A DNA stretch of 64,000 nucleotides from a virus. This document shows, piece by piece, positions 1 to 64,000 of this stretch. Position numbers and translations under genes: made by a program. Each line of letters opens with the position of its first letter. The stretch's first letter is position 1. The DNA lies in IMG/VR virus record IMGVR_UViG_3300008516_000190, positions 18,130 through 82,129 of that record, one strand, 5' to 3'. The notes below the pieces were generated by a model that had not been told where the DNA came from, made no database searches, and saw only the letters and a program-made list of their open reading frames with translations.

Positions 1-2
1 TA

Positions 3-674
3 CTGCCCCAGATAGATATATTAAAAATAGGCATACAACACGGTTATGGGACCTGGGTTGAAAAGAAAATGATTCCTTTTGTGGACCATCATTTCAACTT
101 TGGTGAAATCAGTCACAGGGAGTTTGATAATCCTAACTCCAATATAGCCGGTTATTCTCCTACCAAGTTGTTTGATATTTATCCCGCTGAACAAGGAGGT
201 TATATTTTATATCTGACACAAGGCAAGGGTATAACAAACAAAATAAACATACTTGGCAAACTCAATCTTTTGAAACTCACGGAGGATTTCAAGCTCCCTA
301 TTATAATCAAGGAGCACGCCGACTGTGAGGGAGAGTTCAAAGGTGTGGTAAACAAGGTTTACAGCGAAAACGAAATCAACTCAGTAGAACTCATGAGGAA
401 GGCGAGAGTCGTTGTAACTAGTTGGTCTGGAGCCGGTGTTGAATCAATATTTCTAAATAAACCTACTGTTATACTAGACACTCAAAATGACCAGGGTAAG
501 TTTTACAGCACCTCGGGACTTGTTGTTCCGCTGGACTATAACAAGCTCCGAGAAAGAGTGGCATATTTTCTAAGCGGTAAGAGCATAAACACAAATGATT
601 TCAGGAGGCGCATAAATCACGCTTCTGGAAAAGTCGCGAGTAATATTATACTTTCTGCTTTACAAAACAAGTGA
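3..674 (+). CDS. GT-B-fold glycosyl/glycerophosphotransferase-like protein, 5' truncated
   Basis: The reading frame is open from base 3, so the gene starts upstream of the window; the internal ATG at 69 need not be the true start. The visible 223 residues begin with a QHGYGTW segment and later carry a V-V-T-S-W-S-G-A-G-V-E-S stretch followed by N-K-P-T-V-I-L-D-T. A QHG/WHG motif followed by a serine-rich nucleotide-binding loop and 'x-KPTVxL' is typical of the C-terminal half of CDP-glycerol glycerophosphotransferases and capsule-type GT-B enzymes. A role in surface glycan or phage glycan modification is inference. UDP-GlcNAc 2-epimerase-like proteins share the fold and cannot be excluded. 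Confidence 0.5.
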   Translation: MPQIDILKIGIQHGYGTWVEKKMIPFVDHHFNFGEISHREFDNPNSNIAGYSPTKLFDIYPAEQGGYILYLTQGKGITNKINILGKLNLLKLTEDFKLPIIIKEHADCEGEFKGVVNKVYSENEINSVELMRKARVVVTSWSGAGVESIFLNKPTVILDTQNDQGKFYSTSGLVVPLDYNKLRERVAYFLSGKSINTNDFRRRINHASGKVASNIILSALQNK

Positions 675-687
675 TAAGTGTTATTAT
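659..687 (+). promoter_or_regulatory. Sigma70-type promoter
   Basis: TTTACA (659-664), a 17-base spacer, then TATTAT (682-687). The predicted start near 694 lies just upstream of the GAGGT ribosome-binding site of the gene at 716. The -35 lies at the 3' end of the preceding gene. The same TTTACA-N17 architecture recurs before 1348, 6221 and 16907. Confidence 0.55.
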
Positions 688-715
688 TATAAGATAATAG
701 CAACGAGGTACAAGC

Positions 716-1276
716 ATGAAAGCTATTTACAGCTCCGAAAAACCGGAACTTAAGACATCCCCCGATCATTATTTCGGATTACCAAACGTTGTAGCTTTCT
801 CATACAAGTCCGGTAATCTTTTGTACGCAGATAAAGATAAAAACAAAACCACATTATTTCTCAACGGAAAGGCGATTGCTAACATAGCAGAAGTCTTATC
901 TAAAAGAGTCACCCACAGCAACATGATGAAGCATTATAATGATGCTATGAAATCCAACGAAGACAAGGCTAACTGGATACGAGGTAGAACCAACTCGGCA
1001 AGAACTCAAATCAACCTATGGGGACAGCCCGATTCAAACGTTATTGAAGCCATACTGCGAGCTCTCGGTAAGAATGATGTACTCAATAAACAGGACGAAT
1101 ACAAGGTTGGCACCATCTCCAAAACAGGCGGTTCTAATATCTACGAAGTTGAACCGGCCAAAGCTCCCGAAGTTCAGATAAAACCTCACAAAGAAATCCG
1201 CAAGAGACTTTATAAAAAGCTCGGACTGGAATCAAAAATCAAAAAATTCATCAAAATATTACGCGAAAGTCTCTGA
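716..1276 (+). CDS. Hypothetical protein, 186 aa
   Basis: Not recognised. GAGGT lies about 6 bases before the ATG and a sigma70-type promoter lies just upstream. The protein is basic, with lysine-rich N- and C-terminal thirds and no membrane segment or cysteine motif. The middle (about residues 60-125) looks helical, and the last 35 residues are strongly basic (repeated KK and RKR), which could bind nucleic acid (inference). It is the first complete gene in the window and is followed by a new promoter. Confidence 0.7.
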   Translation: MKAIYSSEKPELKTSPDHYFGLPNVVAFSYKSGNLLYADKDKNKTTLFLNGKAIANIAEVLSKRVTHSNMMKHYNDAMKSNEDKANWIRGRTNSARTQINLWGQPDSNVIEAILRALGKNDVLNKQDEYKVGTISKTGGSNIYEVEPAKAPEVQIKPHKEIRKRLYKKLGLESKIKKFIKILRESL

Positions 1277-1282
1277 TTTTCC

Positions 1283-1311
1283 TTTACAATCCTTCTGTTT
1301 TGTATTATAAT
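1283..1311 (+). promoter_or_regulatory. Strong sigma70-type promoter
   Basis: TTTACA (1283-1288), exactly 17 bases, TATAAT (1306-1311). Predicted start near 1318, followed by AGGAGGG (1334-1340) and the ATG at 1348. It probably drives 1348-2124 and perhaps the AAA+/VWA genes. Confidence 0.7.
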
Positions 1312-1347
1312 AAAGTATGTTCGATAAACTTTCAGGAGGGTTTAAAA

Positions 1348-1518
1348 ATGACTAACAAAAACTACCAACACGATAAGGTTAAAAACACCAAGAAGATGAA
1401 TTTCATTCCGGTCACAAACATTCCTAAGCCAAAGCCTCCTAAGTATTGGAAGCCCACAAAGGAAGAGATTGAACGGAACTCACTTCTTCGAGAAGCCTAT
1501 GAAGTTGAGGAGAAGTAA
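1348..1518 (+). CDS. Small hypothetical protein, 56 aa
   Basis: I chose the ATG at 1348 because AGGAGGG sits 7 bases upstream and the predicted transcript starts near 1318; an in-frame ATG at 1300 would lie upstream of that start. The product is hydrophilic, with a proline/lysine stretch (PKPKPPKYWKP) and an acidic end. The stop (TAA 1516-1518) abuts the ATG of the next gene, so the two are translationally coupled. Function unknown. Confidence 0.65.
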   Translation: MTNKNYQHDKVKNTKKMNFIPVTNIPKPKPPKYWKPTKEEIERNSLLREAYEVEEK

Positions 1519-2124
1519 ATGAATTCACAAGAAATAGCAGAACAAGCACTTGCTGAGGCTATAATAGGCCCATACACCTTAGCTAAAGATGACAAGACAT
1601 TTATTCAACACTTGATGAAAGATTTTTCCATACCCGAAGCCGCGATTGTTGTGATTGTAGAAGCATCAAAACAAACTCGGCTCACAAATGCTGTACTTGA
1701 AAATGTCCACTGGTTCGCGATGACTTATTTGGTTCCTAAGATGTATAAAAAGTACCTGACCAAAATCAAAGTGTCTCGGGCGCCTCTTGATTCGATCGAA
1801 CTGAACTCTTATCTGGATTTTCTGAAGGCTATATCAGACGCCTGTGAATCAATCAGAAAGTCTCTTCCGGATTGTTTAAAACCCAAAAGCAATTGGCTGA
1901 TGGATGCTTATTTCGAAAAATATCCGATAGAAGCGAAGCGCGTGGATGTACAAAACAAAGCCGGTTGGTATCCAAAATCGCCCATAATGAATTTATATGA
2001 AACCAAAATCAGAGGTCCTCTAAACAAACTGGCGAAAGCTAAGTCTCGGCGGAATCTCATAAACAAGCGAAAGGCCCATATGAATAAATACAAGAACTAT
2101 AGGCCTTCATTAGGTAGCTATTGA
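1519..2124 (+). CDS. Hypothetical protein, 201 aa
   Basis: Starts at the base after the stop of the preceding small gene. The protein is mostly helical, with a very basic C-terminal 40 residues (KAKSRRN, NKRKAHMNKYKNYR). No cysteine motif, membrane segment or recognised catalytic motif. It lies directly before the AAA+/VWA pair, possibly in one transcription unit from the promoter at 1283, but nothing in the sequence gives its function. Confidence 0.7.
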   Translation: MNSQEIAEQALAEAIIGPYTLAKDDKTFIQHLMKDFSIPEAAIVVIVEASKQTRLTNAVLENVHWFAMTYLVPKMYKKYLTKIKVSRAPLDSIELNSYLDFLKAISDACESIRKSLPDCLKPKSNWLMDAYFEKYPIEAKRVDVQNKAGWYPKSPIMNLYETKIRGPLNKLAKAKSRRNLINKRKAHMNKYKNYRPSLGSY

Positions 2125-2161
2125 AACATACATATAACAAACCAACACAAGGAGTAAACAA

Positions 2162-3256
2162 GTGGCAAATCCCCAGCAAGTAAAAAAGAAACTTGATCTG
2201 GTCCTTCCTTTGGAAGGAAAGCAAACAGTCACCCCTTTTATTCATGGAGTGCCTGGTATTGGCAAGTCGGCAATCGTCAAGCAAATTGCCGAGGAACGAG
2301 GCATCCTATTTATAGACCTTAGGCTGTCACAACACGAAGCATCCGACATCAAGGGTATTCCTTACCCGGTTCCGGAAGAAAGTATCTCAAGATGGCTTCC
2401 TCCGGAGTTCCTACCTTTCAAGACAACCACAAAGTATCAGGGAACATCAGGCATCCTGTTTCTCGACGAGCTAAACAGAGCTGCACCAGATGTACTGCAA
2501 ACGGTTTTCCAGCTGGTTCTTGACAGACAGGTTGGAAACCTTGAACTCGTCGACGAGTGGCACATTGTCTGTGCTGGTAACTTGGGAGCAGAAGATGGCT
2601 GTGATGTTGTTGATTTAGATCCGGCTCTCAACAACAGGTTCATTCATTTCTTCATGGATCCTGACCTGCCAAGTTGGCTAAAGTGGGCCGAAAAGAACAG
2701 CATCAATGAAGATGTTGTCGCTTTCCTTGGCGCCAAGCCAGCTTACCTGTACAAAAAAACCAAGACTAAAAGCGATGACGAGTTTCTTATTACTCCTCGT
2801 AGTTGGGAAAAGTTTTCTGACCTTATCGCGATGAATAGCGACTTGGGTATCAAAAAGGTTACCAACATCCTCGCGGCCGATATAATCTCTGACGCCGCGG
2901 TTCATTTCATGAAGTATCTGGAGGAAAAAAACCTGGTCGATCCAAAGGACATCCTCAACAAGTACGACGAGGTCAAACCGAAGCTCGAGAAGATGGCACG
3001 TGAGCAACGATATGCCGCCAACCAGGAGCTGGTTGTTACCATCAGCAAAATGAAAAAGATCATGGAGAAGCATCTGGAAAACCTCCACCGCTACATGACA
3101 GATTACATGGAGGATGACATTCACATGGCTTTCCTCAAGGAAGTGGCCAAAAAGACCGACAGTCCAGATGGAAACCATTTCATTGACAAGTATCTCGACA
3201 AGTTTGATGACGAATCAGACAAGGTCATCGAGTTGATGTCAAAGGAGCAGAAATAA
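2162..3256 (+). CDS. MoxR-family AAA+ ATPase
   Basis: GTG start with AAGGAG about 7 bases upstream. Walker A is GVPGIGKS at residues 29-36, Walker B is ILFLDE at 98-103, a sensor-1 asparagine lies in CAGN near 139, and an NNRF arginine-finger segment near 157. MoxR ATPases work as chaperones or remodelling motors and are commonly encoded next to VWA-domain partners (RavA-ViaA is the studied example). The next gene is such a partner and shares one base with this one's stop codon, so a two-component machine is likely. What it remodels, whether a phage assembly intermediate, a metal cofactor or a host defence protein, is not shown by the sequence. Confidence 0.85.
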   Translation: MANPQQVKKKLDLVLPLEGKQTVTPFIHGVPGIGKSAIVKQIAEERGILFIDLRLSQHEASDIKGIPYPVPEESISRWLPPEFLPFKTTTKYQGTSGILFLDELNRAAPDVLQTVFQLVLDRQVGNLELVDEWHIVCAGNLGAEDGCDVVDLDPALNNRFIHFFMDPDLPSWLKWAEKNSINEDVVAFLGAKPAYLYKKTKTKSDDEFLITPRSWEKFSDLIAMNSDLGIKKVTNILAADIISDAAVHFMKYLEEKNLVDPKDILNKYDEVKPKLEKMAREQRYAANQELVVTISKMKKIMEKHLENLHRYMTDYMEDDIHMAFLKEVAKKTDSPDGNHFIDKYLDKFDDESDKVIELMSKEQK

Positions 3257-4560
3257 TGAAGCGGGCCAGAATACCCAGGAAGATTGAAATCATTTCAACA
3301 AAGTGGGTTCAAGAGGCCCCTTTCTTCTCTGAGTTCACTCTTAGGTTTTACTATCACGAGTGCGGCCCAGGCGAATTGCCGATGCCCACAATGGGTGTTG
3401 GCGTTGAAAAGGGACGCCTGAACCTGTATTACGATAAAGAATTTGTCAATAAATGCCCGAGTGATATCCTTGAGTTTGTCATGATCCATGAGATCATGCA
3501 CGTAATTTCCCTTCATACGGAGCGAGCCATGCCAGAAAAAATGGTGTGGAACATCGCAGCCGATATGATTATCAACGATAGCATTACCACTCTCAAAATA
3601 GCCGGCCGGCCGATCAAGTGCTGGGATCAGGGAACATACTTCTCTCATGCTGTAGATGAAGGCTATCAAGGAGAAAAGATTTCTGAACCTCTGTACGAAT
3701 GGTTGCTGAAAAAGTATGAGCAGTATAAACAAAAATACGGCTCGGAAATGCAGCAAGCTGGCCTTAAAGGTCCTGGTGATGGAAAAGGTGGACAGGGAGA
3801 TCAAGATGGACAGGGAGATCAAGACCAAGATGGAAAAGGCAAAGGTGGTGGAGATGACGAATCTCCTCTAAAAAAGATGTTCAAGCAGATGGATGTACAC
3901 GATTGGATACAGAAGCAGATGACTGAGATGGATAAAAAGGTCGTCGAAGAGATCGTCAAAAGCGCCAGGATGCGTAGTTGGGGTTCAATGTCTGGTGAAA
4001 TGGTTGAAAAACTGGATGAGCTTACCAGGGATAAAGCTCTAAACTGGAAACAGCTACTACGAAAATACACAAACAACTGGACATGGGGCAAAGGCCCGGT
4101 TCGTTTCCGAACCTGGAACAAGAGAAACCGGCGACAGCTTCCACTGCCTGGATATAAACGGCCTCACAACGAACTGGTTGTGGCTGTTGATACGTCTGGT
4201 TCCATTGACCAGGAATATTTCCAGATGTTCTTCAAAGAAATCGAAACAATAGCCAAGGACAAGGACAGGCTTACTATCCTTGAGTGTGATACTCAAATCA
4301 ACAAGGTGTATTACAAATATCGTCGCGGAGATTACAAGAAGATAGAACTTCACGGTCGCGGCGGTACATCATTCGGTCCTGTGTTTGATTGGATGAAAGA
4401 GCACAAAAAAGATAAAGCGCTTCTCGTGTATTTCACTGACCTGTGGGCTGACTGGAACTTTGAGATTCATAACATCCGTTGTATTTGGTGCACTCCCTCG
4501 GATGGAGAAGATGCACCCAGAAACAAAGGGCTCACGGTTCATATAAAGAAAGACAAGTGA
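3256..4560 (+). CDS. DUF2201-type metallopeptidase-like / VWA-domain protein
   Basis: The N-terminal domain carries HEIMH (His78-His82), the HExxH zinc-peptidase signature, as in the DUF2201 N-terminal family. A glycine/aspartate/glutamine-rich linker follows (about residues 174-205). The C-terminal domain has a VWA metal-ion-dependent site (D-T-S-G-S near residue 311), a G-G-T-S-F motif and a later Y-F-T-D. Proteins of this architecture sit beside MoxR ATPases in bacteria. The start overlaps the preceding ATPase stop (TAATG). The last 20 codons are duplicated 300 bases downstream (see the repeats at 4501 and 4801). Proteolytic activity is not certain, because many members are thought to be adaptors. 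Confidence 0.8.
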   Translation: MKRARIPRKIEIISTKWVQEAPFFSEFTLRFYYHECGPGELPMPTMGVGVEKGRLNLYYDKEFVNKCPSDILEFVMIHEIMHVISLHTERAMPEKMVWNIAADMIINDSITTLKIAGRPIKCWDQGTYFSHAVDEGYQGEKISEPLYEWLLKKYEQYKQKYGSEMQQAGLKGPGDGKGGQGDQDGQGDQDQDGKGKGGGDDESPLKKMFKQMDVHDWIQKQMTEMDKKVVEEIVKSARMRSWGSMSGEMVEKLDELTRDKALNWKQLLRKYTNNWTWGKGPVRFRTWNKRNRRQLPLPGYKRPHNELVVAVDTSGSIDQEYFQMFFKEIETIAKDKDRLTILECDTQINKVYYKYRRGDYKKIELHGRGGTSFGPVFDWMKEHKKDKALLVYFTDLWADWNFEIHNIRCIWCTPSDGEDAPRNKGLTVHIKKDK

Positions 4561-4589
4561 GAAGAAATAGAAAAGTATTCGTAGCGAAG
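4501..4589 (+). repeat. Direct repeat copy 1 (89 bp): gene-junction duplication
   Basis: Bases 4501-4589 match 4801-4889 at an exact 300-base offset with three mismatches (positions 5, 30 and 34 of the repeat). The repeat covers the 3' end and stop of the VWA gene, the overlapping GTG start, and the first eleven codons of the 70-aa membrane protein gene. Confidence 0.9.
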
Positions 4590-4616
4590 TTGGGGGGAGA
4601 GGATGAAGCGGTATAA
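4557..4616 (+). pseudogene. Truncated copy of the 5' end of the 70-aa gene
   Basis: GTG at 4557 overlaps the VWA stop. The first 11 codons equal those of the intact gene at 4857, then the frame runs into inserted sequence and stops at 4614-4616 after 19 codons. It is the left-hand relic of the junction duplication. Confidence 0.7.
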
Positions 4617-4860
4617 TGCAAAGATAATTTTGGGAATTGGGAATCCATATACGGATATGTATATAGCCGATGAGGTGGATACATGGATAGCAGAAAAGAT
4701 AGCCGAATTGAAATGGAAAATTCAAGATGCAGAAGGAGATAGAAGTTTACAGATGTTTCATTATGAGGAATTTGTAACCGAACTTGAGCGGATAGTAAAG
4801 GATGTAGAAGATGCACCCAGAAACAAAGGACTCGCGGTTCATATAAAGAAAGACAAGTGA
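4603..4860 (+). CDS. Inserted small protein, 85 aa, with a borrowed C-terminus
   Basis: A GGGGGGAGAGG ribosome-binding site lies directly before the ATG. Residues 1-68 are unique to this gene and look mostly helical (W-I-A-E-K-I-A-E-L-K-W-K). The last 17 residues (from E-D-A-P-R-N-K-G) are the duplicated end of the upstream VWA protein, read in the same frame. The gene therefore sits between the two 89-bp repeats and looks like an insertion between the VWA gene and the 70-aa gene. Function unknown. Confidence 0.65.
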   Translation: MKRYNAKIILGIGNPYTDMYIADEVDTWIAEKIAELKWKIQDAEGDRSLQMFHYEEFVTELERIVKDVEDAPRNKGLAVHIKKDK

Positions 4861-4889
4861 GAAGAAATAGAAAAGTATTCGTAGCGAAG
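4801..4889 (+). repeat. Direct repeat copy 2 (89 bp): gene-junction duplication
   Basis: Second copy of the 4501-4589 repeat. Here it supplies the last codons of the inserted 85-aa gene, the GTGA overlap and the true start of the gene at 4857. Confidence 0.9.
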
Positions 4890-5069
4890 AACCTTTTGAA
4901 AAATCCGAACTGGGTAAAACCCAGGCCGATTCGTAAAGGTATAAAAACAACCGCGAGGTGCTCATTTGGATTTATTATGCTGATACCCATGGTGTTTCTC
5001 GTCTTCGTTTTATTCGTCGTGTTGAGAATCATGGGAATATTCGGCGCCATTGAAGACATAGATTACTAA
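4857..5069 (+). CDS. Small membrane protein with AKxLL N-terminal motif
   Basis: The GTG start overlaps the preceding TGA. The 70 residues begin with a basic stretch and V-A-K-N-L-L-K-N (about residues 9-16), the motif shared with a dozen other small proteins in this window. A long hydrophobic helix follows (FGFIMLIPMVFLVFVLFVVL, about residues 38-57). The N-terminal side is very basic, so N-in topology is expected. The 5' end is duplicated at 4557. Function unknown. Confidence 0.65.
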   Translation: MRRNRKVFVAKNLLKNPNWVKPRPIRKGIKTTARCSFGFIMLIPMVFLVFVLFVVLRIMGIFGAIEDIDY

Positions 5070-5080
5070 GGATAACACTA

Positions 5081-5521
5081 ATGGAAGAATCATCTGGCTG
5101 TATTGTTGTACAGGATTATGATGGAGTTCCGCACATTCTCATGGTACATGGAGCGGGCAACTGGAAGATAAAACGATTCGGATTTCCTAAAGGCAATATT
5201 GACCGCGGCGAAAAGTTAGAACAAACCGCCATAAGAGAAACCAAGGAAGAAACTGGCATCACCCCCGAGATCATCAAATATCTCGGGCACGTTGACAGGC
5301 ACTATGGCAAGAAAAAGCGAGTTCATGCATATCTCGCCAAAGTAAAGGCCGGTCAGATAGATGACAAAAAGCACACTGTTGGATATGATAAGAGCGAGGT
5401 TGATGTTTCCAAGTTCTACCCGGTGGATCAAGCTGTAGAAATGGCTTATACGTATCAAAAGCCGCTGTTAAAAAAAGCCAAAATTGAGATAGAAAAAATA
5501 TATGAAAGAACTCAGTCGTAA
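5081..5521 (+). CDS. Nudix hydrolase
   Basis: A complete Nudix box runs from G38 to I60 with E44, R52-E53, E56-E57 and G59 in the canonical spacing. The family hydrolyses nucleoside diphosphates linked to another moiety, such as oxidised dNTPs, Np(n)N, ADP-ribose or mRNA caps. The 146-aa length is normal for a single-domain member and near diadenosine polyphosphate hydrolase-like proteins. It may clean nucleotide pools or remove NAD/ADP-ribose signals during infection (inference). Its 3' end overlaps the next small gene at 5502. Confidence 0.9.
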   Translation: MEESSGCIVVQDYDGVPHILMVHGAGNWKIKRFGFPKGNIDRGEKLEQTAIRETKEETGITPEIIKYLGHVDRHYGKKKRVHAYLAKVKAGQIDDKKHTVGYDKSEVDVSKFYPVDQAVEMAYTYQKPLLKKAKIEIEKIYERTQS

Positions 5522-5678
5522 AAGCAAAGCAGTATGGGCCAAGGCTTTTCTCAAGAAGCCATTAAAAACAAAGTACCTTTTTAGGCTTATTGGAGATGCC
5601 TGGCAGATGCGTGTCAAAATAGACGAAGAGAAAAGGCATACTAAAATTGAACAAGATCAGAAACTTCGACGACTTTGA
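5502..5678 (+). CDS. Small basic protein, AKxLL family, 58 aa
   Basis: ATG at 5502 within the end of the Nudix gene. The product is basic and carries V-W-A-K-A-F-L-K-K-P at residues 11-20, a variant of the shared motif (AKAFL rather than AKxLL). No cysteines. It overlaps the next gene too, which fits the packed operon style here. Support is position, overlap and motif only. Confidence 0.5.
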   Translation: MKELSRKSKAVWAKAFLKKPLKTKYLFRLIGDAWQMRVKIDEEKRHTKIEQDQKLRRL

Positions 5679-5829
5679 TGTTTGGTACAGAAAAGAGGTA
5701 GCCAAGCGTCTTCTTTTAGAAGAAAAAAAAGTCTCAATGGGAACTTTTATAGAAAGGTGGCTGAGAAATGACAAAGCCCCAGTTCGCGAAATATCTTCTG
5801 ACCGATCGAATAAAGAGATTGATAGCTGA
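5647..5829 (+). CDS. Small protein, AKxLL family, 60 aa
   Basis: The only start that includes the motif is TTG at 5647, with a purine-rich AAGAGAAAAGG about 11 bases upstream. Residues 17-25 read E-V-A-K-R-L-L-L-E. The rest is charged, with no cysteines. It overlaps both neighbours. The unusual start lowers confidence; the frame and motif are the evidence. Confidence 0.45.
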   Translation: MNKIRNFDDFDVWYRKEVAKRLLLEEKKVSMGTFIERWLRNDKAPVREISSDRSNKEIDS

Positions 5830-5962
5830 ATTAAAAGACGTGGCAATCAACAGCAGCCATGTTGTTGAAGATCACGTAAAAGCCGACAAACTGCTTCTGG
5901 AATATATTAACGAACCTGAAGTCTCATACTGGTTCGATGAGATAGATAAATGGTACGAGTGA
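5768..5962 (+). CDS. Small protein, AKxLL family, 64 aa
   Basis: ATG at 5768 with AAAGGTGG about 9 bases upstream. It begins M-T-K-P-Q-F-A-K-Y-L-L-T-D, the shared N-terminal motif right at the start. A helical, acidic C-terminus follows (Y-W-F-D-E-I-D-K-W-Y-E). No cysteines. Its stop overlaps the GTG of the next mini-gene. Confidence 0.6.
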   Translation: MTKPQFAKYLLTDRIKRLIAELKDVAINSSHVVEDHVKADKLLLEYINEPEVSYWFDEIDKWYE

Positions 5963-6051
5963 GCGGCAACAAGAAACTCCGACGGGATTATGCCAAGCAG
6001 CTTCTTAAAGGCGAAAAAATAGACTCGTCATATGCGAGTTTGATGGCATGA
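5959..6051 (+). CDS. Mini-protein, AKxLL family, 30 aa
   Basis: GTG at 5959 overlaps the preceding TGA (GTGA). The 30 residues contain R-D-Y-A-K-Q-L-L-K-G at 9-18 and little else. It is the smallest carrier of the motif and is kept because the overlap and motif position match its neighbours. It could be a decayed member. Confidence 0.45.
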   Translation: MSGNKKLRRDYAKQLLKGEKIDSSYASLMA

Positions 6052-6158
6052 TACACAGAACCACGACTCATTTGGAATCAAAACACGGTATGACTCACAA
6101 GGAGGCACTCGAAGAGGCCACACGAAGAACGAAGCACTTCTATGGCTTTACGTTCTGA
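6048..6158 (+). CDS. Mini-protein, 36 aa
   Basis: ATG at 6048 overlaps the preceding stop (ATGA). The product is histidine- and threonine-rich (about residues 2-19) with a helical middle (K-E-A-L-E-E-A-T-R-R). No AKxLL motif. It could be translated by coupling; evidence is weak. Confidence 0.35.
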   Translation: MIHRTTTHLESKHGMTHKEALEEATRRTKHFYGFTF

Positions 6159-6185
6159 CAAATGAAAGTCACACCGTTTTTTAAC

Positions 6186-6214
6186 TTTACAAACCTCCCT
6201 AACTGTGATATACT
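6186..6214 (+). promoter_or_regulatory. Sigma70-type promoter with extended -10; likely leaderless transcript
   Basis: TTTACA (6186-6191), 17 bases, TATACT (6209-6214), preceded by TGA (extended -10). Seven bases downstream of the -10 is the A of the ATG at 6221, and no Shine-Dalgarno site is present, so the mRNA would begin at or near the start codon. Confidence 0.6.
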
Positions 6215-6220
6215 TATATC

Positions 6221-6562
6221 ATGAAAACTTATACCAAAGAAGAAATCAAAGAGTTACTATCAAAATCAGACAAGGCTGTTGAAAGAGGAATACTGGCCAT
6301 TTACGGCAAACAAGCAGTTTCCGAGCAAGTTGCTGAATCCACTCTATATAGCAATGGGGTCGGTTTTAGTGCTTTTGATGCCAAGCGCGGCAGTTATTAT
6401 GCAGAATGGCTCAAAAATGGCCGACATCTCACCAGCGAGCATATTGAAAAAGGTCGTAATCTTATAGTGAAATACTCTAAACAGCTTGCTGACATAGCCA
6501 ACGAAAAACAAATCGAAAAAAGAAACACAGCAAAATCACTTCTAGGGAGTTCCAATGAATAA
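6221..6562 (+). CDS. Conserved phage hypothetical protein, 113 aa
   Basis: The sequence pattern (A-V-E-R-G-I-L-A-I-Y near residue 20, then N-G-V-G-F-S-A-F-D-A near 46, R-H-L-T near 69 and a C-terminal K-Y-S-K-Q-L) is one I know from a widespread phage protein of unknown function. A promoter directly abuts the ATG and there is no ribosome-binding site. The C-terminus also ends with an A-K-S-L-L. A role near DNA replication or recombination is often suggested for such proteins but cannot be read from this sequence. Confidence 0.65.
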   Translation: MKTYTKEEIKELLSKSDKAVERGILAIYGKQAVSEQVAESTLYSNGVGFSAFDAKRGSYYAEWLKNGRHLTSEHIEKGRNLIVKYSKQLADIANEKQIEKRNTAKSLLGSSNE

Positions 6563-6740
6563 TCCTTATATACTACACAAACCAATGTTGGTAGATAGTG
6601 GCTGCAAGGCTTTCTGTAACTGTTACCCAAATAACTGTAAAGACTGTCTGTCTAAAGACTTGGCTCATTTGCTTTATGTCGCGGGCGCCATAAGACCTTC
6701 TGAACTCATGAATATGGGCTCTGATTACCCTGAAGCATAG
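6555..6740 (+). CDS. Small cysteine-rich protein, 61 aa
   Basis: Overlaps the preceding gene by 8 bases; AGGGAG lies just upstream of the ATG. Five cysteines lie within residues 17-31 (GC, FCNC, NNCKDC), a possible metal site. A hydrophobic helix-like C-terminal half follows. It does not carry the AKxLL motif at its N-terminus. Function unknown. Confidence 0.55.
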   Translation: MNNPYILHKPMLVDSGCKAFCNCYPNNCKDCLSKDLAHLLYVAGAIRPSELMNMGSDYPEA

Positions 6741-6749
6741 ATATATACA

Positions 6750-6998
6750 ATGGATTATAAGTCGGCAGAAGCCAAAAATCTTCTGTTGGGAAGAGATATT
6801 CACTCATGCGAAGGATGCCGGCATTATATTTTCACCATGGGATTGGATTACGGATTTTCTTTTTGCAAGCTTCCTGGCAGAAAAAGAATATTGCGGAAAA
6901 AGAAATACAAACGTTTGAAGTTGGAACATGCCGGGACTTGTGATGAAATCCTGAACCACGATGGGAAATGCGAATGGTTTCAGCCAAAGCAGAAATAG
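6750..6998 (+). CDS. AKxLL/Cys4 small protein, 82 aa
   Basis: ATG at 6750. Residues 5-13 read S-A-E-A-K-N-L-L-L. C-E-G-C follows, then F-C-K-L-P and, near the end, C-E-W-F-Q-P. This is the pattern shared with the genes at 6974, 15982, 16182, 16406 and 16683: AKxLLL, CxxC, a single C after an aromatic or hydrophobic residue, and a last C followed by an aromatic pair. A four-cysteine zinc site is likely (inference). The middle is very basic (KRILRKKKYKR). Confidence 0.65.
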   Translation: MDYKSAEAKNLLLGRDIHSCEGCRHYIFTMGLDYGFSFCKLPGRKRILRKKKYKRLKLEHAGTCDEILNHDGKCEWFQPKQK

Positions 6999-7213
6999 CC
7001 AAGGGGCTTTTACTTAAAAACTGTGAGACGTGTGGATGGCGAACTCGGGGGAGTATTATGGATTCCGGCTACCCTGTTTGGTGCGTTCCAGAATACCGGG
7101 AACCAGATCGAAAGAGAACACTCGAGAGACGTGTGTCTGATGTGCCAACGACTAGAACATGCGAACACTATAAAGAGTTAAAAGCTTTGAGGGAGGAGTT
7201 GAGTGGAACTTAA
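6974..7213 (+). CDS. AKxLL/Cys4 small protein, 79 aa
   Basis: I chose the ATG at 6974 (GGGA 7 bases upstream) over the ATG two codons earlier at 6968. It overlaps the previous gene by 25 bases. Motif I-A-K-G-L-L-L-K-N, then C-E-T-C, W-C-V-P and C-E-H-Y, the same order as in its neighbour at 6750. The two are probably old tandem duplicates. Function unknown. Confidence 0.65.
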   Translation: MVSAKAEIAKGLLLKNCETCGWRTRGSIMDSGYPVWCVPEYREPDRKRTLERRVSDVPTTRTCEHYKELKALREELSGT

Positions 7214-7475
7214 AAACTCTGAGCTCGCGAGATATATGCTCACAAAAGAGTGTGATGAAAGAGTTTTTTTCTGTACCAGCGACAACCATTACAAGGTTTG
7301 GATGGTTTCGGTAAAAGGCAATCAGGTGATCACCAAGTGGGGGCGTATAGAGCTGAATAAAAAACTCCAGGTTAAGGTCAAAGATTTTCATGATTCTTGG
7401 GACGCAAAACATTATGCCATTGAAAAAATAAACGAAAAACTGTACACTAAGGATTACGAGGAGCTCAGTATCTAA
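7203..7475 (+). CDS. WGR-domain small protein with AKxLL-like N-terminus
   Basis: GTG at 7203 with GGGAGGAG about 5 bases upstream, overlapping the previous stop. After an N-terminal S-E-L-A-R-Y-M-L-T (a variant of the shared motif) the protein reads Y-K-V-W-M-V-S-V-x4-V-I-T-K-W-G-R-I, then a helix with A-K-H-Y-A. This is the layout of the WGR domain, known from PARPs and MolR-type proteins, where it binds nucleic acid ends. A stand-alone WGR domain of 90 aa is plausible as a nucleic-acid binder or decoy (inference). Confidence 0.6.
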   Translation: MELKNSELARYMLTKECDERVFFCTSDNHYKVWMVSVKGNQVITKWGRIELNKKLQVKVKDFHDSWDAKHYAIEKINEKLYTKDYEELSI

Positions 7476-8497
7476 TGGATAAACAAATGAAGGATCAAAG
7501 CTTAACATTCTGGACAACCGGAGAACACCTGACTAAAATTATGAGGGATCTCTGGGAAGAAAGAAGTTGTATACATGCTTTTAAAACAGCAAAAGAGGGT
7601 CTGGGAATGAATGAAGAACAAGCTATTAGTTTGTTCGAAGGCCGCATGAAACTAGGTGGAGATACTCGCAACGATCCAAATCTTTATTCAGAAACCGACA
7701 ATTACAAGGGAATCACTACTGATGAGATGATGGACTGGTTCGAAAAGAAATATATCGAGCTAAGGACCGATAAACTTAAATATGATCTCACCCTTAGAAA
7801 CAACATGATTAAATATCTTGGTCTTGGTCGGGGAGTTGGAATACTTGATACACAAACAGAAGCCAAAAACGCCGCCTTGAGTATGGAGAAAAAAACATTT
7901 GAATATTTGAGAAATTTAATGTTTCTTTATAACATATCAAACAGATCCATTACGGATTTTGAAAACAAAGTCGAAGAGGCGTTAAGAAATGCCGAGTTCA
8001 GCAAAGATGCGAGTTATATAAAAGACGATCTAGATGCTCAAAACGCAAAAACGCTTTTTGATGCATCAATAAGAAAGCTTAACGAGAGCATAGCGGCCGG
8101 CCCCAGGACGACAGATGAGTTTATCGAAAATGAAACAAAAATAGATAGCCTTGGAGCAACAAAGGGAAAACCGAAAGATTCTTCTTCTGGATGGCTTAGC
8201 CCCGATGGAGATTTTTATCCTTGTCCTTATATGGGACACATTGTTCTTATGGAAGCATTAGCAGAAGAGGGAATTGTGGAAAACGTCACACAGGAGAACG
8301 ATTTAGAACGACAGAACTGGGTTAAGATTTCATCCTTTAGAATGTATAATTTAGATGGCGACTTTTCCAACAGACAAAAGGACTTCATATTTGATTTTAT
8401 AACAGCACACGATTTGGACAAGATTGAAATAAATCATCATGTTGTAAAGTCCGAAAACGTATTTAGTTATCTTGATGAGCAAGTAAAATCTGTTTAA
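7475..8497 (+). CDS. Hypothetical protein, 340 aa
   Basis: The ATG overlaps the preceding stop (TAATG). No family recognised. The protein is mainly helical and charged. A distinct C-terminal segment begins near residue 230 with S-S-G-W-L-S-P-D-G-D-F-Y-P-C-P-Y-M-G-H, a pattern I have seen at the C-terminus of other phage proteins of unknown function. It lies between the small-protein cluster and the peptidase/transporter genes. Confidence 0.7.
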   Translation: MDKQMKDQSLTFWTTGEHLTKIMRDLWEERSCIHAFKTAKEGLGMNEEQAISLFEGRMKLGGDTRNDPNLYSETDNYKGITTDEMMDWFEKKYIELRTDKLKYDLTLRNNMIKYLGLGRGVGILDTQTEAKNAALSMEKKTFEYLRNLMFLYNISNRSITDFENKVEEALRNAEFSKDASYIKDDLDAQNAKTLFDASIRKLNESIAAGPRTTDEFIENETKIDSLGATKGKPKDSSSGWLSPDGDFYPCPYMGHIVLMEALAEEGIVENVTQENDLERQNWVKISSFRMYNLDGDFSNRQKDFIFDFITAHDLDKIEINHHVVKSENVFSYLDEQVKSV

Positions 8498-8509
8498 AAG
8501 GATCGGCAT

Positions 8510-9598
8510 GTGATTAAAGACGAGTGTAAACCGAGGATTAAGAATATCATAGACGGAATGCCAGGCAACTGTGACGCAATATTTCTCTGGAGCGATATGA
8601 TTGTAGATAAGAATCTCACGTATGTAACGGGCTTTACTTCCTCCAAAAGCGAGGGGGCTGCAGTACTCCTGGAGAAAAGCGGGAAGATTACATTATTTTC
8701 ACCAAGTCGAGATCAAGAGCTAAATCGACGCCAGGCAAGCTATGACGAATTTGTAGTTTGGAGTAAAATACAAGAGCGAGATGAAATGCTTAAGAAAATC
8801 CTCCCAAAGTTCTATAAGATAGGACTTTGCTTTGGCTCTCTTTTACACAGCTCTTATCGTACAATAGAGGAAATCTTTGTAGCTCGTAACTCAATTTTCG
8901 ATGTAACGGATCTTTTTGCAAAGCGCAGAAGTATCAAATCTCCGGATGAGATAGATAAAATAAAACGCGCATGCGAAATAGTTAGTAGACTAACTGTAAT
9001 ATTACCTACATTTTTACATGAGGGAATGAGCGAGATGGATTTAGCGGCCGAGGTGGAGTATCATATGAAGAAGATGGGTTCAGATGATCCTGCGTTCTCT
9101 ACCATCGTGGCCTTTGAAAAGAATACCAGTGTACCTCACCACTCTTCTGGAACCACCACCCTAATGAAAGATGATGTAGTACTCATTGATTTTGGTGCTG
9201 AGGTCGAGGGCTACAAGTCTGATATTACTCAGGTATATTTTATGGGAACTCCAGATCGATGGAAAAAACATATGTACAATAAAGTTCTTGAAGCGCAGCT
9301 GCTTGCCATTAGCATGATTAAACCTGGGATTAAGTCGGAAGATGTAATAAAAGAGGCGAAGAAAATAACAACTGGATATGGGAGATATAAGAACAGCTGG
9401 ATTCATGGACTTGGGCATGGTATTGGGCTTGACATTCATGACAGCCAATATCCTGACGTGTTTGAAGAAAACATGGTTTTAACAGTAGAACCAGGTATCT
9501 ATTTACCTGGTGATTATGGGGTTCGTCTTGAGGATGACATTCTTGTAACAAAGGGCGGGTGCGAGGTTCTCACGCATACACTTAAAAAGCGCTGGTAA
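8510..9598 (+). CDS. M24-family Xaa-Pro peptidase (prolidase/aminopeptidase P-like)
   Basis: GTG start with AAAGGA upstream. The C-terminal pita-bread domain has the five metal ligands in order: D227 (LIDFGAE), D238 (YKSDITQ), H303 (GHGIGLDIH), E327 (TVEPGIY) and E341 (VRLEDDI), with H210 in VPHHSSG. The N-terminal creatinase-like domain spans about residues 1-135. Members cleave peptide bonds beside proline using two Mn or Co ions. The gene stands 25 bases before the yejF-like gene, so it probably breaks down peptides imported by that transporter (inference). No signal peptide, so it is cytoplasmic. Confidence 0.9.
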   Translation: MIKDECKPRIKNIIDGMPGNCDAIFLWSDMIVDKNLTYVTGFTSSKSEGAAVLLEKSGKITLFSPSRDQELNRRQASYDEFVVWSKIQERDEMLKKILPKFYKIGLCFGSLLHSSYRTIEEIFVARNSIFDVTDLFAKRRSIKSPDEIDKIKRACEIVSRLTVILPTFLHEGMSEMDLAAEVEYHMKKMGSDDPAFSTIVAFEKNTSVPHHSSGTTTLMKDDVVLIDFGAEVEGYKSDITQVYFMGTPDRWKKHMYNKVLEAQLLAISMIKPGIKSEDVIKEAKKITTGYGRYKNSWIHGLGHGIGLDIHDSQYPDVFEENMVLTVEPGIYLPGDYGVRLEDDILVTKGGCEVLTHTLKKRW

Positions 9599-9623
9599 AT
9601 GTAACTGACCCCTCAAGGTTATT

Positions 9624-11201
9624 ATGAGCTTACTCACTATAAAGAATCTATTTGTAAAGTTTGAGATGCCTCAACAGCGCATTGATGCTGTCCGAGGTGT
9701 CTCTTTTGACATTAAAAAAGGAGAAACTTTTGCTCTCGTAGGGGAAAGTGGAGCAGGTAAGTCGGCCACCGCTCATGCGATTATGCAACTGTTACCTGCT
9801 TATACGAGATACGATGGCTCAATAATATTAAAGAACAACAATGTTTTTGAATGTTCCGAGGAGAGATTGAGAAAGATTAGAGGAAATGATGTTTCTATAA
9901 TATTCCAAGAGCCTATGACATCGCTTAATCCTCTCCATACAATCGAGAAGCAAATCGGTGAGATTATCGATCTTCATCAAGATGTAACAGGGGGCGAAAG
10001 AAGGGCAAGAACGATCGAGTTGTTGGATCAGGTTCAGCTAGATCATGCCGAGCAGCGCTTGAGTTCATTTCCGCACCAGTTGTCTGGCGGTCAGAGACAG
10101 CGAGTTATGATAGCCTTAGCTCTCGCAAACAAGCCAGATTTATTAATAGCAGACGAACCCACAACCGCTCTGGATGTCACGATACAGCGAGAGATATTGA
10201 AGCTCATAAGAGAGCTTCGCGACAAGTTACATATGTCAATGTTGTTAATCACGCACGATCTTTATATAGTAGAAAAAATGGCTGACCGTATTGGCGTAAT
10301 GAAAGATGGGGAGATTGTAGAAAGCGGGGATAATCTTAGTATTTTTAAACATCCTCAACACTCATATACAAAGTATTTGCTTGCGTCTATTCCAAAGCAA
10401 AAGCCTATAGAAACTACCAAGAAAAAACTAGTTTTAGAAACCAACGATCTTAAAGTACATTATCCTATATATAAAGGCATGTTCAGGAAAGTAAAAGGAT
10501 ATGTGAAAGCTGTTGATGGAATCACGATTAAAATCAAAGAGGGAGAGACGGTCGGTTTGGTTGGAGAAAGCGGATCGGGCAAAACCTCGTTTGGGTTAGC
10601 GGTTTTGAGATTGATTTCTAGTAAAGGCCAGATCAAGTTTCAAGGCGTAGAATTAAACAATCTTCTAAGTGGAGAAATGAGACCTTACAGACAAGAAATT
10701 CAAATTGTGTTTCAAGATCCTTTCGCAAGCCTTAACCCTCGTTTAACTGTAGGCCAAATTATAGAAGAAGGATTATCCGCTCACAACATTAAGGGTTGTT
10801 GGAATGATATGGTATGGCAAACTTTAATCAAAGTAGGCTTGGAGCCAGACATCCGAAATAGATATCCACACGAGTTTAGTGGAGGTCAAAGACAACGCAT
10901 ATGTATAGCTAGAGCGCTAGTGTTAAAACCCAAACTTTTAATTCTAGATGAGCCTACATCAGCTTTGGATCGATCAATTCAAAATCAGCTGATAGATCTC
11001 TTATTAGAGTTGCAGCGCACCTATAAACTGGCATATTTATTTATAAGTCACGATCTTCGCGTTGTAAAGGCGATGAGTCATTTGATTATCGTTATTAAAG
11101 ATGGTGTAGTTATGGAGGAGGGCAAGGCTGGAGAGGTCCTTGAGAAACCAAAGAGCGTATATACACAAGCTCTAGTTAAGGCTGCATTTGATATAATTTA
11201 G
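9624..11201 (+). CDS. yejF: YejF-like peptide ABC transporter ATPase (two fused cassettes)
   Basis: Two complete ABC cassettes lie in one 525-residue chain. Cassette 1: Walker A GESGAGKS (40-47), signature LSGGQ (153-157), Walker B LLIADE (173-178). Cassette 2: GESGSGKT near 313, signature FSGGQ near 418, LLILDE near 438. The length and fused layout match YejF, the ATPase of the YejABEF peptide importer; GsiA and fused DppDF proteins are alternatives. The yejB- and yejE-like genes downstream support YejF. In bacteria this system takes up oligopeptides and microcin C. All catalytic motifs are intact, so it should be active. Finding it among phage genes is unusual. Confidence 0.88.
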   Translation: MSLLTIKNLFVKFEMPQQRIDAVRGVSFDIKKGETFALVGESGAGKSATAHAIMQLLPAYTRYDGSIILKNNNVFECSEERLRKIRGNDVSIIFQEPMTSLNPLHTIEKQIGEIIDLHQDVTGGERRARTIELLDQVQLDHAEQRLSSFPHQLSGGQRQRVMIALALANKPDLLIADEPTTALDVTIQREILKLIRELRDKLHMSMLLITHDLYIVEKMADRIGVMKDGEIVESGDNLSIFKHPQHSYTKYLLASIPKQKPIETTKKKLVLETNDLKVHYPIYKGMFRKVKGYVKAVDGITIKIKEGETVGLVGESGSGKTSFGLAVLRLISSKGQIKFQGVELNNLLSGEMRPYRQEIQIVFQDPFASLNPRLTVGQIIEEGLSAHNIKGCWNDMVWQTLIKVGLEPDIRNRYPHEFSGGQRQRICIARALVLKPKLLILDEPTSALDRSIQNQLIDLLLELQRTYKLAYLFISHDLRVVKAMSHLIIVIKDGVVMEEGKAGEVLEKPKSVYTQALVKAAFDII

Positions 11202-11214
11202 GAGGTTTTTAAAA

Positions 11215-11565
11215 ATGAGTTGGTTAAAAAGTGTGTCCACAACCTTACGTTTTGTGATTATTTTTGTTATTGTGGTTCTTGTTTTTGTCGCCGTACTCTT
11301 TATCGCAAGTAGGCTTCAATTTGATCAACCAGAAATGGCACAGGCTCAAGAGGTTAGTGAGCCCATGTTAACCGAGCCCACCGTTGTGATTGACGGAGTA
11401 GCGACTACAACTTGGATTGATATTGATGTACCATACAGGAGTGCCTCTGTTATAGAAACATGTAAATCTTGGTCGCTTGAAGATGGTGGGGTGCTGGTTG
11501 TTCGAACTAAGGACGATAGGGTTATTATAATAGGTGGGGACTTTTTAGCAAGGATTGTGAAGTGA
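11215..11565 (+). CDS. Small inner-membrane-anchored protein in the yej cluster, 116 aa
   Basis: An AGGAGG site lies about 8 bases before the ATG. Residues 13-33 form one strong transmembrane helix (FVIIFVIVVLVFVAVLFIA) with basic residues before it. A hydrophilic domain follows with many valines and threonines, likely periplasmic and beta-rich. It sits between yejF and yejB and overlaps yejB by a GTGA, so it is co-translated with the permease. No family recognised. It might be a phage-specific accessory subunit or a regulator of the importer (inference). Confidence 0.65.
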   Translation: MSWLKSVSTTLRFVIIFVIVVLVFVAVLFIASRLQFDQPEMAQAQEVSEPMLTEPTVVIDGVATTTWIDIDVPYRSASVIETCKSWSLEDGGVLVVRTKDDRVIIIGGDFLARIVK

Positions 11566-12665
11566 TATCCTATATCCTCAGACGCTTGGGTCTTATTATT
11601 CCTACACTAATTGGGATTATGATTATTAATTTTTTCATAATACAATCGGCCCCAGGTGGTCCTGTTGAAAAAACGATTGCTCGGCTCAAAGGCGTTGATG
11701 TTGCAGTTACTGAAAGAATAACGAAAGGTGGTGGTGGCGAGGTTAGTCAAACAAAAACAGACAAGCAGGTTGGGATGGAGTCAAAGTATCGAGGAGCTCA
11801 AGGATTGGATCCCGAACTGATTATGGAAATTGAAGAGATGTATGGTTTTGATAAACCACTTTATAAACGGTTTTTTATTATGATGTGGAATTACATAAGG
11901 TTTGATTTTGGAACCAGCTATTACAGAGACAGAAAAGTTCTTGATTTGGTTTTAGAGAAAATGCCAGTGTCAATCTCGTTGGGTATATGGACAACGCTAT
12001 TGACTTATCTAATCTCAATTCCACTAGGCATCAAGAAAGCAATAAGAGATGGAACAAAATTCGATTTATGGAGTTCATTTGTTGTAACAATTGGTTATGC
12101 AATACCCAGTTTCTTATTTGCCATTATGTTGATAATACTCTTCTCTGGCGGGAGCTTTTTGAATATATTTCCTTTAAGAGGATTGGTCTCAGATGGGTGG
12201 GCCACCTTTTCATTTGGCATGAAGATAGCCGATTACTTTTGGCATTTGGTACTACCTATATTTGCGATGACAATAGGCGGGTTTGCAGGCCTTACTATAT
12301 TCACAAAGAACGCGTTTTTGGCTGAAATAAGCAAGCAGTATGTAATCACAGCTCAATCAAAAGGCCTCAAGCAGAAGAAAATTCTTTATGGTCACGTGTT
12401 TAGAAATGCCATGTTGATTATTATTGCCGGGTTTCCATCTGCATTTATAAGCGTTCTATTCACCGGTTCTGTTTTAATAGAAGTAATTTTCTCTCTTGAT
12501 GGGCTAGGGCTCTTGGGGTTCGAGTCGGCCTTGGGCAGGGATTATGCGGTAATGTTTGCGACACTATATGTATTTAGTCTCATGGGTTTATTTCTAAAAC
12601 TAATCGGAGATCTAATGTATATGTTCATAGATCCTCGTATTGACTTTGAAACTAGAGAGGTTTGA
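11562..12665 (+). CDS. yejB: YejB-like peptide ABC transporter permease
   Basis: GTG start overlapping the preceding stop. The N-terminus Y-I-L-R-R-L-G-L-I-I-P-T-L and the N-F-F-I-I-Q-S-A-P-G-G-P-V-E segment are characteristic of YejB. The 367-aa length also matches the YejB subfamily rather than shorter OppB/DppB. An extended periplasmic segment (residues 45-95) and about six membrane helices follow, with an EAA-type loop near residues 260-280 and the usual OppB-family ending F-I-D-P-R-I-D-F. The last codons are duplicated at 12823-12873, past one inserted small gene. Confidence 0.88.
   Translation: MISYILRRLGLIIPTLIGIMIINFFIIQSAPGGPVEKTIARLKGVDVAVTERITKGGGGEVSQTKTDKQVGMESKYRGAQGLDPELIMEIEEMYGFDKPLYKRFFIMMWNYIRFDFGTSYYRDRKVLDLVLEKMPVSISLGIWTTLLTYLISIPLGIKKAIRDGTKFDLWSSFVVTIGYAIPSFLFAIMLIILFSGGSFLNIFPLRGLVSDGWATFSFGMKIADYFWHLVLPIFAMTIGGFAGLTIFTKNAFLAEISKQYVITAQSKGLKQKKILYGHVFRNAMLIIIAGFPSAFISVLFTGSVLIEVIFSLDGLGLLGFESALGRDYAVMFATLYVFSLMGLFLKLIGDLMYMFIDPRIDFETREV
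12615..12652 (+). repeat. Direct repeat copy 1 of the yejB 3' end (38 bp exact)
   Basis: Bases 12615-12652 equal 12823-12860 exactly at an offset of 208. Beyond it the two copies differ only at synonymous positions (Thr, Arg, Val codons and the stop). Confidence 0.9.
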
Positions 12666-12823
12666 TGGAAAGATTAAAGAAAATATGGAATCGTTTGGTG
12701 AAATGTAAGCATCAGTGGAAACGTGGCATGTATTATGCTATATGGGGAGGAACTCTGCGCATAGCTATTTTTCGATGTGAGAAATGCGGTAGAGAAAAAA
12801 AAGATAGGTGGTTGTGGTTGTGA
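12665..12823 (+). CDS. Inserted zinc-ribbon-like mini-protein, 52 aa
   Basis: The ATG overlaps the yejB stop (TGATG) and its own stop overlaps the ATG of the yejB relic in the same way. The product is basic, with C-K-H-Q-W near residue 14 and C-E-K-C-G near residue 38, a possible CxH...CxxC metal site. It lies exactly between the two copies of the yejB 3' end and so looks like an insertion into the transporter operon. Function unknown. Confidence 0.6.
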   Translation: MERLKKIWNRLVKCKHQWKRGMYYAIWGGTLRIAIFRCEKCGREKKDRWLWL

Positions 12824-12860
12824 TGTATATGTTCATAGATCCTCGTATTGACTTTGAAAC
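12823..12860 (+). repeat. Direct repeat copy 2 of the yejB 3' end
   Basis: Second copy of the 38-base repeat at 12615-12652; it forms most of the relic frame. Confidence 0.9.
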
Positions 12861-12873
12861 GCGCGAGGTGTAA
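12823..12873 (+). pseudogene. Relic of the yejB 3' end (16 codons)
   Basis: An ATG-to-TAA mini-frame of 16 residues, identical in protein sequence to the last 16 residues of YejB (ending F-E-T-R-E-V). The nucleotide differences from the intact copy are synonymous. It is probably the original end of yejB, displaced when the mini-gene was inserted. It is not expected to function. Confidence 0.75.
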
Positions 12874-12908
12874 AAAGTGAGATTAAAAATAAACCAAGGT
12901 GGTTGAAA

Positions 12909-13151
12909 ATGGAAGTGTACATAGTTATTACAGAAGATACCCATACTGATGTCTCCGTAGAAGTTTTTAAGCATCTTATTGATGCGCGTGAGCGAGTGGC
13001 TGAGATTCAAGATCTTTATGGTGACAAATATGAGTGGCAGGTGAAAGTAATTAAGGGCTGGGCCTACTATGTGAGAACATATAGCGATTGTGTTTCAATA
13101 CGGATTGAAAAAAAGAAACTAAAGGAGATGCGTCATGAAAAGATTGAGTAG
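12909..13151 (+). CDS. Small hypothetical protein, 80 aa
   Basis: I chose the ATG at 12909, with AAGGTGG about 7 bases upstream, over a TTG two codons earlier. It starts M-E-V-Y-I-V-I-T and has a beta-alpha-beta look (V-S-V-E-V-F-K-H-L-I-D-A-R-E-R-V, then Y-E-W-Q-V-K-V-I), ending in a basic tail. Similar small folds occur as inhibitors or adaptors, but no family is recognised. It lies in the stretch of small genes separating yejB and yejE. Confidence 0.55.
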   Translation: MEVYIVITEDTHTDVSVEVFKHLIDARERVAEIQDLYGDKYEWQVKVIKGWAYYVRTYSDCVSIRIEKKKLKEMRHEKIE

Positions 13152-13269
13152 GATCATAGGAAGATGGTTTAAGTACACTTTTCGGTTCCATCATGTGTAC
13201 TACAAGGGTTATATGGATCGGAAAATGAGAAAGCATTGCCGGCCGTCCTATATAAATGGCGGGTATTAA
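13135..13269 (+). CDS. Mini-protein, strongly basic, 44 aa
   Basis: ATG at 13135, 17 bases inside the end of the previous gene, with AAGGAG about 8 bases upstream. Rich in Arg, Lys, His and Tyr (for example R-F-H-H-V-Y-Y). No hydrophobic helix long enough to cross a membrane. The ribosome-binding site and overlap are the main evidence; function unknown. Confidence 0.45.
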   Translation: MKRLSRIIGRWFKYTFRFHHVYYKGYMDRKMRKHCRPSYINGGY

Positions 13270-13298
13270 AAGTAAATACTTAATTAAGGAAAGTAGAG

Positions 13299-13493
13299 AT
13301 GAGTTGTAATCATATGACTAAAGAACAGCTTGAAGCAAAGATTGCTTGGAATGAGAAGTACCTGGCAGAAGGCGCACAACATATTGCCAACCTAGAAGCA
13401 ATGATTGAGTGGGAAAAGTCTCATTTGACTAAGCACGCAGAGTTTCACGCAAAGAGCGTGAAACGACTTGCTGAGATAAATGAGACGTCTTAA
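13299..13493 (+). CDS. Small coiled-coil protein, 64 aa
   Basis: ATG at 13299. Almost the whole protein is one predicted amphipathic helix with a regular pattern (L-E-A-K-I-A-W-N-E-K, then A-N-L-E-A-M-I-E-W-E-K), suggesting a short coiled coil or helical hairpin. No cysteines beyond residue 3. Function unknown; it is part of the inserted small-gene stretch in the transporter cluster. Confidence 0.5.
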   Translation: MSCNHMTKEQLEAKIAWNEKYLAEGAQHIANLEAMIEWEKSHLTKHAEFHAKSVKRLAEINETS

Positions 13494-13508
13494 TAAAGGG
13501 GTCATGAC

Positions 13509-13928
13509 ATGACAAAACGCGGCCGTGATATATTATTTATCTCATTTCTTATAGGTTTTGCGGTGATTGTAGGAAGTGTGGCAAAATATCCGAACCACTT
13601 TTCATCCAAGAAGGCCTATGAGAAACAGGGCATTATGTCTCCCTTACAGATTGAATTAAGAGATTGGACCCAGGTTGGTTCGCTGGTTTCAGTTTCGTAT
13701 GTTTTGACTAACAAGGGAAGCGAAGTGGTAATAGGATGGACGATGGAGTACTTGTATGTCTATATGAATACGCAGAACAAGCAGGTAGTGCAGCATCTAA
13801 AAGTATATCACCAAGGCAATAGACGTGTTGACTCGCGCGAAGAGTATTTTGGTGTATTTGTGTTTACTGAACATCGAGAGGTCGTGGAAATTAAAATTTG
13901 GGGAGTGACCGAAGCAGTCCTGGAATAA
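13509..13928 (+). CDS. Membrane-anchored periplasmic protein in the yej cluster, 139 aa
   Basis: Begins M-T-K-R-G-R-D, then a hydrophobic helix (about residues 8-25) that could be an anchor or uncleaved signal. The remainder alternates hydrophobic and polar residues like a beta sandwich (V-S-V-S-Y-V-L-T-N-K-G, G-V-F-V-F-T), a pattern of DUF4352-like extracytoplasmic domains. It directly precedes yejE. Like the 11215 protein it has one helix plus a periplasmic domain, so both could assist the importer (inference). Confidence 0.6.
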   Translation: MTKRGRDILFISFLIGFAVIVGSVAKYPNHFSSKKAYEKQGIMSPLQIELRDWTQVGSLVSVSYVLTNKGSEVVIGWTMEYLYVYMNTQNKQVVQHLKVYHQGNRRVDSREEYFGVFVFTEHREVVEIKIWGVTEAVLE

Positions 13929-13937
13929 GGATTAGGG

Positions 13938-14966
13938 ATGAAAGAACTAAGCCTGGTAGCAAGAAGAAGATTAGATAATTTTATAGCAAACAGAAGGGCG
14001 TACTGGTCGCTCTGGATATTCCTTTTTCTTTTTGTTTTTTCACTTTTTGCCGAGTTCATAGCAAACGATAGTCCTCTGCTTATAAGATACGCAGATCGGT
14101 TTTACTTTCCAATAACCAAAAATTATACGGAGATGGATTTCGGCGGGACATTAAACATAAAGGCAGATTATCATGATCCATATCTTGAAGAGTTGATAAA
14201 AAACAACGGCTGGATTATCTGGCCAGCGATTAAGTATAAATTTGATACAATTGATTATATAATGACGGAACCAGCACCAACTAAACCTTCTCTGAGACAT
14301 TGGCTGGGAACCGATGACCAAGGTCATGATGTAGTCGCGCTGGTGATTTACGGTTTCAGGATATCTGTAATTTTCGGACTTGTATTGACCACATGTAGTT
14401 CTGCTATCGGAATAATGGCAGGAGCGGTTCAGGGTTATTTTGGTGGTAGAGTTGATCTATTGATGCAAAGGTTCATTGAAATCTGGGGCTCGATACCAAC
14501 ATTGTTTTTGATAATAATTATTACTAGTATTATTACTCCAAACTTTGCGTTGCTGTTGTTAATCTTACTTTTGTTTTCATGGCTGTCGTTAGTTGGGGTA
14601 GTGCGCGCAGAATTTTTACGGACCCGAAATTTTGAGTATGTTAAAGCCGCAAGAGCCTTGGGTGTCAAAGATTTTAAGATTATGTTTAAGCATATACTTC
14701 CTAACGCAATGGTTGCTACGTTAACGTTTTTGCCGTTCATTCTAAATGGTTCCATCGTCGCTCTTACTTCTCTTGATTTTCTGGGATTCGGGCTTCCAGC
14801 CGGATCTCCTTCGTTAGGGAGATTACTGGCTCAAGGAAAGGCCAATTTGCAGGCGCCTTGGTTAGGAATTACTTCATTTGTGGTGCTTTCGGTTTTACTT
14901 TCACTTCTCATCTTTGTTGGAGAAGGCGTGAGAGATGCGTTTGATTCGCGGAAGAACTTATCATGA
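13938..14966 (+). CDS. yejE: YejE-like peptide ABC transporter permease
   Basis: 342 residues, the size of YejE. Subfamily hallmarks: N-R-R-A-Y-W-S-L-W-I-F near the N-terminus, E-F-I-A-N-D-S-P-L-L near 36, N-G-W-I-I-W-P near 90, W-L-G-T-D-D-Q-G-H-D, then R-A-E-F-L-R-T-R-N-F-E-Y and an EAA-type loop A-A-R-A-L-G-V, with L-D-F-L-G-F-G-L-P-x-G-S-P-S-L-G near the end. Recalled E. coli YejE shares most of these blocks in the same order. It pairs with YejB to form the channel. It is separated from yejB by five small genes, unlike the usual adjacent order. No periplasmic binding protein (YejA) gene is in the window. Confidence 0.92.
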   Translation: MKELSLVARRRLDNFIANRRAYWSLWIFLFLFVFSLFAEFIANDSPLLIRYADRFYFPITKNYTEMDFGGTLNIKADYHDPYLEELIKNNGWIIWPAIKYKFDTIDYIMTEPAPTKPSLRHWLGTDDQGHDVVALVIYGFRISVIFGLVLTTCSSAIGIMAGAVQGYFGGRVDLLMQRFIEIWGSIPTLFLIIIITSIITPNFALLLLILLLFSWLSLVGVVRAEFLRTRNFEYVKAARALGVKDFKIMFKHILPNAMVATLTFLPFILNGSIVALTSLDFLGFGLPAGSPSLGRLLAQGKANLQAPWLGITSFVVLSVLLSLLIFVGEGVRDAFDSRKNLS

Positions 14967-14994
14967 TAATAATTTACAGGAGAAGGGGCTGTTT

Positions 14995-15402
14995 ATGAAA
15001 AAGGAGAAAGAAGCAAGCGTATGGAGCGGCATTATTATTTGGATCGGCGTAGGTGCTTTGTTGGCCATAGGGCTGTGTATGTTTCACAATCACGAGCTCA
15101 TGACGTGGTATATTAAAGTTGCGCTGTATGCGGCTTTTATGTATTGTATGATGAAGGTCGGCGGTCACGCTTACAAAATAGTGTATAGCTGGCGCATCAG
15201 GTATCCTAAACATTGGGAAGAGCGCATAATGATGCGTATATCTAAAAAGATTAAAAAGGCCACCGAACAAATAGTTTTGGCCAGACATTATCAGGAAGAA
15301 AACTATAAAAAAACTGATGCATACAAAAAAAGATTTGATCCATTCAATATGGATTTGAATAAAATAATGGAAAAGGGTAAACAAGATGGAAATGTACTTT
15401 AG
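14995..15402 (+). CDS. Two-helix membrane protein after yejE, 135 aa
   Basis: I chose the ATG at 14995 because AGGAGAAGGGG sits just upstream; an in-frame ATG at 14935 lies inside yejE. Two transmembrane helices span about residues 13-30 and 42-56. A long cytoplasmic, lysine-rich tail follows, probably helical. It is the third small membrane protein associated with the transporter genes. Function unknown. Confidence 0.65.
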   Translation: MKKEKEASVWSGIIIWIGVGALLAIGLCMFHNHELMTWYIKVALYAAFMYCMMKVGGHAYKIVYSWRIRYPKHWEERIMMRISKKIKKATEQIVLARHYQEENYKKTDAYKKRFDPFNMDLNKIMEKGKQDGNVL

Positions 15403-15985
15403 TGTTGACGTAGAAGCAGACGGTCCCATACCTGGTCCTAACTCTATGTTGAGCATTGCGGCCGCGGCATTTGACCGTGAAGGAAACATGGTAGGAACAT
15501 TTGAAGCTAATCTCAAGGAACTTCCGGATGCAGAGCAGGATCCTAATACCATGAAGTTCTGGAGTCGCAACAAAGAGGCGTGGGATGAATGCCGAAAGAA
15601 TCCCGGAGATCCGGAAGAAGTAATGAAACGGTTTCACAAGTGGGTCACTGCAACCGCTTTGAAGTTTAACTGCAAACCCGTGCTCGTTGCTTTTCCCGCA
15701 GGTTTTGATTTCACTTTTGTATACTGGTATCTCATAAGATTCATGAAGCATTCGCCATTTTCGTTTTCTGCGCTGGACATGAAAACTTTTGCAATGTTTT
15801 TGATAAATTGCGAGTACCGAAAAGTAACAAAAGCCAGGATGCCAGGCCGGTGGATGAATACGGCACACAAGCACACTCACAAGGCTATTGATGATGCTAT
15901 TGAACAAGGACACATATTCATAAACATGATACGCGAATACAGGTCCTTTATCAGTATGCTTTCTAATCCTGAAACTATGCCATGA
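15386..15985 (+). CDS. DEDDh 3'-5' exonuclease (RNase T/oligoribonuclease-like)
   Basis: Exo I motif D8-x-E10, Exo II D108 in A-G-F-D-F-T-F-V, Exo III H165-x4-D170 in H-K-A-I-D-D-A, the DEDDh arrangement. At 199 aa it is a single-domain exonuclease, in the size range of RNase T and oligoribonuclease and like stand-alone phage exoribonucleases. The substrate could be short RNA or single-stranded DNA ends; the sequence does not decide. It overlaps the preceding gene by 17 bases and its stop overlaps the next start (ATGATAA), so it is co-translated with the AKxLL/Cys4 cluster. Confidence 0.8.
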   Translation: MEMYFSVDVEADGPIPGPNSMLSIAAAAFDREGNMVGTFEANLKELPDAEQDPNTMKFWSRNKEAWDECRKNPGDPEEVMKRFHKWVTATALKFNCKPVLVAFPAGFDFTFVYWYLIRFMKHSPFSFSALDMKTFAMFLINCEYRKVTKARMPGRWMNTAHKHTHKAIDDAIEQGHIFINMIREYRSFISMLSNPETMP

Positions 15986-16185
15986 TAAGCAAGAGCGTTG
16001 TAGCTAAAAAATTATTGTTGGACAAAAACTGTTGCAAGTGCCTTTACGGATACCGACGTCTTCATCCAAAAACACATAAATACCAATACTTATGCATGTT
16101 GCGTTCGCGGCAGAGTGGTGTAGACGAAAATATTTCCAATGATTATACATGTCGGGACTTTTACCGCGGTTATAAAACGAAATGA
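15982..16185 (+). CDS. AKxLL/Cys4 small protein, 67 aa
   Basis: The ATG overlaps the exonuclease stop. Begins M-I-S-K-S-V-V-A-K-K-L-L-L-D-K, then C-C-K-C, L-C-M-L and C-R-D-F-Y. First of four consecutive genes with the same plan. A zinc-binding fold is likely from the four spaced cysteines (inference). Confidence 0.7.
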   Translation: MISKSVVAKKLLLDKNCCKCLYGYRRLHPKTHKYQYLCMLRSRQSGVDENISNDYTCRDFYRGYKTK

Positions 16186-16409
16186 GAGATAGATTTACAA
16201 AAGAGTGCGCAAAAAAATTATTATTAGGTAAAACATGTCAGAGGTGCATACATTTTTATCATTTAGATGCATACGGCAATAATATAGGGCATTATTGCGC
16301 GCACCCGCTTTGGAGTAACAATAAAAATCATGACTTTATTGGTAAAGTTTGTAAAATAAATGTCATGGGAACATGTGATTTTTGGGAAGGTTCAAAACGT
16401 ATAGTATGA
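16182..16409 (+). CDS. AKxLL/Cys4 small protein, 75 aa
   Basis: ATGA overlap with the previous stop. Residues 9-16 read C-A-K-K-L-L-L-G, followed by C-Q-R-C, Y-C-A-H-P and C-D-F-W. The AKKLLL core is identical to its neighbours at 15982 and 16406, while the part between cysteines differs, so the N-terminal motif is more conserved than the zinc-site region. Confidence 0.7.
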   Translation: MRDRFTKECAKKLLLGKTCQRCIHFYHLDAYGNNIGHYCAHPLWSNNKNHDFIGKVCKINVMGTCDFWEGSKRIV

Positions 16410-16714
16410 AAAAAGCGAACGTCGCCAAAAAACTGCTATTAGATAAAGGATGTATAAATTGCCTCTATTGTATAAAGGGCTCTTTTGAATATAAAGACTG
16501 GTATTGTCGACTTGAAGAAAGAAACACATTTTTACACGACAGCGGAATGTGTGATGTCCCAAAAGAACTGTTTTGTGAAGATTACTATCCTCATGTGAAT
16601 GACGCCCATAAGCGTGATGACTTCTGGCAACATGTGGAACGTACGCATAAAAAATACATATCTCTTATGCGGAAAAAACATAATGGCAAACTGGACACGC
16701 AAGAAAAAAGCTAA
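16406..16714 (+). CDS. AKxLL/Cys4 protein with basic C-terminal extension, 102 aa
   Basis: The ATG at 16406 overlaps the previous stop (ATGA) and is preferred to a TTG at 16382. Begins M-K-K-A-N-V-A-K-K-L-L-L-D-K, then C-I-N-C, Y-C-R-L and C-E-D-Y-Y. The last 35 residues are His/Lys-rich and have no match in the shorter relatives. Confidence 0.7.
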   Translation: MKKANVAKKLLLDKGCINCLYCIKGSFEYKDWYCRLEERNTFLHDSGMCDVPKELFCEDYYPHVNDAHKRDDFWQHVERTHKKYISLMRKKHNGKLDTQEKS

Positions 16715-16892
16715 AATGCTTTTGATGAATAAAACATGCTTGACGTGTCGTTGGCGTGTGAATATTCCAATTGGCACCACTTCTAAGTGTATTAACTTAA
16801 ACGTGTATCGATCACCAAAGATACCCACCTGCGCGCAGTGGAAACCCGTCATTTCTTCTGGCCGATCGGCCTTTACAGGACGAGCAATATAG
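16683..16892 (+). CDS. AKxLL/Cys4 small protein, 69 aa
   Basis: I chose the ATG at 16683, which places the motif K-K-K-A-K-M-L-L-M-N-K at the N-terminus as in its relatives; a longer frame back to 16599 exists. C-L-T-C, K-C-I-N and C-A-Q-W follow. It ends just before the promoter of the CCA-adding enzyme gene, whose -35 lies inside its last codons. Confidence 0.65.
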   Translation: MANWTRKKKAKMLLMNKTCLTCRWRVNIPIGTTSKCINLNVYRSPKIPTCAQWKPVISSGRSAFTGRAI

Positions 16893-16900
16893 GTTATAAT
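16872..16900 (+). promoter_or_regulatory. Sigma70-type promoter; likely leaderless transcript
   Basis: TTTACA (16872-16877), 17 bases, TATAAT (16895-16900). The expected +1, seven bases on, is the A of the ATG at 16907. There is no Shine-Dalgarno site. This is the best promoter match in the window together with 1283. Confidence 0.65.
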
Positions 16901-16906
16901 ATAAAC

Positions 16907-18220
16907 ATGAAAGACAAAGCACTAAACATCGTCAAAAAACTTCAAGACAATGGCTATGATGCTGTATATGCCGGCGGTTCTGTCCGCGATATGCTTCTCG
17001 GCCACAAGCCTCATGATTATGACATCGCCACCAATGCTCTTCCGGAAAAGGTTGAGGAGCTTTTTGACCTCACCCTTCCCATCGGTAAAACTTTCGGTGT
17101 TGTTGTGGTTATGATGGACGGCGACCCTTTTGAGGTGGCCACCTTCAGAACCGACGGTGAGTATTTGGACGGCCGTCACCCTTCTAAAGTAACCTATGCT
17201 ACCATTCAAGAGGATGCCGAGCGCAGGGACTTTACTATCAACGCCATGTTTTATGATCCTATCGAAGACCATTTCATCGATCTGGTTGACGGCAAGAAAG
17301 ACCTGGAAAACAAAAACTTAAGGTTTGTCGGCGACTCTCAAAAAAGAATCGATGAGGATAAGTTGAGAATGCTACGGGCCGTTAGGTTCGCAGTTCGTTT
17401 TGATATGAAGATTGAAGACGAGTCTTTTCAGGCTATCGTCCGCAACTCTCATAAAATCCATGAGGTTTCTAACGAGAGGATCCAGGATGAGTTGTCCAAG
17501 CTGTTCAGGCTTGGTGAATCTACAAGAGCGTTGGATCTCCTATGGTCTTCTGGTCTTCTTAAACAAGTTCTTCCGGAAGTCGCAAACATGAAGGGCTGTC
17601 CACAAGAACCCAAGTGGCATCCAGAGGGTGATGTTTTTGAGCATACCAAGATTGTAATGGACCTTCTTTTCGAGGAGAACGAGGACCTCAAAGACGAGAC
17701 CATTTGGGCGACTCTGCTTCATGACATCGGGAAGCCTCCGGTGACTGTCTATGAGAACGGCAGAGTCAGAAGTCGCGCTCATGAGTTTGTTGGGGCTGAC
17801 ATGGCCAAAGAGCGGCTCAAAGAGCTTAAGTTTTCAACCAAGTTCATTGAGTTGGTATATAATTTGATTCATGACCATATGCGCATTAAGAAAGCAACCA
17901 AGATGCGTACCGCTAAACTCAAGAGAATGCTCGCTCAGCCTTATTTGGTTGAGTTGATGCAACTATGTCGTGCCGATTCTCTTTCTTCTACCAAGATGAT
18001 TGAGTGGTACGATTATATTAACGAGAAACTCGACACTTTTGAGCCCGAAGAGATTAAGCCTCCACGACTAATCGACGGTCATGATTTGATCGAACTCGGT
18101 CTTGAACCAGGGCCTATCTTCCGGGAGCTTTTGGAAGATGTAACCGACAAGCAACTCGAAGATGTTCTGAAAAGCAAGGAAGATGCTATCAGATATATCA
18201 AAGAGAAGATTGACAACTAA
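16907..18220 (+). CDS. cca: CCA tRNA nucleotidyltransferase with HD domain
   Basis: I start at the ATG 16907, giving 437 aa; a frame extension back to 16838 would place the promoter inside the gene. N-terminal catalytic motif A-G-G-S-V-R-D with D-Y-D (residues near 20-40), E-R-R-D-F-T-I-N-A-M near 106, R-A-V-R-F near 155, and an HD-domain L-L-H-D-I-G-K-P near 264. This is the bacterial class II CCA-adding enzyme layout. It adds or repairs the CCA end of tRNAs, which helps phages whose own tRNA genes lack CCA or whose host tRNAs are attacked by defence nucleases (inference). Base use differs visibly from its neighbours: the codons are more GC- and T-ending, which may mean later acquisition. 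Confidence 0.92.
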   Translation: MKDKALNIVKKLQDNGYDAVYAGGSVRDMLLGHKPHDYDIATNALPEKVEELFDLTLPIGKTFGVVVVMMDGDPFEVATFRTDGEYLDGRHPSKVTYATIQEDAERRDFTINAMFYDPIEDHFIDLVDGKKDLENKNLRFVGDSQKRIDEDKLRMLRAVRFAVRFDMKIEDESFQAIVRNSHKIHEVSNERIQDELSKLFRLGESTRALDLLWSSGLLKQVLPEVANMKGCPQEPKWHPEGDVFEHTKIVMDLLFEENEDLKDETIWATLLHDIGKPPVTVYENGRVRSRAHEFVGADMAKERLKELKFSTKFIELVYNLIHDHMRIKKATKMRTAKLKRMLAQPYLVELMQLCRADSLSSTKMIEWYDYINEKLDTFEPEEIKPPRLIDGHDLIELGLEPGPIFRELLEDVTDKQLEDVLKSKEDAIRYIKEKIDN

Positions 18221-18252
18221 GGCAGCTCCTTAGGGAGCTGTCTTTTTTTTTT
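18221..18252 (+). terminator. Intrinsic terminator after cca
   Basis: Stem GGCAGCTCC / GGAGCTGTC (18221-18229 and 18234-18242, one G-T pair), loop TTAG, followed by ten T bases. It starts at the base after the cca stop codon. Confidence 0.9.
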
Positions 18253-18260
18253 GTCATGAC

Positions 18261-18269
18261 ATATATAAT
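18261..18269 (+). promoter_or_regulatory. Candidate phage promoter (CATATATAAT-type)
   Basis: ATATATAAT directly after the terminator and 3 bases before the ATG at 18273, or 12 before the ATG at 18282. No good -35 box. It resembles the AAAGCATATATA sites at 20459, 21755 and 23610. Confidence 0.4.
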
Positions 18270-18272
18270 AGC

Positions 18273-18824
18273 ATGAGATACATGTATAAAAAGATTATAT
18301 ACGTAGATATGGATGATGTTCTGGCAGACATGATCGTGGGCATCGTCGATGGATACAACGAATTAATGGGCACTAATCGGCGCCCGGAAGAAATATATCA
18401 ATGGGAATTTTATAGATGCTTCGGTCATAACGACGAAGAGGGTTTTGAGATTCTTACTAAAATATTCTCTAAAAAGGGCTTTTGGTTCAATCTCGAGCCA
18501 AAACCAGATGCCGCGGAAGTATTAAAACTGCTCAACGAAAAATATCAAGTATATGTTTGTACCGCCCCGTTTCCATGCAAAAACTGTATCCCCGAGAAAA
18601 TACAGTGGCTGAATAAATACTTTCCTTTTATCAAAAATGAACAAATGATATTCATTACCGACAAGTGGCGATTAAAAGGAAACTACATGATTGATGATAG
18701 ACCTTTGTGTTTGCGCCGCTTTTCGGGAACAGGGATACTCTTTAGAACCCCCGCCAACCGTAATTACAACGCCTTCGAACACACATTTGAAAACTGGAAT
18801 CAAATAAAAGACTTCCTCATCTAA
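18273..18824 (+). CDS. 5'(3')-deoxyribonucleotidase (HAD family)
   Basis: The D-M-D-D-V-L-A-D motif near the N-terminus is the HAD motif I of NT5C-type deoxyribonucleotidases; the later C-T-A-P-F supplies the motif II Thr, and D-K-W-R-L-K-G with D-D-R gives motifs III and IV. 183 aa is the usual size. The enzyme removes phosphate from dNMPs and would adjust nucleotide pools, alongside the Nudix protein. The start may be the ATG at 18273 or at 18282; no ribosome-binding site is visible for either, so a leaderless start is possible. Confidence 0.85.
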   Translation: MRYMYKKIIYVDMDDVLADMIVGIVDGYNELMGTNRRPEEIYQWEFYRCFGHNDEEGFEILTKIFSKKGFWFNLEPKPDAAEVLKLLNEKYQVYVCTAPFPCKNCIPEKIQWLNKYFPFIKNEQMIFITDKWRLKGNYMIDDRPLCLRRFSGTGILFRTPANRNYNAFEHTFENWNQIKDFLI

Positions 18825-18834
18825 AGATAACCTT

Positions 18835-19191
18835 GTGATGAAAAGAAAACCAATAAACTACAAAGATTTCGACGAAGAAGATACAGCGCTCACCATAGAC
18901 GACAAAAGAGAGCAGCATGTCCTTGCTATCATTTCGCACAAGGAACGCGTCGCTCTTACGGAACCAGGAGCACAGGGCCTTCCTTATATGAAGCGATCAA
19001 TAGGGCTGGCTGCTCAAATGCTTGGCCTTCCTGACGCACAAAAAATAAGTGTCACTGTCGATACAGACTACTCTCCTGTTAAGTATAATATTGAGAATAA
19101 GCGCGACAAGATAAAGTATCTGTATGAAAATGGTCGTGCGATGTGGAAGCGCGCTTATATTGTAACTTTTTTAAAGTTTTATAAAGACTAA
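18835..19191 (+). CDS. Hypothetical protein, 118 aa
   Basis: GTG at 18835 with an ATG one codon on at 18838; no clear ribosome-binding site. Charged N-terminus with acidic D-F-D-E-E-D, then an alternating stretch. No recognised motif. It lies just downstream of the deoxyribonucleotidase. Confidence 0.55.
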   Translation: MMKRKPINYKDFDEEDTALTIDDKREQHVLAIISHKERVALTEPGAQGLPYMKRSIGLAAQMLGLPDAQKISVTVDTDYSPVKYNIENKRDKIKYLYENGRAMWKRAYIVTFLKFYKD

Positions 19192-19249
19192 TACTTCTTT
19201 CCAATAAAGATAAATGAAATAACACCAAGTCGACAATTAGGAGTGTACA

Positions 19250-19696
19250 ATGAGCGTGGAGAAAGCATATCTGTTGAACTTTGGTGCCCTCTTGTCCGAT
19301 GGGATAATAAAGGCAATAAAGAAAGACCACGAAATATCTAATGTTGAACAGGTACACATTAGAGCCTCTCTCAATCTCAAGAAGCACAGCACTTATATAC
19401 AAGTACATGACATCGTAGAAAAAAATAAGGATTATTTCTGCTCCGGTGTTCCTGTTGTGGTCAATCTGCCGGGTTTACCAGTTTATGTGGCTCATCTGTT
19501 AACTGAAATCAGCGCGCTTACGTCCAAGTTGCCTGTCATAGTTGAGTGTGTAAAAGACTATGACTCGGACGGCATATTTAGCGATTTCAAATACAAGAGG
19601 CTTTACGATCTTGACAGAGAAAGAAGTTGGAGCAGAGAGAACTACAAAAGAAATCCTCAGGCTCGCTACGATGACGAGAAAGATAGTAAACAATAA
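19250..19696 (+). CDS. Csx15-like protein (tentative), possible cyclic-oligonucleotide-binding fold
   Basis: AGGAG lies about 7 bases before the ATG. Seen: L-L-N-F near the N-terminus, a helix, then V-V-V-N-L-P-G-L-P near residue 70, followed by a helix H-L-L-T-E-I, a strand L-P-V-I-V-E-C and L-Y-D-L-D-R-E-R. From memory, the Csx15 family of CRISPR-associated proteins has the same order: L-N-F at the start, a central N-x-P-G-L, a helix with L-x-E-L/I, a P-x-I strand and a terminal x-D-L-x-x-x-R. Csx15 belongs with type III CRISPR ancillary proteins, some of which break cyclic oligoadenylates. The similarity is by pattern only; the basic, Arg-rich C-terminal tail is extra. Other Rossmann-like small proteins remain possible. 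Confidence 0.45.
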   Translation: MSVEKAYLLNFGALLSDGIIKAIKKDHEISNVEQVHIRASLNLKKHSTYIQVHDIVEKNKDYFCSGVPVVVNLPGLPVYVAHLLTEISALTSKLPVIVECVKDYDSDGIFSDFKYKRLYDLDRERSWSRENYKRNPQARYDDEKDSKQ

Positions 19697-19713
19697 TCTC
19701 CGAGATCACATTA

Positions 19714-20460
19714 ATGAAAATAAGCAAAATACTCAAAGCCGCGGCAATAGGTATCGTTGGCGCACACGCTATCAAAACATTTCACACTAAGCGATATACG
19801 GCTCCAGGTTACTCTATAAAACCGGCTGGAACAAGCGACTTCGCTCCAGCTGAACTCAACAAGCCCATTCCAAAGAAAAAACCAGGCGCCAACCCTTTGA
19901 CAGTAACGTTTGTTTATTCCGGCGACCACATGGGCACTATGATATTCAAGTGGGATTATTTGTGGATAACTCCCAAAGAAAAGTTGATATATACTCGCAA
20001 TGACATAATATCCTGGTTGAAAGACAGGATCCTATCCAACTCAGACAAAAAAAGCAAATATATAGTCATAAAAAAACTGGACGACAGAACTATAACTTTC
20101 GCTTTTGATCATAACACCTGGTTTAAAGATACTCTGAAAAATGCCAAGGCGACAATCGGTTATATCCCAAACAAAGTGTTTATTAAGTGGACAGTTCCGA
20201 TACCAGATTTGCCAATGACGAAATACTCCCGGGCTTTTCTCACCACTTTTCTCTGTAGGAATCTGAATACCTATTTCAGAAAGAACCGGTCAGCTATGAA
20301 GTTTCAAAAGTATTACAAGTGGCTCGATAAAGTCAATCCTGATTTCTTTCACTACAATGTTGATTGGTTCAAGTTAGAGTGGATTTTGACCCTCAAAAAC
20401 ACAGTAATACTTGGCACATTAGCCACGGCCTTCGGTGTCAAAAAAGCCCTCAAACCATAA
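19714..20460 (+). CDS. Hypothetical protein, membrane-associated, 248 aa
   Basis: Short hydrophobic stretch at residues 7-20 (L-K-A-A-A-I-G-I-V-G-A) and another near the C-terminus (about 226-242, T-V-I-L-G-T-L-A-T-A-F-G-V). Between them is a Lys/Trp/Tyr-rich domain of about 170 residues with proline-rich entry (K-P-I-P-K-K-K-P-G). No family recognised. Both termini could sit in the membrane. Confidence 0.6.
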   Translation: MKISKILKAAAIGIVGAHAIKTFHTKRYTAPGYSIKPAGTSDFAPAELNKPIPKKKPGANPLTVTFVYSGDHMGTMIFKWDYLWITPKEKLIYTRNDIISWLKDRILSNSDKKSKYIVIKKLDDRTITFAFDHNTWFKDTLKNAKATIGYIPNKVFIKWTVPIPDLPMTKYSRAFLTTFLCRNLNTYFRKNRSAMKFQKYYKWLDKVNPDFFHYNVDWFKLEWILTLKNTVILGTLATAFGVKKALKP

Positions 20461-20472
20461 AGCATATATAAC
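20459..20472 (+). promoter_or_regulatory. AAAGCATATATA-type candidate promoter
   Basis: AAAGCATATATAA begins at the stop codon of the previous gene and ends 4 bases before the GTG at 20476. The 12-mer AAAGCATATATA recurs exactly at 21755 and 23610, each just upstream of a gene. No -35 box at 17 bases. Confidence 0.5.
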
Positions 20473-20475
20473 TAT

Positions 20476-20805
20476 GTGAATAATATCGACCTCCTGCACA
20501 TTAAGGAAATAGCAATAGAAGCAGATAATTTTATTCGCCTTTTGTACCGTGGGCAGCACAGCCCTTACGCTCTTTTATACGAACAAGTACACGCGGCTAT
20601 AGACTTAAGTATTGGGAGAACGAGAATAGAAATACCTTTTATTGTTTTTGATAATCCTACCCAGAACGGCTCATATGAAAAATTTTCTGATATACATTTC
20701 ACCTATGATAGAACAAAAGACAGAACCGAAATGTTAAACGATCTAATAAATAGCACCAAAAAGGAAATTGAAAAATACAATGATTCAGAGCAAGCACAAG
20801 GGTAA
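20476..20805 (+). CDS. Hypothetical protein, 109 aa
   Basis: GTG start at 20476 directly after the promoter-like motif and without a Shine-Dalgarno site, so a leaderless transcript is possible. Central strands (R-I-E-I-P-F-I-V-F-D-N-P) and helical, charged ends. It overlaps the next gene by 26 bases. Function unknown. Confidence 0.55.
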   Translation: MNNIDLLHIKEIAIEADNFIRLLYRGQHSPYALLYEQVHAAIDLSIGRTRIEIPFIVFDNPTQNGSYEKFSDIHFTYDRTKDRTEMLNDLINSTKKEIEKYNDSEQAQG

Positions 20806-21274
20806 CGCCTTCGAGCGTCAGGTTTGCGGGATATTAAAAGAAAGATTTAATCAACCATTTAATCGTGTTCCTACGTCTGGCGCAATAGGAACAGCACAAA
20901 AAGATATACTCACCGAAGAAGCCAAGGGTATCTTAACCGGTGATATAATCTGCCCCAAGAACTTCAGATTTTCAGTTGAATGTAAATCTCGCAAAGAGTT
21001 TAGTCTTTGGGGTCTGCTTGGCGACGCCAAGGAAACAGAATGGCTTGATTGGTGGAAACAAGCTTGTGAAGATGCCCACAGAGCGAATAAACAGCCCATT
21101 GTAATAGTAAAATATAATAATAGAAAAATACTTGCCTTTATAGACGGAGAAAACGAAGCGATATTGTATAATGCCAGCGTTAGATTTGTCAAGTATGAAG
21201 ACTTTTTAGTGTGCCTGCTTGACAATATACTAAAATTTCCAAACGAATCTTTCTTCAAACAGCAGCAATCGTGA
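20780..21274 (+). CDS. PD-(D/E)XK nuclease, Holliday-junction-resolvase-like
   Basis: I use the ATG at 20780, which leaves the K-G-N-A-F-E-R motif near the N-terminus. Catalytic pattern: E12 (A-F-E-R), D55 (L-T-G-D-I), E67-x-K69 (V-E-C-K-S). This is the layout of small resolvase-type and VRR-NUC-like phage nucleases that act on branched DNA. 164 aa is a fitting size. It would resolve recombination or replication intermediates before packaging (inference). Confidence 0.75.
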   Translation: MIQSKHKGNAFERQVCGILKERFNQPFNRVPTSGAIGTAQKDILTEEAKGILTGDIICPKNFRFSVECKSRKEFSLWGLLGDAKETEWLDWWKQACEDAHRANKQPIVIVKYNNRKILAFIDGENEAILYNASVRFVKYEDFLVCLLDNILKFPNESFFKQQQS

Positions 21275-21371
21275 GCTATTGTATCACTAAGATAATCCTT
21301 GCTGACGATGACTGACAGTTAGGCGTCACCTTGCGGCCGGCGCTTGACGATCACATATAATTCAGTTTCTC

Positions 21372-21428
21372 CCCGCGCGAAGTGTTTTCCGGTGTTGTAT
21401 TAGATAACCCTCGCGCGGGTATTTTTTT
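21372..21428 (+). promoter_or_regulatory. GC-rich hairpin with T-run upstream of a short gene (attenuator or terminator)
   Basis: CCCGCGCGA (21372-21380) pairs with TCGCGCGGG (21411-21419), with a 30-base loop, followed by A and seven T bases (21422-21428). A TATAAT (21356-21361) lies just before it, so a transcript starting there would meet the hairpin at once. The 170-base region 21275-21444 otherwise holds no gene I can support. Confidence 0.6.
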
Positions 21429-21444
21429 GGCCAAAGATAATGTT

Positions 21445-21753
21445 ATGAAGTCAGCAACCATACCTGGAAACAAATGGGAAGACCCAAAAACATTTACAGT
21501 TGGTGAGGTATATTGGGGAGAAACCCAACGGCCAGCTGGTGGTTTGTTCGGTTCAGATATACTTATACAGATAACAGACGTCAAGGATGGAAGAATATAC
21601 TGGCGTGATATATTCCGAGGCACAACCGGCAGTTTTGTGTCGAAGCAATTCACCAGGTTGAGCAAATCGAGCCTTCTTGTGAGCACCAGTCAAGGAAAGA
21701 GAGATCTGCTTGTTAAGTTCTTTATTATGGATTTGTCATATCTGACCAAATGA
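21445..21753 (+). CDS. Hypothetical protein, 102 aa
   Basis: The frame is open from a GTG at 21382, but that start lies inside the GC-rich hairpin, so I choose the ATG at 21445; neither has a Shine-Dalgarno site. Beta-rich, with G-E-V-Y-W-G-E and D-I-L-I-Q-I-T-D-V-K-D-G-R-I-Y-W. The opposite-strand gene at 22465-22746 has a similar look, but I cannot show homology. Function unknown. Confidence 0.5.
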   Translation: MKSATIPGNKWEDPKTFTVGEVYWGETQRPAGGLFGSDILIQITDVKDGRIYWRDIFRGTTGSFVSKQFTRLSKSSLLVSTSQGKRDLLVKFFIMDLSYLTK

Positions 21754-21754
21754 C

Positions 21755-21768
21755 AAAGCATATATAAT
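21755..21768 (+). promoter_or_regulatory. AAAGCATATATA-type candidate promoter
   Basis: AAAGCATATATAAT right after the preceding stop codon, 16 bases before the ATG at 21785. TATAAT occupies 21763-21768. Second exact copy of the motif seen at 20459 and 23610. Confidence 0.55.
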
Positions 21769-21784
21769 CTCATCAGGATGTGAT

Positions 21785-22459
21785 ATGTACTTATCCCCAA
21801 GTTTAATTAAAACCTACGAAATATGTAAATTACAGTATAAGTGGCGCTATGTTGACAGGATTGAAAAACCGCAGCCAGAGACCGACGCTTTAGTTTTTGG
21901 CAGTTATGTACACCGCTTCATGGAACTCTATGAGCATAAAAAGGTCAGTGATATCTTACAACAGCTCAAGAGAGAGTTTAACATTCCCAAGCGCATGGAA
22001 AGTAATCTCATAATGGCCATAGGTAATACTGTCAAATATATTAAACAATACGAAGGCTACAAGGGTGAGAACGAGCAAAAAATAAAAACCAACGTCGGCA
22101 ACCTGTATCTGGCGGGAAAAAGCGACAAGATTTACACCACTGACGAGGGTTTGATTATTATAGACTTTAAAACTTCCAAAAAATTCTGGAAGGGGATGAA
22201 CGATCTACAACTAAAGTTTTATTCGTTGGTGTTATCGAAAGAAAGAAGCATCCCTCCAGAGCAAATAGAAACTATCGTATATTACAGCTTTCTGGGTTCT
22301 ATAGATTCCAACACGTACACATCAGATGAAATAGACTACTTTTTAGAATACTTGAAAGATGTTGCGAATAGGATAAATAAAACCAGGAGTTGGACACCTA
22401 CTAAAAACAGATTGTGTGATTTTTGTGCCTATAAAGAAGATTGTCCTGCGTGGGAATAA
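21785..22459 (+). CDS. RecB/Cas4-like PD-(D/E)XK exonuclease with Fe-S cysteines
   Basis: AGGATG about 7 bases before the ATG. Begins Y-L-S-P-S-L-I-K-T-Y-E-I-C; the nuclease core reads A-G-K-S-D-K-I, then I-I-D-F-K-T-S (Asp-x-Lys). Four cysteines (C14, C211, C214, C220) are placed as in Cas4/AddB-type 4Fe-4S nucleases, with one at the start and CxxCx5C at the end. At 224 aa this is a stand-alone phage exonuclease that would process DNA ends in recombination. Together with the resolvase at 20780 it suggests a recombination block. Confidence 0.85.
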   Translation: MYLSPSLIKTYEICKLQYKWRYVDRIEKPQPETDALVFGSYVHRFMELYEHKKVSDILQQLKREFNIPKRMESNLIMAIGNTVKYIKQYEGYKGENEQKIKTNVGNLYLAGKSDKIYTTDEGLIIIDFKTSKKFWKGMNDLQLKFYSLVLSKERSIPPEQIETIVYYSFLGSIDSNTYTSDEIDYFLEYLKDVANRINKTRSWTPTKNRLCDFCAYKEDCPAWE

Positions 22460-22464
22460 TCACA

Positions 22465-22746
22465 TTAGAACATCCACTTAACAAAACGTTTAGCTACTTC
22501 TATATTAATCTTCTTGTTTATTTGATCCTTATCGTCAATCGTTAGCTCTTCCCATCCCCAACCGTACGTCCCTGATGGCGCCATTTGAGTAAGACCATAG
22601 GGCTTCAAAAAAATATACATTTCGTTTGTACGTTCGCCGGGAAGCCAATCGGGCCTCTTGGCGAAAATGATGCCGATTTCTTTGGGCTCGCGGATAAACA
22701 CCAACATCTCACCAAACTTTATAATATCACCCTTTGTGAAGTCCAT
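22465..22746 (-). CDS. Hypothetical protein on the minus strand, 93 aa
   Basis: The only minus-strand gene I support. Reading the minus strand, GAGGT sits 6 bases before the ATG at 22746, a proper ribosome-binding site. The protein is beta-rich with W-L-P-G-E-R near residue 34 and Y-G-W-G-W-E-E-L near 60. It is tail-to-tail with the exonuclease gene (5-base gap) and divergent from the 22809 gene. Function unknown; it could be a small regulator or late-acquired gene. Confidence 0.65.
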   Translation of the reverse strand: MDFTKGDIIKFGEMLVFIREPKEIGIIFAKRPDWLPGERTNEMYIFLKPYGLTQMAPSGTYGWGWEELTIDDKDQINKKINIEVAKRFVKWMF

Positions 22747-22808
22747 AATTTACCTCAATTTTATCTTTGCGGATACATAGATATAGAGGAAAAAAAGGAG
22801 GACATCAA

Positions 22809-23216
22809 ATGAGCAGTTTGTTTAGGTTTAGATTGAAATTGTCTACATTTTTCCGAAAACATTGGCTTGTGATTTCCGTGATTGTGGTTGTTTTTTTCAT
22901 CCTGCTTTGCATAATAAGTTCTGTTAGAAACGAACGAGACGCTGAAAAGTATCCAGGACTCACTACCGCAGTACAAGAAAACCCTGTGAAAAAAGCACCT
23001 GAAGTCAAAGAAGAGGAACAATACGAAGGAGCGGCAGCTTCTTTAAGGATGTCTATGGAGTATGCCTATATGGAGGGCCAAAGGGATTACATCGAAGGTG
23101 AAATTAAAATAGTAGAAATAAACGGGGATTATAAATGGATCGAGTCGCCCTGGGAGGGAGGCGGGGATACCGTACACAATTATCTATCGGAATACATCAA
23201 GGAGTATGAACAATAA
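22809..23216 (+). CDS. Single-pass membrane protein with periplasmic domain, 135 aa
   Basis: AAGGAGG about 6 bases before the ATG at 22809. Residues 1-18 are basic; a hydrophobic helix follows (about 19-39, V-I-S-V-I-V-V-V-F-F-I-L-L). The rest is acidic and probably periplasmic, ending in a compact domain (E-G-Q-R-D-Y-I-E-G-E, K-W-I-E-S-P-W). Spanin or superinfection-exclusion roles are conceivable, but no motif shows this. Confidence 0.6.
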   Translation: MSSLFRFRLKLSTFFRKHWLVISVIVVVFFILLCIISSVRNERDAEKYPGLTTAVQENPVKKAPEVKEEEQYEGAAASLRMSMEYAYMEGQRDYIEGEIKIVEINGDYKWIESPWEGGGDTVHNYLSEYIKEYEQ

Positions 23217-23236
23217 ACATAGAGCAGTTCAACGAA

Positions 23237-23419
23237 ATGAGAGATATGTTCCGGAAAACCAATTGGTACCTGGAACAATTACGCAGGGCCATCGTAAACG
23301 AAGGTAATATATTGTGCGGTTGTGGCAAGTGCTCAGAGAGACGTAAATGCTGGGGATCCAATTTTAAATATATGTGCTATGTGGAGTCTAAACGAAAATG
23401 TATAAACTTAAAGAAGTAA
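23237..23419 (+). CDS. Small cysteine-rich protein, 60 aa
   Basis: ATG at 23237; no strong ribosome-binding site. Cysteines cluster as C-G-C-G-K-C, then K-C-W, M-C-Y and K-C, six in the last 35 residues, suggesting a metal site. The N-terminal helix is basic. It has no AKxLL motif, so it may be a distinct small zinc protein. Confidence 0.45.
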   Translation: MRDMFRKTNWYLEQLRRAIVNEGNILCGCGKCSERRKCWGSNFKYMCYVESKRKCINLKK

Positions 23420-23622
23420 AACACCGATGTAGAAGAGTCGCCTCTATTTTGTTTGGCATCTGCTGTAGTGCTATCACGGGTGCAATAAGCGCGGTATTTC
23501 TTATGATGTTCACAGTTCCATTCACCGTTCGAAACGTCCTCTTGTATGTTTTCCTAAACTTTGCTATCATCCCAGTCAGCGCTTTTTTGTTTTATAAGCT
23601 AAAGTTCAGAAAGCATATATAG
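23398..23622 (+). CDS. Small membrane protein, 74 aa
   Basis: ATG at 23398, overlapping the previous gene by 22 bases. Basic N-terminus then two hydrophobic helices (about residues 16-38 and 45-65). A holin-like topology is possible but there is no endolysin next to it. Function unknown. Confidence 0.5.
   Translation: MYKLKEVKHRCRRVASILFGICCSAITGAISAVFLMMFTVPFTVRNVLLYVFLNFAIIPVSAFLFYKLKFRKHI
23610..23622 (+). promoter_or_regulatory. AAAGCATATATA-type candidate promoter
   Basis: AAAGCATATATAG overlapping the stop codon of the previous gene, 27 bases before the methyltransferase ATG at 23650. Third exact copy of the 12-mer. Confidence 0.5.
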
Positions 23623-23649
23623 TATATACACAAGCAAACCGGAGTTAAG

Positions 23650-25251
23650 ATGCCAAAGTACCTGAAAATAACGCACCATGGCGACGTATGGCTATATGAC
23701 CTCGATGAAGTCGAAAACTCAATAACTGGCCTCAATCAAAGAGCTCTCACACGAAACATATTCAAAGAAGCCAAAAGAGAAGTAATAGATATAAAAGAGG
23801 GCTTGGAAGAAAACAAGAACCACCTGGAAGATTGCCGCACAGGCCTGTTGCGTCTTCGTGATCGAGTAGATGCCATATTTACATCGCCTCCCTATTGTGC
23901 AGGCAAAGCTTATGAAGATGGAAAAAGCAAAGAATATTCCTATGACGACAGCCAACCTTATGAAGATTATCTAATACAAATGAAGGAATGGATGTCCTCG
24001 GCTTATGTTGCTCTCAAAGATGGCGGAGTGTTCGGCCTCAACATATCAAACATAATGGCCGAAGGACAGAAGCGTCCGACTGGAATTGATTTGCTGAATA
24101 TAGCCGTAGATGTCGGTTTTACATTTCAAGAGCAAATCATGTGGGTCAAACCTCTCGGTGCTGGCAAACAAAGAACTGGCTCCTACATCCTTTCTTACCA
24201 GAAATATCAAGACAGGCTAAAGGCAATAAAGAAATTCAAGGACCTGCCTGAGCCAGCACAAAAGCTGAGCGAATACAAGGATCTAAAAAAAGCTTTGCTG
24301 GCGAAACTACGAGAACTCAAAAAAGATGGCAATGAGGATACGGATGAATATCGCAACCTGGATAACGACAGGCTTGAGCTTAACAATAACATTCGCGTAT
24401 TAGAATTATTATCCGAGAATAAAAAGCAAAAAGAAATAAAACAAACCCTCAAAGACGAGGCCTCGCAAGTTTACAGACCAAATCCGATTACAGAGTATAT
24501 CTGGATACTTACCAAAGGTGATGATATAACAAACCACACGTGTATTGATTTGAAACAGGTGAAAGATCAGCTTTATAACGTTTGGTATGATAAAACCACA
24601 TTAGACATCAAAGAAAAGTTAAAAAAAAGTATGACCGGAAGCGATTTGGACAAAAAGATAATTAAAGATAATATAGCAAGTGTGTCATTAAACTACGTTA
24701 ATAAAGTTTTAGAGGGTTATAGCGAAACTATTTCAGATTTGGCTGAAAAAGCCTTGCTTAAGGTGAGGCCGAAGCTAAAAAAAGAGAGCGATTTAACCCC
24801 TACTAAAATCAATCGCGCTCTTAAACAGATTTACGAAGACAACGTAACACAGCTGAAAACAAAAATGGCATCACAGGTTTCGAGGTCTTTGATAAGTGCT
24901 ATTAAGAAAGGCGAAGAGGAGACAAAAGAAGCGTTGGCGGAGAGCTTCGCCGTGTTTTGGCGGCAGTTTACCGACAACTGGGACATCGCGCCCACCAACA
25001 CAAAAGTCCGCAATCATCCTGCCCCCTTTTCGGTTGACTTACCAATGAGATTTATTGAATTGTATTTGCCTGAAGATGGTCTTATTGTGGATCCTTTTGT
25101 TGGTTCGGGATCCAGTGCACAGGCTGCTGTCAGGCTAAACAATAAATATAATAGAAAATACCGTTGGCTTGGTTTCGATATCTCACAAGAATATATCGAT
25201 TTGGCGAATAAATTTATTCAAGGTGAAAATAATGGAAATAATGGATGCTGA
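23650..25251 (+). CDS. DNA methyltransferase, SPPY class, with long central insertion
   Basis: GGAG about 7 bases before the ATG. Catalytic motif IV is T-S-P-P-Y at residues 78-82; the cofactor motif I is D-P-F-V-G-S-G-S near 481-488. Motif order IV to I marks the beta class; SPPY favours N4-cytosine over N6-adenine. About 300 residues of helical, Lys/Glu-rich sequence (about 180-450) separate the halves, far longer than a typical target-recognition region. The phage may use it to protect its DNA from restriction (inference). No cognate endonuclease is adjacent. Confidence 0.85.
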   Translation: MPKYLKITHHGDVWLYDLDEVENSITGLNQRALTRNIFKEAKREVIDIKEGLEENKNHLEDCRTGLLRLRDRVDAIFTSPPYCAGKAYEDGKSKEYSYDDSQPYEDYLIQMKEWMSSAYVALKDGGVFGLNISNIMAEGQKRPTGIDLLNIAVDVGFTFQEQIMWVKPLGAGKQRTGSYILSYQKYQDRLKAIKKFKDLPEPAQKLSEYKDLKKALLAKLRELKKDGNEDTDEYRNLDNDRLELNNNIRVLELLSENKKQKEIKQTLKDEASQVYRPNPITEYIWILTKGDDITNHTCIDLKQVKDQLYNVWYDKTTLDIKEKLKKSMTGSDLDKKIIKDNIASVSLNYVNKVLEGYSETISDLAEKALLKVRPKLKKESDLTPTKINRALKQIYEDNVTQLKTKMASQVSRSLISAIKKGEEETKEALAESFAVFWRQFTDNWDIAPTNTKVRNHPAPFSVDLPMRFIELYLPEDGLIVDPFVGSGSSAQAAVRLNNKYNRKYRWLGFDISQEYIDLANKFIQGENNGNNGC

Positions 25252-25666
25252 GACAAACAGACTCATCAGTGTAGAATCCCGCATGCGCGCCGAAATGGCA
25301 GTTTCCTGGAGCAGTTTGACAAAAATGGTGGATCTGTTAATAGATTTAAGTGAGCAAACCGAGCCGCAATCGGCTGTTGCTGTGGGTAAATATAGATTCC
25401 AAAGAAATCAATACAGACCAGAAGGCAGTCGAGACATCGTAAGAGTGTACGAAGTTTTTTCTGAAGAAGGCGATCGGTTGGCGGAGGTTGTCTTTCGTGG
25501 CAATACATATATAAGTAGTGAGATAGATGAAAGTTCTACCAAGGCGATGCAAGAAGCAATTACTGCGTTGAAAAACATGCTCAAATTGCAGCTGCAATCC
25601 GCCGGTGAAAGAATGCGAAAAGAAAGAGATAAGCTAAATAAAATACTTAACCTATCAACCACATAG
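25232..25666 (+). CDS. Hypothetical protein, 144 aa
   Basis: I start at the ATG 25232 (AAGGTG 7 bases upstream), within the last codons of the methyltransferase, so the two are coupled. Helical ends (R-M-R-A-E-M-A, then long K/Q-rich C-terminal helix) with a beta middle (V-R-V-Y-E-V-F-S-E-E-G). No family recognised. It may be a partner of the methyltransferase. Confidence 0.6.
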   Translation: MEIMDAETNRLISVESRMRAEMAVSWSSLTKMVDLLIDLSEQTEPQSAVAVGKYRFQRNQYRPEGSRDIVRVYEVFSEEGDRLAEVVFRGNTYISSEIDESSTKAMQEAITALKNMLKLQLQSAGERMRKERDKLNKILNLSTT

Positions 25667-25714
25667 CTTCTCCTAGCCCGGCCGTACGTAGGTCGGGGAA
25701 ACTCCTCCTGTCTT

Positions 25715-25750
25715 ATGTTCCGTGTGTTTAGGCGCACGGAACATTTTTTT
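25715..25750 (+). terminator. Strong intrinsic terminator
   Basis: Stem TGTTCCGTGTG / CGCACGGAACA, loop of about 6 bases, then seven T bases (25744-25750). A second hairpin CCCGGCC / GGTCGGG precedes it at about 25678-25698. Together they close the left, accessory half of the window. Confidence 0.92.
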
Positions 25751-25806
25751 GCGCATACAGAATGATAATCACCTAAGATAAGTTTGTAGACCATAGGGAG
25801 GAAATT

Positions 25807-26370
25807 ATGCTACATTTTGGAAGATTACCAATAGGGGTAGTTGTTTTAAGTGAAGCTGGAAAAATAATCCAGGCCAATAAAAAAGCCCGAGATTATTATG
25901 GTATGAATAAAAATGCGGCTGAGGACTATAGTGCCACTGATTTTTTCCCTGATGATGATTCTCTCAAAGAGTATTATGGGATAATCAAGCAAGATGCAAC
26001 AGGACAAGTTGTCGTTATGGTCAACGATACAGCATTGGTGTTGCACATAGGATATCTCATCAAAGGCGAGGAAAAGTCTGTTATCCTTCTGATGATAGAA
26101 GCTGAACACCTAGAGAAAATACGAGAGGCCGTCAAACATCCAAACAAGATTTCAGAGCTGTTCCCTGACTTGATCTTGAACATCAAAGCGCTGTTGGATC
26201 AGATATATGGTTATTCTCAACTGTTGAAAATAAAACTAAAAGAGCCCGAAACCTACAAAATCGTCGATGACCTTGATCTTGTCTTGAAACAAGCCGTCGC
26301 TCTGCTGGGTAAAGTATACAAGTTGATACTTGAAAATGAAGAAAAATCCAAGTCTAAGACAGAAGTATAA
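25807..26370 (+). CDS. PAS-domain protein with degenerate histidine-kinase dimerisation helix
   Basis: A GGGAGG site lies about 6 bases before the ATG, the first gene after the terminator. N-terminal PAS domain: L-P-I-G-V-V-V-L-S, then I-I-Q-A-N-K-K-A. The C-terminal part (about residues 115-175) follows the HisKA layout (G-Y-S-Q-L-L, then a second helix) but the phospho-accepting histidine position holds no His, and there is no ATPase domain. It could act as a ligand sensor, or as a decoy partner for a host kinase or other PAS protein (inference). Confidence 0.65.
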   Translation: MLHFGRLPIGVVVLSEAGKIIQANKKARDYYGMNKNAAEDYSATDFFPDDDSLKEYYGIIKQDATGQVVVMVNDTALVLHIGYLIKGEEKSVILLMIEAEHLEKIREAVKHPNKISELFPDLILNIKALLDQIYGYSQLLKIKLKEPETYKIVDDLDLVLKQAVALLGKVYKLILENEEKSKSKTEV

Positions 26371-26686
26371 TATACACTTTCACGGCAAAGCGAAGTACGG
26401 CAAAGATTGGCCTAAAATAAGAGCCCGTATAGTAAGACGTGACGGTGGCCGGTGTAAAATATGTGAAGAGAAAAAAGGTCTTCACGTTCATCATATTATC
26501 CCTTTCAAAATATCTCACAGCAACGAAGATTTGAATTTAGTTACTCTTTGTCGGAAGTGCCACCCCAAGGTAGAAAAGGTCGCATGGATGATGTTACAAG
26601 AAGGCGCTCACAGGTATCAAATATACAAAGCCGCGTGGGGATACATTAACAATGAGCGTCAAAAGTTATTGTTGGAGCGTAAGTAA
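26336..26686 (+). CDS. HNH endonuclease
   Basis: ATG at 26336, overlapping the PAS gene by 35 bases. C40-x2-C43, then H-V-H-H (catalytic His near 52-53), an E-D-L-N-L-V segment and C72-x2-C75-H76: a complete HNH finger. It could be a free-standing homing endonuclease or a morphogenesis-linked nicking HNH; its place at the start of the tail module allows both. 116 aa, a typical size for a single-domain HNH. Confidence 0.85.
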   Translation: MKKNPSLRQKYNIHFHGKAKYGKDWPKIRARIVRRDGGRCKICEEKKGLHVHHIIPFKISHSNEDLNLVTLCRKCHPKVEKVAWMMLQEGAHRYQIYKAAWGYINNERQKLLLERK

Positions 26687-27300
26687 TGGGACTTTGGCAG
26701 CGCATTATGGGTTTAATCTTCAGACGCAGCTTTAGATCTGGAGTAATTCCATTCAGCCCAGGCCGCATATATCAATGCACATATAGATCTGGCGTACCAG
26801 GTTATATTATACATGACCCAAGACCTACTGTATTTGTATTGAGCTCTGACCAAATGTACACTACCGGATTGAATACGCACTACTTAGGGGCATTGCAATA
26901 CAGTCTAGCCAATTGGGTTATATCAGCAAGGGATTCAGGAGTTCCATTGAACGGTTTGGTGATATATCAATTGCTAAAGAAAACTTATCCAGCTATCCCA
27001 AGATTAAGCTTTCGCCGTTATTTTACCAAAAACCTTAGGGGTAGATTGGTCAGTTCAGGAATGTCAAATGTTCCAGAGCCTCATGCCAATCAGTCCATCG
27101 CGGAGCCTTGGATAAGAAAAATCAATCAAACAATTTATAACCCTGCAGTCAAGACGCCAGCCGACACCAAAGCCATGGCACAGAATATCGTCGACACCTC
27201 CAGAAGGACTCAGTACAATCCCACTCCTGGGGCTCCGTTTGCACAAAGAACGCAGTATGAGCCACCATCATTAACTCCTCCTCCAATGCCAGAAGTATAA
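26686..27300 (+). CDS. Virion-associated protein with HDP domain, 204 aa
   Basis: The ATG overlaps the HNH stop. Residues 35-75 read Y-I-I-H-D-P-R-P-T-V-F-V-L then G-L-N-T-H-Y-L-G. The gene at 48719 has the matching block Y-T-I-H-D-P-I-P-N-V-L-V-L and G-Y-N-L-N-Y-Y, so the two share a domain. The C-terminal 70 residues are proline- and glutamine-rich. From its position it is probably a tail or assembly protein. Confidence 0.55.
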   Translation: MGLWQRIMGLIFRRSFRSGVIPFSPGRIYQCTYRSGVPGYIIHDPRPTVFVLSSDQMYTTGLNTHYLGALQYSLANWVISARDSGVPLNGLVIYQLLKKTYPAIPRLSFRRYFTKNLRGRLVSSGMSNVPEPHANQSIAEPWIRKINQTIYNPAVKTPADTKAMAQNIVDTSRRTQYNPTPGAPFAQRTQYEPPSLTPPPMPEV

Positions 27301-27356
27301 CAAAACTACGATGATTTTTTCTCTCGCTTGAAGATAATAGGTGAGGATATAACACT

Positions 27357-29396
27357 ATGGCTATCAAGTTCACTTCAGACCAATACCAGAAAGCCAAGGA
27401 AAAAGTATACGAAACATCTACCGCAAAGAAACTGAAGAGCCTTGAAGAGAAAAGCAAGGATCAAATCGCGCGACAAAACGCATTCGATCCTAACGATAAA
27501 CGCGTAGCTCAATTCTGGCAAGACCCAAACACTGGGGAATACCTAAGACCTACATATCCTTTTAAGCCGTTTATAGAAATTAAATTTTTGTCAGACGCTA
27601 GCGCAGATGAACTCACATACAGCCAGAATTTGTTTAGAATACCATATAATTTCGTTACTAACTTTTCAGTAAGCACATATCCTTATCCAAAATGCAGCTT
27701 GACTATTTCGGATCAAGAATTCACATATATCGAAAGGTTTGCTTTAACAGCTCTCGCGCTATACAATGAGACCATATTAAAAAGACAACAAGGTTACTGG
27801 CAAGCTGAGGGCGAACCGTTTGTGGCTCCAGGTTTTGCTAAAATAAGATGGGGCTGGGAAGGCGTTAGTCAACCCATATCCAGCGACTGGATTACCATGA
27901 TTCTTATAGGTTTCAAATATAACATTCGAGCCACATGGCTAGATATAAGCCTTGATATGATTGGCAACAGCCAATATTTTTTTGATATTACCAAACTGGG
28001 CACGAGAACCGACGTCGTTAAGCCTGTAGATCCAAATACTGGGGCGGAAAAAGATAACGGCACCTTGCAGGAATTCGTTATAGCTATGCTTAAAAGATTT
28101 AGCCTTCAGAACGAAGTTCATTATTATATACCAGAAGAGTTCAACAGAAGCATGACTGTCTCGGATTTCAAAGGATATACTAATCAATTTCGCAAAAGTG
28201 AAACAACACTGATGTCGTTTATCAACAAAGCACTAAGTCTCCAATTGGAGGATACAGATACCCGTAAAGCGAAAATAACCACAATAGAGATAACGACATA
28301 TCGCCCTGAGGATAAATATTTTGAGAAATATGGTCTCGTCAAAAAGTGGATATTAAAGCCGCCTCTCGAGAAACGAACAAAAGTAGCCAGGATTTACGAG
28401 TGGCGCAATACCCCAACATCTGTAATACAGAGCTTGGAGGCCAATATACCAGAGGGTTATTTCTTGGGTTATGCAAGCCTGAGTTTCATGGGCTTTACAT
28501 TAGATGACAATGGTAATATTGCCGAACATGTGGTAAGATTTGATCCTAGTAAATCCGAAGGCCTTGTTTCATTAAGCACTCTTAATTCTGAAGTACAAAC
28601 GCAGCACCAAAAGGAAAGACACATAACAGAACAGGGTGAGGACCCGGATTCTGTGATGAGACTCCAGGCGGCACAGGCTAAAATAAATCAAAATGAAAAA
28701 GGATACGATGATTTATATGCGCCTATGAATAAATTTCTTGACAAATATGCCGTTAAAGACGACAATGGTCATATAGTCAAGGATGATCAAGGCAATTATA
28801 TATTAAGAGAAATCGAAACCGACACCATTGTGGATGCTGAAACCGGCGAAACAAGACCAAAGACAACTGGAGATTTAAGGGAAGAGTATGCGGCTATAGA
28901 CAATCAGGTTCAACAGTCCATCAATAAAAGAGATTCCGAGAACGCAGAGGTTAGACAGCGGCAAGTTGAAGGAGAAAAACAAATAGAGCAAGAATGGAAC
29001 ACATATATCAAGAATCACAGCGAGTTTCTCCCAATTCCACTCAACACCCAAAGCGCAGATGGATTAGACTTGGATGAAAAAGCGCAGAGAGATCAATGGC
29101 TGCTTGAGCGCTTGATGATTAATATAAATGAAGACATGGTTCTTACACTTAGATTAACTATTTTGGGAGATCCATTTCTTGATGGAACACATGTAGATTT
29201 TAACACAGAAAGAGTGAGGGTTATTGTGCATAGGCCGGATGGAAAACCGTCATTACTAACCAACTATTATTTATTTGTACCGGCTGATGTGACGCACAAT
29301 ATAACCAGAGCCGGATATACAACCTCAATGACGTTGATGACCGCAAGGGATGCCCAAGAGGAAGCGATGAAAACGTCACTGGAACAACAGGAGTAA
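27357..29396 (+). CDS. Baseplate hub-like structural protein
   Basis: 679 aa; GGTGAGG lies about 11 bases before the ATG. A central region with helical and coiled segments (about 430-560) is followed by a C-terminal part reading L-R-L-T-I-L-G-D-P-F-L-D-G-T, then V-I-V-H-R-P and Y-L-F-V-P-A-D-V-T-H, a pattern of hub/late-control-D-like proteins. Position just before the tape measure supports a tail-tip or hub role. The assignment is by pattern and context. Confidence 0.5.
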   Translation: MAIKFTSDQYQKAKEKVYETSTAKKLKSLEEKSKDQIARQNAFDPNDKRVAQFWQDPNTGEYLRPTYPFKPFIEIKFLSDASADELTYSQNLFRIPYNFVTNFSVSTYPYPKCSLTISDQEFTYIERFALTALALYNETILKRQQGYWQAEGEPFVAPGFAKIRWGWEGVSQPISSDWITMILIGFKYNIRATWLDISLDMIGNSQYFFDITKLGTRTDVVKPVDPNTGAEKDNGTLQEFVIAMLKRFSLQNEVHYYIPEEFNRSMTVSDFKGYTNQFRKSETTLMSFINKALSLQLEDTDTRKAKITTIEITTYRPEDKYFEKYGLVKKWILKPPLEKRTKVARIYEWRNTPTSVIQSLEANIPEGYFLGYASLSFMGFTLDDNGNIAEHVVRFDPSKSEGLVSLSTLNSEVQTQHQKERHITEQGEDPDSVMRLQAAQAKINQNEKGYDDLYAPMNKFLDKYAVKDDNGHIVKDDQGNYILREIETDTIVDAETGETRPKTTGDLREEYAAIDNQVQQSINKRDSENAEVRQRQVEGEKQIEQEWNTYIKNHSEFLPIPLNTQSADGLDLDEKAQRDQWLLERLMININEDMVLTLRLTILGDPFLDGTHVDFNTERVRVIVHRPDGKPSLLTNYYLFVPADVTHNITRAGYTTSMTLMTARDAQEEAMKTSLEQQE

Positions 29397-29400
29397 GTAG

Positions 29401-32400
29401 ATGCCCGCAGGCGACACGATGACAACCAACTTGGATTTCATGCTTAATGTAGAAAGCAATCTTACAGAACTGGGCCGAATGTTCCAGGCTGTTGGTGGTC
29501 AAATCAGAAGTCAATTGAGTATTATCGAAGACTCGACCAAAAAGTGGGGCGTTAGTTTAGGTGATGTTTTGAGCATTCAGTTGGCTTCGGGCATACAAGG
29601 GCTTACTGTAGAAGTTAAGAAATTAGTATCGATATTTCAACAAGTGCACGGCGTCACGGCCGACGCTCTGACCACGGCCATCGACAAAACAGATGAGCTT
29701 AGCGAAAAAACCGTGGAAATGGCCGACCAGCAGATGAAGGATGCAGAAGAGCGCGCCGAAGTATTACAGAAAGAAATTAAAATGGAAGAGGTGCGTAGAG
29801 ATATAGCTGAAGATTTCAACAAAGCGCAAGAAGACAGTCGCAAAACTCTTGGTCCCTTTGGCGACCTGGTCGATAAAGTGGGGCTGACAGTCAACAAGGT
29901 ATTCGGCACTCAACAAGAAGTACTAAAAGAGGGCGCCAGAGCCGCCGATTTGGCACAAACCGCTCTTACCAATATGGAACACGAATCTGAAAATGTATTC
30001 AAACGCCTCCAGAAAAGATTAAAATCTGCCGGAGAAGAAGGTGGTACACTTGGCCTCGCAATAAGAGGCCTGGGAACCGCCTTTAAGATTGCCGGTCGAT
30101 CTGCTGTCATTATGGGAAGAACTATGGCGTCTTCATTCAAAGCCGCGCACAAAATGGCCAAGGTGATGTGGACAGCTATAATGGGACCACTGGCTCCAGT
30201 CATCAAATTGATGAAATGGTTTGTAGGTATACTAGGTGGACTTTCGTTCGTAACTGCCATACAAGGAGCCATGGACTTAGATGCCGCCGTTAACGATATT
30301 GCGCGAACAATGACTGGTGGTGTTGAGTCTGCCGAAGCTTTTCGAAAAACCAGCAATAGATTAATGACAGATATTAAGAACTCAGCCATGGAGGCTGGTG
30401 CTGCAGTTCAAGATATGGCTGCTGTCTATCAAGGACTGGCCGCCATGCACATTCCTGTTGAAGATCTCAAGGGTTTAGCTGACCTATCTTGGGAAGCAGC
30501 CAAGGGCCTTGGAATGAGCTTTGAACAAACGAGCCAGTTGGTAGGAACACTACAACACGTAGGTCGCTTGAGCCAAACTGAAATCAGAGGCATGTTGAAT
30601 CAGTTTGCCTCCTTACAGCAAACATTAGGATTGTCAGCAGCCGAAACACAGGCTCTGGCACAGAACATAACAGAATCAACACGTAGATTGAAATCAATGG
30701 GCGCTACCCAGCGTCAGATACAACAATATTCAAGAGAAACAACAAGATTGGCAGCAACATTTATTCAAGTAGGCCTGGAGGCCGATGCGGCCGCAGCCAA
30801 AGTTAAAGACCTGTTTGACCCTGAATCCCTCGAACAAAACATAGCGTTATATTCTCAGTTAGGCATGAGCGTCACAGACGCAACTGCTATCATGCAGGGC
30901 GCAGGTGAAATACCAGAAGATATGGCGGCCAAGTTCGTTTCACTATCCAAGCGGATTGTGGCGATGGGTCCAATAGCAGGTAGAGCCTACGCCAAAACAA
31001 TGAATATGTCTTACGGCATGGCCCAGCAGCTCGCGAGCCTCACCGCAGACCAAGCGGGTGAAGTCAACAAGTTAATGGGTCGTGCTGGCGAGGCACAAGA
31101 AGATGTTTTGGCAAAACAAAGAGAACGACAACAAAAACAATTGAAGGAACAGTTCGAACAGGCCAAAAACAGAATGGCCCTACTGTTCATGGAAACACTT
31201 CAGCCGATATTAGAGGTTATCCGCGAAATAATGGTGCATGTTAACAAACTCCTCAAAGACATGGCTCCTTATGTAAAAGAGTTGGCTGTTTATATCGGCC
31301 AAGCTATGCAAAGTGTTTCCAAAATTATTCCTCCGATATTTGAAATGATTAAACGCTTGACAGATTTGTTTTTTGCTGGTGCCGAGGAATCTATTTTCTC
31401 TAAAATAGTAAAAATAGTGGAGCAAATCGTAGACATGGCCATGGGGTTTATGCCAATCGTAGAACAGATACTAACCACTCTTATAGACGCCTTCATGACT
31501 GTCGTACCGCCAATACTAAGCGCCGTAATGAAAATAATCGAAGCATTGAGCCCCGCGATTTCGGCCGTATTGAGTTTTGTCAGCCGAATCATAACACCTA
31601 TTGCGGAACTGTTTACAGACCTAATAGACGAACTAATCCCGGTAATTGCTCCGCTTGGTAAAGTATTGGCGCAAATATTTAAAACATTCGGGAAAATAAT
31701 TTCCAATATGCTGGCTCAACTTAAGGGACCTTTGACTAAGATTATCAAAGCTGTTGTGAATATCATAAACGCCATATTACCTGCTATAATGAGAATTATA
31801 AAAGCATTAGAACCGATATTTGATGTTATAGCGAAAATCGCCGCTAAGATTGGTGATATTATCGGTGAGCTGCTGTTTGAACTCGCCCCAGCTTTTGAAA
31901 TGGCAGCCAATATAGTAGCCATGGTATTTGAAATGCTAGGTCCTATTCTAGAAGCTCTTATAGATGCTCTAATACCAGCATTGGATGCCATGATGCCGTT
32001 ATTCGATCTCGGCATAAAAATGGCAGAAATGCTAATGCACGTTTTCGGGCCGTTGATTAAATATGCACTTAATCTAGTTGTCATAATCGTGAGGATAATC
32101 TCCGCGGCCATAGAAGGTATCGCAAAAGTCATGGAGCGAGCATTTGGCTGGATCAGCGACATAATAGACAAGCTTCCTAAGAGAGAGAAAGCCGCGGCTA
32201 AAGCGGCGGCCAAAGCATCTGAAGAAAGAAAAGGCTTTTTGGCGGATTTATTAAAGGGTCTCGATTGGAGCTTCGACGTAGAAGGGGCCGCAGCAGAAGG
32301 GTACGGCTACGAGCCACCAGGATTAGATCTGCCGGATCAAGGCGACCGTCCTTGGAAGGCTGGAGAAACAAGAGTTAAAGCTACTGACTATGCAGCTCAA

Positions 32401-32619
32401 GTAGAAAAACAAACAATGACCGCCGAATCGGCGAAACAGATAGAACAAGAAACTGCTGAAAAGATGGTCAGCAGAATGGACAGGAATGCTAAATTAACAG
32501 AGCAATCAACAGAAGCGATGAGAGTTGCGGCAAACTTAATGGCGGACATAGCACAGGATACATCAAGGATGGTTATCGTGCTTGAGAACAACTTGCCAGA
32601 ACTCGTTAAACGCTCGTAA
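29401..32619 (+). CDS. Tail tape measure protein
   Basis: 1072 aa; AGGAG about 8 bases before the ATG. N-terminal coiled-coil helices (residues 90-170), a conserved-looking middle with A-M-D-L-D-A-A-V-N-D-I-A-R-T-M near 285, then a long hydrophobic helical region (about 600-930) with many I/M/A repeats, as usual for tape measures that thread DNA through the membrane. At about 0.15 nm per residue the tail would be near 160 nm (inference). It is the longest gene of the early tail module. Confidence 0.85.
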   Translation: MPAGDTMTTNLDFMLNVESNLTELGRMFQAVGGQIRSQLSIIEDSTKKWGVSLGDVLSIQLASGIQGLTVEVKKLVSIFQQVHGVTADALTTAIDKTDELSEKTVEMADQQMKDAEERAEVLQKEIKMEEVRRDIAEDFNKAQEDSRKTLGPFGDLVDKVGLTVNKVFGTQQEVLKEGARAADLAQTALTNMEHESENVFKRLQKRLKSAGEEGGTLGLAIRGLGTAFKIAGRSAVIMGRTMASSFKAAHKMAKVMWTAIMGPLAPVIKLMKWFVGILGGLSFVTAIQGAMDLDAAVNDIARTMTGGVESAEAFRKTSNRLMTDIKNSAMEAGAAVQDMAAVYQGLAAMHIPVEDLKGLADLSWEAAKGLGMSFEQTSQLVGTLQHVGRLSQTEIRGMLNQFASLQQTLGLSAAETQALAQNITESTRRLKSMGATQRQIQQYSRETTRLAATFIQVGLEADAAAAKVKDLFDPESLEQNIALYSQLGMSVTDATAIMQGAGEIPEDMAAKFVSLSKRIVAMGPIAGRAYAKTMNMSYGMAQQLASLTADQAGEVNKLMGRAGEAQEDVLAKQRERQQKQLKEQFEQAKNRMALLFMETLQPILEVIREIMVHVNKLLKDMAPYVKELAVYIGQAMQSVSKIIPPIFEMIKRLTDLFFAGAEESIFSKIVKIVEQIVDMAMGFMPIVEQILTTLIDAFMTVVPPILSAVMKIIEALSPAISAVLSFVSRIITPIAELFTDLIDELIPVIAPLGKVLAQIFKTFGKIISNMLAQLKGPLTKIIKAVVNIINAILPAIMRIIKALEPIFDVIAKIAAKIGDIIGELLFELAPAFEMAANIVAMVFEMLGPILEALIDALIPALDAMMPLFDLGIKMAEMLMHVFGPLIKYALNLVVIIVRIISAAIEGIAKVMERAFGWISDIIDKLPKREKAAAKAAAKASEERKGFLADLLKGLDWSFDVEGAAAEGYGYEPPGLDLPDQGDRPWKAGETRVKATDYAAQVEKQTMTAESAKQIEQETAEKMVSRMDRNAKLTEQSTEAMRVAANLMADIAQDTSRMVIVLENNLPELVKRS

Positions 32620-32630
32620 GAGGTAATAAA

Positions 32631-35600
32631 ATGCCTGATGAAAACGATCTCACAACTCCTCCAGATCTCGGTAGTTATGGTTACTCGGTTGATGGAGTAG
32701 ATCGATCGGAAGACGCGCGCAAAGAAGAACAGATTGTAAGTATACCGACCGATCGCGATATCAAAGAAGACCAAAACATCAGTGAAGCGGGCCCACAAAC
32801 CAAAAAGGAACAGGAAGACATAGTTATAACGCCGGGAGAGGGCAAAACCGAAATAGAGGTAACACCTCCAGAAGCAACCAATAAAGAAGAACAGGAAATA
32901 ATACCGGCTTCCGAAGGCGAGCAGAAAGAAACGGTCAATGTGGCCGAAGCCGCTGAGCGTTCCAAAAAAGAAGAGATAGAGACAAACATTTCAGGCGACT
33001 ATATATGGAAACAACTAAGAAATATCAACATGGCCGCAAGTGACGCCGCCAAAACAGAGACCAGCATAGAAGAAGAAGATGTTGTCCGCGGCGCCAAATC
33101 GGAGCAGCAGCTTTCTGACGTAGTAGACAGAACGGTGAAGCAGGAAGAGGTAATAGATGTATTAAGAGAGCAGCAAAAATCAGATCTTACAATCACGGCA
33201 GATGCCAACCTCAACAAGACTGAATTAGAAATAGCTCCTGCTGCAGAAGGTGAAGAAAAAACAGAAATAGAAATAGTGTCCCCTGATGGCGACGAAAAAT
33301 CCATAGTTGAGATAGCCGAAGCCGATGAACATAAGTTCAAGGAAGATCTTGATGTGGAGGATAGACCGCATCAATTCAAGGATCAAGTGGATGTTATCGT
33401 TTACGAGCATCTAACAAAAGACTTCGTAGACATTTATACGCCGGAACATGAAGCGAAAACAGAGCAGACGGTTGAAGAAGTAGAACATCTGGCTAAAACA
33501 GAAGAGACTATTCCAGAGCTTCAACACTTAGCCAAAGAGCTTCAAGAGATACTTCCTTCTGAACTACAAACCAACAAAGAAGATCAGGAAATCAATTGGG
33601 ATGATGTTATAGAGAACATCAAAAATGTGGTGGCAAATCAAAAGATTATAGACATAGAGCAGTTCAGCAGAGACAAAATTCAGGAGCTTTATGGCGATAA
33701 GCCATTGGGAGAAATATATAATAAAAATGCAAAAACCGAGGAAAATGTTATAACAATAAGCCGCGGAGATTTGGAAGCGGATTTGAATTATATTAGAAAC
33801 AACCCGGCACAGGACAGCAGCTCCGTAAAACCACTAAGCGCACAAGAAGTAATGGCCGCATTGGTAGCGGAAGTAGCTGCTCACGTCAGCAAGGAAGAAC
33901 TAAATATAGCTGATGCAGAATTTGAGCTACCTCCGGGAACAGATACGTATTTGACGGACGTGTTTCATCAGACAGATAAAGGCATAAAAGCAGAAACGTT
34001 AGAACAATTATTTACTAACATTCGTGTTCAAGTGGACAATCGCGAGGAGCAGGGATATTCAACTATTATATCTCCAGACAATTTTTCGGAGGCCGTAACA
34101 ATCGAAGGCCCTGCGGTATCCTCTAACGAACGCATACCATCAGTCACGGTTGGTTCTCCTGCAAAAAGCGATAACGAACTCGAATACACGTTTACCGCAA
34201 GAGAAGCACAAAAGGAAGAGATAGAAGCTGTTATACCTGGCGTTCAAGAACAAGGACCTGCAGATCAAATCAGACCAAAACCTGAAAGTCCCAGCGGAAG
34301 AGTAAACGTTACAGGCGTCACATCGGGCGGAGGGCTAAGAGATACATTTAACACATTTGACGCGGCCGACGCTTCTCTTATCAAAACCGAGGCTCAAACT
34401 CCTAACTATACATTCAAACCGCTGGATACTCCTTTGGCTGGAACAAATAAACCCGGCACACAAGAAGATGGCGGTATGATGATAGGAGCGCATAACGCCA
34501 AGTTGGATCAAGTTGAGCCATTAGAACAGATAGATAGAACTGTTCACGAAGAAAAAATAACTCCAGGACAAAACGAGAACGGCTTGACTGATCGAGGTAT
34601 GCTACCAGATGCCAGTGTAGTCAAAGGCACCGAAGGGGATCCGAAAATTGAACTGGACATAACAAGAAATACAGATGTAGATCCCGCAATAAATCCTTAT
34701 TCAAAGAACCTCACTGGACTAACAGAAGAGTCAATGTTGACTGATGCAAGTCAAATAAAAGATTCTCCTAATTATGATACATTAGTTGAGAATGTGGATG
34801 CCGAAGGCAATGAAAAAGTGTTCAGCGCATTTGCCAAAGATCCCGATGAACATTCCCCATTGGATGTCGATCTGGATGTCAGCATGGCCGCTTATGCTGG
34901 AGCGACCAAAGGGACACAAGACGCACCAAGAATACCCGTCGATGTTTTAACTGTAAACGAGGATCCTGACAGAGACTTTACAAAGGACGCTCCTGAGTAT
35001 CCATTCGATCCATCGGGGTTTGTGACTCCAGCTCCGACTATTTTACCGGGCGAAAGCGTGCCATTAGAAACGTTTCCAAAAGGCACACTCACCAAAGACA
35101 GTGGCGATAACCAGGTCATCATTACTTATCTAGATGATAGAAGTTATGATGAGCGCAGAAATGCGGCTGGTTATGTTAGAACATACAGAGCCGAAGCCGG
35201 TATGGGATTTGAAAAGAAACTTCCATTGGATTTACATTTGACAAACATACCAGGATTTAGAACAACAGCAGAGGCCGCTGGTAGCCTAGGGGTTAATCCC
35301 AGAAACCTAAACAACATACCCGAAGAAGTCAGGATAGCATACGGCGGACCTTTTACCATAGGCCAGAACTTGCCATACTATGACATGTATTTTTCGTTGA
35401 ATAAATTATCCAGACCAGTGGGTCCTCGTGGAGCCATGGCGGATTGGGCAAAAACCGGCATAAAAAACTTATTCAAGCCAGGTGACAGTCAAGGTCAGAA
35501 TGCGGAACCTGGCAAGGTTCCAAAAACATCTGAAGCCAATCTAGACAAAGTAAAACCTAGAGTCCTAACAATAGGCGGAAAGAGCCTGAGAGGTTACGGC

Positions 35601-36506
35601 TATTTGGAGGTGTTCAGCAAGGGCAACATCAAAGACGCCGAAGGCAACCCGATGAACATAGCCGAAGAGGCTGGAGATCAGGATCACATTTACAAGGGCC
35701 GTAAGAAATACACACCATGGGGAAGCGGCGCGGTTGGATATGGCGGCCAAGAGCCGTTGAATATACCGGCAAGACTGCCATTTCAATTTACTCCAGAGAT
35801 CACTGGCGATTCCAAATCGGCCAGCTGGGCGCCACTTCAGATTCTTGGCCGCTCAAACAGTCTTTATACATATACAGGTTCTGAAAACAGGACACTGTCA
35901 ATGAACCTTACTTATGCGGTATTAGAGCCAGCACCCGTCAGTGATTCGGCCAAGCGCATAGATTTGGCATCAACTACCATTGCGGACTTGGCTAGATCTG
36001 CTATAGACAAGGACATTCTGAGTTCGGGTGCCAAAACGCTTGAGAGATATCTTGCTAATGATTATCAAGGCATGGAAGACCTTCAAGGTTGGGATGAAAA
36101 CACAGTCTACTGGATTCTTAATACTATCAGAGGTTTGGTGGTTCCACAATACCACCGGGAAGACGCAACAGCACCAGCTGTAGTTAGACTGGTATACGGT
36201 AATTACTTTAAGAAGCGCGTGAGCTTGAGAGATAAAAACGGCGAGTATGTCCAAAAAACAGATATAGATCCATTGTTTATTATAAATCAAGTTGCGGTAA
36301 CATTTGAGGGCCAAATAAATCAAGAAACGAAACGATATCAAATAGTAAAAATCGCATTGAGTATGATAGAAGTAGATGAGGATATCTTCACTTTCGAGGG
36401 CATGGCAGACCTGTCTGGCTATTTACCATACAAACAACAACTCCAGAACCCAAGCTTGAAACAATCTGTTCTCGACAAAATCGGTGGAATTGGTGGTCTT
36501 TTCTAA
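32631..36506 (+). CDS. Large virion protein: acidic repeats plus tube/LysM-like C-terminal domain
   Basis: 1291 aa. Roughly residues 25-330 form degenerate tandem units of about 14-20 residues, each with K-(E/T)-E followed by alternating hydrophobic residues (for example K-T-E-I-E-V-T-P, K-E-E-Q-E-I-I-P, K-T-E-I-E-I-V-S-P); looser repeats run to about 800. From about residue 1043 the sequence reads R-L-P-F-Q-F-T-P-E-I, then W-A-P-L-Q-I-L-G-R-S and R-T-L-S-M-N-L-T-Y, the block order of contractile-tail tube/baseplate proteins often joined to LysM domains. The acidic part could be a flexible or beta-solenoid spacer. Confidence 0.65.
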   Translation: MPDENDLTTPPDLGSYGYSVDGVDRSEDARKEEQIVSIPTDRDIKEDQNISEAGPQTKKEQEDIVITPGEGKTEIEVTPPEATNKEEQEIIPASEGEQKETVNVAEAAERSKKEEIETNISGDYIWKQLRNINMAASDAAKTETSIEEEDVVRGAKSEQQLSDVVDRTVKQEEVIDVLREQQKSDLTITADANLNKTELEIAPAAEGEEKTEIEIVSPDGDEKSIVEIAEADEHKFKEDLDVEDRPHQFKDQVDVIVYEHLTKDFVDIYTPEHEAKTEQTVEEVEHLAKTEETIPELQHLAKELQEILPSELQTNKEDQEINWDDVIENIKNVVANQKIIDIEQFSRDKIQELYGDKPLGEIYNKNAKTEENVITISRGDLEADLNYIRNNPAQDSSSVKPLSAQEVMAALVAEVAAHVSKEELNIADAEFELPPGTDTYLTDVFHQTDKGIKAETLEQLFTNIRVQVDNREEQGYSTIISPDNFSEAVTIEGPAVSSNERIPSVTVGSPAKSDNELEYTFTAREAQKEEIEAVIPGVQEQGPADQIRPKPESPSGRVNVTGVTSGGGLRDTFNTFDAADASLIKTEAQTPNYTFKPLDTPLAGTNKPGTQEDGGMMIGAHNAKLDQVEPLEQIDRTVHEEKITPGQNENGLTDRGMLPDASVVKGTEGDPKIELDITRNTDVDPAINPYSKNLTGLTEESMLTDASQIKDSPNYDTLVENVDAEGNEKVFSAFAKDPDEHSPLDVDLDVSMAAYAGATKGTQDAPRIPVDVLTVNEDPDRDFTKDAPEYPFDPSGFVTPAPTILPGESVPLETFPKGTLTKDSGDNQVIITYLDDRSYDERRNAAGYVRTYRAEAGMGFEKKLPLDLHLTNIPGFRTTAEAAGSLGVNPRNLNNIPEEVRIAYGGPFTIGQNLPYYDMYFSLNKLSRPVGPRGAMADWAKTGIKNLFKPGDSQGQNAEPGKVPKTSEANLDKVKPRVLTIGGKSLRGYGYLEVFSKGNIKDAEGNPMNIAEEAGDQDHIYKGRKKYTPWGSGAVGYGGQEPLNIPARLPFQFTPEITGDSKSASWAPLQILGRSNSLYTYTGSENRTLSMNLTYAVLEPAPVSDSAKRIDLASTTIADLARSAIDKDILSSGAKTLERYLANDYQGMEDLQGWDENTVYWILNTIRGLVVPQYHREDATAPAVVRLVYGNYFKKRVSLRDKNGEYVQKTDIDPLFIINQVAVTFEGQINQETKRYQIVKIALSMIEVDEDIFTFEGMADLSGYLPYKQQLQNPSLKQSVLDKIGGIGGLF

Positions 36507-36516
36507 GGAGTAAGCT

Positions 36517-36870
36517 ATGGCTATAACAAAGAAAACAACGTCGGGCAAACAAAATAATCTATACGATACCTACAACCGTTTTCAATATTATACAATCATA
36601 TACGACGAAGTGGTGTCTGATTTCAGAATAGGGTTGGGATATAATAATCTACCGAGTTATCCCGAAGGTCCTGAGGATACTTATTATGTTATAGAAAAGT
36701 ATTTAGCGGGAAGACCAGATCTTATTTCTTTGAAGTTCTATGGAACAACAAAACTGTGGTGGGTCATAGCAAAGGAAAACAATATTGAGCATCCAGTAAG
36801 AGATTTAGATTCGGGCATAACCGTCAGAATTCCAGATGCCTTTAGAGTGCTAGGTTCTTCAGGAGCGTAA
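36517..36870 (+). CDS. gp53-like baseplate wedge protein
   Basis: 117 aa. The C-terminal half reads G-R-P-D-L-I-S-L-K-F-Y-G-T-T-K-L-W-W-V-I, then N-N-I-E-H-P and I-T-V-R-I-P, the signature of T4 gp53-type wedge proteins (LysM-like baseplate fold). It is short compared with T4 gp53 but complete at both conserved ends. Its place between the tube/LysM-like and gp5-like genes is normal for contractile tails. Confidence 0.7.
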   Translation: MAITKKTTSGKQNNLYDTYNRFQYYTIIYDEVVSDFRIGLGYNNLPSYPEGPEDTYYVIEKYLAGRPDLISLKFYGTTKLWWVIAKENNIEHPVRDLDSGITVRIPDAFRVLGSSGA

Positions 36871-36873
36871 TGC

Positions 36874-38394
36874 GTGGAAGCCATTGTCCGTCCAGCATCA
36901 AGAGAACATCTTACCAAGCGATACCTGCCAACCGAAAAGCAGACGCTTAGCCAGGGCCAGTATAACGCCATTTATCGTGGCAAAGTAATAAACACAAACG
37001 ATCCGCAAAACAGAGGCCGCATTCTCATAAGAACATTTAAATTTGACTCTGTGAACGAACTGGATGAGAACTACGAGTGGGCATTCGTTTTAAACTTATT
37101 GGGAGGCCCTCAAAACTCAGGTATACATATTATACCACCAATAGGCTCTGTTGGCTTTGTTGGATATCTCGACGCCGATGGCGCCACTGCTATTTGGCTG
37201 GGTGGCTCGAACCTTAAAGAGTTTCCTGTTGAAGAGGACGAGGAGGTTCTGTATACTATTCCATCTCTTCCCGTAGAAATGGATGATGATCCGACTACAA
37301 TAGTTTGGAAGACACAGTATCCAACAAGGGAAAATGATGTAACTAATACGGATATCGGCGCAGATAGCGATGAATCAGAAACGTGGATTAAATCTGAGAA
37401 CTTACTTAAGCTGTCTGAAGACGAGTTCACTATATTAAAATATAATCAAGGCCGCACAAGTAAAGACAGTTACGCGATAGGATATACATACAACTTCGAA
37501 TCTTATACTATTGAAGATGATGTAATGCTTGAAGGCGAAATAGCTGACGATGAGGATACAACAGATCCACTAAATCTTAATTATTCTAATTTCTTCAGAA
37601 TTCAAGATGAGGAAACCAGGTGGTTTTATAGAACAAAAGTAACGAAAAAAAATGAATCCCAAGAAGAAGTAGGGTTTTCTGCATATAGCAGTATTTGGAT
37701 GGATGATGATGGTGTTCATATTGGCGATATATGGAATAATTTAATTAATACCACTCGAGATGGAATATCTATCGTTTCCACGGGCAGCGCTGGAGCAGGT
37801 GTGTTTTCTCTAGAAGATGATTGGGGCAACTTCGTCAAGATGCAGCAAAGTGGAATGTGGTTGCACGGCGCAAACGAGCAGGATAATCCGCAAGTCTCAG
37901 ATCCATCAGGAACATATGAATATGGTAATGATTTTGAAGTGCTCAGATTCAACAACGAAACTCCCGGTTTATTAATCAACACATTGGGTAGTGTTGAAAT
38001 GACAAGGTTGGATACCGGCGGCAGCACTAAAGAATACCTACACATAAATGAGGGATTGCTGCAACTCAGTACGGCTAACGCACAAGGCGCAATTACCATA
38101 GAGCCTATGTTGGTTACTATAACGGACAGTTTGGGTGTATTTAGGCTAGACGCTAATGATACAAAATCCGACAGCATGAACTTCAAGGTAAACGCCAGCG
38201 CAAACGTAGAAATCATAGGCAACGCTAAAGTCAAAATAATAGGCAACGCGAAGGTTGAAATAGGAAATTTGGTAGATTTAGGCGCCGCGATTGGAGATAT
38301 ACTAAACAAGACAGCTATGATAATATCTCCTCCTGGCACATCAGGAGGCCCTTGTACAATTCCATTCGCAGGTCAAGTATTAGCTAAAGGTTAA
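36874..38394 (+). CDS. gp5/VgrG-like baseplate spike protein
   Basis: GTG at 36874 with CAGGAG upstream. N-terminal OB-fold block: G-K-V-I-N-T-N-D-P-Q-N-R-G-R-I-L-I-R, then I-I-P-P-I-G-S-V-G-F-V. The C-terminal 60 residues before the tip are a repeated beta needle (V-E-I-I-G-N-A-K-V-K-I-I-G-N-A-K-V-E-I). An acidic middle (residues 115-330) is unusual and has no lysozyme motif, so the T4 gp5 lysozyme is absent. The protein would pierce the outer membrane. Confidence 0.8.
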   Translation: MEAIVRPASREHLTKRYLPTEKQTLSQGQYNAIYRGKVINTNDPQNRGRILIRTFKFDSVNELDENYEWAFVLNLLGGPQNSGIHIIPPIGSVGFVGYLDADGATAIWLGGSNLKEFPVEEDEEVLYTIPSLPVEMDDDPTTIVWKTQYPTRENDVTNTDIGADSDESETWIKSENLLKLSEDEFTILKYNQGRTSKDSYAIGYTYNFESYTIEDDVMLEGEIADDEDTTDPLNLNYSNFFRIQDEETRWFYRTKVTKKNESQEEVGFSAYSSIWMDDDGVHIGDIWNNLINTTRDGISIVSTGSAGAGVFSLEDDWGNFVKMQQSGMWLHGANEQDNPQVSDPSGTYEYGNDFEVLRFNNETPGLLINTLGSVEMTRLDTGGSTKEYLHINEGLLQLSTANAQGAITIEPMLVTITDSLGVFRLDANDTKSDSMNFKVNASANVEIIGNAKVKIIGNAKVEIGNLVDLGAAIGDILNKTAMIISPPGTSGGPCTIPFAGQVLAKG

Positions 38395-38397
38395 AAA

Positions 38398-40344
38398 ATG
38401 GCACTAACAGAGTTACAAATAAAAAAGGAGTCTATCAAGAAAGATACCAGATTAAACAAATTTAGCGTCTGGTATATGGATACTCAACAGAAAGAAGCAT
38501 TTGCGCAATCGGATCAGGTGAATGGCGAACTCTTCACAGGCGTAGAAAATGCTATAATAAAGTACTATGGTGAAAGAAACCATTTAAACGGTCAGACAGT
38601 CAGCAAGTTCATGGGCACATGGGGACCATTAGCATCCCTTTCGGGTACTTCTCCATGGATTCTTTCTATGACAGCTCCTGATTATGATACCTTTCCAACA
38701 ATAACCGAAGGGTATCTGGACATGAATGTTTACAAGCTTTGCGAGCAGATGTATCGCAATCAACAATCAGGCAGCGGCACAGCGGGCATGGTGGCGCTGA
38801 TAAACAACTTGGCTACTTATTCCGATCAGCTACAAAATGGCTGGATATTTTCCGGGGCAGCAGGAAGCACAAGATACAGCGCTCCTGTGGGCTCTACTGT
38901 TACGTTGAAGCTTAATCCAGATTGGCCAACGCCTCCTAAGTACTTAGGAGTTATAGTTAATATTCCTGGAGCGGGATCTCCGCCTCTGACGAATGGTAAA
39001 TACTATATCGAGGCAAATGGAGTTAAATTCTTGGGTACATTAACCGCGTCAATGGCGTTGAATATGTCTACTGGAACTTATTATTTTAAAGGTTATTATA
39101 CCGTGGTTCCGGAACACGAAGAAGGTGGCAACTGGAATCCAGATTGGGTAGGTGGTCCTCACAATGCCGTTATACAGAATTATTACAAATGGACTAATAA
39201 TCAAAGAGTTAACAACGGTGATTGGTGGTCGAATCAGGGCGGCGCAGGTTGGCAGGAGTTCCCAACAGCGCTGAGTACATACTATAATGGCATGACGACT
39301 CTGATAACAGACATTAACGCCTTGGTACCAGTTTTAGAAGATATTATAGCTTATTATAAAAGCGATATAACACTTTTGGGCGAGACTACACCAACATGGG
39401 AAGTTCTTGGTGGTACTGGAACATGGGACAATCCGGGGGATATTGCAATAGGTTGGACGGAGACAAACGATTTTTATAGCGAAGTTACAACTGGTGGCGG
39501 CAGTGGCTCTTGGGCGAGTCAACTAACTGCTCATTTACCTGCCAGTTCTACATCGCACGGTGCCGGCTATAGCGATGCTGAAATCGGGGCTGTAAATACT
39601 ATAGCCGGCGACTCCAAAACAAAGATAAACAGCAGAACGTCAGAGATTAATGGAAACGACATCCTCGGTACTCTTACTCCGGCGACAAAAAACGGTGCGT
39701 TTGCTGGTTTGAGAGCGCTCAGATATCTTTGGACAGATTCGAGATTAAACAAAAGTGGTGGGACTTTAGTTAAACACAACGCAACCATTCAAGGCGTTGA
39801 TATATTAACAGGAAAAGTAAACTTGTTGGATCAACAGCTTGAGTCTTTGAGGATACCATATGAGGAGCGCGAGCCGAGAACCGATGAGGTTGACTGCAGT
39901 CGAATGGAGTATACAGACAGGATAAGAATCTCGTGGAAAATGGTTATGCAGACAGCACAATACGAGATTCATCGTTTTGATGCTGGCACCGGTGATGCCG
40001 GTAGGCTTTACAATACTCCAGATGGACCAGCTGACAATCTGTTTTCTTTGATAGACACAATTGATGCGCTGGATGCAGATGAGCTACCTGTAACTAAATA
40101 TGATGATTTAGATCTGACACTTACGGTTGGACACTATTACTATTATAAAATCAAAATTCTCAATGATGGTACAGGATTCCCACCGCCGTATGATGAGAAC
40201 GACGAGTCTACGACGGGTCAGCCGAGCAGTGAGAGTTTTTTGAGTTTGAATTTTTACGATAGTAAAGTGTGGCGAGCAATAGTAGACGGTTCGCTTGTTA
40301 TACTTGATGGATTTCTTAACTCTGGAGCGATTAAACCATCGTGA
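38398..40344 (+). CDS. Large virion protein, function unknown, 648 aa
   Basis: Follows the spike gene by 3 bases. Trp/Tyr/Gly-rich middle (about 230-300) and a C-terminal third (about 500-610) that looks like a fibronectin-type III module (R-I-R-I-S-W-K-M, Y-E-I-H-R-F-D, H-Y-Y-Y-Y-K-I-K). FN3 modules in phage tails bind or decorate surfaces. Probably a baseplate or tail-tip component. Confidence 0.55.
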   Translation: MALTELQIKKESIKKDTRLNKFSVWYMDTQQKEAFAQSDQVNGELFTGVENAIIKYYGERNHLNGQTVSKFMGTWGPLASLSGTSPWILSMTAPDYDTFPTITEGYLDMNVYKLCEQMYRNQQSGSGTAGMVALINNLATYSDQLQNGWIFSGAAGSTRYSAPVGSTVTLKLNPDWPTPPKYLGVIVNIPGAGSPPLTNGKYYIEANGVKFLGTLTASMALNMSTGTYYFKGYYTVVPEHEEGGNWNPDWVGGPHNAVIQNYYKWTNNQRVNNGDWWSNQGGAGWQEFPTALSTYYNGMTTLITDINALVPVLEDIIAYYKSDITLLGETTPTWEVLGGTGTWDNPGDIAIGWTETNDFYSEVTTGGGSGSWASQLTAHLPASSTSHGAGYSDAEIGAVNTIAGDSKTKINSRTSEINGNDILGTLTPATKNGAFAGLRALRYLWTDSRLNKSGGTLVKHNATIQGVDILTGKVNLLDQQLESLRIPYEEREPRTDEVDCSRMEYTDRIRISWKMVMQTAQYEIHRFDAGTGDAGRLYNTPDGPADNLFSLIDTIDALDADELPVTKYDDLDLTLTVGHYYYYKIKILNDGTGFPPPYDENDESTTGQPSSESFLSLNFYDSKVWRAIVDGSLVILDGFLNSGAIKPS

Positions 40345-40640
40345 AAGCAACATTAAAAAAGTGGGTATCCATAGGCACCACAAGCAACAGGCCAGCAGTT
40401 TACATGACGCCCATAAAGATGAAAGATGGTACGAGCTTGTATTTTTATTTAACATCTGGCACCGCGGTTGAGGCCGTCAGTCTTCACCTTGCTTTTGGCC
40501 TAAATAATAAGTATGTGACCGAACTGGATGAGCTAAGCAACGAGGGGAACGAACTGGTCAGAGCTTTCAAAAAAAAGGCTGCTTATCATAAACAGTGGGC
40601 GTTGAAAGATTTTATTAGTAATTATAATTTGTATATTTGA
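40341..40640 (+). CDS. Small protein between baseplate genes, 99 aa
   Basis: The GTG overlaps the preceding stop (GTGA). Beta-rich first half (K-D-G-T-S-L-Y-F-Y-L-T) and a helical second half ending K-D-F-I-S-N-Y-N-L-Y. It has the same overall plan and size as the YKWY family that follows, but not its N-terminal tag. Function unknown. Confidence 0.5.
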   Translation: MKATLKKWVSIGTTSNRPAVYMTPIKMKDGTSLYFYLTSGTAVEAVSLHLAFGLNNKYVTELDELSNEGNELVRAFKKKAAYHKQWALKDFISNYNLYI

Positions 40641-40650
40641 AGAGGCATAA

Positions 40651-40914
40651 ATGATTCCTACGGGCGAGTGGCTTCGATCTCCAAAAAGCAGATTAGAGAT
40701 GTACTGGTATCTTATATTGCCAGGTTGGCCGGCTTATAAATCCTTAGGTATATATTACTTTACAGAGGATGAGCGAGTGCGCGCCGGAAAATATGAACCT
40801 CCGACATACGTAAACGAACTCGAACCAGGTATGCCACGGAAATTTAAGCTTAGCGATTCTCGAGATAAGTTGCGCGCGATAAAAAAGGTATTCTCAATAC
40901 ACGGGTCACAATAA
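40651..40914 (+). CDS. Small protein between baseplate genes, 87 aa
   Basis: ATG at 40651 with AGAGG about 5 bases upstream. Begins M-I-P-T-G-E-W-L-R, then Y-W-Y-L-I-L-P-G-W-P. The stop directly abuts the next ATG. Same size class as its neighbours; may be a distant member of the family. Confidence 0.5.
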   Translation: MIPTGEWLRSPKSRLEMYWYLILPGWPAYKSLGIYYFTEDERVRAGKYEPPTYVNELEPGMPRKFKLSDSRDKLRAIKKVFSIHGSQ

Positions 40915-41217
40915 ATGGCTGATTACTATAAATGGTATAAGCAAGAGGTAAATAAGCATTACATTCTGGGCTTTAAAGGGCCAGGACCAGGCATAAGCTA
41001 CCGTTTTTGTGCTATGGTCATAAAACCCAATAACGAGGGGTACGTTAGTTTAGACTTCGCATCGGCTAAAGGTTGGGCCGATAGCGGCCCATGGCCCGCT
41101 ATTAGCTACCCTGCGAAAGAAACACAAGACAGGCTTTTTGAAGTGATGCGAAGACTCAAATTGAAACACAATTTGATAGAAGAGATGTTTGGATACTATG
41201 GAATGAAAAGTGGCTGA
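40915..41217 (+). CDS. YKWY-family small protein, type A (1)
   Basis: Begins M-A-D-Y-Y-K-W-Y, the tag of the array. Type A: middle with G-P-G-P-G and M-V-I-K-P, end with R-R-L-K-L-K-H-N-L-I. Closest to the gene at 41515; the two share nearly identical nucleotide blocks at the start and at the RRLKLKHNLI end. Function unknown. Confidence 0.65.
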   Translation: MADYYKWYKQEVNKHYILGFKGPGPGISYRFCAMVIKPNNEGYVSLDFASAKGWADSGPWPAISYPAKETQDRLFEVMRRLKLKHNLIEEMFGYYGMKSG

Positions 41218-41515
41218 TTACTATAAATGGTATAGAGAAGACAGGAGAGGAGGGTCAAAGCGAGACTTAAAGTCCTTCTTGTTTGGTATAAAAAGGCCAA
41301 AATCAAAAAACATGCGCGAGCCGTGGGTGTATCTCACTTTGGAAACATCGGAGGATGAATTATCAAGACTTTGGATTAATGACGAGTACGTGAGCCCGAG
41401 AGAGTTGATCGTCCGACGCGAATGCAAATCGGATAAAGAATATCTCGGCCGATATTTGAAAGGAAACAAGGGCAAATTTATAGTACAATATTTTAATATG
41501 TTTGGACCTGGATAA
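41210..41515 (+). CDS. YKWY-family small protein, type B (1)
   Basis: The GTG overlaps the previous gene by 8 bases. Same M-A-D-Y-Y-K-W-Y start, but type B: F-L-F-G-I-K-R-P-K, then W-V-Y-L-T-L-E-T-S-E-D and Y-L-K-G-N-K-G-K. Related to 41798 and 42100. Confidence 0.65.
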   Translation: MADYYKWYREDRRGGSKRDLKSFLFGIKRPKSKNMREPWVYLTLETSEDELSRLWINDEYVSPRELIVRRECKSDKEYLGRYLKGNKGKFIVQYFNMFGPG

Positions 41516-41805
41516 TGGCTGACTATTACAAGTGGTATAGGCAGGATAGAAACAACTTTTACCTTCTGGCCATCAACGTGCCAGTACCGGGTAAAGGCGG
41601 CCACGGTTATACCATGGTCATAACACCAAAGATTGATGATGGACACATTAGTCCGCAATTTTTAGGACCTCAATATTGGTCCCTGGTTAAAGAGCCTTCT
41701 AAAAAAACACAAGACGAGCTTTTCAAAACGATGCGAAGACTTAAATTGAAACACAATTTAATAGACGATATATTTAAGTATCACACCGAGATACGAAATG
41801 GCTGA
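41515..41805 (+). CDS. YKWY-family small protein, type A (2)
   Basis: The ATG overlaps the previous stop (TAATG). M-A-D-Y-Y-K-W-Y-R; V-P-V-P-G-K-G, M-V-I-T-P-K and R-R-L-K-L-K-H-N-L-I make it type A like 40915. Confidence 0.65.
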   Translation: MADYYKWYRQDRNNFYLLAINVPVPGKGGHGYTMVITPKIDDGHISPQFLGPQYWSLVKEPSKKTQDELFKTMRRLKLKHNLIDDIFKYHTEIRNG

Positions 41806-42100
41806 GTATTATAAATGGTATAAACGAGAGGAAGAAGTATTAAGTGGACACAAAAAGATTTTCATGTTCGCGATAAGAACGCCTAAACACGGCTACTCTG
41901 ACGATACGTGGGCGTATATCACTTTGCAGACGAGTGATGATGATTTTGGAAGGATTTGGATTCATTCGCTGCTCTCGAAACCGGAAAAGTTGCCCTTCGC
42001 GCGCGCAACAAAAAAAGATGAAGAGCATATTTGGCGACATCTGAAAGGCAACAAAAGAAATATTGTATTAGCATATTTCAATAAGTTTGGAACTGAATAA
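41798..42100 (+). CDS. YKWY-family small protein, type B (2)
   Basis: ATG 8 bases inside the previous gene. M-A-E-Y-Y-K-W-Y; F-M-F-A-I-R-T-P-K, then A-Y-I-T-L-Q-T-S-D-D and H-L-K-G-N-K-R-N: type B. The stop overlaps the next ATG. Confidence 0.65.
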   Translation: MAEYYKWYKREEEVLSGHKKIFMFAIRTPKHGYSDDTWAYITLQTSDDDFGRIWIHSLLSKPEKLPFARATKKDEEHIWRHLKGNKRNIVLAYFNKFGTE

Positions 42101-42396
42101 TGATTAAATACCACACGTGGTATCAAGAACATCGGTTATATAAAAACGAAAGAACTTTCTTATTTGCCATAAAAACACCCAAAAATTCGTTACTGATGCC
42201 GTGGGCGTATATCAATTTAGTAACAAGTGATGATAAATTAACAAAACTTTGGATTAATACCGGGCTTATAAAACCAGAAAATATGGTTGTCTGCGACGAG
42301 TCTTCGTCAGATAAAAAATACGTCGCGAGATATCTGAAGGGCAACAAAGGTAAAATTATAGAAAATTACTTTTGGCTGTTTGGACCGAGACAATGA
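42100..42396 (+). CDS. YKWY-family small protein, type B (3)
   Basis: M-I-K-Y-H-T-W-Y replaces the usual tag. F-L-F-A-I-K-T-P-K, A-Y-I-N-L-V-T-S-D-D and Y-L-K-G-N-K-G-K place it in type B. It ends F-G-P-R-Q where its relatives end F-G-P-G or F-G-T-E. Confidence 0.65.
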   Translation: MIKYHTWYQEHRLYKNERTFLFAIKTPKNSLLMPWAYINLVTSDDKLTKLWINTGLIKPENMVVCDESSSDKKYVARYLKGNKGKIIENYFWLFGPRQ

Positions 42397-42689
42397 CGGA
42401 ACTTGTAAAATGGTACGGTACGGCCAAAAGTCTACATTCGACAGATGAAAAAACACGCTGGTATCTGCTGCTTGGAATACATAAAAAAGGCGCAGGATAC
42501 TTGGTTGCAGAAGTTGGCGAATCCGGTGATCTATATGTCACCGATAATACTTTGGATTTAAAATATTTTCTTTCGTTGTTCCTTGAAAAGTGGGGGTACA
42601 AAGAATTAAGCAAAGAAGAAGCCAATAAATTAGGTCTATATCGTAGATATATAAAAACTGGAATATTAGTAGGAGCCCTGGAGCTATAA
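42393..42689 (+). CDS. YKWY-family small protein, type C (1)
   Basis: ATGA overlap with the previous stop. Begins M-T-E-L-V-K-W-Y; then W-Y-L-L-L-G-I-H-K-K-G-A-G-Y and helices at the end. Related to 42706 by the L-G-I-H-x-K block. Confidence 0.6.
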   Translation: MTELVKWYGTAKSLHSTDEKTRWYLLLGIHKKGAGYLVAEVGESGDLYVTDNTLDLKYFLSLFLEKWGYKELSKEEANKLGLYRRYIKTGILVGALEL

Positions 42690-42706
42690 TGAAAGGACCT
42701 GGATAA
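42689..42706 (+). other. Mini-frame and 16-base relic before the next YKWY gene
   Basis: ATG at 42689 overlaps the preceding stop and gives only M-K-G-P-G. The 16 bases GGACCTGGATAATGGC also occur at the end of the type B gene at about 41505-41520, so this is probably a leftover 3' end of an array member. Confidence 0.4.
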
Positions 42707-42978
42707 TGGCAGAGGTTGGAAAGTGGCATAACGCAAAAAGAGTAACACAAGATAGATCAGAAGTGTGTTACTACTTACCACTCGGCATACACATAAAGAA
42801 GTTTGGCCATATGATTGCCGAACTGAACGATTATGGCAAAATGAATGTAGGTGGTTATTCGTCCGATCCGAATGTCTGGGATGATTTAAAAACAGGTAAG
42901 AAACAAATAGAGGCAAAATCTTTGTATAGCAGAGATACAAAAACCGAAATAATAACACAAATGTTGGAGTTCGCATGA
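42706..42978 (+). CDS. YKWY-family small protein, type C (2)
   Basis: Begins M-A-E-V-G-K-W-H; Y-Y-L-P-L-G-I-H-I-K-K-F-G-H follows as in 42393. Its stop overlaps the ATG of the gp25-like gene, so the array is translated with the baseplate genes. Function unknown. Confidence 0.6.
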   Translation: MAEVGKWHNAKRVTQDRSEVCYYLPLGIHIKKFGHMIAELNDYGKMNVGGYSSDPNVWDDLKTGKKQIEAKSLYSRDTKTEIITQMLEFA

Positions 42979-43328
42979 GAGGACCCGGATTCTATAGTGA
43001 AGCTTTTTTCAAAATAAAAGCAAACGAGGCACTCATAAAAGAATCTATTACGCGCATCCTTATGACTACGCCCGGCGAACGCGTAGGCAGGCCTCAGTTT
43101 GGAAGCAACTTGAGAAAATTATTATTTGAATCTCAAGCCGATATATATATCAATGACGTTAAAAGAATGATTGAAAACGCGCTTAACAGGTATGAACCGC
43201 GCGTTAATTTACAGGATATAATTATTACCGCAGAAGGCAATAATTTATTTATTAAATTACAATTCAATGAAGTTGGTAATCCGTTGAATGAAAACTTTTT
43301 AGAGTACGAATTCGAATTAGAAGGTTAA
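42975..43328 (+). CDS. gp25-like baseplate wedge protein
   Basis: 117 aa with the GPW/gp25 pattern: E-S-I-T-R-I-L-M-T-T-P-G-E-R, R-P-Q-F-G-S-N-L-R-K-L-L-F-E, and a terminal strand block. The EPR-type motif of wedge gp25 is present as Y-E-P-R-V. It forms part of the sheath-initiating wedge of contractile tails. The start overlaps the last YKWY gene (ATGA). Confidence 0.92.
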   Translation: MRGPGFYSEAFFKIKANEALIKESITRILMTTPGERVGRPQFGSNLRKLLFESQADIYINDVKRMIENALNRYEPRVNLQDIIITAEGNNLFIKLQFNEVGNPLNENFLEYEFELEG

Positions 43329-43332
43329 TAAT

Positions 43333-45579
43333 ATGGCAACTGATGACCTTATTGCTCTACCCAGATTTTCTTATACGGCTCTGGACTTTGAAACAATAGT
43401 AACTGACATTAAACGTGTCGTTCGTGAAAATCCGGAATACAACGAAAACTGGGAAGACTTTTTAGAATCTAACGCAGGCAGAATGCTGATAGAGATATCC
43501 GCATACACTATGGATTTGCTGGCATTCCGAGTTGATTGGAAGGCTAACGAATCATACCTGGCAACCGCTACGCAAACGCAATCTGTTATTGAGCTATTGA
43601 AGCTTATTAATTACAGACTGACACTGCCAGGCGCGGCCTCTGTCATAACTGATGCTGTTCTATCAAACTGGGTGGAGCCGTTTGATTTACCGGTTCTCTT
43701 GGCGCTCACCGGTACAGACAGAAATGGAGATACTGCAAACTTCGAATTAATTCTAAAAGATTCCGATGGAGATTTTATATACTTCGGAGATGATGCTATT
43801 GTCACACTAAACACAGGCACCATTACCAGTCAGACTCTTAATTTCACAGGCGACGACGCTTTGACATTTTACGAGGGCAGTACTAAAACTCAAGAAGAAA
43901 CTATGACTGGCACAGATAACGAGCTTTTGGTTTTAGCCGAATCTCCCGTAGCGGATGGCAGTATTCAAATTTGGACGCTTAACGCTACAGGTGAGGAAGT
44001 AGAAAAGCTCCCCGAGGTTAACAGCTTCGTATCTGAGGAAGCCCAACTGAAAGAAGATGGTTCTCCATTGTTGGTGCCTCCTTATGTGGTGGATGTCGAC
44101 GCCAACAGTGCGACGACAATTAAATTCGCCAGCTCTGACATCGCCAATGTGTTTGCCGCAGGCGATACAATCAAAATATATTATAGAGTCGGCGGCGGAA
44201 CATCTGGTAATGTAGTCACAGGAGCCATAAAAGAAACCAAGTCTTATGTTGTTGGCGGCAATCCGGTAATGATTACATTCACCAATAACGAAGCTGGCGC
44301 CAACGGCACAAATGCTGAAACAGTCGATGAAGCGAGACGAAGAGCTCCATTATATGTGACCACAGCGGACAAGACTGTTACTCCGTTGGATTATAAACGA
44401 ATACTTATATCTCATTCAAATGTAATGTTGGCAGTTGTCTATGGTAAAGTGAACGAGCCTGCGGAAATAGCAGACGAATATGGATATACAATACCGACAT
44501 TCGAGAGTTGGATCTATATTGTTCCTTCTTATGTTAATTGGTCGTCCTTGGATCCAAGAACTGAATACAATACTCAATTACAGATAACTAAACCTTATGA
44601 AGTGAAAAGTGATGTGTTTACTTTTCCAGCAATGAGCCTTTTAACCGGTACGATATCATTCGACCCGTCTGGAGTGGAACCAACTAAAGTAACAGGAGCC
44701 GGCACACTGTTTAGCTCTGAGCTATCTGTTGATGACGTTATCTCCATTCCAGGAACTGGCACAGGTTCTGAGATATATCTAGGGGTAGTAGCGTCAATCG
44801 AAACTGGTGTAGATGATGTGCTGTACTTGAAAGAAGCACCAAGCTTCGCGGCCGTAAATCAAAACTATGGCATAAGTTCATACACGCTACAGCTTCCTAG
44901 TGAGTACATTCCGGTATATCAAAGATACCCCGCTATTGATGTGGCGGTTGGCCTGTCTCCTTACCTGCAGAATGTCGATTACATATTCGACTACGCACGA
45001 GGTCTCTTGACCAGATATGAACAAATGGGTGGTTATGGTATCCCGGCCGGACAAGCCTTAACAATAACCTGGTGGTGGTGGGATCAAGTAACAGACGCCG
45101 CCTCCGATATTACTACATTTGAAAATTATTTGGCAAACAAGAAGATGCTATGTATAGATAATGTATACTTAGATACACTATATACCGCTTTCGACGTCAA
45201 AGGCACAGTATACGTAGAAAAGAACTACAACCAAGAACTGGTTAAGGAACAAGTAAACGCTTTGATGTTTCTTAACTATAGCCTATTAAATCGAGACTAT
45301 GCTGAACCGATTGTGCTGCCAGAAATAATAGCGTTAGTTCAGTCAATCGCTGGTGTCAGATATTTACAGGTAGCTTACTTTGGAAAAGATTATGAAACCT
45401 ATAAAGCGGATCCAGTCACTCCACCAGCGACAGCGAAGAATTATGGATTAGACAATATAGAAACCAAATATAACGAGATAATGGTTGTTTCGAATAACGA
45501 ATTTGAAGGCGCATCTCTTCTGGTGGCATCTCAAATACATGGTGTAATGTTTGATTATGTGGAAGTAGGTGGTGAATAA
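43333..45579 (+). CDS. gp6/baseplate-J-like wedge protein
   Basis: 748 aa, directly after gp25. The N-terminus L-I-E-I-S-A-Y-T-M-D-L-L-A-F-R-V-D and the central A-R-R-R-A-P-L-Y-V-T-T-A-D-K-T-V-T segment match the gp6/Baseplate_J family. It dimerises to form the wedge ring. It is longer than P2 gpJ and near the size of T4 gp6. Confidence 0.88.
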   Translation: MATDDLIALPRFSYTALDFETIVTDIKRVVRENPEYNENWEDFLESNAGRMLIEISAYTMDLLAFRVDWKANESYLATATQTQSVIELLKLINYRLTLPGAASVITDAVLSNWVEPFDLPVLLALTGTDRNGDTANFELILKDSDGDFIYFGDDAIVTLNTGTITSQTLNFTGDDALTFYEGSTKTQEETMTGTDNELLVLAESPVADGSIQIWTLNATGEEVEKLPEVNSFVSEEAQLKEDGSPLLVPPYVVDVDANSATTIKFASSDIANVFAAGDTIKIYYRVGGGTSGNVVTGAIKETKSYVVGGNPVMITFTNNEAGANGTNAETVDEARRRAPLYVTTADKTVTPLDYKRILISHSNVMLAVVYGKVNEPAEIADEYGYTIPTFESWIYIVPSYVNWSSLDPRTEYNTQLQITKPYEVKSDVFTFPAMSLLTGTISFDPSGVEPTKVTGAGTLFSSELSVDDVISIPGTGTGSEIYLGVVASIETGVDDVLYLKEAPSFAAVNQNYGISSYTLQLPSEYIPVYQRYPAIDVAVGLSPYLQNVDYIFDYARGLLTRYEQMGGYGIPAGQALTITWWWWDQVTDAASDITTFENYLANKKMLCIDNVYLDTLYTAFDVKGTVYVEKNYNQELVKEQVNALMFLNYSLLNRDYAEPIVLPEIIALVQSIAGVRYLQVAYFGKDYETYKADPVTPPATAKNYGLDNIETKYNEIMVVSNNEFEGASLLVASQIHGVMFDYVEVGGE

Positions 45580-47099
45580 TGGCAGACAAAGCTCTGGCGT
45601 TGATAAATAGTGCAGCTATCCAATACCTGCTCGAGGACTTTACTAACATCACAGAACCCGATCTGCGAGCTGTCGCGTCGCTATTGGATACAGAAGATGC
45701 AGAGGGATATATTACCAACACAACTACTCAAAATCTGTATCTGGATGAAACATTGATGCAGCGCATGGCCGATAAAGCTAGCTATCCGCTATACAACCCA
45801 GATGGAACCGTGTATGTTTCAGGCGAGCGTGGTATTACAAGCCGATATTTATATACTTACATGTGTTATGTATATAAGTTCGGCGCCAACGATCCTTATT
45901 GGAACACCAACATATTCAATTTCTTGCCGAGATATGACAACGCCATTATAAGTGAAAAAGAGAAACTCAAACTTCTATTCGGCGCCGTCGGTATTGAATA
46001 CGACAAAATCGAAGCGGTCATTACGGACATAGAAAAATTGGGCAACATAGACACGGTGCCTGATGAATATTTGGCATATCTCGCTCAACTAGTTGGATAC
46101 GAAAAAGAGGACTTTCAGCTTGGCGATACATCATTCAGAGAGATTGTTAAAAACGCTCTGGAAATATATCACATAAAAGGAACTAATTATAGTTTCAAAT
46201 TTTTCTTCAAGTTTTTGGGTTTTGACTACGAGGTCATCGAGAATTATTTCGATAGGGATGTGGATAATCCTGGCAAAGCCTCAACCAAGGCAGAGAACTA
46301 CATAACAGAAACAGACCCAAGAGAAAGGTTCGAAACGGATCCAGCAACGGACGAGGTGATATCATCTCCTATACCAAATTCGTTGTTTACTGAAACAAAG
46401 AACCTTGAGATGTTTGATTTCTTGGCAGACCCGGCTGCAAGAGGAATAGATGTTGACGAGCTGCTTGGTGTAGTGCCTGGTTTCCCGGATCCTTATACAT
46501 ATTTTAAGACGAACTATATCCGTCACGAATTGACACAGTTCTATCAGGGCGACACAGATTTGATGCCGCAGGATCCTGACGTTGTTGATAAGATCATCAA
46601 CAAATATATGGATTTTCTATCTCCTAGTTATATTCAATCTGCAATCAATATCAACCTGTCGCCTTATACAGATGGTCCTGTACCGATTTATGAAGATTTT
46701 ACAATCGTATTGCTGAAGTTGATTTACGATATAGCAGGTATCAACTCCAGCGGAAGCGAATGGGAGCAGCTCAAGTCGGATTATGATACAAACGATACAG
46801 AATATGATACGCAGGTAATAAATATAACAGACGAGCAACTGTTGACGGATATTGTAGTTACAACCGAAGGATATCCATTAAGCGAAGACGAAGATGTAAT
46901 AGGTGATTATATACGGCACAACGGAGTACACGCTAGAGGAGTTGATCATCCATCTCATATCGCAGGATTGCAACACACTCTGACATTTAAAACAGCTATT
47001 GACAGTTTGCAAACTTATGTCGATAACGCAGGTTGGTCTTTTACATTAACGGGTGCGGAATTCTTGACGTGGTTAGACTCTAATCCGTATCCAACGTGA
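45579..47099 (+). CDS. Tail protein I-like baseplate protein
   Basis: 506 aa; the ATG overlaps the gp6-like stop. Residues 125-215 read L-P-R-Y-D-N-A-I, then L-A-Q-L-V-G-Y and A-L-E-I-Y-H-I-K-G-T, the core of P2 gpI-type tail proteins. The C-terminal half is extra and acidic. The J-I order is the usual one in contractile tails; gpI-type proteins link baseplate and fibres. Confidence 0.75.
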   Translation: MADKALALINSAAIQYLLEDFTNITEPDLRAVASLLDTEDAEGYITNTTTQNLYLDETLMQRMADKASYPLYNPDGTVYVSGERGITSRYLYTYMCYVYKFGANDPYWNTNIFNFLPRYDNAIISEKEKLKLLFGAVGIEYDKIEAVITDIEKLGNIDTVPDEYLAYLAQLVGYEKEDFQLGDTSFREIVKNALEIYHIKGTNYSFKFFFKFLGFDYEVIENYFDRDVDNPGKASTKAENYITETDPRERFETDPATDEVISSPIPNSLFTETKNLEMFDFLADPAARGIDVDELLGVVPGFPDPYTYFKTNYIRHELTQFYQGDTDLMPQDPDVVDKIINKYMDFLSPSYIQSAININLSPYTDGPVPIYEDFTIVLLKLIYDIAGINSSGSEWEQLKSDYDTNDTEYDTQVINITDEQLLTDIVVTTEGYPLSEDEDVIGDYIRHNGVHARGVDHPSHIAGLQHTLTFKTAIDSLQTYVDNAGWSFTLTGAEFLTWLDSNPYPT

Positions 47100-47108
47100 G
47101 GTATGTAA

Positions 47109-47339
47109 GTGACACTTAGAGTGATAGAAATGAGTTTTGAAGGGGTAGCTGAAGTTGAAGAGTATACTCCCGAAGGTCCTGTGCTCATAGATCCAGAAAC
47201 CGAAGCTGAATTTTATCCAGGCGAGTTGTTTACATATACAGAGTTTCTTGATGGCTTGGAAACCGGCTATCTTGAAGTTATTGAGGCCAACATAAAAGAC
47301 AAGCAGCAAATTATAAACGGATTATTCAAGAATGAGTGA
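47109..47339 (+). CDS. Small acidic protein, 76 aa
   Basis: GTG at 47109 after a short gap. Very acidic (E-V-E-E-Y-T-P-E-G, E-T-E-A-E-F-Y). It overlaps the next gene by 8 bases. Perhaps a small baseplate or chaperone protein; not recognised. Confidence 0.5.
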   Translation: MTLRVIEMSFEGVAEVEEYTPEGPVLIDPETEAEFYPGELFTYTEFLDGLETGYLEVIEANIKDKQQIINGLFKNE

Positions 47340-47655
47340 TGAATATAAGAGATTAAAGATTGCTGATTTTGAGGCCTTCAAGTGGTATCGTACAAAATGG
47401 GGTGAGCCAGGAAGATATATCGCGACGGTAGGGTTCGAATGGAAATCTTACCCGATCCTGTTATCAGTGAATCAATATGTAGCTGAAACCACGGAAGGTA
47501 AATATAAAATGAAAGCCAGTCTATCACACAGCTTATCGACTTGGCTTGAAGTGAAGGATATGTTGCCAGGTGAAAAAAAAGATATCGAGAAGGCTCTGAA
47601 AAATTCCAAAAGAGAAGTCACAAGTGACATTTTACGTTATATATTTTTACAATAG
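47332..47655 (+). CDS. Small protein, distant YKWY-like, 107 aa
   Basis: ATG at 47332. Contains F-K-W-Y-R-T near residue 16, then a beta stretch and helices, the same plan as the 40-43 kb array, but with a longer N-terminus. Function unknown. Confidence 0.5.
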   Translation: MSDEYKRLKIADFEAFKWYRTKWGEPGRYIATVGFEWKSYPILLSVNQYVAETTEGKYKMKASLSHSLSTWLEVKDMLPGEKKDIEKALKNSKREVTSDILRYIFLQ

Positions 47656-47664
47656 GAGTAAATA

Positions 47665-47772
47665 ATGGCACCTGATGATAGAGTTGAAATGCCGAAAGAT
47701 GATCTTAAAATAATAGTCAAAAAACCTAAACAAAAGAAAGATAAAAATAAGAAAGAAAACGGAGAGAAGTAA
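47665..47772 (+). CDS. Lysine-rich mini-protein, 35 aa
   Basis: AGGAG 7 bases before the ATG at 47665. 35 residues, acidic then very lysine-rich (K-K-P-K-Q-K-K-D-K-N-K-K). The stop overlaps the next ATG. The ribosome-binding site argues that it is real. Confidence 0.55.
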   Translation: MAPDDRVEMPKDDLKIIVKKPKQKKDKNKKENGEK

Positions 47773-48719
47773 TGATAAATTTTAAAAACAAGTGCGATGA
47801 GCTTATTTATAAAAGGTTCGGATTCGATCCTGAAAAAATTACCACACCGCACGGCTACTTGGACATTTATGTCCGAGAAAAAGGCAATGTTATTTACGAG
47901 GACCATGGGCCTAATCAAATCATGACGTGGTTGAAAATGCCATTGGCTTATTTGTTGGCTGGTTATGTGTTTTCCAGCTTCGGCGAGCATACGGGCTATC
48001 TGGATGACGAGGGCCAGATGGCGGCTATTGCTCCATTTACTCAACTACAAGATTATTATGTGAACTCCACAACCGGTATTGACAACCCGGGAGCAGGCAG
48101 CACAACCCAAACATTTGGTTGTCCTTGGCGATACCGAAGCGGTTACATAGACGCCACAGCAGACGGTCAAGCTAAACCATATGGTGTATATGATCGATTA
48201 TTGTACAATGATACCGACTCATGGACAGGCGGCGCGAACCCAGACCCAAGTCACACTATGACACCAGGCGATAATATTTATCCGCTCATGATTTCAAAAT
48301 ACCTGTTCGGCCAAGGCGGTATACCAGGTTCAACTATCGATGCCGATAGAACTGTGTTGGAGGATCCAACTGACACAAATGGTGATCCAGCTCCTTTTGT
48401 CATGATAGACAGAGAGCATGAGTATCATATCAGCGTCAGCGCGACTCAGGGTTCTGATGTCAATAACAGGGTAGTCTTTCAGGTAACGTTACCGGACTTG
48501 GCATATGGCGCTACGGGAACCGGCAGCGCTTATCCTTATGATGGTGTTACCATCAACGAAGTGGGACTATACTGCAGCGCTGGGTTGGTATTAGACCCGG
48601 ACACTCCAGGCGAGAACGCAGATATGGAGACTGGCATACTTTGTACAAAAAGATACTTCAATGGTATCACAAAAGAAAACTCGGTGAGCTTCACATTTGT
48701 ATGGAGCGTTTACTTCTAA
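47772..48719 (+). CDS. Virion protein, 315 aa
   Basis: The ATG overlaps the previous stop. Beta-rich, Gly/Asp/Thr-rich sequence with a C-terminal T-I-N-E-V-G-L-Y-C-S block and a final S-F-T-F-V-W-S-V-Y-F strand, typical of fibre-linked or baseplate proteins. Not recognised further. Confidence 0.6.
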   Translation: MINFKNKCDELIYKRFGFDPEKITTPHGYLDIYVREKGNVIYEDHGPNQIMTWLKMPLAYLLAGYVFSSFGEHTGYLDDEGQMAAIAPFTQLQDYYVNSTTGIDNPGAGSTTQTFGCPWRYRSGYIDATADGQAKPYGVYDRLLYNDTDSWTGGANPDPSHTMTPGDNIYPLMISKYLFGQGGIPGSTIDADRTVLEDPTDTNGDPAPFVMIDREHEYHISVSATQGSDVNNRVVFQVTLPDLAYGATGTGSAYPYDGVTINEVGLYCSAGLVLDPDTPGENADMETGILCTKRYFNGITKENSVSFTFVWSVYF

Positions 48720-49042
48720 TGAGAATTGACGAGAAGCTTAAAGGTAGAGAATTCAAGTATTCGGGAAGTCGCGAAGACTATACAATTCATGATCCGATTC
48801 CCAATGTACTGGTGCTGGATCCAAATTACAAGGGAGATAGCGTGCTGGGTTACAATTTAAATTACTACAAAGGCAACAAAAATGAAATAAGAGCTCTCGT
48901 TAACAGTACGGTCAAAACAGAGGTAAAGTTCTATCACAAAAAGAAAAAGCTCAAAAGGTATAAAACAATAAAAGAGCAGTTTCCGTTTCTTTCTAACTAT
49001 ATTAGACGATATAAAAAGACAGCAATAACCAAGGCTGACTAA
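48719..49042 (+). CDS. HDP-domain small protein, 107 aa
   Basis: I use the ATG 48719, which overlaps the preceding stop (TAATG). Carries Y-T-I-H-D-P-I-P-N-V-L-V-L and G-Y-N-L-N-Y-Y, shared with the protein at 26686, then a basic helical end. A stand-alone copy of that domain. Confidence 0.6.
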   Translation: MRIDEKLKGREFKYSGSREDYTIHDPIPNVLVLDPNYKGDSVLGYNLNYYKGNKNEIRALVNSTVKTEVKFYHKKKKLKRYKTIKEQFPFLSNYIRRYKKTAITKAD

Positions 49043-49359
49043 TGAAAATATTTGGTAGAGATTTCCCATTTTGGGCAGTAGAAGTTAAGCACCCGACGTA
49101 CAGTGGTCAAATCGAACGACGATTTTATAAAATCTCAGGAGTTCGGTCGCTACACACAAAAATGGGCATAAAACCATATTATGACACCGAGATTAATCTT
49201 AGATTATCTGGCTCGTGGGCTAACCTCACGGTCAAACGACACATCGGCATCAGTGGCAGAATAATAGGGAAATCTGCTTTATATAAAATGAGGGATCTCA
49301 ACACAGAAGACAAGCGATTAATAATCAGAGGATCGTTTAACCTGATGGCAAACCGATGA
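49042..49359 (+). CDS. Small protein before the fibre gene, 105 aa
   Basis: ATG overlapping the previous stop (TAATG). Begins M-K-I-F-G-R-D-F-P-F-W-A-V-E-V; beta-rich then basic. Same size class as the small proteins placed between other structural genes. Function unknown. Confidence 0.5.
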   Translation: MKIFGRDFPFWAVEVKHPTYSGQIERRFYKISGVRSLHTKMGIKPYYDTEINLRLSGSWANLTVKRHIGISGRIIGKSALYKMRDLNTEDKRLIIRGSFNLMANR

Positions 49360-49381
49360 AATATAATATGGAGTTATACAA

Positions 49382-52300
49382 ATGGCTTTAATTAAAAAAT
49401 GGTCACTGGGACCGCTGGGTGATGGTCCAATCACAATAAACGGGGTAACATATATTCAAGGCATAGATGATGATGGTAAACCCGGCGTGCAGGGCTACGT
49501 GCCTGCCGATTATGTAGAATGGCAAACCGACAACAGACCTCTCATAGACCTGACGGACAATGATGAAAAGTTAAACACCCACGTAGAACTAAACTCATTA
49601 CAAATAGGTAATGGTGTCTTCGAGGAGCTTGGTGAAAAATTCCTTGTTAGCATTGTCGACAACGAAATGAGTCGAGACGACCTTTATAACCTGTTCCTCT
49701 TTACTGAGGATAGGTTCAAGGTCATCAATATGCAGCTGCCGAAAGGCTACCGATACTACTGGGCAAATATCGAAGACTACCTCACGGCGGACCTAGCTGT
49801 TGTCGTTGGAGATTATGACGAAACAGATACAGCCAAATGGTATTGGAAGGAGTGGGTAGATGGTACCATAATTGAGGACGAATTCACCGAAGTAGATAGT
49901 TCTTCCGTCATTACAAATTCAGGCGACCGAGCCCTTGTAAAAGAAGTATTACAGAACAGAGCCCGTCTTGCAGATATAACTCCACTTCATGCAGATACAG
50001 GTGTTGCATTTATAAATGGTAATTACTCCAGCGTTGAAACAGCCAAGGCTATTTATGATGAAAGCTCCTATAGTGTAATAAGCAGTAAGACTCATTATAA
50101 TACAACCTCCGGCGCAGATACTCTACTAAAAGACATCGAAGATGAAATCAAAGAAGCGTATCCGGAGGATGGCACAGTAAAAGTAACCTTTGTTATAACC
50201 GAGTTTGATCCAACAGGCATAGATCCACATGATGAATATGATTTTTATGTAACAATAGCTTCAAGCACGACTATCTATCATGGTCAATATACTCCATTAA
50301 TGCTGGCGGCCATAGCCTGGGCTAATAAACCAGAGCTCGACGCTCTATACGCTATGACATTTGACATAGGCGAGCTTCTCATTCCTCATCCTGCTCAAAA
50401 GTATGACGTTACACGAGAAAATCTGCCATTCAGAGAATACGATCCTCGTTATAAGACGGCTACTTCTGGCTACGCTTACCCACAATCGGCAGATCCTGAT
50501 GTCATCATTAGGCAGGGAGGTAGGAACTTTGATTGTAACGATAGAGGCATTCTGCCTGTTAGTAACACCAGAATATTCAGAGAGTTTGAAGGCAAAGAGG
50601 CGGAGCTGGATGTAAGTGGCGCAATAGGCACCGTAGCTACTCCTGATATACCTATTAAAGATCAGTCGACTCAAGTTGAATTAAGTTACGAATTTACCCA
50701 ACATATCATTCAGGGCGAAGGCCGTTGGGATGATTTATATAACACATGGATTTCTGGTTACGAACCTGATCCGTATGCCATCAAAGATGTTGCAGCAATA
50801 GCTGAGTTTGATAGTGCGATATATTTTGCATACCATCACAAGCTTTATCGTTTGGTTAAAAACGCTAGCGCATCAACCGGAGATTCTCTTGATACTATTT
50901 CGACTTCTATAGATGAAGGTGAAATGACGTTTGGCCACACAGCTGATGCGAACGCAAATAGAGTAGAAGGTAACGATGCCGACGATTTTGATGCAACAGA
51001 AACAATAACAGCTCTCGCGACTTACGACGGTTGGCTATATATAGGCACAAGTAATGGCTATCTTTATAGATTTCAGTCCGGCGGCACTGGCGCAACTAAT
51101 ACTATAGAGCAAGTGACAGCCGCTGGCATACCTGCCGCATTGCAAGCTGTTAACACTCTGTATGTATGGACTGTTCCCGATCAGCTAGCTGTTGGTACCG
51201 ATCTGGGTTTTAGATTATTAGAACATGATGGGGCTGATGCTCCACAGAACGTTACAATTACCGATCTTGGAACAGAAAGTCCGACACTGGCGACTACAAG
51301 CGTGACGGCTTTCACAGAGACATCTAAATATGGCAGTGGCTATGTTCAAGTTCTCATTATAGGCACAGAGAACAATGGTATATATTATTATGGCGATCGC
51401 GATTTTAACTCAACGCGGCAGCTGCATCATGATGATAATTATACGAACTTCGTATTAAATGGTCTTGGTGCCATACAGTATGCATCCGATTTTTCAAGCA
51501 ACTACTGCACAATCAAGGCGTTTGTGAAGCACAAGACCCAACAAGATGCCACTATTTATATGCTAGTTGGCATAGGAGACAGCTCTGTAGAATGGGATGA
51601 TGATTTTGGCAATCATAAGCCTGGCGACGATGAGCTTTGGAGATTGGTTGATGCCAACAACGAAGGGGACCATGAGCATTTTGCCTATCAAAGATTGAAC
51701 CTTTACGAAAGCGAAACGTGGAGAATAGATAACTTTCTCGAGAATGCTGACTTTGAGAACGGCAATCCTCCAGACGATTGGACATTCACTGGTGGAATCC
51801 CAGGCTCAGTTATTCTCGATAGAAGATATGGAGGCAACTTTAATGTTTACCAGGCTGGTTTAGTCAATATAGATGCCAACACGGCTAGAGTGTCACAAAC
51901 GTATTCGCCGTCTGGCGGACTTGGCGTCACGCCTGGCACACCCAAAACATTTACATTCTCAATATATATGCAGAATTTGACCGATTTGGCCGCTAGCCTT
52001 GAAATAGGAATAGAGGGGTTAGACAACACAGGCTTGGTTATTTTAGAAAGTAACAGCACCGCGGTTAATATTACGACCAAAGATGTTTGGACACGATATA
52101 CAGTAACGGATACTTTTAGCAATGTGGCAACAGTAAAGGCCAGAGTTTACATAAAATCCACGGCCGCTGTTCAAATCGGCATCGACGCAGCAAAATTAGA
52201 AGAAAGCGCCACGGCTACAGCATTTAATTCTGGTGGCGTAAACACCTCTTCATTTACATCCGATAACCACGCGTGTTTCATCAACGATATCGTCTCTTAT

Positions 52301-55300
52301 AGCGATCACATCCTCATGGGTGGACTTAGAGACACCAGAGGCGAATGGGGTGGACATAAAGATGAGGTGGGCTATAGTTATCCTACGGGCGCACCGGCAG
52401 ATGAAGAATATCCAAACAGACCTGATGGTGGTATTAATTCGGCAATCGATACTGTTGATGGAAGCACAACCGATACTCTCGGGTCTGCAGTAGTAGAGTA
52501 CTTGAGCAGCAACGGTGGTCTTTATTATGTAGATCAATTGATGCTCTACAACACATCATACGGCCTTGACTTTTTTACATTCTTCAAAGACGCTAATGGG
52601 GCAATATGGGGCGGTTCCAAGGGTAGATTGTTCAAGGTGCACGACGAAAAAGAAGCAAGCGCCAGCAGCTATGTGGAGCTGTTTAATGATACAAACAATC
52701 CAACTGAATTTAGAACAATCATCCGCATCCCTGCATCTGATAATGACGTAGACCTTATTGATCCAACAAGTCCTTTGTGGCACACTTTTGTGATTAGCAC
52801 CCTGCTTCAAGAGGGAAACAAAGACAGAATGCGTCTCATCAAGGGCTCCGTCATAGTGAGAAACTCTCCATCAAGCAGAGTCTCTTATGTTGAAGGTCGC
52901 GACTATGAAGTCGAATATGATCCAACTAATAGCAATTATGGCAAAATTCGAAGGAAGCCGAACCCTCTGTTCGAAATGACCGGCTATGGCCGTATCGATC
53001 CAGATCAGAAGGTCTACATAGAATACAAATATTTTAATATACTAGAAGAGGTAGTTGGAAGTACCGAAGGCTACAAAAACCTAGATCTGACAGCTAGAAC
53101 GGTAACAATCAATCTTCCTTCTGGAGTTCTGGCTGAAAACTATGAATTGTTCTGCGATATGGTTTATACTAAAGAATTCAAGGGTATTGATGAGGCCCAC
53201 CCGGATTTTAGTACTCCTGTTACAGGAATAAAAGAAAATCTCAAGCCATATGATTATGTTACAACCTTTACTTCCGCGCATGTGTGGTCCGAGAAACTAC
53301 ATCTGTTGGTTTACAGCAGAGATCAATTCAAACACCAGATATACGCAAGCTATGACTTCAGCATACCGCGCGTTGATATAATACAACTAAACGAAGAGTG
53401 GGACGAAGAAGGATTTGTAACAGCCATTACCCCTGGCATACCACACGACAACTCACCACAAGAACCAAATACATCGACGTTTGATGAGCAAACGATGCAG
53501 GATGCAATTGCGGGTGGTGGAGGTTCCATAACAAGACAGCACGTTTGGTATGGCTTTGTGTCAACAGACGAGGCAATTAAACTTTATACCATGAATGTTA
53601 GTCAGCAGGATTACTTCCTGAACGACATTTATGATAGAAGATATTACATTACAAAACTACAACTATGGGATTACTATATCGGCATCAAATCCGATACAGT
53701 AGCTTACTTCCCGTTCTCAAGAAGCTTTGTATCATCGAATGGACGATATATTCCAGCTACAACTGTATCGAGTTCGACCATCGAGGAAATCGACGACGAT
53801 AATGTGTGTCAGTTTAATAATTTCCCAGGCGAATTTGATGAACAGGGGCTCTATGATAGCGAAGCTGAATTTCAGGCAGATTGGGATTATACACCTGACT
53901 ATTTTGGTTTATCTATCGTAGATGAATATGGTGTCCGTCGCTGGAGAGCTGACGGCCTACCTGACAATCCAGGTATCCCAAGAGGTTTATACATCACAGA
54001 TCCAAGAAGCACAGGTATTGCGTTTGATAACACAAACGCCATGCAGCTTAATAGGAATATGACCATATCTCAAAGCTTCTTAGATGGCTCCGGCGAACCA
54101 TTATACCCAAAGGATATCTACCAATTTGATTTGTCATACTATCTCGAGAACGCTTACGGCGCGGGTGCATCAAGTAAGCTGGAAGTTAGAATATATTACA
54201 GCGACGAGGGAGCAACAGGAGACTTATACTACAGCACAATAAGAGCTTTCTCTGGCGGCGCAGACGATTTAATTGAAGACAAGCTTGACACCATCAGCGT
54301 CAGAACCGCGGCGGCCGTCATACCAAAGAGAATAGAAATAATTACCTCTGGTTGGGATGAGTCAGATGAGTTTGGCGGAGGCGATCCACGATATGTAGGA
54401 GCCACACATTTTGACGCTGGCGATTATAGGGCAAAACTGAATCTGTATCTATCTAACCCAAGAGTTTACAGAGCTGGTGTGGATTATACCAAGTTCTATC
54501 AAAGCTCTGCCAGGTTCGATGAGAGAATACAATACAACGTTCCTCTCAGTGGTCTCGCAGGTTCGGTATATCTAAAATATAAGCCTACTTTCAAATATAA
54601 CTTCAACCTCGCCGGAAGTTATCAAGACAGTGTAGTTTTGTTTGATAGTAGAAAAACCGCAAATCAAGAAAATTACTTTCAAATCATATACGACGCCAAA
54701 GACTACAACACTTCCGAATCACTGAGCAAAGCTACGTTCGACAATCTGGGAACTGTAGCTAATCCGTATTCGAGATGGCCTCTAGATGGTGGCAGTTACT
54801 GGAACTCGTTCAAGATAGTATTCTATACTAAACAAATGAACATAGATCAGAGCGATATAGAATATGAATACAGAAGCTATGCTCTTGATACGTGGGATAC
54901 CGAAAACCAAAGTAGATACAAGTTCGAAAGCAACGAAGCTTTTCAGGTATTCCATACACTCTTGGTTACATGGCAAAGGCTGGATGAAATATATCCAGAC
55001 ATAACAAGATTCTCAGACGGTTACAACGATTGGCAGTTTTTGATGACATTCTATTTTGATAATTTGACTCCTATAAGTAAGTTGATTATCATTGATCCGA
55101 ACGTCCTTGAAAATCTAACCGAAAGCATTCAGATTGGTGGTGGTTGGCTCAAGCAATCTTATAACCCAAGCACGGAGACGATTACATGGTCTGAGAGTCT
55201 CGCAGAAGGCTTTATAAATGAGCTTAGGGTAGAAAGAAGCGCCATCGATCATGACAAAGCTCAACTTTGGATAAACAAAAAGCTTCCATTCTTGGATGCT

Positions 55301-57106
55301 AATAATATACCTGTACTCCAGGACATTATTACATTAACGGATGAAGTCAAAATTATAAATGGTACAACTGGAGAATACGCTAACCTTAGACTCAACGACA
55401 TGTTCATCGAAGGCGACCTGTACGTCATGGGTAACGAAGTTATTGCTAACGTTACCACCGCCATCGTCGAAGACAATATGATCGAAGTCAACAGAATACA
55501 AGAGTTCGATGATGATGGCAATTGGGTCGGCATACCTGAATTAGCAAGCCCCGTTCGTTCTGGTATAAAATCATTTAGACATCCAGACGACGAAGACTAC
55601 GATTCGGCCCTAATATGGGAAGAAACCGCAGACGAGTGGCAACTAATAGAGCTTGACAAATTCGATATAACGTATGACGATAACGTATTGCTAGGGGCAT
55701 CGTGGAGTACCCTATCCGGAACAGGAACTGGTGAGGACAATTCAATCTATACTATAGTTACCACTTCGGATAACACACCGACACCGATGTTTGGTAACTC
55801 GGCCGGTACTTGGACATTCAGCACTCAAATCAAAACCACCGACAGCGGTTCGTGGTATGTAAAAATTCATACGGTTGCTCAATTGCAAGATTTGAGCGAA
55901 ATAGAACACATAAGCGATCCGTTCTTAGTTACTCCAATATATTCCGAACAAATGTATCGAGTCGTATATGAAACGGACAACATAAAACAAGTTACAATAT
56001 ACCTTGAAGTATCAACAGCAGGTCGTTTATCTAGCAGTCTGTCACATCAAAATGATGTGTTCGCAAAGACCACAACCGACTCGACGAATTATGAAATGCC
56101 TAATGAAACACAGGACCTTAGGTTAAGGAAGTTGATTGTAGCTGCTCCTATAGACAACGCAGGCAAAGAAGCTTTTATTACATACCAAGGAGCAAAGAGC
56201 GCAATCAAAATAATGGCTGTCGATGGTCTTTGGATAAACAACAACGTGATGACCGACAGTATGACACTTAAGTCTGAAGAAGATGAAAACCTGAACGTAG
56301 AGCTTCATATTTACAATAACGCTGGAGCCGACGGTAATCTGAGTCTCAACGCTATTAGACCCGCTTATATTGAAAACATCGTCAACAACAGTGAGATTAC
56401 AACCTTCAGTGGCAAGGTAGACAACATACAAAAATACAATCTCCAGATTAGCAAGAGTGGCCATATTGAGCCAGGTGCTGATGCCGACGAAGTAATCTTT
56501 TCAACTGATAATGACATATACCAAATAATGAAGATTGACTCTGATGCGAACGTATACTTCAGACAAGCACAGCTCACCAACAGAGATGAACCTAGTGCGG
56601 CTAACCCGTTGATTTATAATGTTATTGAATCGGTAAAGTTGGATCTTAACGATACGTTAGGCACTCAAGATTGTGTGAGAGTCACCTTAGATCAATCTGG
56701 AACCGGCGCAGTCGAGGCAGCACCGCTAGTATCTTCAGAAATCGCACTAAGCAATAGCAACGAAAGCAACGGCGTACGATATCTACAGGCATACAAAATA
56801 ACATTCAGCGGTCGTGTCTCTGGCGCACCAGGCGATACGCAAGCGAACATTCAACATAACTTGAATATATCTCTGGACAAGACAGTCGTGATGTTTGGAG
56901 TCTCCAGTCCGTTGAGACACGTTTACTGGGATCCAACACTCAGCAACGCTAACAATTTGGTAGTCAAGCTTGATGATGAAAACACAATGACAACAACCGA
57001 AAGTTCAAATCCAAACGATTGGGTCGATCCTGATGACGGATATATCAAAGTATTTGTGACAATCATGGGGCAGGTGCCTGTTACTTCCGGAATCACGATG
57101 AGCTAA
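49382..57106 (+). CDS. Giant fibre/baseplate-attached adhesin, 2574 aa
   Basis: Several modules can be seen. About residues 465-570: propeller-like repeats (A-I-A-E-F-D-S-A-I-Y-F-A, W-L-Y-I-G-T-S-N-G-Y-L-Y). About 780-960: jelly-roll of carbohydrate-binding type (N-A-D-F-E-N-G, F-T-F-S-I-Y-M). About 2015-2100: V-E-D-N-M-I-E-V-N-R-I-Q-E, then A-L-I-W-E-E-T-A-D-E-W-Q-L, a module found in T4-like tail fibres. The end looks like a trimeric tip. Probably mediates host recognition or links the fibre to the baseplate. No enzymatic motif was recognised. Confidence 0.7.
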   Translation: MALIKKWSLGPLGDGPITINGVTYIQGIDDDGKPGVQGYVPADYVEWQTDNRPLIDLTDNDEKLNTHVELNSLQIGNGVFEELGEKFLVSIVDNEMSRDDLYNLFLFTEDRFKVINMQLPKGYRYYWANIEDYLTADLAVVVGDYDETDTAKWYWKEWVDGTIIEDEFTEVDSSSVITNSGDRALVKEVLQNRARLADITPLHADTGVAFINGNYSSVETAKAIYDESSYSVISSKTHYNTTSGADTLLKDIEDEIKEAYPEDGTVKVTFVITEFDPTGIDPHDEYDFYVTIASSTTIYHGQYTPLMLAAIAWANKPELDALYAMTFDIGELLIPHPAQKYDVTRENLPFREYDPRYKTATSGYAYPQSADPDVIIRQGGRNFDCNDRGILPVSNTRIFREFEGKEAELDVSGAIGTVATPDIPIKDQSTQVELSYEFTQHIIQGEGRWDDLYNTWISGYEPDPYAIKDVAAIAEFDSAIYFAYHHKLYRLVKNASASTGDSLDTISTSIDEGEMTFGHTADANANRVEGNDADDFDATETITALATYDGWLYIGTSNGYLYRFQSGGTGATNTIEQVTAAGIPAALQAVNTLYVWTVPDQLAVGTDLGFRLLEHDGADAPQNVTITDLGTESPTLATTSVTAFTETSKYGSGYVQVLIIGTENNGIYYYGDRDFNSTRQLHHDDNYTNFVLNGLGAIQYASDFSSNYCTIKAFVKHKTQQDATIYMLVGIGDSSVEWDDDFGNHKPGDDELWRLVDANNEGDHEHFAYQRLNLYESETWRIDNFLENADFENGNPPDDWTFTGGIPGSVILDRRYGGNFNVYQAGLVNIDANTARVSQTYSPSGGLGVTPGTPKTFTFSIYMQNLTDLAASLEIGIEGLDNTGLVILESNSTAVNITTKDVWTRYTVTDTFSNVATVKARVYIKSTAAVQIGIDAAKLEESATATAFNSGGVNTSSFTSDNHACFINDIVSYSDHILMGGLRDTRGEWGGHKDEVGYSYPTGAPADEEYPNRPDGGINSAIDTVDGSTTDTLGSAVVEYLSSNGGLYYVDQLMLYNTSYGLDFFTFFKDANGAIWGGSKGRLFKVHDEKEASASSYVELFNDTNNPTEFRTIIRIPASDNDVDLIDPTSPLWHTFVISTLLQEGNKDRMRLIKGSVIVRNSPSSRVSYVEGRDYEVEYDPTNSNYGKIRRKPNPLFEMTGYGRIDPDQKVYIEYKYFNILEEVVGSTEGYKNLDLTARTVTINLPSGVLAENYELFCDMVYTKEFKGIDEAHPDFSTPVTGIKENLKPYDYVTTFTSAHVWSEKLHLLVYSRDQFKHQIYASYDFSIPRVDIIQLNEEWDEEGFVTAITPGIPHDNSPQEPNTSTFDEQTMQDAIAGGGGSITRQHVWYGFVSTDEAIKLYTMNVSQQDYFLNDIYDRRYYITKLQLWDYYIGIKSDTVAYFPFSRSFVSSNGRYIPATTVSSSTIEEIDDDNVCQFNNFPGEFDEQGLYDSEAEFQADWDYTPDYFGLSIVDEYGVRRWRADGLPDNPGIPRGLYITDPRSTGIAFDNTNAMQLNRNMTISQSFLDGSGEPLYPKDIYQFDLSYYLENAYGAGASSKLEVRIYYSDEGATGDLYYSTIRAFSGGADDLIEDKLDTISVRTAAAVIPKRIEIITSGWDESDEFGGGDPRYVGATHFDAGDYRAKLNLYLSNPRVYRAGVDYTKFYQSSARFDERIQYNVPLSGLAGSVYLKYKPTFKYNFNLAGSYQDSVVLFDSRKTANQENYFQIIYDAKDYNTSESLSKATFDNLGTVANPYSRWPLDGGSYWNSFKIVFYTKQMNIDQSDIEYEYRSYALDTWDTENQSRYKFESNEAFQVFHTLLVTWQRLDEIYPDITRFSDGYNDWQFLMTFYFDNLTPISKLIIIDPNVLENLTESIQIGGGWLKQSYNPSTETITWSESLAEGFINELRVERSAIDHDKAQLWINKKLPFLDANNIPVLQDIITLTDEVKIINGTTGEYANLRLNDMFIEGDLYVMGNEVIANVTTAIVEDNMIEVNRIQEFDDDGNWVGIPELASPVRSGIKSFRHPDDEDYDSALIWEETADEWQLIELDKFDITYDDNVLLGASWSTLSGTGTGEDNSIYTIVTTSDNTPTPMFGNSAGTWTFSTQIKTTDSGSWYVKIHTVAQLQDLSEIEHISDPFLVTPIYSEQMYRVVYETDNIKQVTIYLEVSTAGRLSSSLSHQNDVFAKTTTDSTNYEMPNETQDLRLRKLIVAAPIDNAGKEAFITYQGAKSAIKIMAVDGLWINNNVMTDSMTLKSEEDENLNVELHIYNNAGADGNLSLNAIRPAYIENIVNNSEITTFSGKVDNIQKYNLQISKSGHIEPGADADEVIFSTDNDIYQIMKIDSDANVYFRQAQLTNRDEPSAANPLIYNVIESVKLDLNDTLGTQDCVRVTLDQSGTGAVEAAPLVSSEIALSNSNESNGVRYLQAYKITFSGRVSGAPGDTQANIQHNLNISLDKTVVMFGVSSPLRHVYWDPTLSNANNLVVKLDDENTMTTTESSNPNDWVDPDDGYIKVFVTIMGQVPVTSGITMS

Positions 57107-57109
57107 ACT

Positions 57110-58360
57110 ATGATAGAAAAATACAGAGTAACTCGCGCGCATAAAGACACCTTGAATATTCTCAAAGGTTATCCAAACGCTGTTACAGAACAAGAACTTT
57201 TGTTCAGCTGTGATAGCAGTACGCTCGGCATCGATGGTAACGGACACAAATTATATCCTAACGATGCCATTATAACTCGCACGTTCGGTCAAGGCCCTTT
57301 TGAGCAAGGAGTAATGACCGTAGAAAGAAGCACAGCAAACGAAGTAGAAGATGGAGGTCTTCAAGACGAAGATCAATTTTCTATTAATTGGGCCACGTCA
57401 CCAGTTGGAGGATATATTGCCGGTGGCGATGGTAATAAACCGGTAGATTTCGCGGGCAGTTCGGAGAACTCTCTATATAATGATGATTTTGCCGTTACAA
57501 CAGCCATAACATATGCTCAAGGTGTTATCTTCAGTGTTAACGCCGGCCAAGAGGTTATTCAACAGTGTTGGGTTAAAACCGACGCGACAGCCGTAAGGTT
57601 CTCTGTATACTCTTCGGTCACGGGACATCATTATGATGAGTATATCACAGTAACCCCCGACAGGTGGCAGTATGTTGACTCTAATCCGTATACGGTCCAA
57701 GCAGGTGACATTGTAGGAACTGGTGATGAAATAAGACAATTTCACCTGGAATCATCGAACAACGCTACCTATATGAATATCTTTCATCCGCAAACAGAAG
57801 TATATAATTTTGCTACTTCTTGGATAGCAAACACGCGTGCCGATGGAGTGCTGGCATACAGCAATTCGTATTTCAATCCGGGAGCGTTCAGCATAGGCGG
57901 ATGGTTTAATGTTAAAAACTTCGATGGCACTCGGAATGCGCTTTTCAGTATATGCAGCAGTCACGGAGATTATAACAGATTGGTGGCCTTCACTGACAAC
58001 ACGTATGGTAACAAAGTGGTTATTCAAGGAGCAGACGCTAGTAATCAATTGTTCGATATAGATACGAACCACGATGCATCAGAAGACGAATGGATACATT
58101 TGATCATAACTTATGACAGTATAAAATATAGAGCGTATATTAACGGAGCCTTGGACACAGAAGTCACCGATGGTCGTAATTTGGCGTTCGAACAAAATGC
58201 TTTACTATATCTAGGAACTTGGTATGATCAAGATTTCCTCAATGGACACGCTAGTGATTTTGTAATAAGTTCTCGAGTATTTACAGATCACTTAATAGAA
58301 CATTCATATACGAACGCTATGCCATGGTACAATCCATATTACTACGTAGGTCAGGTATAA
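57110..58360 (+). CDS. LamG-containing fibre protein, 416 aa
   Basis: Starts 4 bases after the giant gene. N-terminal jelly-roll block about residues 120-220 and a LamG/concanavalin-like block about 240-400 (F-S-I-G-G-W-F-N-V, W-I-H-L-I-I-T-Y-D, Y-R-A-Y-I-N-G, Y-L-G-T-W). Such modules bind glycans. Probably a tail fibre or adhesin subunit. Confidence 0.7.
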   Translation: MIEKYRVTRAHKDTLNILKGYPNAVTEQELLFSCDSSTLGIDGNGHKLYPNDAIITRTFGQGPFEQGVMTVERSTANEVEDGGLQDEDQFSINWATSPVGGYIAGGDGNKPVDFAGSSENSLYNDDFAVTTAITYAQGVIFSVNAGQEVIQQCWVKTDATAVRFSVYSSVTGHHYDEYITVTPDRWQYVDSNPYTVQAGDIVGTGDEIRQFHLESSNNATYMNIFHPQTEVYNFATSWIANTRADGVLAYSNSYFNPGAFSIGGWFNVKNFDGTRNALFSICSSHGDYNRLVAFTDNTYGNKVVIQGADASNQLFDIDTNHDASEDEWIHLIITYDSIKYRAYINGALDTEVTDGRNLAFEQNALLYLGTWYDQDFLNGHASDFVISSRVFTDHLIEHSYTNAMPWYNPYYYVGQV

Positions 58361-61107
58361 TGCCAGTAAGAGATATAACAGCCCACAGAGACAGCTATAT
58401 GAACCTGAGCACAGAAGTGCTTTCGGTTTATCCTACTACCATATTCTATCCATGGCATGATTTTGTTTCATCGGACGGCAAATATCCCGTAATAGACTCT
58501 ACCTGTAATCTTGTTTCTCTTGAGACAAGAACAGGAGGCTATGTTTTGGCAGCAGAAGAGGGCTCAACAAATATTTTAGAATATCTAAATGTAGACACCG
58601 GTTTTGCCACCACTACAGGTTGGAATGTAACGGTAAAAGACACCGCAGGAGTCAACACTGATTTTATCACCATAATGGATACCGATAGTCCGACATATTT
58701 GGCGTTTAATTTCTTGAGGGTGAACAGTGGATCTAACACTTCAGAAGAAGTGATTTTATATACCGACACTCAAGCCTACGCGGCGCCAAATCAAACATAT
58801 ACTCTTTCGTTTTATTACAGAACTGACACAGGCAACACAAGCGGCAAGGTTAGGATAGAGCTAGAAAATATCCCAACCGCAGAGGAGTTACTGGCAATAG
58901 ATTTGGATTTGTCTTTTGAATGGACGCGCGCGAAAATCACATTCCTTAATCCGCAATCTCAATTTAATGGAACCCCTAGCCAACAACTAAGAATAATTAT
59001 TGACTTCGATGGTCATTTAGATATAAGCGCAGTGCAACTTGAGCAATTGGGTTTTGCTTCTGCATGGATTAACTCTGGAGTAGCACAAACAGATGGTTAT
59101 GTTAAACTGGCCGATGATACTACTTATCCAGCTTTCTTTCCTGATGATCGGGTGGTTTTGTCTACGTGGGTTAAAATACTAAAATACAAGGAAGACGTAA
59201 GTCAAACTATATTAGGTTGCGCCACCTCTGGCTATAAGCTATGGAAAAATCCTGCTGGCACAATAGAGTTCGCAGTACAGCTATTTGGTGGAACATTCGC
59301 GAAAGCGTCTTTTGACCAAGAGTTGCTACCGCAAGGGGAATGGCATATGGTAAGCGGTATATTTTCCGATTATAGAGTGTCTATATACTTGGACGCTATT
59401 CTTAAAGATAGCGAAACTGCCAGTTCGAATTTGATATACTATGAAGATGATACTGTAAACGATATAAAGTCGAAGGCATTGTATGTGGCAATTGATCCGA
59501 ATCTCATACCCGGCACGCAGTTAGCCCGGGTGTTTATGTTCAATCCAAGAGACATAGGAGATCGCGTTAAAGTTGTCGCTTTTAATCCAGGGTCTGGGTT
59601 ATTTTATGATAATCCTTCGAGCGAAATGCAGGACTTCAATTTCCAGGTTTCTGCTCCAACAACCGTATTCTCTGTTCCTAGAGGAGAGCCGACAAATACA
59701 ACAGATCAAATTTGGGTATTCTCCGGAGGAGTGCTTCAAAAAGAAGGAGTTACCGATGACTATACCATATTCAACATAACAGGGCCTCCTACTCCTTTTG
59801 ATGTAGTATTCAATACCGCAAGAACAGCAGGAGACGCTGTACAAGTTAACGTTATAGAAGATGCAACCGGGGCTGATGTAACCAGATATGACTGGACAGC
59901 AACCGCCGCACAGACGGTGTTTACATTACCGGCCGGAATATACACAACAGACGGCAATCATTTGTTATTGTTCTGCAATGGTTTATGTATGACGCTCGGC
60001 GCAGCCGACGACTATACTGAAACTGGCAATACAACATTTACATTTAACTCGGGCCGCGAGCTTAACGATGCAATAAGCGCGTTTGTTTTTAGAAGCAGTG
60101 ATTATTTTAATATTCAGAATTTTGAAGCAACTCAGGGCCAGGCAGATTTCAGACTGGACCCAGCTTATTTACAAACAGATTCTGTTCTTGTGTTTTCAAA
60201 TGGAATATTAGATACAGAAACATATGATTATACAACTAGCACTCAGGATGTATTGAATGGGTATCTCAAGAATACAAGAATAGAACCTGGCCCCATAAAT
60301 ATGTATCAAACCTTTGTGAGATTCATTGACTCGCGCTTGACCGGCGATATTGTAGATGTCATATATCTTAACCCAGGCGACAATGTGCCTGGCGCATTTG
60401 AAACTATATTCAATGTCTCCGAAGCGGGCACAGATTTCATGGTTTCAATTGAAGCACCAGAAAGCACAGAAGATCACCTATTAGTGTTCTGCAATGGTTT
60501 ATTACAAAAAGAGACGGACGATTATACCGTTAGTTCCGCAGAAGGCGAAACCACGATAAAGTTCAATGACAATAGGGTTGCTGGAGATATAATAAAAGTA
60601 ACGATAGTCAACGAAGAGACAACGACATTTGCCAGAAGTGACACCACAGTCGCTGGGGTTCAAAGCGATTTTGTCATAGGCGCATATACCAATGACAGCG
60701 AGCACTTGTTGGTATTTACCAATGGCGTAATGCAAATGGAAGGCGATAGATTCTCCGGAGATCCATCGAGAGATTATTATGAACCGAATGGAACAACAAT
60801 AAGCTTTCACGCAGCAAGACAGAACGAGGATGTTGTTACGATATTTAAAATAGCCGCTCCATCTAGCGTTGAGCATGAATATTTCAGCATATCGTCAACA
60901 ACTTCTCAATTGGATTTCAGCAGCCCATACGCATATTATGTATATCATTTTATTAATAGTAACGGCGTATTGCAGGCAATAGACATAGACTATTCAATGA
61001 TCGACATCGGTGAAATAAAAGGCATAAACGTCAATTCTCAAGTAATACAGCAGTGGTATGAAACAGATCTGACGTATGACTGGCGCTACAGAAAGGTGAT
61101 TGTGTAA
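58360..61107 (+). CDS. Fibre protein with LamG domain and NG-x-x-Q repeats, 915 aa
   Basis: The ATG 58360 overlaps the previous stop. N-terminal jelly-roll (about 85-225), a LamG-like domain (about 235-400), then at least five repeats of about 95 residues with V-F-x-N-G-x-L-Q and D-D-Y-T (for example L-L-V-F-C-N-G-L-L-Q-K-E, V-L-V-F-S-N-G-I-L-D-T-E, L-L-V-F-T-N-G-V-M-Q-M-E). The same repeat occurs in the next fibre gene. Confidence 0.75.
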   Translation: MPVRDITAHRDSYMNLSTEVLSVYPTTIFYPWHDFVSSDGKYPVIDSTCNLVSLETRTGGYVLAAEEGSTNILEYLNVDTGFATTTGWNVTVKDTAGVNTDFITIMDTDSPTYLAFNFLRVNSGSNTSEEVILYTDTQAYAAPNQTYTLSFYYRTDTGNTSGKVRIELENIPTAEELLAIDLDLSFEWTRAKITFLNPQSQFNGTPSQQLRIIIDFDGHLDISAVQLEQLGFASAWINSGVAQTDGYVKLADDTTYPAFFPDDRVVLSTWVKILKYKEDVSQTILGCATSGYKLWKNPAGTIEFAVQLFGGTFAKASFDQELLPQGEWHMVSGIFSDYRVSIYLDAILKDSETASSNLIYYEDDTVNDIKSKALYVAIDPNLIPGTQLARVFMFNPRDIGDRVKVVAFNPGSGLFYDNPSSEMQDFNFQVSAPTTVFSVPRGEPTNTTDQIWVFSGGVLQKEGVTDDYTIFNITGPPTPFDVVFNTARTAGDAVQVNVIEDATGADVTRYDWTATAAQTVFTLPAGIYTTDGNHLLLFCNGLCMTLGAADDYTETGNTTFTFNSGRELNDAISAFVFRSSDYFNIQNFEATQGQADFRLDPAYLQTDSVLVFSNGILDTETYDYTTSTQDVLNGYLKNTRIEPGPINMYQTFVRFIDSRLTGDIVDVIYLNPGDNVPGAFETIFNVSEAGTDFMVSIEAPESTEDHLLVFCNGLLQKETDDYTVSSAEGETTIKFNDNRVAGDIIKVTIVNEETTTFARSDTTVAGVQSDFVIGAYTNDSEHLLVFTNGVMQMEGDRFSGDPSRDYYEPNGTTISFHAARQNEDVVTIFKIAAPSSVEHEYFSISSTTSQLDFSSPYAYYVYHFINSNGVLQAIDIDYSMIDIGEIKGINVNSQVIQQWYETDLTYDWRYRKVIV

Positions 61108-61403
61108 TGATGGACTGGAAAAACATTCGAAAGGGAATGGGGTTTGAGAATAATAGACCGTCACTTAACCTCGTGGGTTATGTGTTTGTTTTATACAAAG
61201 GCAAAAAAGAGTTAGATGCAATACAAGTAACACTACACAATAGCGGCCACTGCCGTATTCAAAGCCAGGCTGTAGCTAAAGAAGATTGGTCATCGAGATA
61301 CAAAATTTACCGCAAGATGCCTTTGATATGCGAATATGGCATAGAGAGGCTCAAGAAAAGACTCACAAAGAAAGTATTTGAGGGCGAATATAAAAATAAA
61401 TGA
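61107..61403 (+). CDS. Small protein between fibre genes, 98 aa
   Basis: ATG overlapping the fibre stop (TAATG). Beta-rich first half (Y-V-F-V-L-Y-K-G-K-K-E), basic helical end (E-R-L-K-K-R-L-T-K-K). Another member of the class of about 100-residue proteins lodged between structural genes. A fibre-assembly chaperone is possible (inference). Confidence 0.55.
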   Translation: MMDWKNIRKGMGFENNRPSLNLVGYVFVLYKGKKELDAIQVTLHNSGHCRIQSQAVAKEDWSSRYKIYRKMPLICEYGIERLKKRLTKKVFEGEYKNK

Positions 61404-61448
61404 GACTCAAAGACTTAGTAAAATATTTATAATGGACTTGGTAAAACT

Positions 61449-64000
61449 ATGAGTAGAGACATAAGTATTGCTCACTCAAAATCGATTTTAGACAGACAAC
61501 GACACGTAATGTCAATAGGTCTGGAAAACCAGGCCCTGTTACATTATGATATCAATGTCTCTGACTCTCTTAATAGATATGAGAACTTGAAATATCAGTT
61601 CGATCCTGACAAGTGGGAATTCTTGGACGGTTCTGCGAGCAATATGGAAATCAAAAACGATGGTACAGCGGTTATAACAGGAGTTACGGGCACCATTACG
61701 CTCGTCAGTAAAGACTACGTAGAAATAGATACAAGCCAAAATTACTATATGCTTATTTCATTAATGAATGTTAGCGATTCTGGAGATGCAAACAAGGTCA
61801 ACGCTGGCACCGTTAATTACACAGACTTAAGCACGAAAGTAACAGCAGGTCGTCCTTCTGGGGTCGACTATGATAAATGGGGCATTAATGACGTCACAGT
61901 CTCTTTTGATTCGTCCGACACCCTGGTGTGGAAAACTTATGTAAATGACCCGCTCTCAACATTCCCAGGTTTTAACTATAAAACCGGCGAATCCGGCGAT
62001 CCATCGGAATTAGAAAAATGGCCGATTGGTACTACTTACGCGCGCCTTTTCGTACAGATTAAGAATTTAACTTCTGGTATGATATTTCACATGCGCGACC
62101 TGTATTTATCATTCAAAGATGCTAATGATGTAGATTACGATCAAACGCCTACAACCTACTTGCTAGATAAAAACGCAGGCAGATTTGGTGGAGCTGTCGA
62201 ATTGGCAGGACAAACAACCAATATGGTTTGGAACGGCAACCTGCTCTTTGGCACTTCTGCTTGGTCTGCGGGCAGTATAGGAAGTGGCAGTGTAACATCA
62301 AGCATAGATGATGACGGTTCGTTTAAAGTATATTTCGAGGACATACAAAACATAAGGAATGTAGTGCAAATAGATATGCCGAACGAAATCGTGGCAGCTA
62401 CAGACTACACTCTATCTTTCTACGCCAGAGCAACAGTCCCAATGGGATTCAGGCGTATCGAAATTATCAACAAACTAACAAATCTCGCAGGCTGGGAATC
62501 CGAAGAAATAGTATATGTTGATAACATATGGCAGAAAATAGTTACCACGGCAACATCTAAAAACGTAGTGTCTTCTGATATAAACAGGATTGTCATAACA
62601 GAGCCCGACATGTTAGAGCCAGAGGCGCTATTTGTGTATTACAATGGAGTATTACTACAAAGAGGAATAGATTATACAGAATTCGATAACAGCCGATTGG
62701 AATTCGATTTTCAAACAAGCTCTTCCGATATAATTAATATATGCAGCCAGATGCCATCAGATCAAGGAGAGACGGCATTCAAGGCTGAATTTCATGATTA
62801 TATCAGTTCGGGAAACAAAATCCAAATAAGGCACTTTGAGGACACAGGTAACCCGGGCGATGCTGTGGCACTGGAAGAAACATATGAGATAGTGACACCA
62901 ACTACTCAAGTGTTGACAAATAATTATATAGCAGATTCCGTTAATGATCTTCACGTATATCAAAATGGTCAATTGCTTGAAGAAGGTGTGGACTACACCC
63001 TGACATTGGTTATAGACAAGTGGAGAATAGATTTTGCATACACTCTTTCAGCAAACAATATAATAAAGGTCATATTCTGGGACAATATATCGATCACCAG
63101 GTACGAATACACTTCAATAGCAAGTCAAACAGATTTCGACTTGCCAACGGGTGTAACCTATGTCCCCGATGGTAAACAGCTATTAGTATATATAAATGGT
63201 ATATGTCAAACCGTGTTGGATGATTATGCCGAAATAGACAACAACACGATCAGTTTTGGAACACCATTGACGGTGGGCCAGAACGTCACTATTTGTGTAA
63301 TTGATTCTCCGTATGAATATGAAACAGATCAATGGGACTTGCTTATATCTCAAAAGCAATTCATGTTTGATACTCCTGAGCCATCAACCATATTCAGAAT
63401 GGTATTTAGAAATGGTCAAGCGATGTCAGAAGATCAGGACCCCGAATTATTCGATTATGACACAGTAACTTATACCGTAACAGGAGATTCATTCTATTAT
63501 GAGAGATATGATCTAACCCCTGCTTCAGCAGGACAAACCGTATTTATCGTTCCAGGCGGTTGGAATGTTGGTGATGATTTATATGTATTTCGAAATGGCA
63601 TTATGCAGACAGAGCCCGATGATTATACTTCCGATCAAGGTTCTGGAAGTGTAACCTTTGTATTACAAGCTTACGCGGGTGAGTTGGTAACATTTTGTAG
63701 ATACATAACAACAGAATCGACAGGTCCAGATTCTAAGAGATATGTTAGAGAAGATTATGTGCTCGATGAAAACATTACTGAATACAAGACGTCTCAAACA
63801 TACGGTTTCGGTGATGATTCGTTGAGGTTATACATCAATGGCGTCGTACAAAGAGAAGGAACGGATTACAGCGAAGATGCAGATGGGCACACGATAACTA
63901 TCCTGAGTGATATAAGCACAGGAAGCACAGCTGCCGTTATAATTGCACTCGCTCTTGACGCAGAGACTCCTAGTTTGTATTTCAGAGAAACACACTATGG
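61449..64000 (+). CDS. Fibre protein with NG-x-x-Q repeats, 3' truncated
   Basis: ATG at 61449; the frame is open to the end of the window (over 850 codons). N-terminal jelly-roll blocks (about 60-290), then repeats with V-Y-Y-N-G-V-L-L-Q, V-Y-Q-N-G-Q-L-L-E, V-Y-I-N-G-I-C-Q, V-F-R-N-G-I-M-Q and L-Y-I-N-G-V-V-Q, each followed by D-Y-T or a variant. Related to the 58360 protein, so the two probably arose by duplication or exchange. Confidence 0.75.
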   Translation, partial: MSRDISIAHSKSILDRQRHVMSIGLENQALLHYDINVSDSLNRYENLKYQFDPDKWEFLDGSASNMEIKNDGTAVITGVTGTITLVSKDYVEIDTSQNYYMLISLMNVSDSGDANKVNAGTVNYTDLSTKVTAGRPSGVDYDKWGINDVTVSFDSSDTLVWKTYVNDPLSTFPGFNYKTGESGDPSELEKWPIGTTYARLFVQIKNLTSGMIFHMRDLYLSFKDANDVDYDQTPTTYLLDKNAGRFGGAVELAGQTTNMVWNGNLLFGTSAWSAGSIGSGSVTSSIDDDGSFKVYFEDIQNIRNVVQIDMPNEIVAATDYTLSFYARATVPMGFRRIEIINKLTNLAGWESEEIVYVDNIWQKIVTTATSKNVVSSDINRIVITEPDMLEPEALFVYYNGVLLQRGIDYTEFDNSRLEFDFQTSSSDIINICSQMPSDQGETAFKAEFHDYISSGNKIQIRHFEDTGNPGDAVALEETYEIVTPTTQVLTNNYIADSVNDLHVYQNGQLLEEGVDYTLTLVIDKWRIDFAYTLSANNIIKVIFWDNISITRYEYTSIASQTDFDLPTGVTYVPDGKQLLVYINGICQTVLDDYAEIDNNTISFGTPLTVGQNVTICVIDSPYEYETDQWDLLISQKQFMFDTPEPSTIFRMVFRNGQAMSEDQDPELFDYDTVTYTVTGDSFYYERYDLTPASAGQTVFIVPGGWNVGDDLYVFRNGIMQTEPDDYTSDQGSGSVTFVLQAYAGELVTFCRYITTESTGPDSKRYVREDYVLDENITEYKTSQTYGFGDDSLRLYINGVVQREGTDYSEDADGHTITILSDISTGSTAAVIIALALDAETPSLYFRETHY

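Follow-up and report, generated by a model that had tools for sequence, protein, structure and literature searches.

The stretch at 8510–15402 of the window (the whole 64-kb stretch of phage DNA analysed here) carries the core genes of a YejBEF-type peptide importer together with a gene for an M24 metallopeptidase. We propose, with a probability of about one half, that these four genes form a peptide-acquisition module of host origin, which would use the YejA binding protein of the host and import peptides for their amino acids. Here an importer core of three genes is combined with a peptidase, all of them tracing to a single order of spirochaetes, while the host is apparently relied upon for the receptor.

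The genes follow the order M24-yejF-yejB-yejE, with small ORFs interspersed (Table 1). A sequence-only reading of this DNA had described yejF-, yejB- and yejE-like genes with intact ABC and permease motifs, preceded by a prolidase-like M24 gene 25 bases upstream of yejF; the ORFs do lie at that place and on that strand, and their coordinates give the same spacing. To this picture we add the six small called ORFs found among and after the named genes.

Table 1 Features of the gene block, with positions in the 64-kb window.
Feature	Position	Strand	Remarks
M24 metallopeptidase, prolidase-like	8510..9598	+	362 aa, GTG start
yejF-type ATPase, two ABC domains	9624..11201	+	525 aa
Small ORF, family-less	11215..11565	+	116 aa; long N-terminal helix predicted (probable membrane anchor), then small domain
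yejB permease	11562..12665	+	367 aa, GTG start
38-base repeat, copy 1	12615..12652	+	within yejB 3' end
Small ORF flanked by the yejB 3'-end copies	12665..12823	+	52 aa
38-base repeat, copy 2 (duplicate of yejB 3' end)	12823..12860	+	
Small ORF, no family assigned	12909..13151	+	80 aa
Small ORF, no family assigned	13299..13493	+	64 aa
Small ORF, family-less	13509..13928	+	139 aa; N-terminal helix predicted (probable membrane anchor) and beta-rich domain
yejE permease	13938..14966	+	342 aa
Small ORF, family-less, overlaps yejE end	14935..15402	+	155 aa; later in-frame ATG possible at 14995

YejB and YejE score above the cut-offs of their NCBIfam models (NF011712, 523.8 bits against 445, and NF011596, 499.4 bits against 439), and Pfam finds BPD_transp_1 in both (7.5e-32 and 9.8e-30, respectively). 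Both halves of YejF, in which ABC_tran is found twice (2.4e-63), contain the Walker A/B, Q-loop, signature and H-loop patterns. The best model for YejF is the NCBIfam equivalog NF011713, with 652.3 bits against a cut-off of 834. Of five YejF proteins from yej operons, however, that of E. coli alone passes this value (1100), and those of Vibrio (818), Rhizobium (780), the spirochaete HyVt-370 (723) and Acinetobacter (590) fall below it. By best model and tree we class the phage protein as YejF-type, outside the narrow NF011713 equivalog.

In separate trees of YejB, YejE and YejF the phage proteins group with the same six spirochaete operons (SH-aLRT 99 in each case), and the concatenated tree joins the phage to these six with a support of 100. 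Identity to the six is 69–74% for YejB, 69–73% for YejE and 57–63% for YejF, and the phage YejB is 57% identical to that of E. coli. No subunit falls with an unrelated transporter class, so that family models and trees together bear out the earlier YejBEF assignment and place the block in the YejBEF core lineage. The terminal branch of YejF (0.96) is longer than those of YejB (0.43) and YejE (0.40), and the YejB stretch taken as the ATPase-coupling loop shows 65% conservation, against 81% among the spirochaetes; because of these two features altered coupling is possible.

Behind yejB its terminal part occurs once more, and one further gene likewise has a duplicated 3' end, which shows that recombination has taken place in this stretch. 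The sequence-only reading had mentioned neither this duplication nor the spirochaete origin and the muropeptide option considered below. The duplicated ends and the long YejF branch are consistent with host genes that were recombined into the phage and are carried without benefit, an explanation to which we give little credence, as the four ORFs are intact with full motifs at 37–74% identity to their nearest relatives, the two yejB ends differ by synonymous changes only, and neutral carriage would hardly account for genes drawn from two distinct places in the host. On the same identities, the acquisition is probably old.

AlphaFold models of the 116-aa and 139-aa ORFs are of low confidence (pLDDT 63.3 and 58.3), and neither the 139-aa nor the 155-aa ORF has a match in Pfam, NCBIfam or PHROG; the latter may not belong to the peptide module. 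When eight ORFs of the cassette region were compared with bacterial loci, none but the M24 protein matched at E 1e-3. Consensus promoters showed no excess between 6000 and 18500 (35 found, 32.3 expected). Since Yej systems influence sensitivity or resistance to microcin-like and antimicrobial peptides, according to excerpts of three papers (PMC4994006, PMC10128002, PMC10924461), extra or altered cores could also divert YejA or change the uptake of such peptides, helping the infected cell or harming its rivals. We consider this improbable: the intact ABC motifs make an inactive blocking copy unlikely, no toxin- or immunity-like family was matched among the cassette ORFs tested, and the peptidase would be left unexplained.

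The surroundings of the block are those of a phage. The structural genes noticed earlier in the window were found as a tail tape measure (29401–32619), a baseplate wedge (43333–45579) and another tail protein (45579–47099), and the adjoining record contains phage replication genes. A second phage record, of 131 kb, overlaps the first and carries an identical block with the same junctions, flanked in both records by phage genes on either side. Fusion of bacterial DNA to a phage contig during assembly has to be weighed, given that the junctions are known from two assembled records that may share reads. Nevertheless, the records are distinguishable, with one base and two indels setting them apart outside the junctions; a single join could not produce an M24-F-B-E order that lacks A and has genes abutting or overlapping small ORFs; and the block lies on the strand of 194 of the 212 called ORFs (the caller being biased to that strand). 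The second record and the interleaving thus make a bacterial contig join unlikely, and we regard an assembly artefact as very improbable. The block can be classed as candidate auxiliary metabolic genes, in the sense of metabolic genes of host derivation that lie on a phage genome.

The genome appears to be that of a large tailed phage whose host, judged from the acquired genes only, is most likely a spirochaete of the order that includes the metagenome-assembled genome HyVt-370. When its baseplate protein was compared with 392 spirochaete genomes, a single one gave a match, weak and local. Among 50,697 phage records the sole match was to an uncultured phage of 595 kb, at 23% identity over 47%. 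The phage also encodes, elsewhere on its genome, a lysine-ketoglutarate-reductase-like (LKR-like) enzyme, which a search run without a positive control did not find in 14 spirochaete genomes. Scans of IMG/VR with the baseplate protein, the helicase and the LKR-like protein, and with YejB, YejE and YejF singly, returned the sister 131-kb record only, although such scans rely on short exact patterns that divergent relatives can escape.

Several other matches were set aside. The record IMGVR_UViG_3300014621_000008, added by alignment scans with YejE and YejB, has yejB-E-F and a partial yejA adjoining integrase- and filamentous-phage-like ORFs, and was read as host DNA beside a prophage. Among phage records with high-identity matches, MT836541 and MT835876 have chromosomal-looking ORFs; these two, a contig of Acinetobacter phage MD-2021a and the Microcystis phage MaAM05 match, which has murJ, bioD, trpG and prs around it, were read as bacterial DNA filed as phage.

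The peptidase belongs to the M24 family by its Pfam match (PF00557, 1.3e-58, 198.6 bits against a cut-off of 23), with Creatinase_N at 8e-11 and the usual metal-ligand motifs. Its closest solved structures are Xaa-Pro dipeptidases (4e-52), and it scores 185.3 bits with the model for the Xaa-Pro dipeptidase PepQ (NF040821), below the cut-off of 630; because the name thus depends on the nearest solved structures, we call it prolidase-like only, and regard its Xaa-Pro specificity as putative. In the M24 tree the phage protein groups with six genomes of the same spirochaete order (support 100/99), which are the sole genomes among the 392 searched with an M24 match at E <= 1e-60. In one spirochaete genome, the single one in which such a distance was readable, the nearest M24 relative lies about 1.1 Mb from yej on the same contig; another M24 gene, less closely related (30% identity), is found roughly 23 kb away from yej. 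Judged by the 1.1-Mb distance in this genome, functions that are unlinked in the host seem to have been brought together by the phage.

In agreement with the earlier reading, which had seen no YejA, searches for YejA and SBP_bac_5 gave no match in either the 82-kb or the 131-kb phage record. YejA is present in all eight genomes of the spirochaete order, and the phage probably borrows this host protein, a reliance already suggested from the window and now backed by the longer record as well as by the trees and family models. The block is accordingly a YejBEF-type core and not a complete YejABEF system, no YejA being encoded with it in records that are probably incomplete. Because the phage genome looks incomplete, a phage-encoded YejA or other binding protein is possible.

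The peptide-acquisition module that we propose would work as follows. If the genes are expressed during infection, phage-made YejBEF cores would be added to the inner membrane, where they would be loaded by the periplasmic YejA of the host. Oligopeptides would be drawn in through these cores at the cost of ATP, and the M24 peptidase, together with host peptidases, would release amino acids for phage protein synthesis. We favour amino-acid supply because the transporter has as its neighbour a peptidase that derives from the same lineage of hosts. The benefit of extra cores is not obvious if the host owns YejBEF.

A serious rival, albeit one that we think rather unlikely, is muropeptide salvage, in which the phage core, served by YejA or some other binding protein of the host, would take back peptidoglycan fragments that are set free as the cell grows or as muralytic enzymes of the phage act. 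This would maintain the envelope or supply material for synthesis, and the M24 gene would be an independent acquisition. An excerpt of PMC9790009 describes YejBEF with YepA as the muropeptide importer of Agrobacterium, the phage encodes a protein with an SLT (lytic-transglycosylase) domain, and a search for the AmpG family (TIGR00901) found none in the eight genomes of the order, with a control that gave matches in E. coli and four others of 14 named genomes. However, these eight are metagenome-assembled genomes of unstated completeness, the same excerpt calls YepA unique to Alphaproteobacteria, and a prolidase-like peptidase is a poor fit for muropeptides.

More tentatively, the phage may have built a nutrient route of its own that parasitises a host receptor, in which cores lacking a binding protein would compete for host YejA and, coupled to a peptidase from an unlinked host locus (and perhaps to the LKR-like enzyme too), would rewire the infected spirochaete to peptide or muropeptide feeding during virion production. 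If the peptide-acquisition module works as we propose, one could test whether phage output in peptide-feeding bacteria is limited by the supply of amino acids or by cell-wall salvage, and would gain a way into the study of phages that infect uncultured spirochaetes.

Parts of nutrient uptake systems, such as pstS, are already known from phages, and a whole dipeptide importer operon is known from one annotated phage record. A literature search found no phage-borne yej system described in titles and abstract openings; in an excerpt of PMC12013270, oligopeptide transport figures among the genes of prophages, and in one of PMC9231711 a Treponema mutant without a phage region shows altered expression of oligopeptide transporters that are not phage-borne. 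M24 peptidase-like proteins occur in phage collections, as here, in PHROG 24316 (matched at 4e-59) and in Streptococcus phage MissG2, whose protein is 29.6% identical to ours and falls outside the spirochaete clade; unlike here, no importer accompanies it in the stretch seen. The bacterial systems of HyVt-370 and its relatives and of E. coli share the intact ABC motifs with the phage, but their order is A-B-E-F, whereas the phage has F-B-E with small ORFs interleaved, M24 in front and no yejA found. A parallel to our proposal is YejBEF-YepA of Agrobacterium tumefaciens, where, in the excerpted text of PMC9790009, the core can be served by a separately encoded binding protein; that system is chromosomal, its native operon retains yejA and its muropeptide substrate has been shown, whereas the phage substrate is only inferred. 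Fusobacterium phage vB_FnuS_FNU4 (OQ808964), with dppABCDF, is a credible precedent, being an annotated phage record with an ABC importer for peptides, but the importer is of the Dpp/Opp type (about 30% identity with our YejB), has its own binding protein, keeps the operon order and lies near an integrase gene. Cyanobacterial viruses with pstS, as described in an excerpt of PMC3429862, likewise carry part of a host nutrient importer; they carry the binding protein, whereas the present phage carries the core without it.

The block on the + strand of the window opens with an M24 (prolidase-like) peptidase gene, followed after 25 bases by yejF, and small ORFs lie among its genes, those flanking yejB on each side overlapping it. 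ORF coordinates and profile searches bore out the assignments made in the sequence-only reading. YejB (523.8 versus 445 bits) and YejE (499.4 versus 439 bits) scored over the NCBIfam curated cut-offs; YejF was the top model for the phage YejF, which at 652.3 bits lay below the cut-off of 834. This cut-off is narrow; one of five operonic YejFs (E. coli) passed it, those of Vibrio, Rhizobium, Acinetobacter and the HyVt-370 spirochaete falling below. ABC motifs are undamaged in the N- and C-terminal halves of YejF alike and the M24 protein has metal-ligand motifs.

That phage structural genes share the window also held: a tail tape measure, a baseplate wedge protein and one further tail protein are present, and the adjoining stretch encodes a helicase, a primase and a gp32-like protein. 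The virus record to which the window belongs (G000, 82,129 bases long, the window taking up 18130-82129) is contained in a second IMG/VR phage record, G001 (IMGVR_UViG_3300028837_002886, 130,931 bases), as three collinear blocks (58,159, 21,796 and 2,007 bases) that show a single mismatch in total, and window positions 1562-22870 are 100% identical between the two. A join to a bacterial contig had been named as what would undo the proposal; because of the gene order and the small ORFs among the genes, a simple join at the yej block appears very unlikely, and the identical block in G001 would speak against it as well if the two assemblies rest on independent reads. Two stretches between the collinear blocks, present in G000 only, may be strain variants or assembly differences. 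From G001, 212 ORFs were called; the 54 proteins compared with Pfam or PHROG families included no confident terminase, portal or capsid, and the phage genome is therefore probably incomplete.

Features of the phage DNA in and around the window (L004-L008, sequence stretches with their own numbering)
Feature	Location	Strand	Size	Remarks
M24 gene, yejF, 116-aa ORF, yejB, ORFs of 52, 80, 64 and 139 aa, yejE, 155-aa ORF	window 8510-15402	+
Gene with duplicated 3' end	window 3256-4560			last 61 bases, and bases beyond, in first repeat copy
Repeat copies	window 4500-4589, 4800-4889		90 bases	96.7%; 300 bases apart
ORF	window 4603-4860			ends at matching stop within second copy
Eleven small AKxLL-like ORFs	window 5768-7213, 15982-16714; far upstream in G001			motif within first 25 residues
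tRNA-nucleotidyltransferase/poly(A)-polymerase-like gene	window 16838-18220
Near-consensus promoter	window 16872-16900			within 5' end of the tRNA-nucleotidyltransferase-like gene, ahead of ATG at 16907
Strong terminator-like hairpin, eight Ts	window 18219-18244			after the same gene
G000-only stretch	window 40031-40142 (G000 58160-58271)		112 bases	tail-gene territory
G000-only stretch	window 61939-61993 (G000 80068-80122)		55 bases	tail-gene territory
ORF matching head-and-packaging-class PHROG	58324-61107			local match, 1e-7
LKR-like protein	L004:10950-12143 = L008:6821-8014	-	397 aa	~10 kb upstream of window start
KdsB-like cytidylyltransferase	L004:2063-2779	-	238 aa	below NCBIfam cut-off
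Topoisomerase IB	L005:3722-5386	-
PurH (AICAR transformylase) part	L006:5373-6254	-	293 aa	below NCBIfam cut-off
Tubulin/FtsZ-family protein, diverged	L006:7919-8917	-	332 aa	adjoining stretch; Pfam 1.7e-10
PAS / histidine kinase / response regulator protein	L007:796-2670	-	624 aa	702-aa ORF directly after
DNA polymerase III alpha, N-terminal part	L007:5662-6882	-	406 aa	adjoining stretch

Several other phage genes were noticed. Topoisomerase IB shows each of the three domains for which Pfam has models bearing the eukaryotic enzyme's name (5e-61, 1.6e-51 and 1.1e-13), and the tubulin/FtsZ-family protein weakly matches FtsZ, TubZ and phage-type structures. The LKR-like protein resembles, from end to end, the part of alpha-aminoadipic semialdehyde synthase that corresponds to lysine-ketoglutarate reductase (E 6e-42), and its gene is a possible amino-acid metabolism gene; none was found on other IMG/VR contigs, nor in 14 spirochaete genomes in a search run without a positive control. 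Six of the AKxLL-like ORFs, a pattern chosen by eye, have 4-6 cysteines, and the eleven may be paralogues that form one family of small zinc-binding proteins.

In a genome scan with the YejB alignment, Spirochaetes MAG HyVt-370 came first (70%) among the best 80 of at least 583 confirmed relatives. When 392 genomes from that phylum were sampled, 22 had a YejB match at E 1e-100. In the order of HyVt-370, to which the spirochaete genome G041 also belongs, 7 of the 8 genomes matched, at 69-74% identity. Separate trees of YejB, YejE and YejF all grouped the phage with one set of six spirochaetes (SH-aLRT 99 each), which places these proteins with YejBEF, as proposed, and not with an unrelated transporter class; the concatenated tree gave support of 100, and in the YejF tree the phage was nested within the six (92), next to G041 and another spirochaete, G005. 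These were quick trees with 39 comparators hand-picked from 84 loci having all three genes. M24 matches at E 1e-60 or better were found in six of the 392 sampled spirochaete genomes (37-45% identity), all in the order of G041, and the M24 tree grouped the phage with these six (100/99) among 22 comparators, the others being six other spirochaete, nine plasmid and one phage protein. Plasmid relatives reached at most 34.3% identity (best 25 of 564 records). The scan of genome contigs was made with YejB, and M24 was compared with the sampled spirochaete genomes and plasmids.

Spirochaete loci with all four genes visible have the order yejA-B-E-F. In G005 the nearest M24 relative lies ~1.1 Mb from yejB on one 3.53-Mb contig, and a second M24 gene, 30% identical, lies ~23 kb from yejB; in the other spirochaete genomes M24 and yej are on separate contigs, so that the distance is readable in G005 only. 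Given this order and the distant M24 gene, the cassette seems to have been drawn from two host loci, with yejA left out and the order changed. Its proteins are 37-74% identical to the nearest cellular proteins and its GC3 (36.4-39.1) is phage-like (mean 41.8, sd 5.0, 54 genes of at least 200 aa), which, together with the intact motifs, suggests long carriage by the phage. The yejB 3' end is present twice, 208 bases apart; 38 bases are identical, and over the final five codons the copies then differ at five positions yet specify the same residues and a stop. We read this as the outcome of recombination in which two yejB ends, both functional but already diverged, took part and which brought in the 52-aa ORF. 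If true, this implies other yejB-bearing relatives; none were found in the IMG/VR scans. The repeats at 4500 and 4800 are patterned similarly, and perhaps one common insertion mechanism produced both duplications.

The lack of YejA noted from the window extends to the longer record, since SBP_bac_5 and YejA searches gave no match in G000 or G001 and the tblastn hits were all at chance level (best E 0.34). YejA is present in all eight genomes of the order of G041 (67-100% to HyVt-370 YejA), although one copy is truncated where its contig stops and two others each contain a single in-frame stop. The simplest mechanism would be a phage YejBEF core loaded by host YejA; PMC9790009 describes Agrobacterium YejBEF-YepA, a YejBEF core using a separately encoded binding protein. 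Putative periplasmic stretches are 60% (YejB) and 59% (YejE) similar between the phage and six spirochaetes, versus 66% and 64% among the spirochaetes themselves; such near-equality would be expected if the phage core still meets such a YejA, and weakly favours it. The putative YejB coupling loop is more diverged (65% versus 81%).

As for function, the prolidase-like gene adjoining the importer genes favours imported peptides as a source of amino acids. Muropeptide salvage by phage YejBEF is the chief alternative, with which two observations agree: the AmpG family has no match in the eight genomes of the order (against matches in 5 of 14 control genomes, E. coli included), and one phage protein contains a lytic-transglycosylase domain. 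The literature makes a role with toxic peptides possible as well, but the features beside the yej genes hold no pointer to it. How the genes would benefit the phage is inferred throughout, and so is the spirochaete host, the latter from the acquired genes; the phage baseplate protein has one weak match in the 392 spirochaete genomes.

The closest full-length matches in phage records that we opened look like bacterial DNA filed as phage, with chromosome-like surroundings (MW495066.1, MT835876.1, MT836541.1 and CAKLQH020000022.1), and we found no report of a phage-borne yej system among the open-access papers searched. Peptide importers and M24 enzymes on phages are not new as such, because dppABCDF lies near an integrase gene in Fusobacterium phage FNU4, and M24-like proteins occur in PHROGs. 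What appears new is a receptor-less YejBEF core next to a peptidase gene on a large phage whose host is presumed to be a spirochaete.
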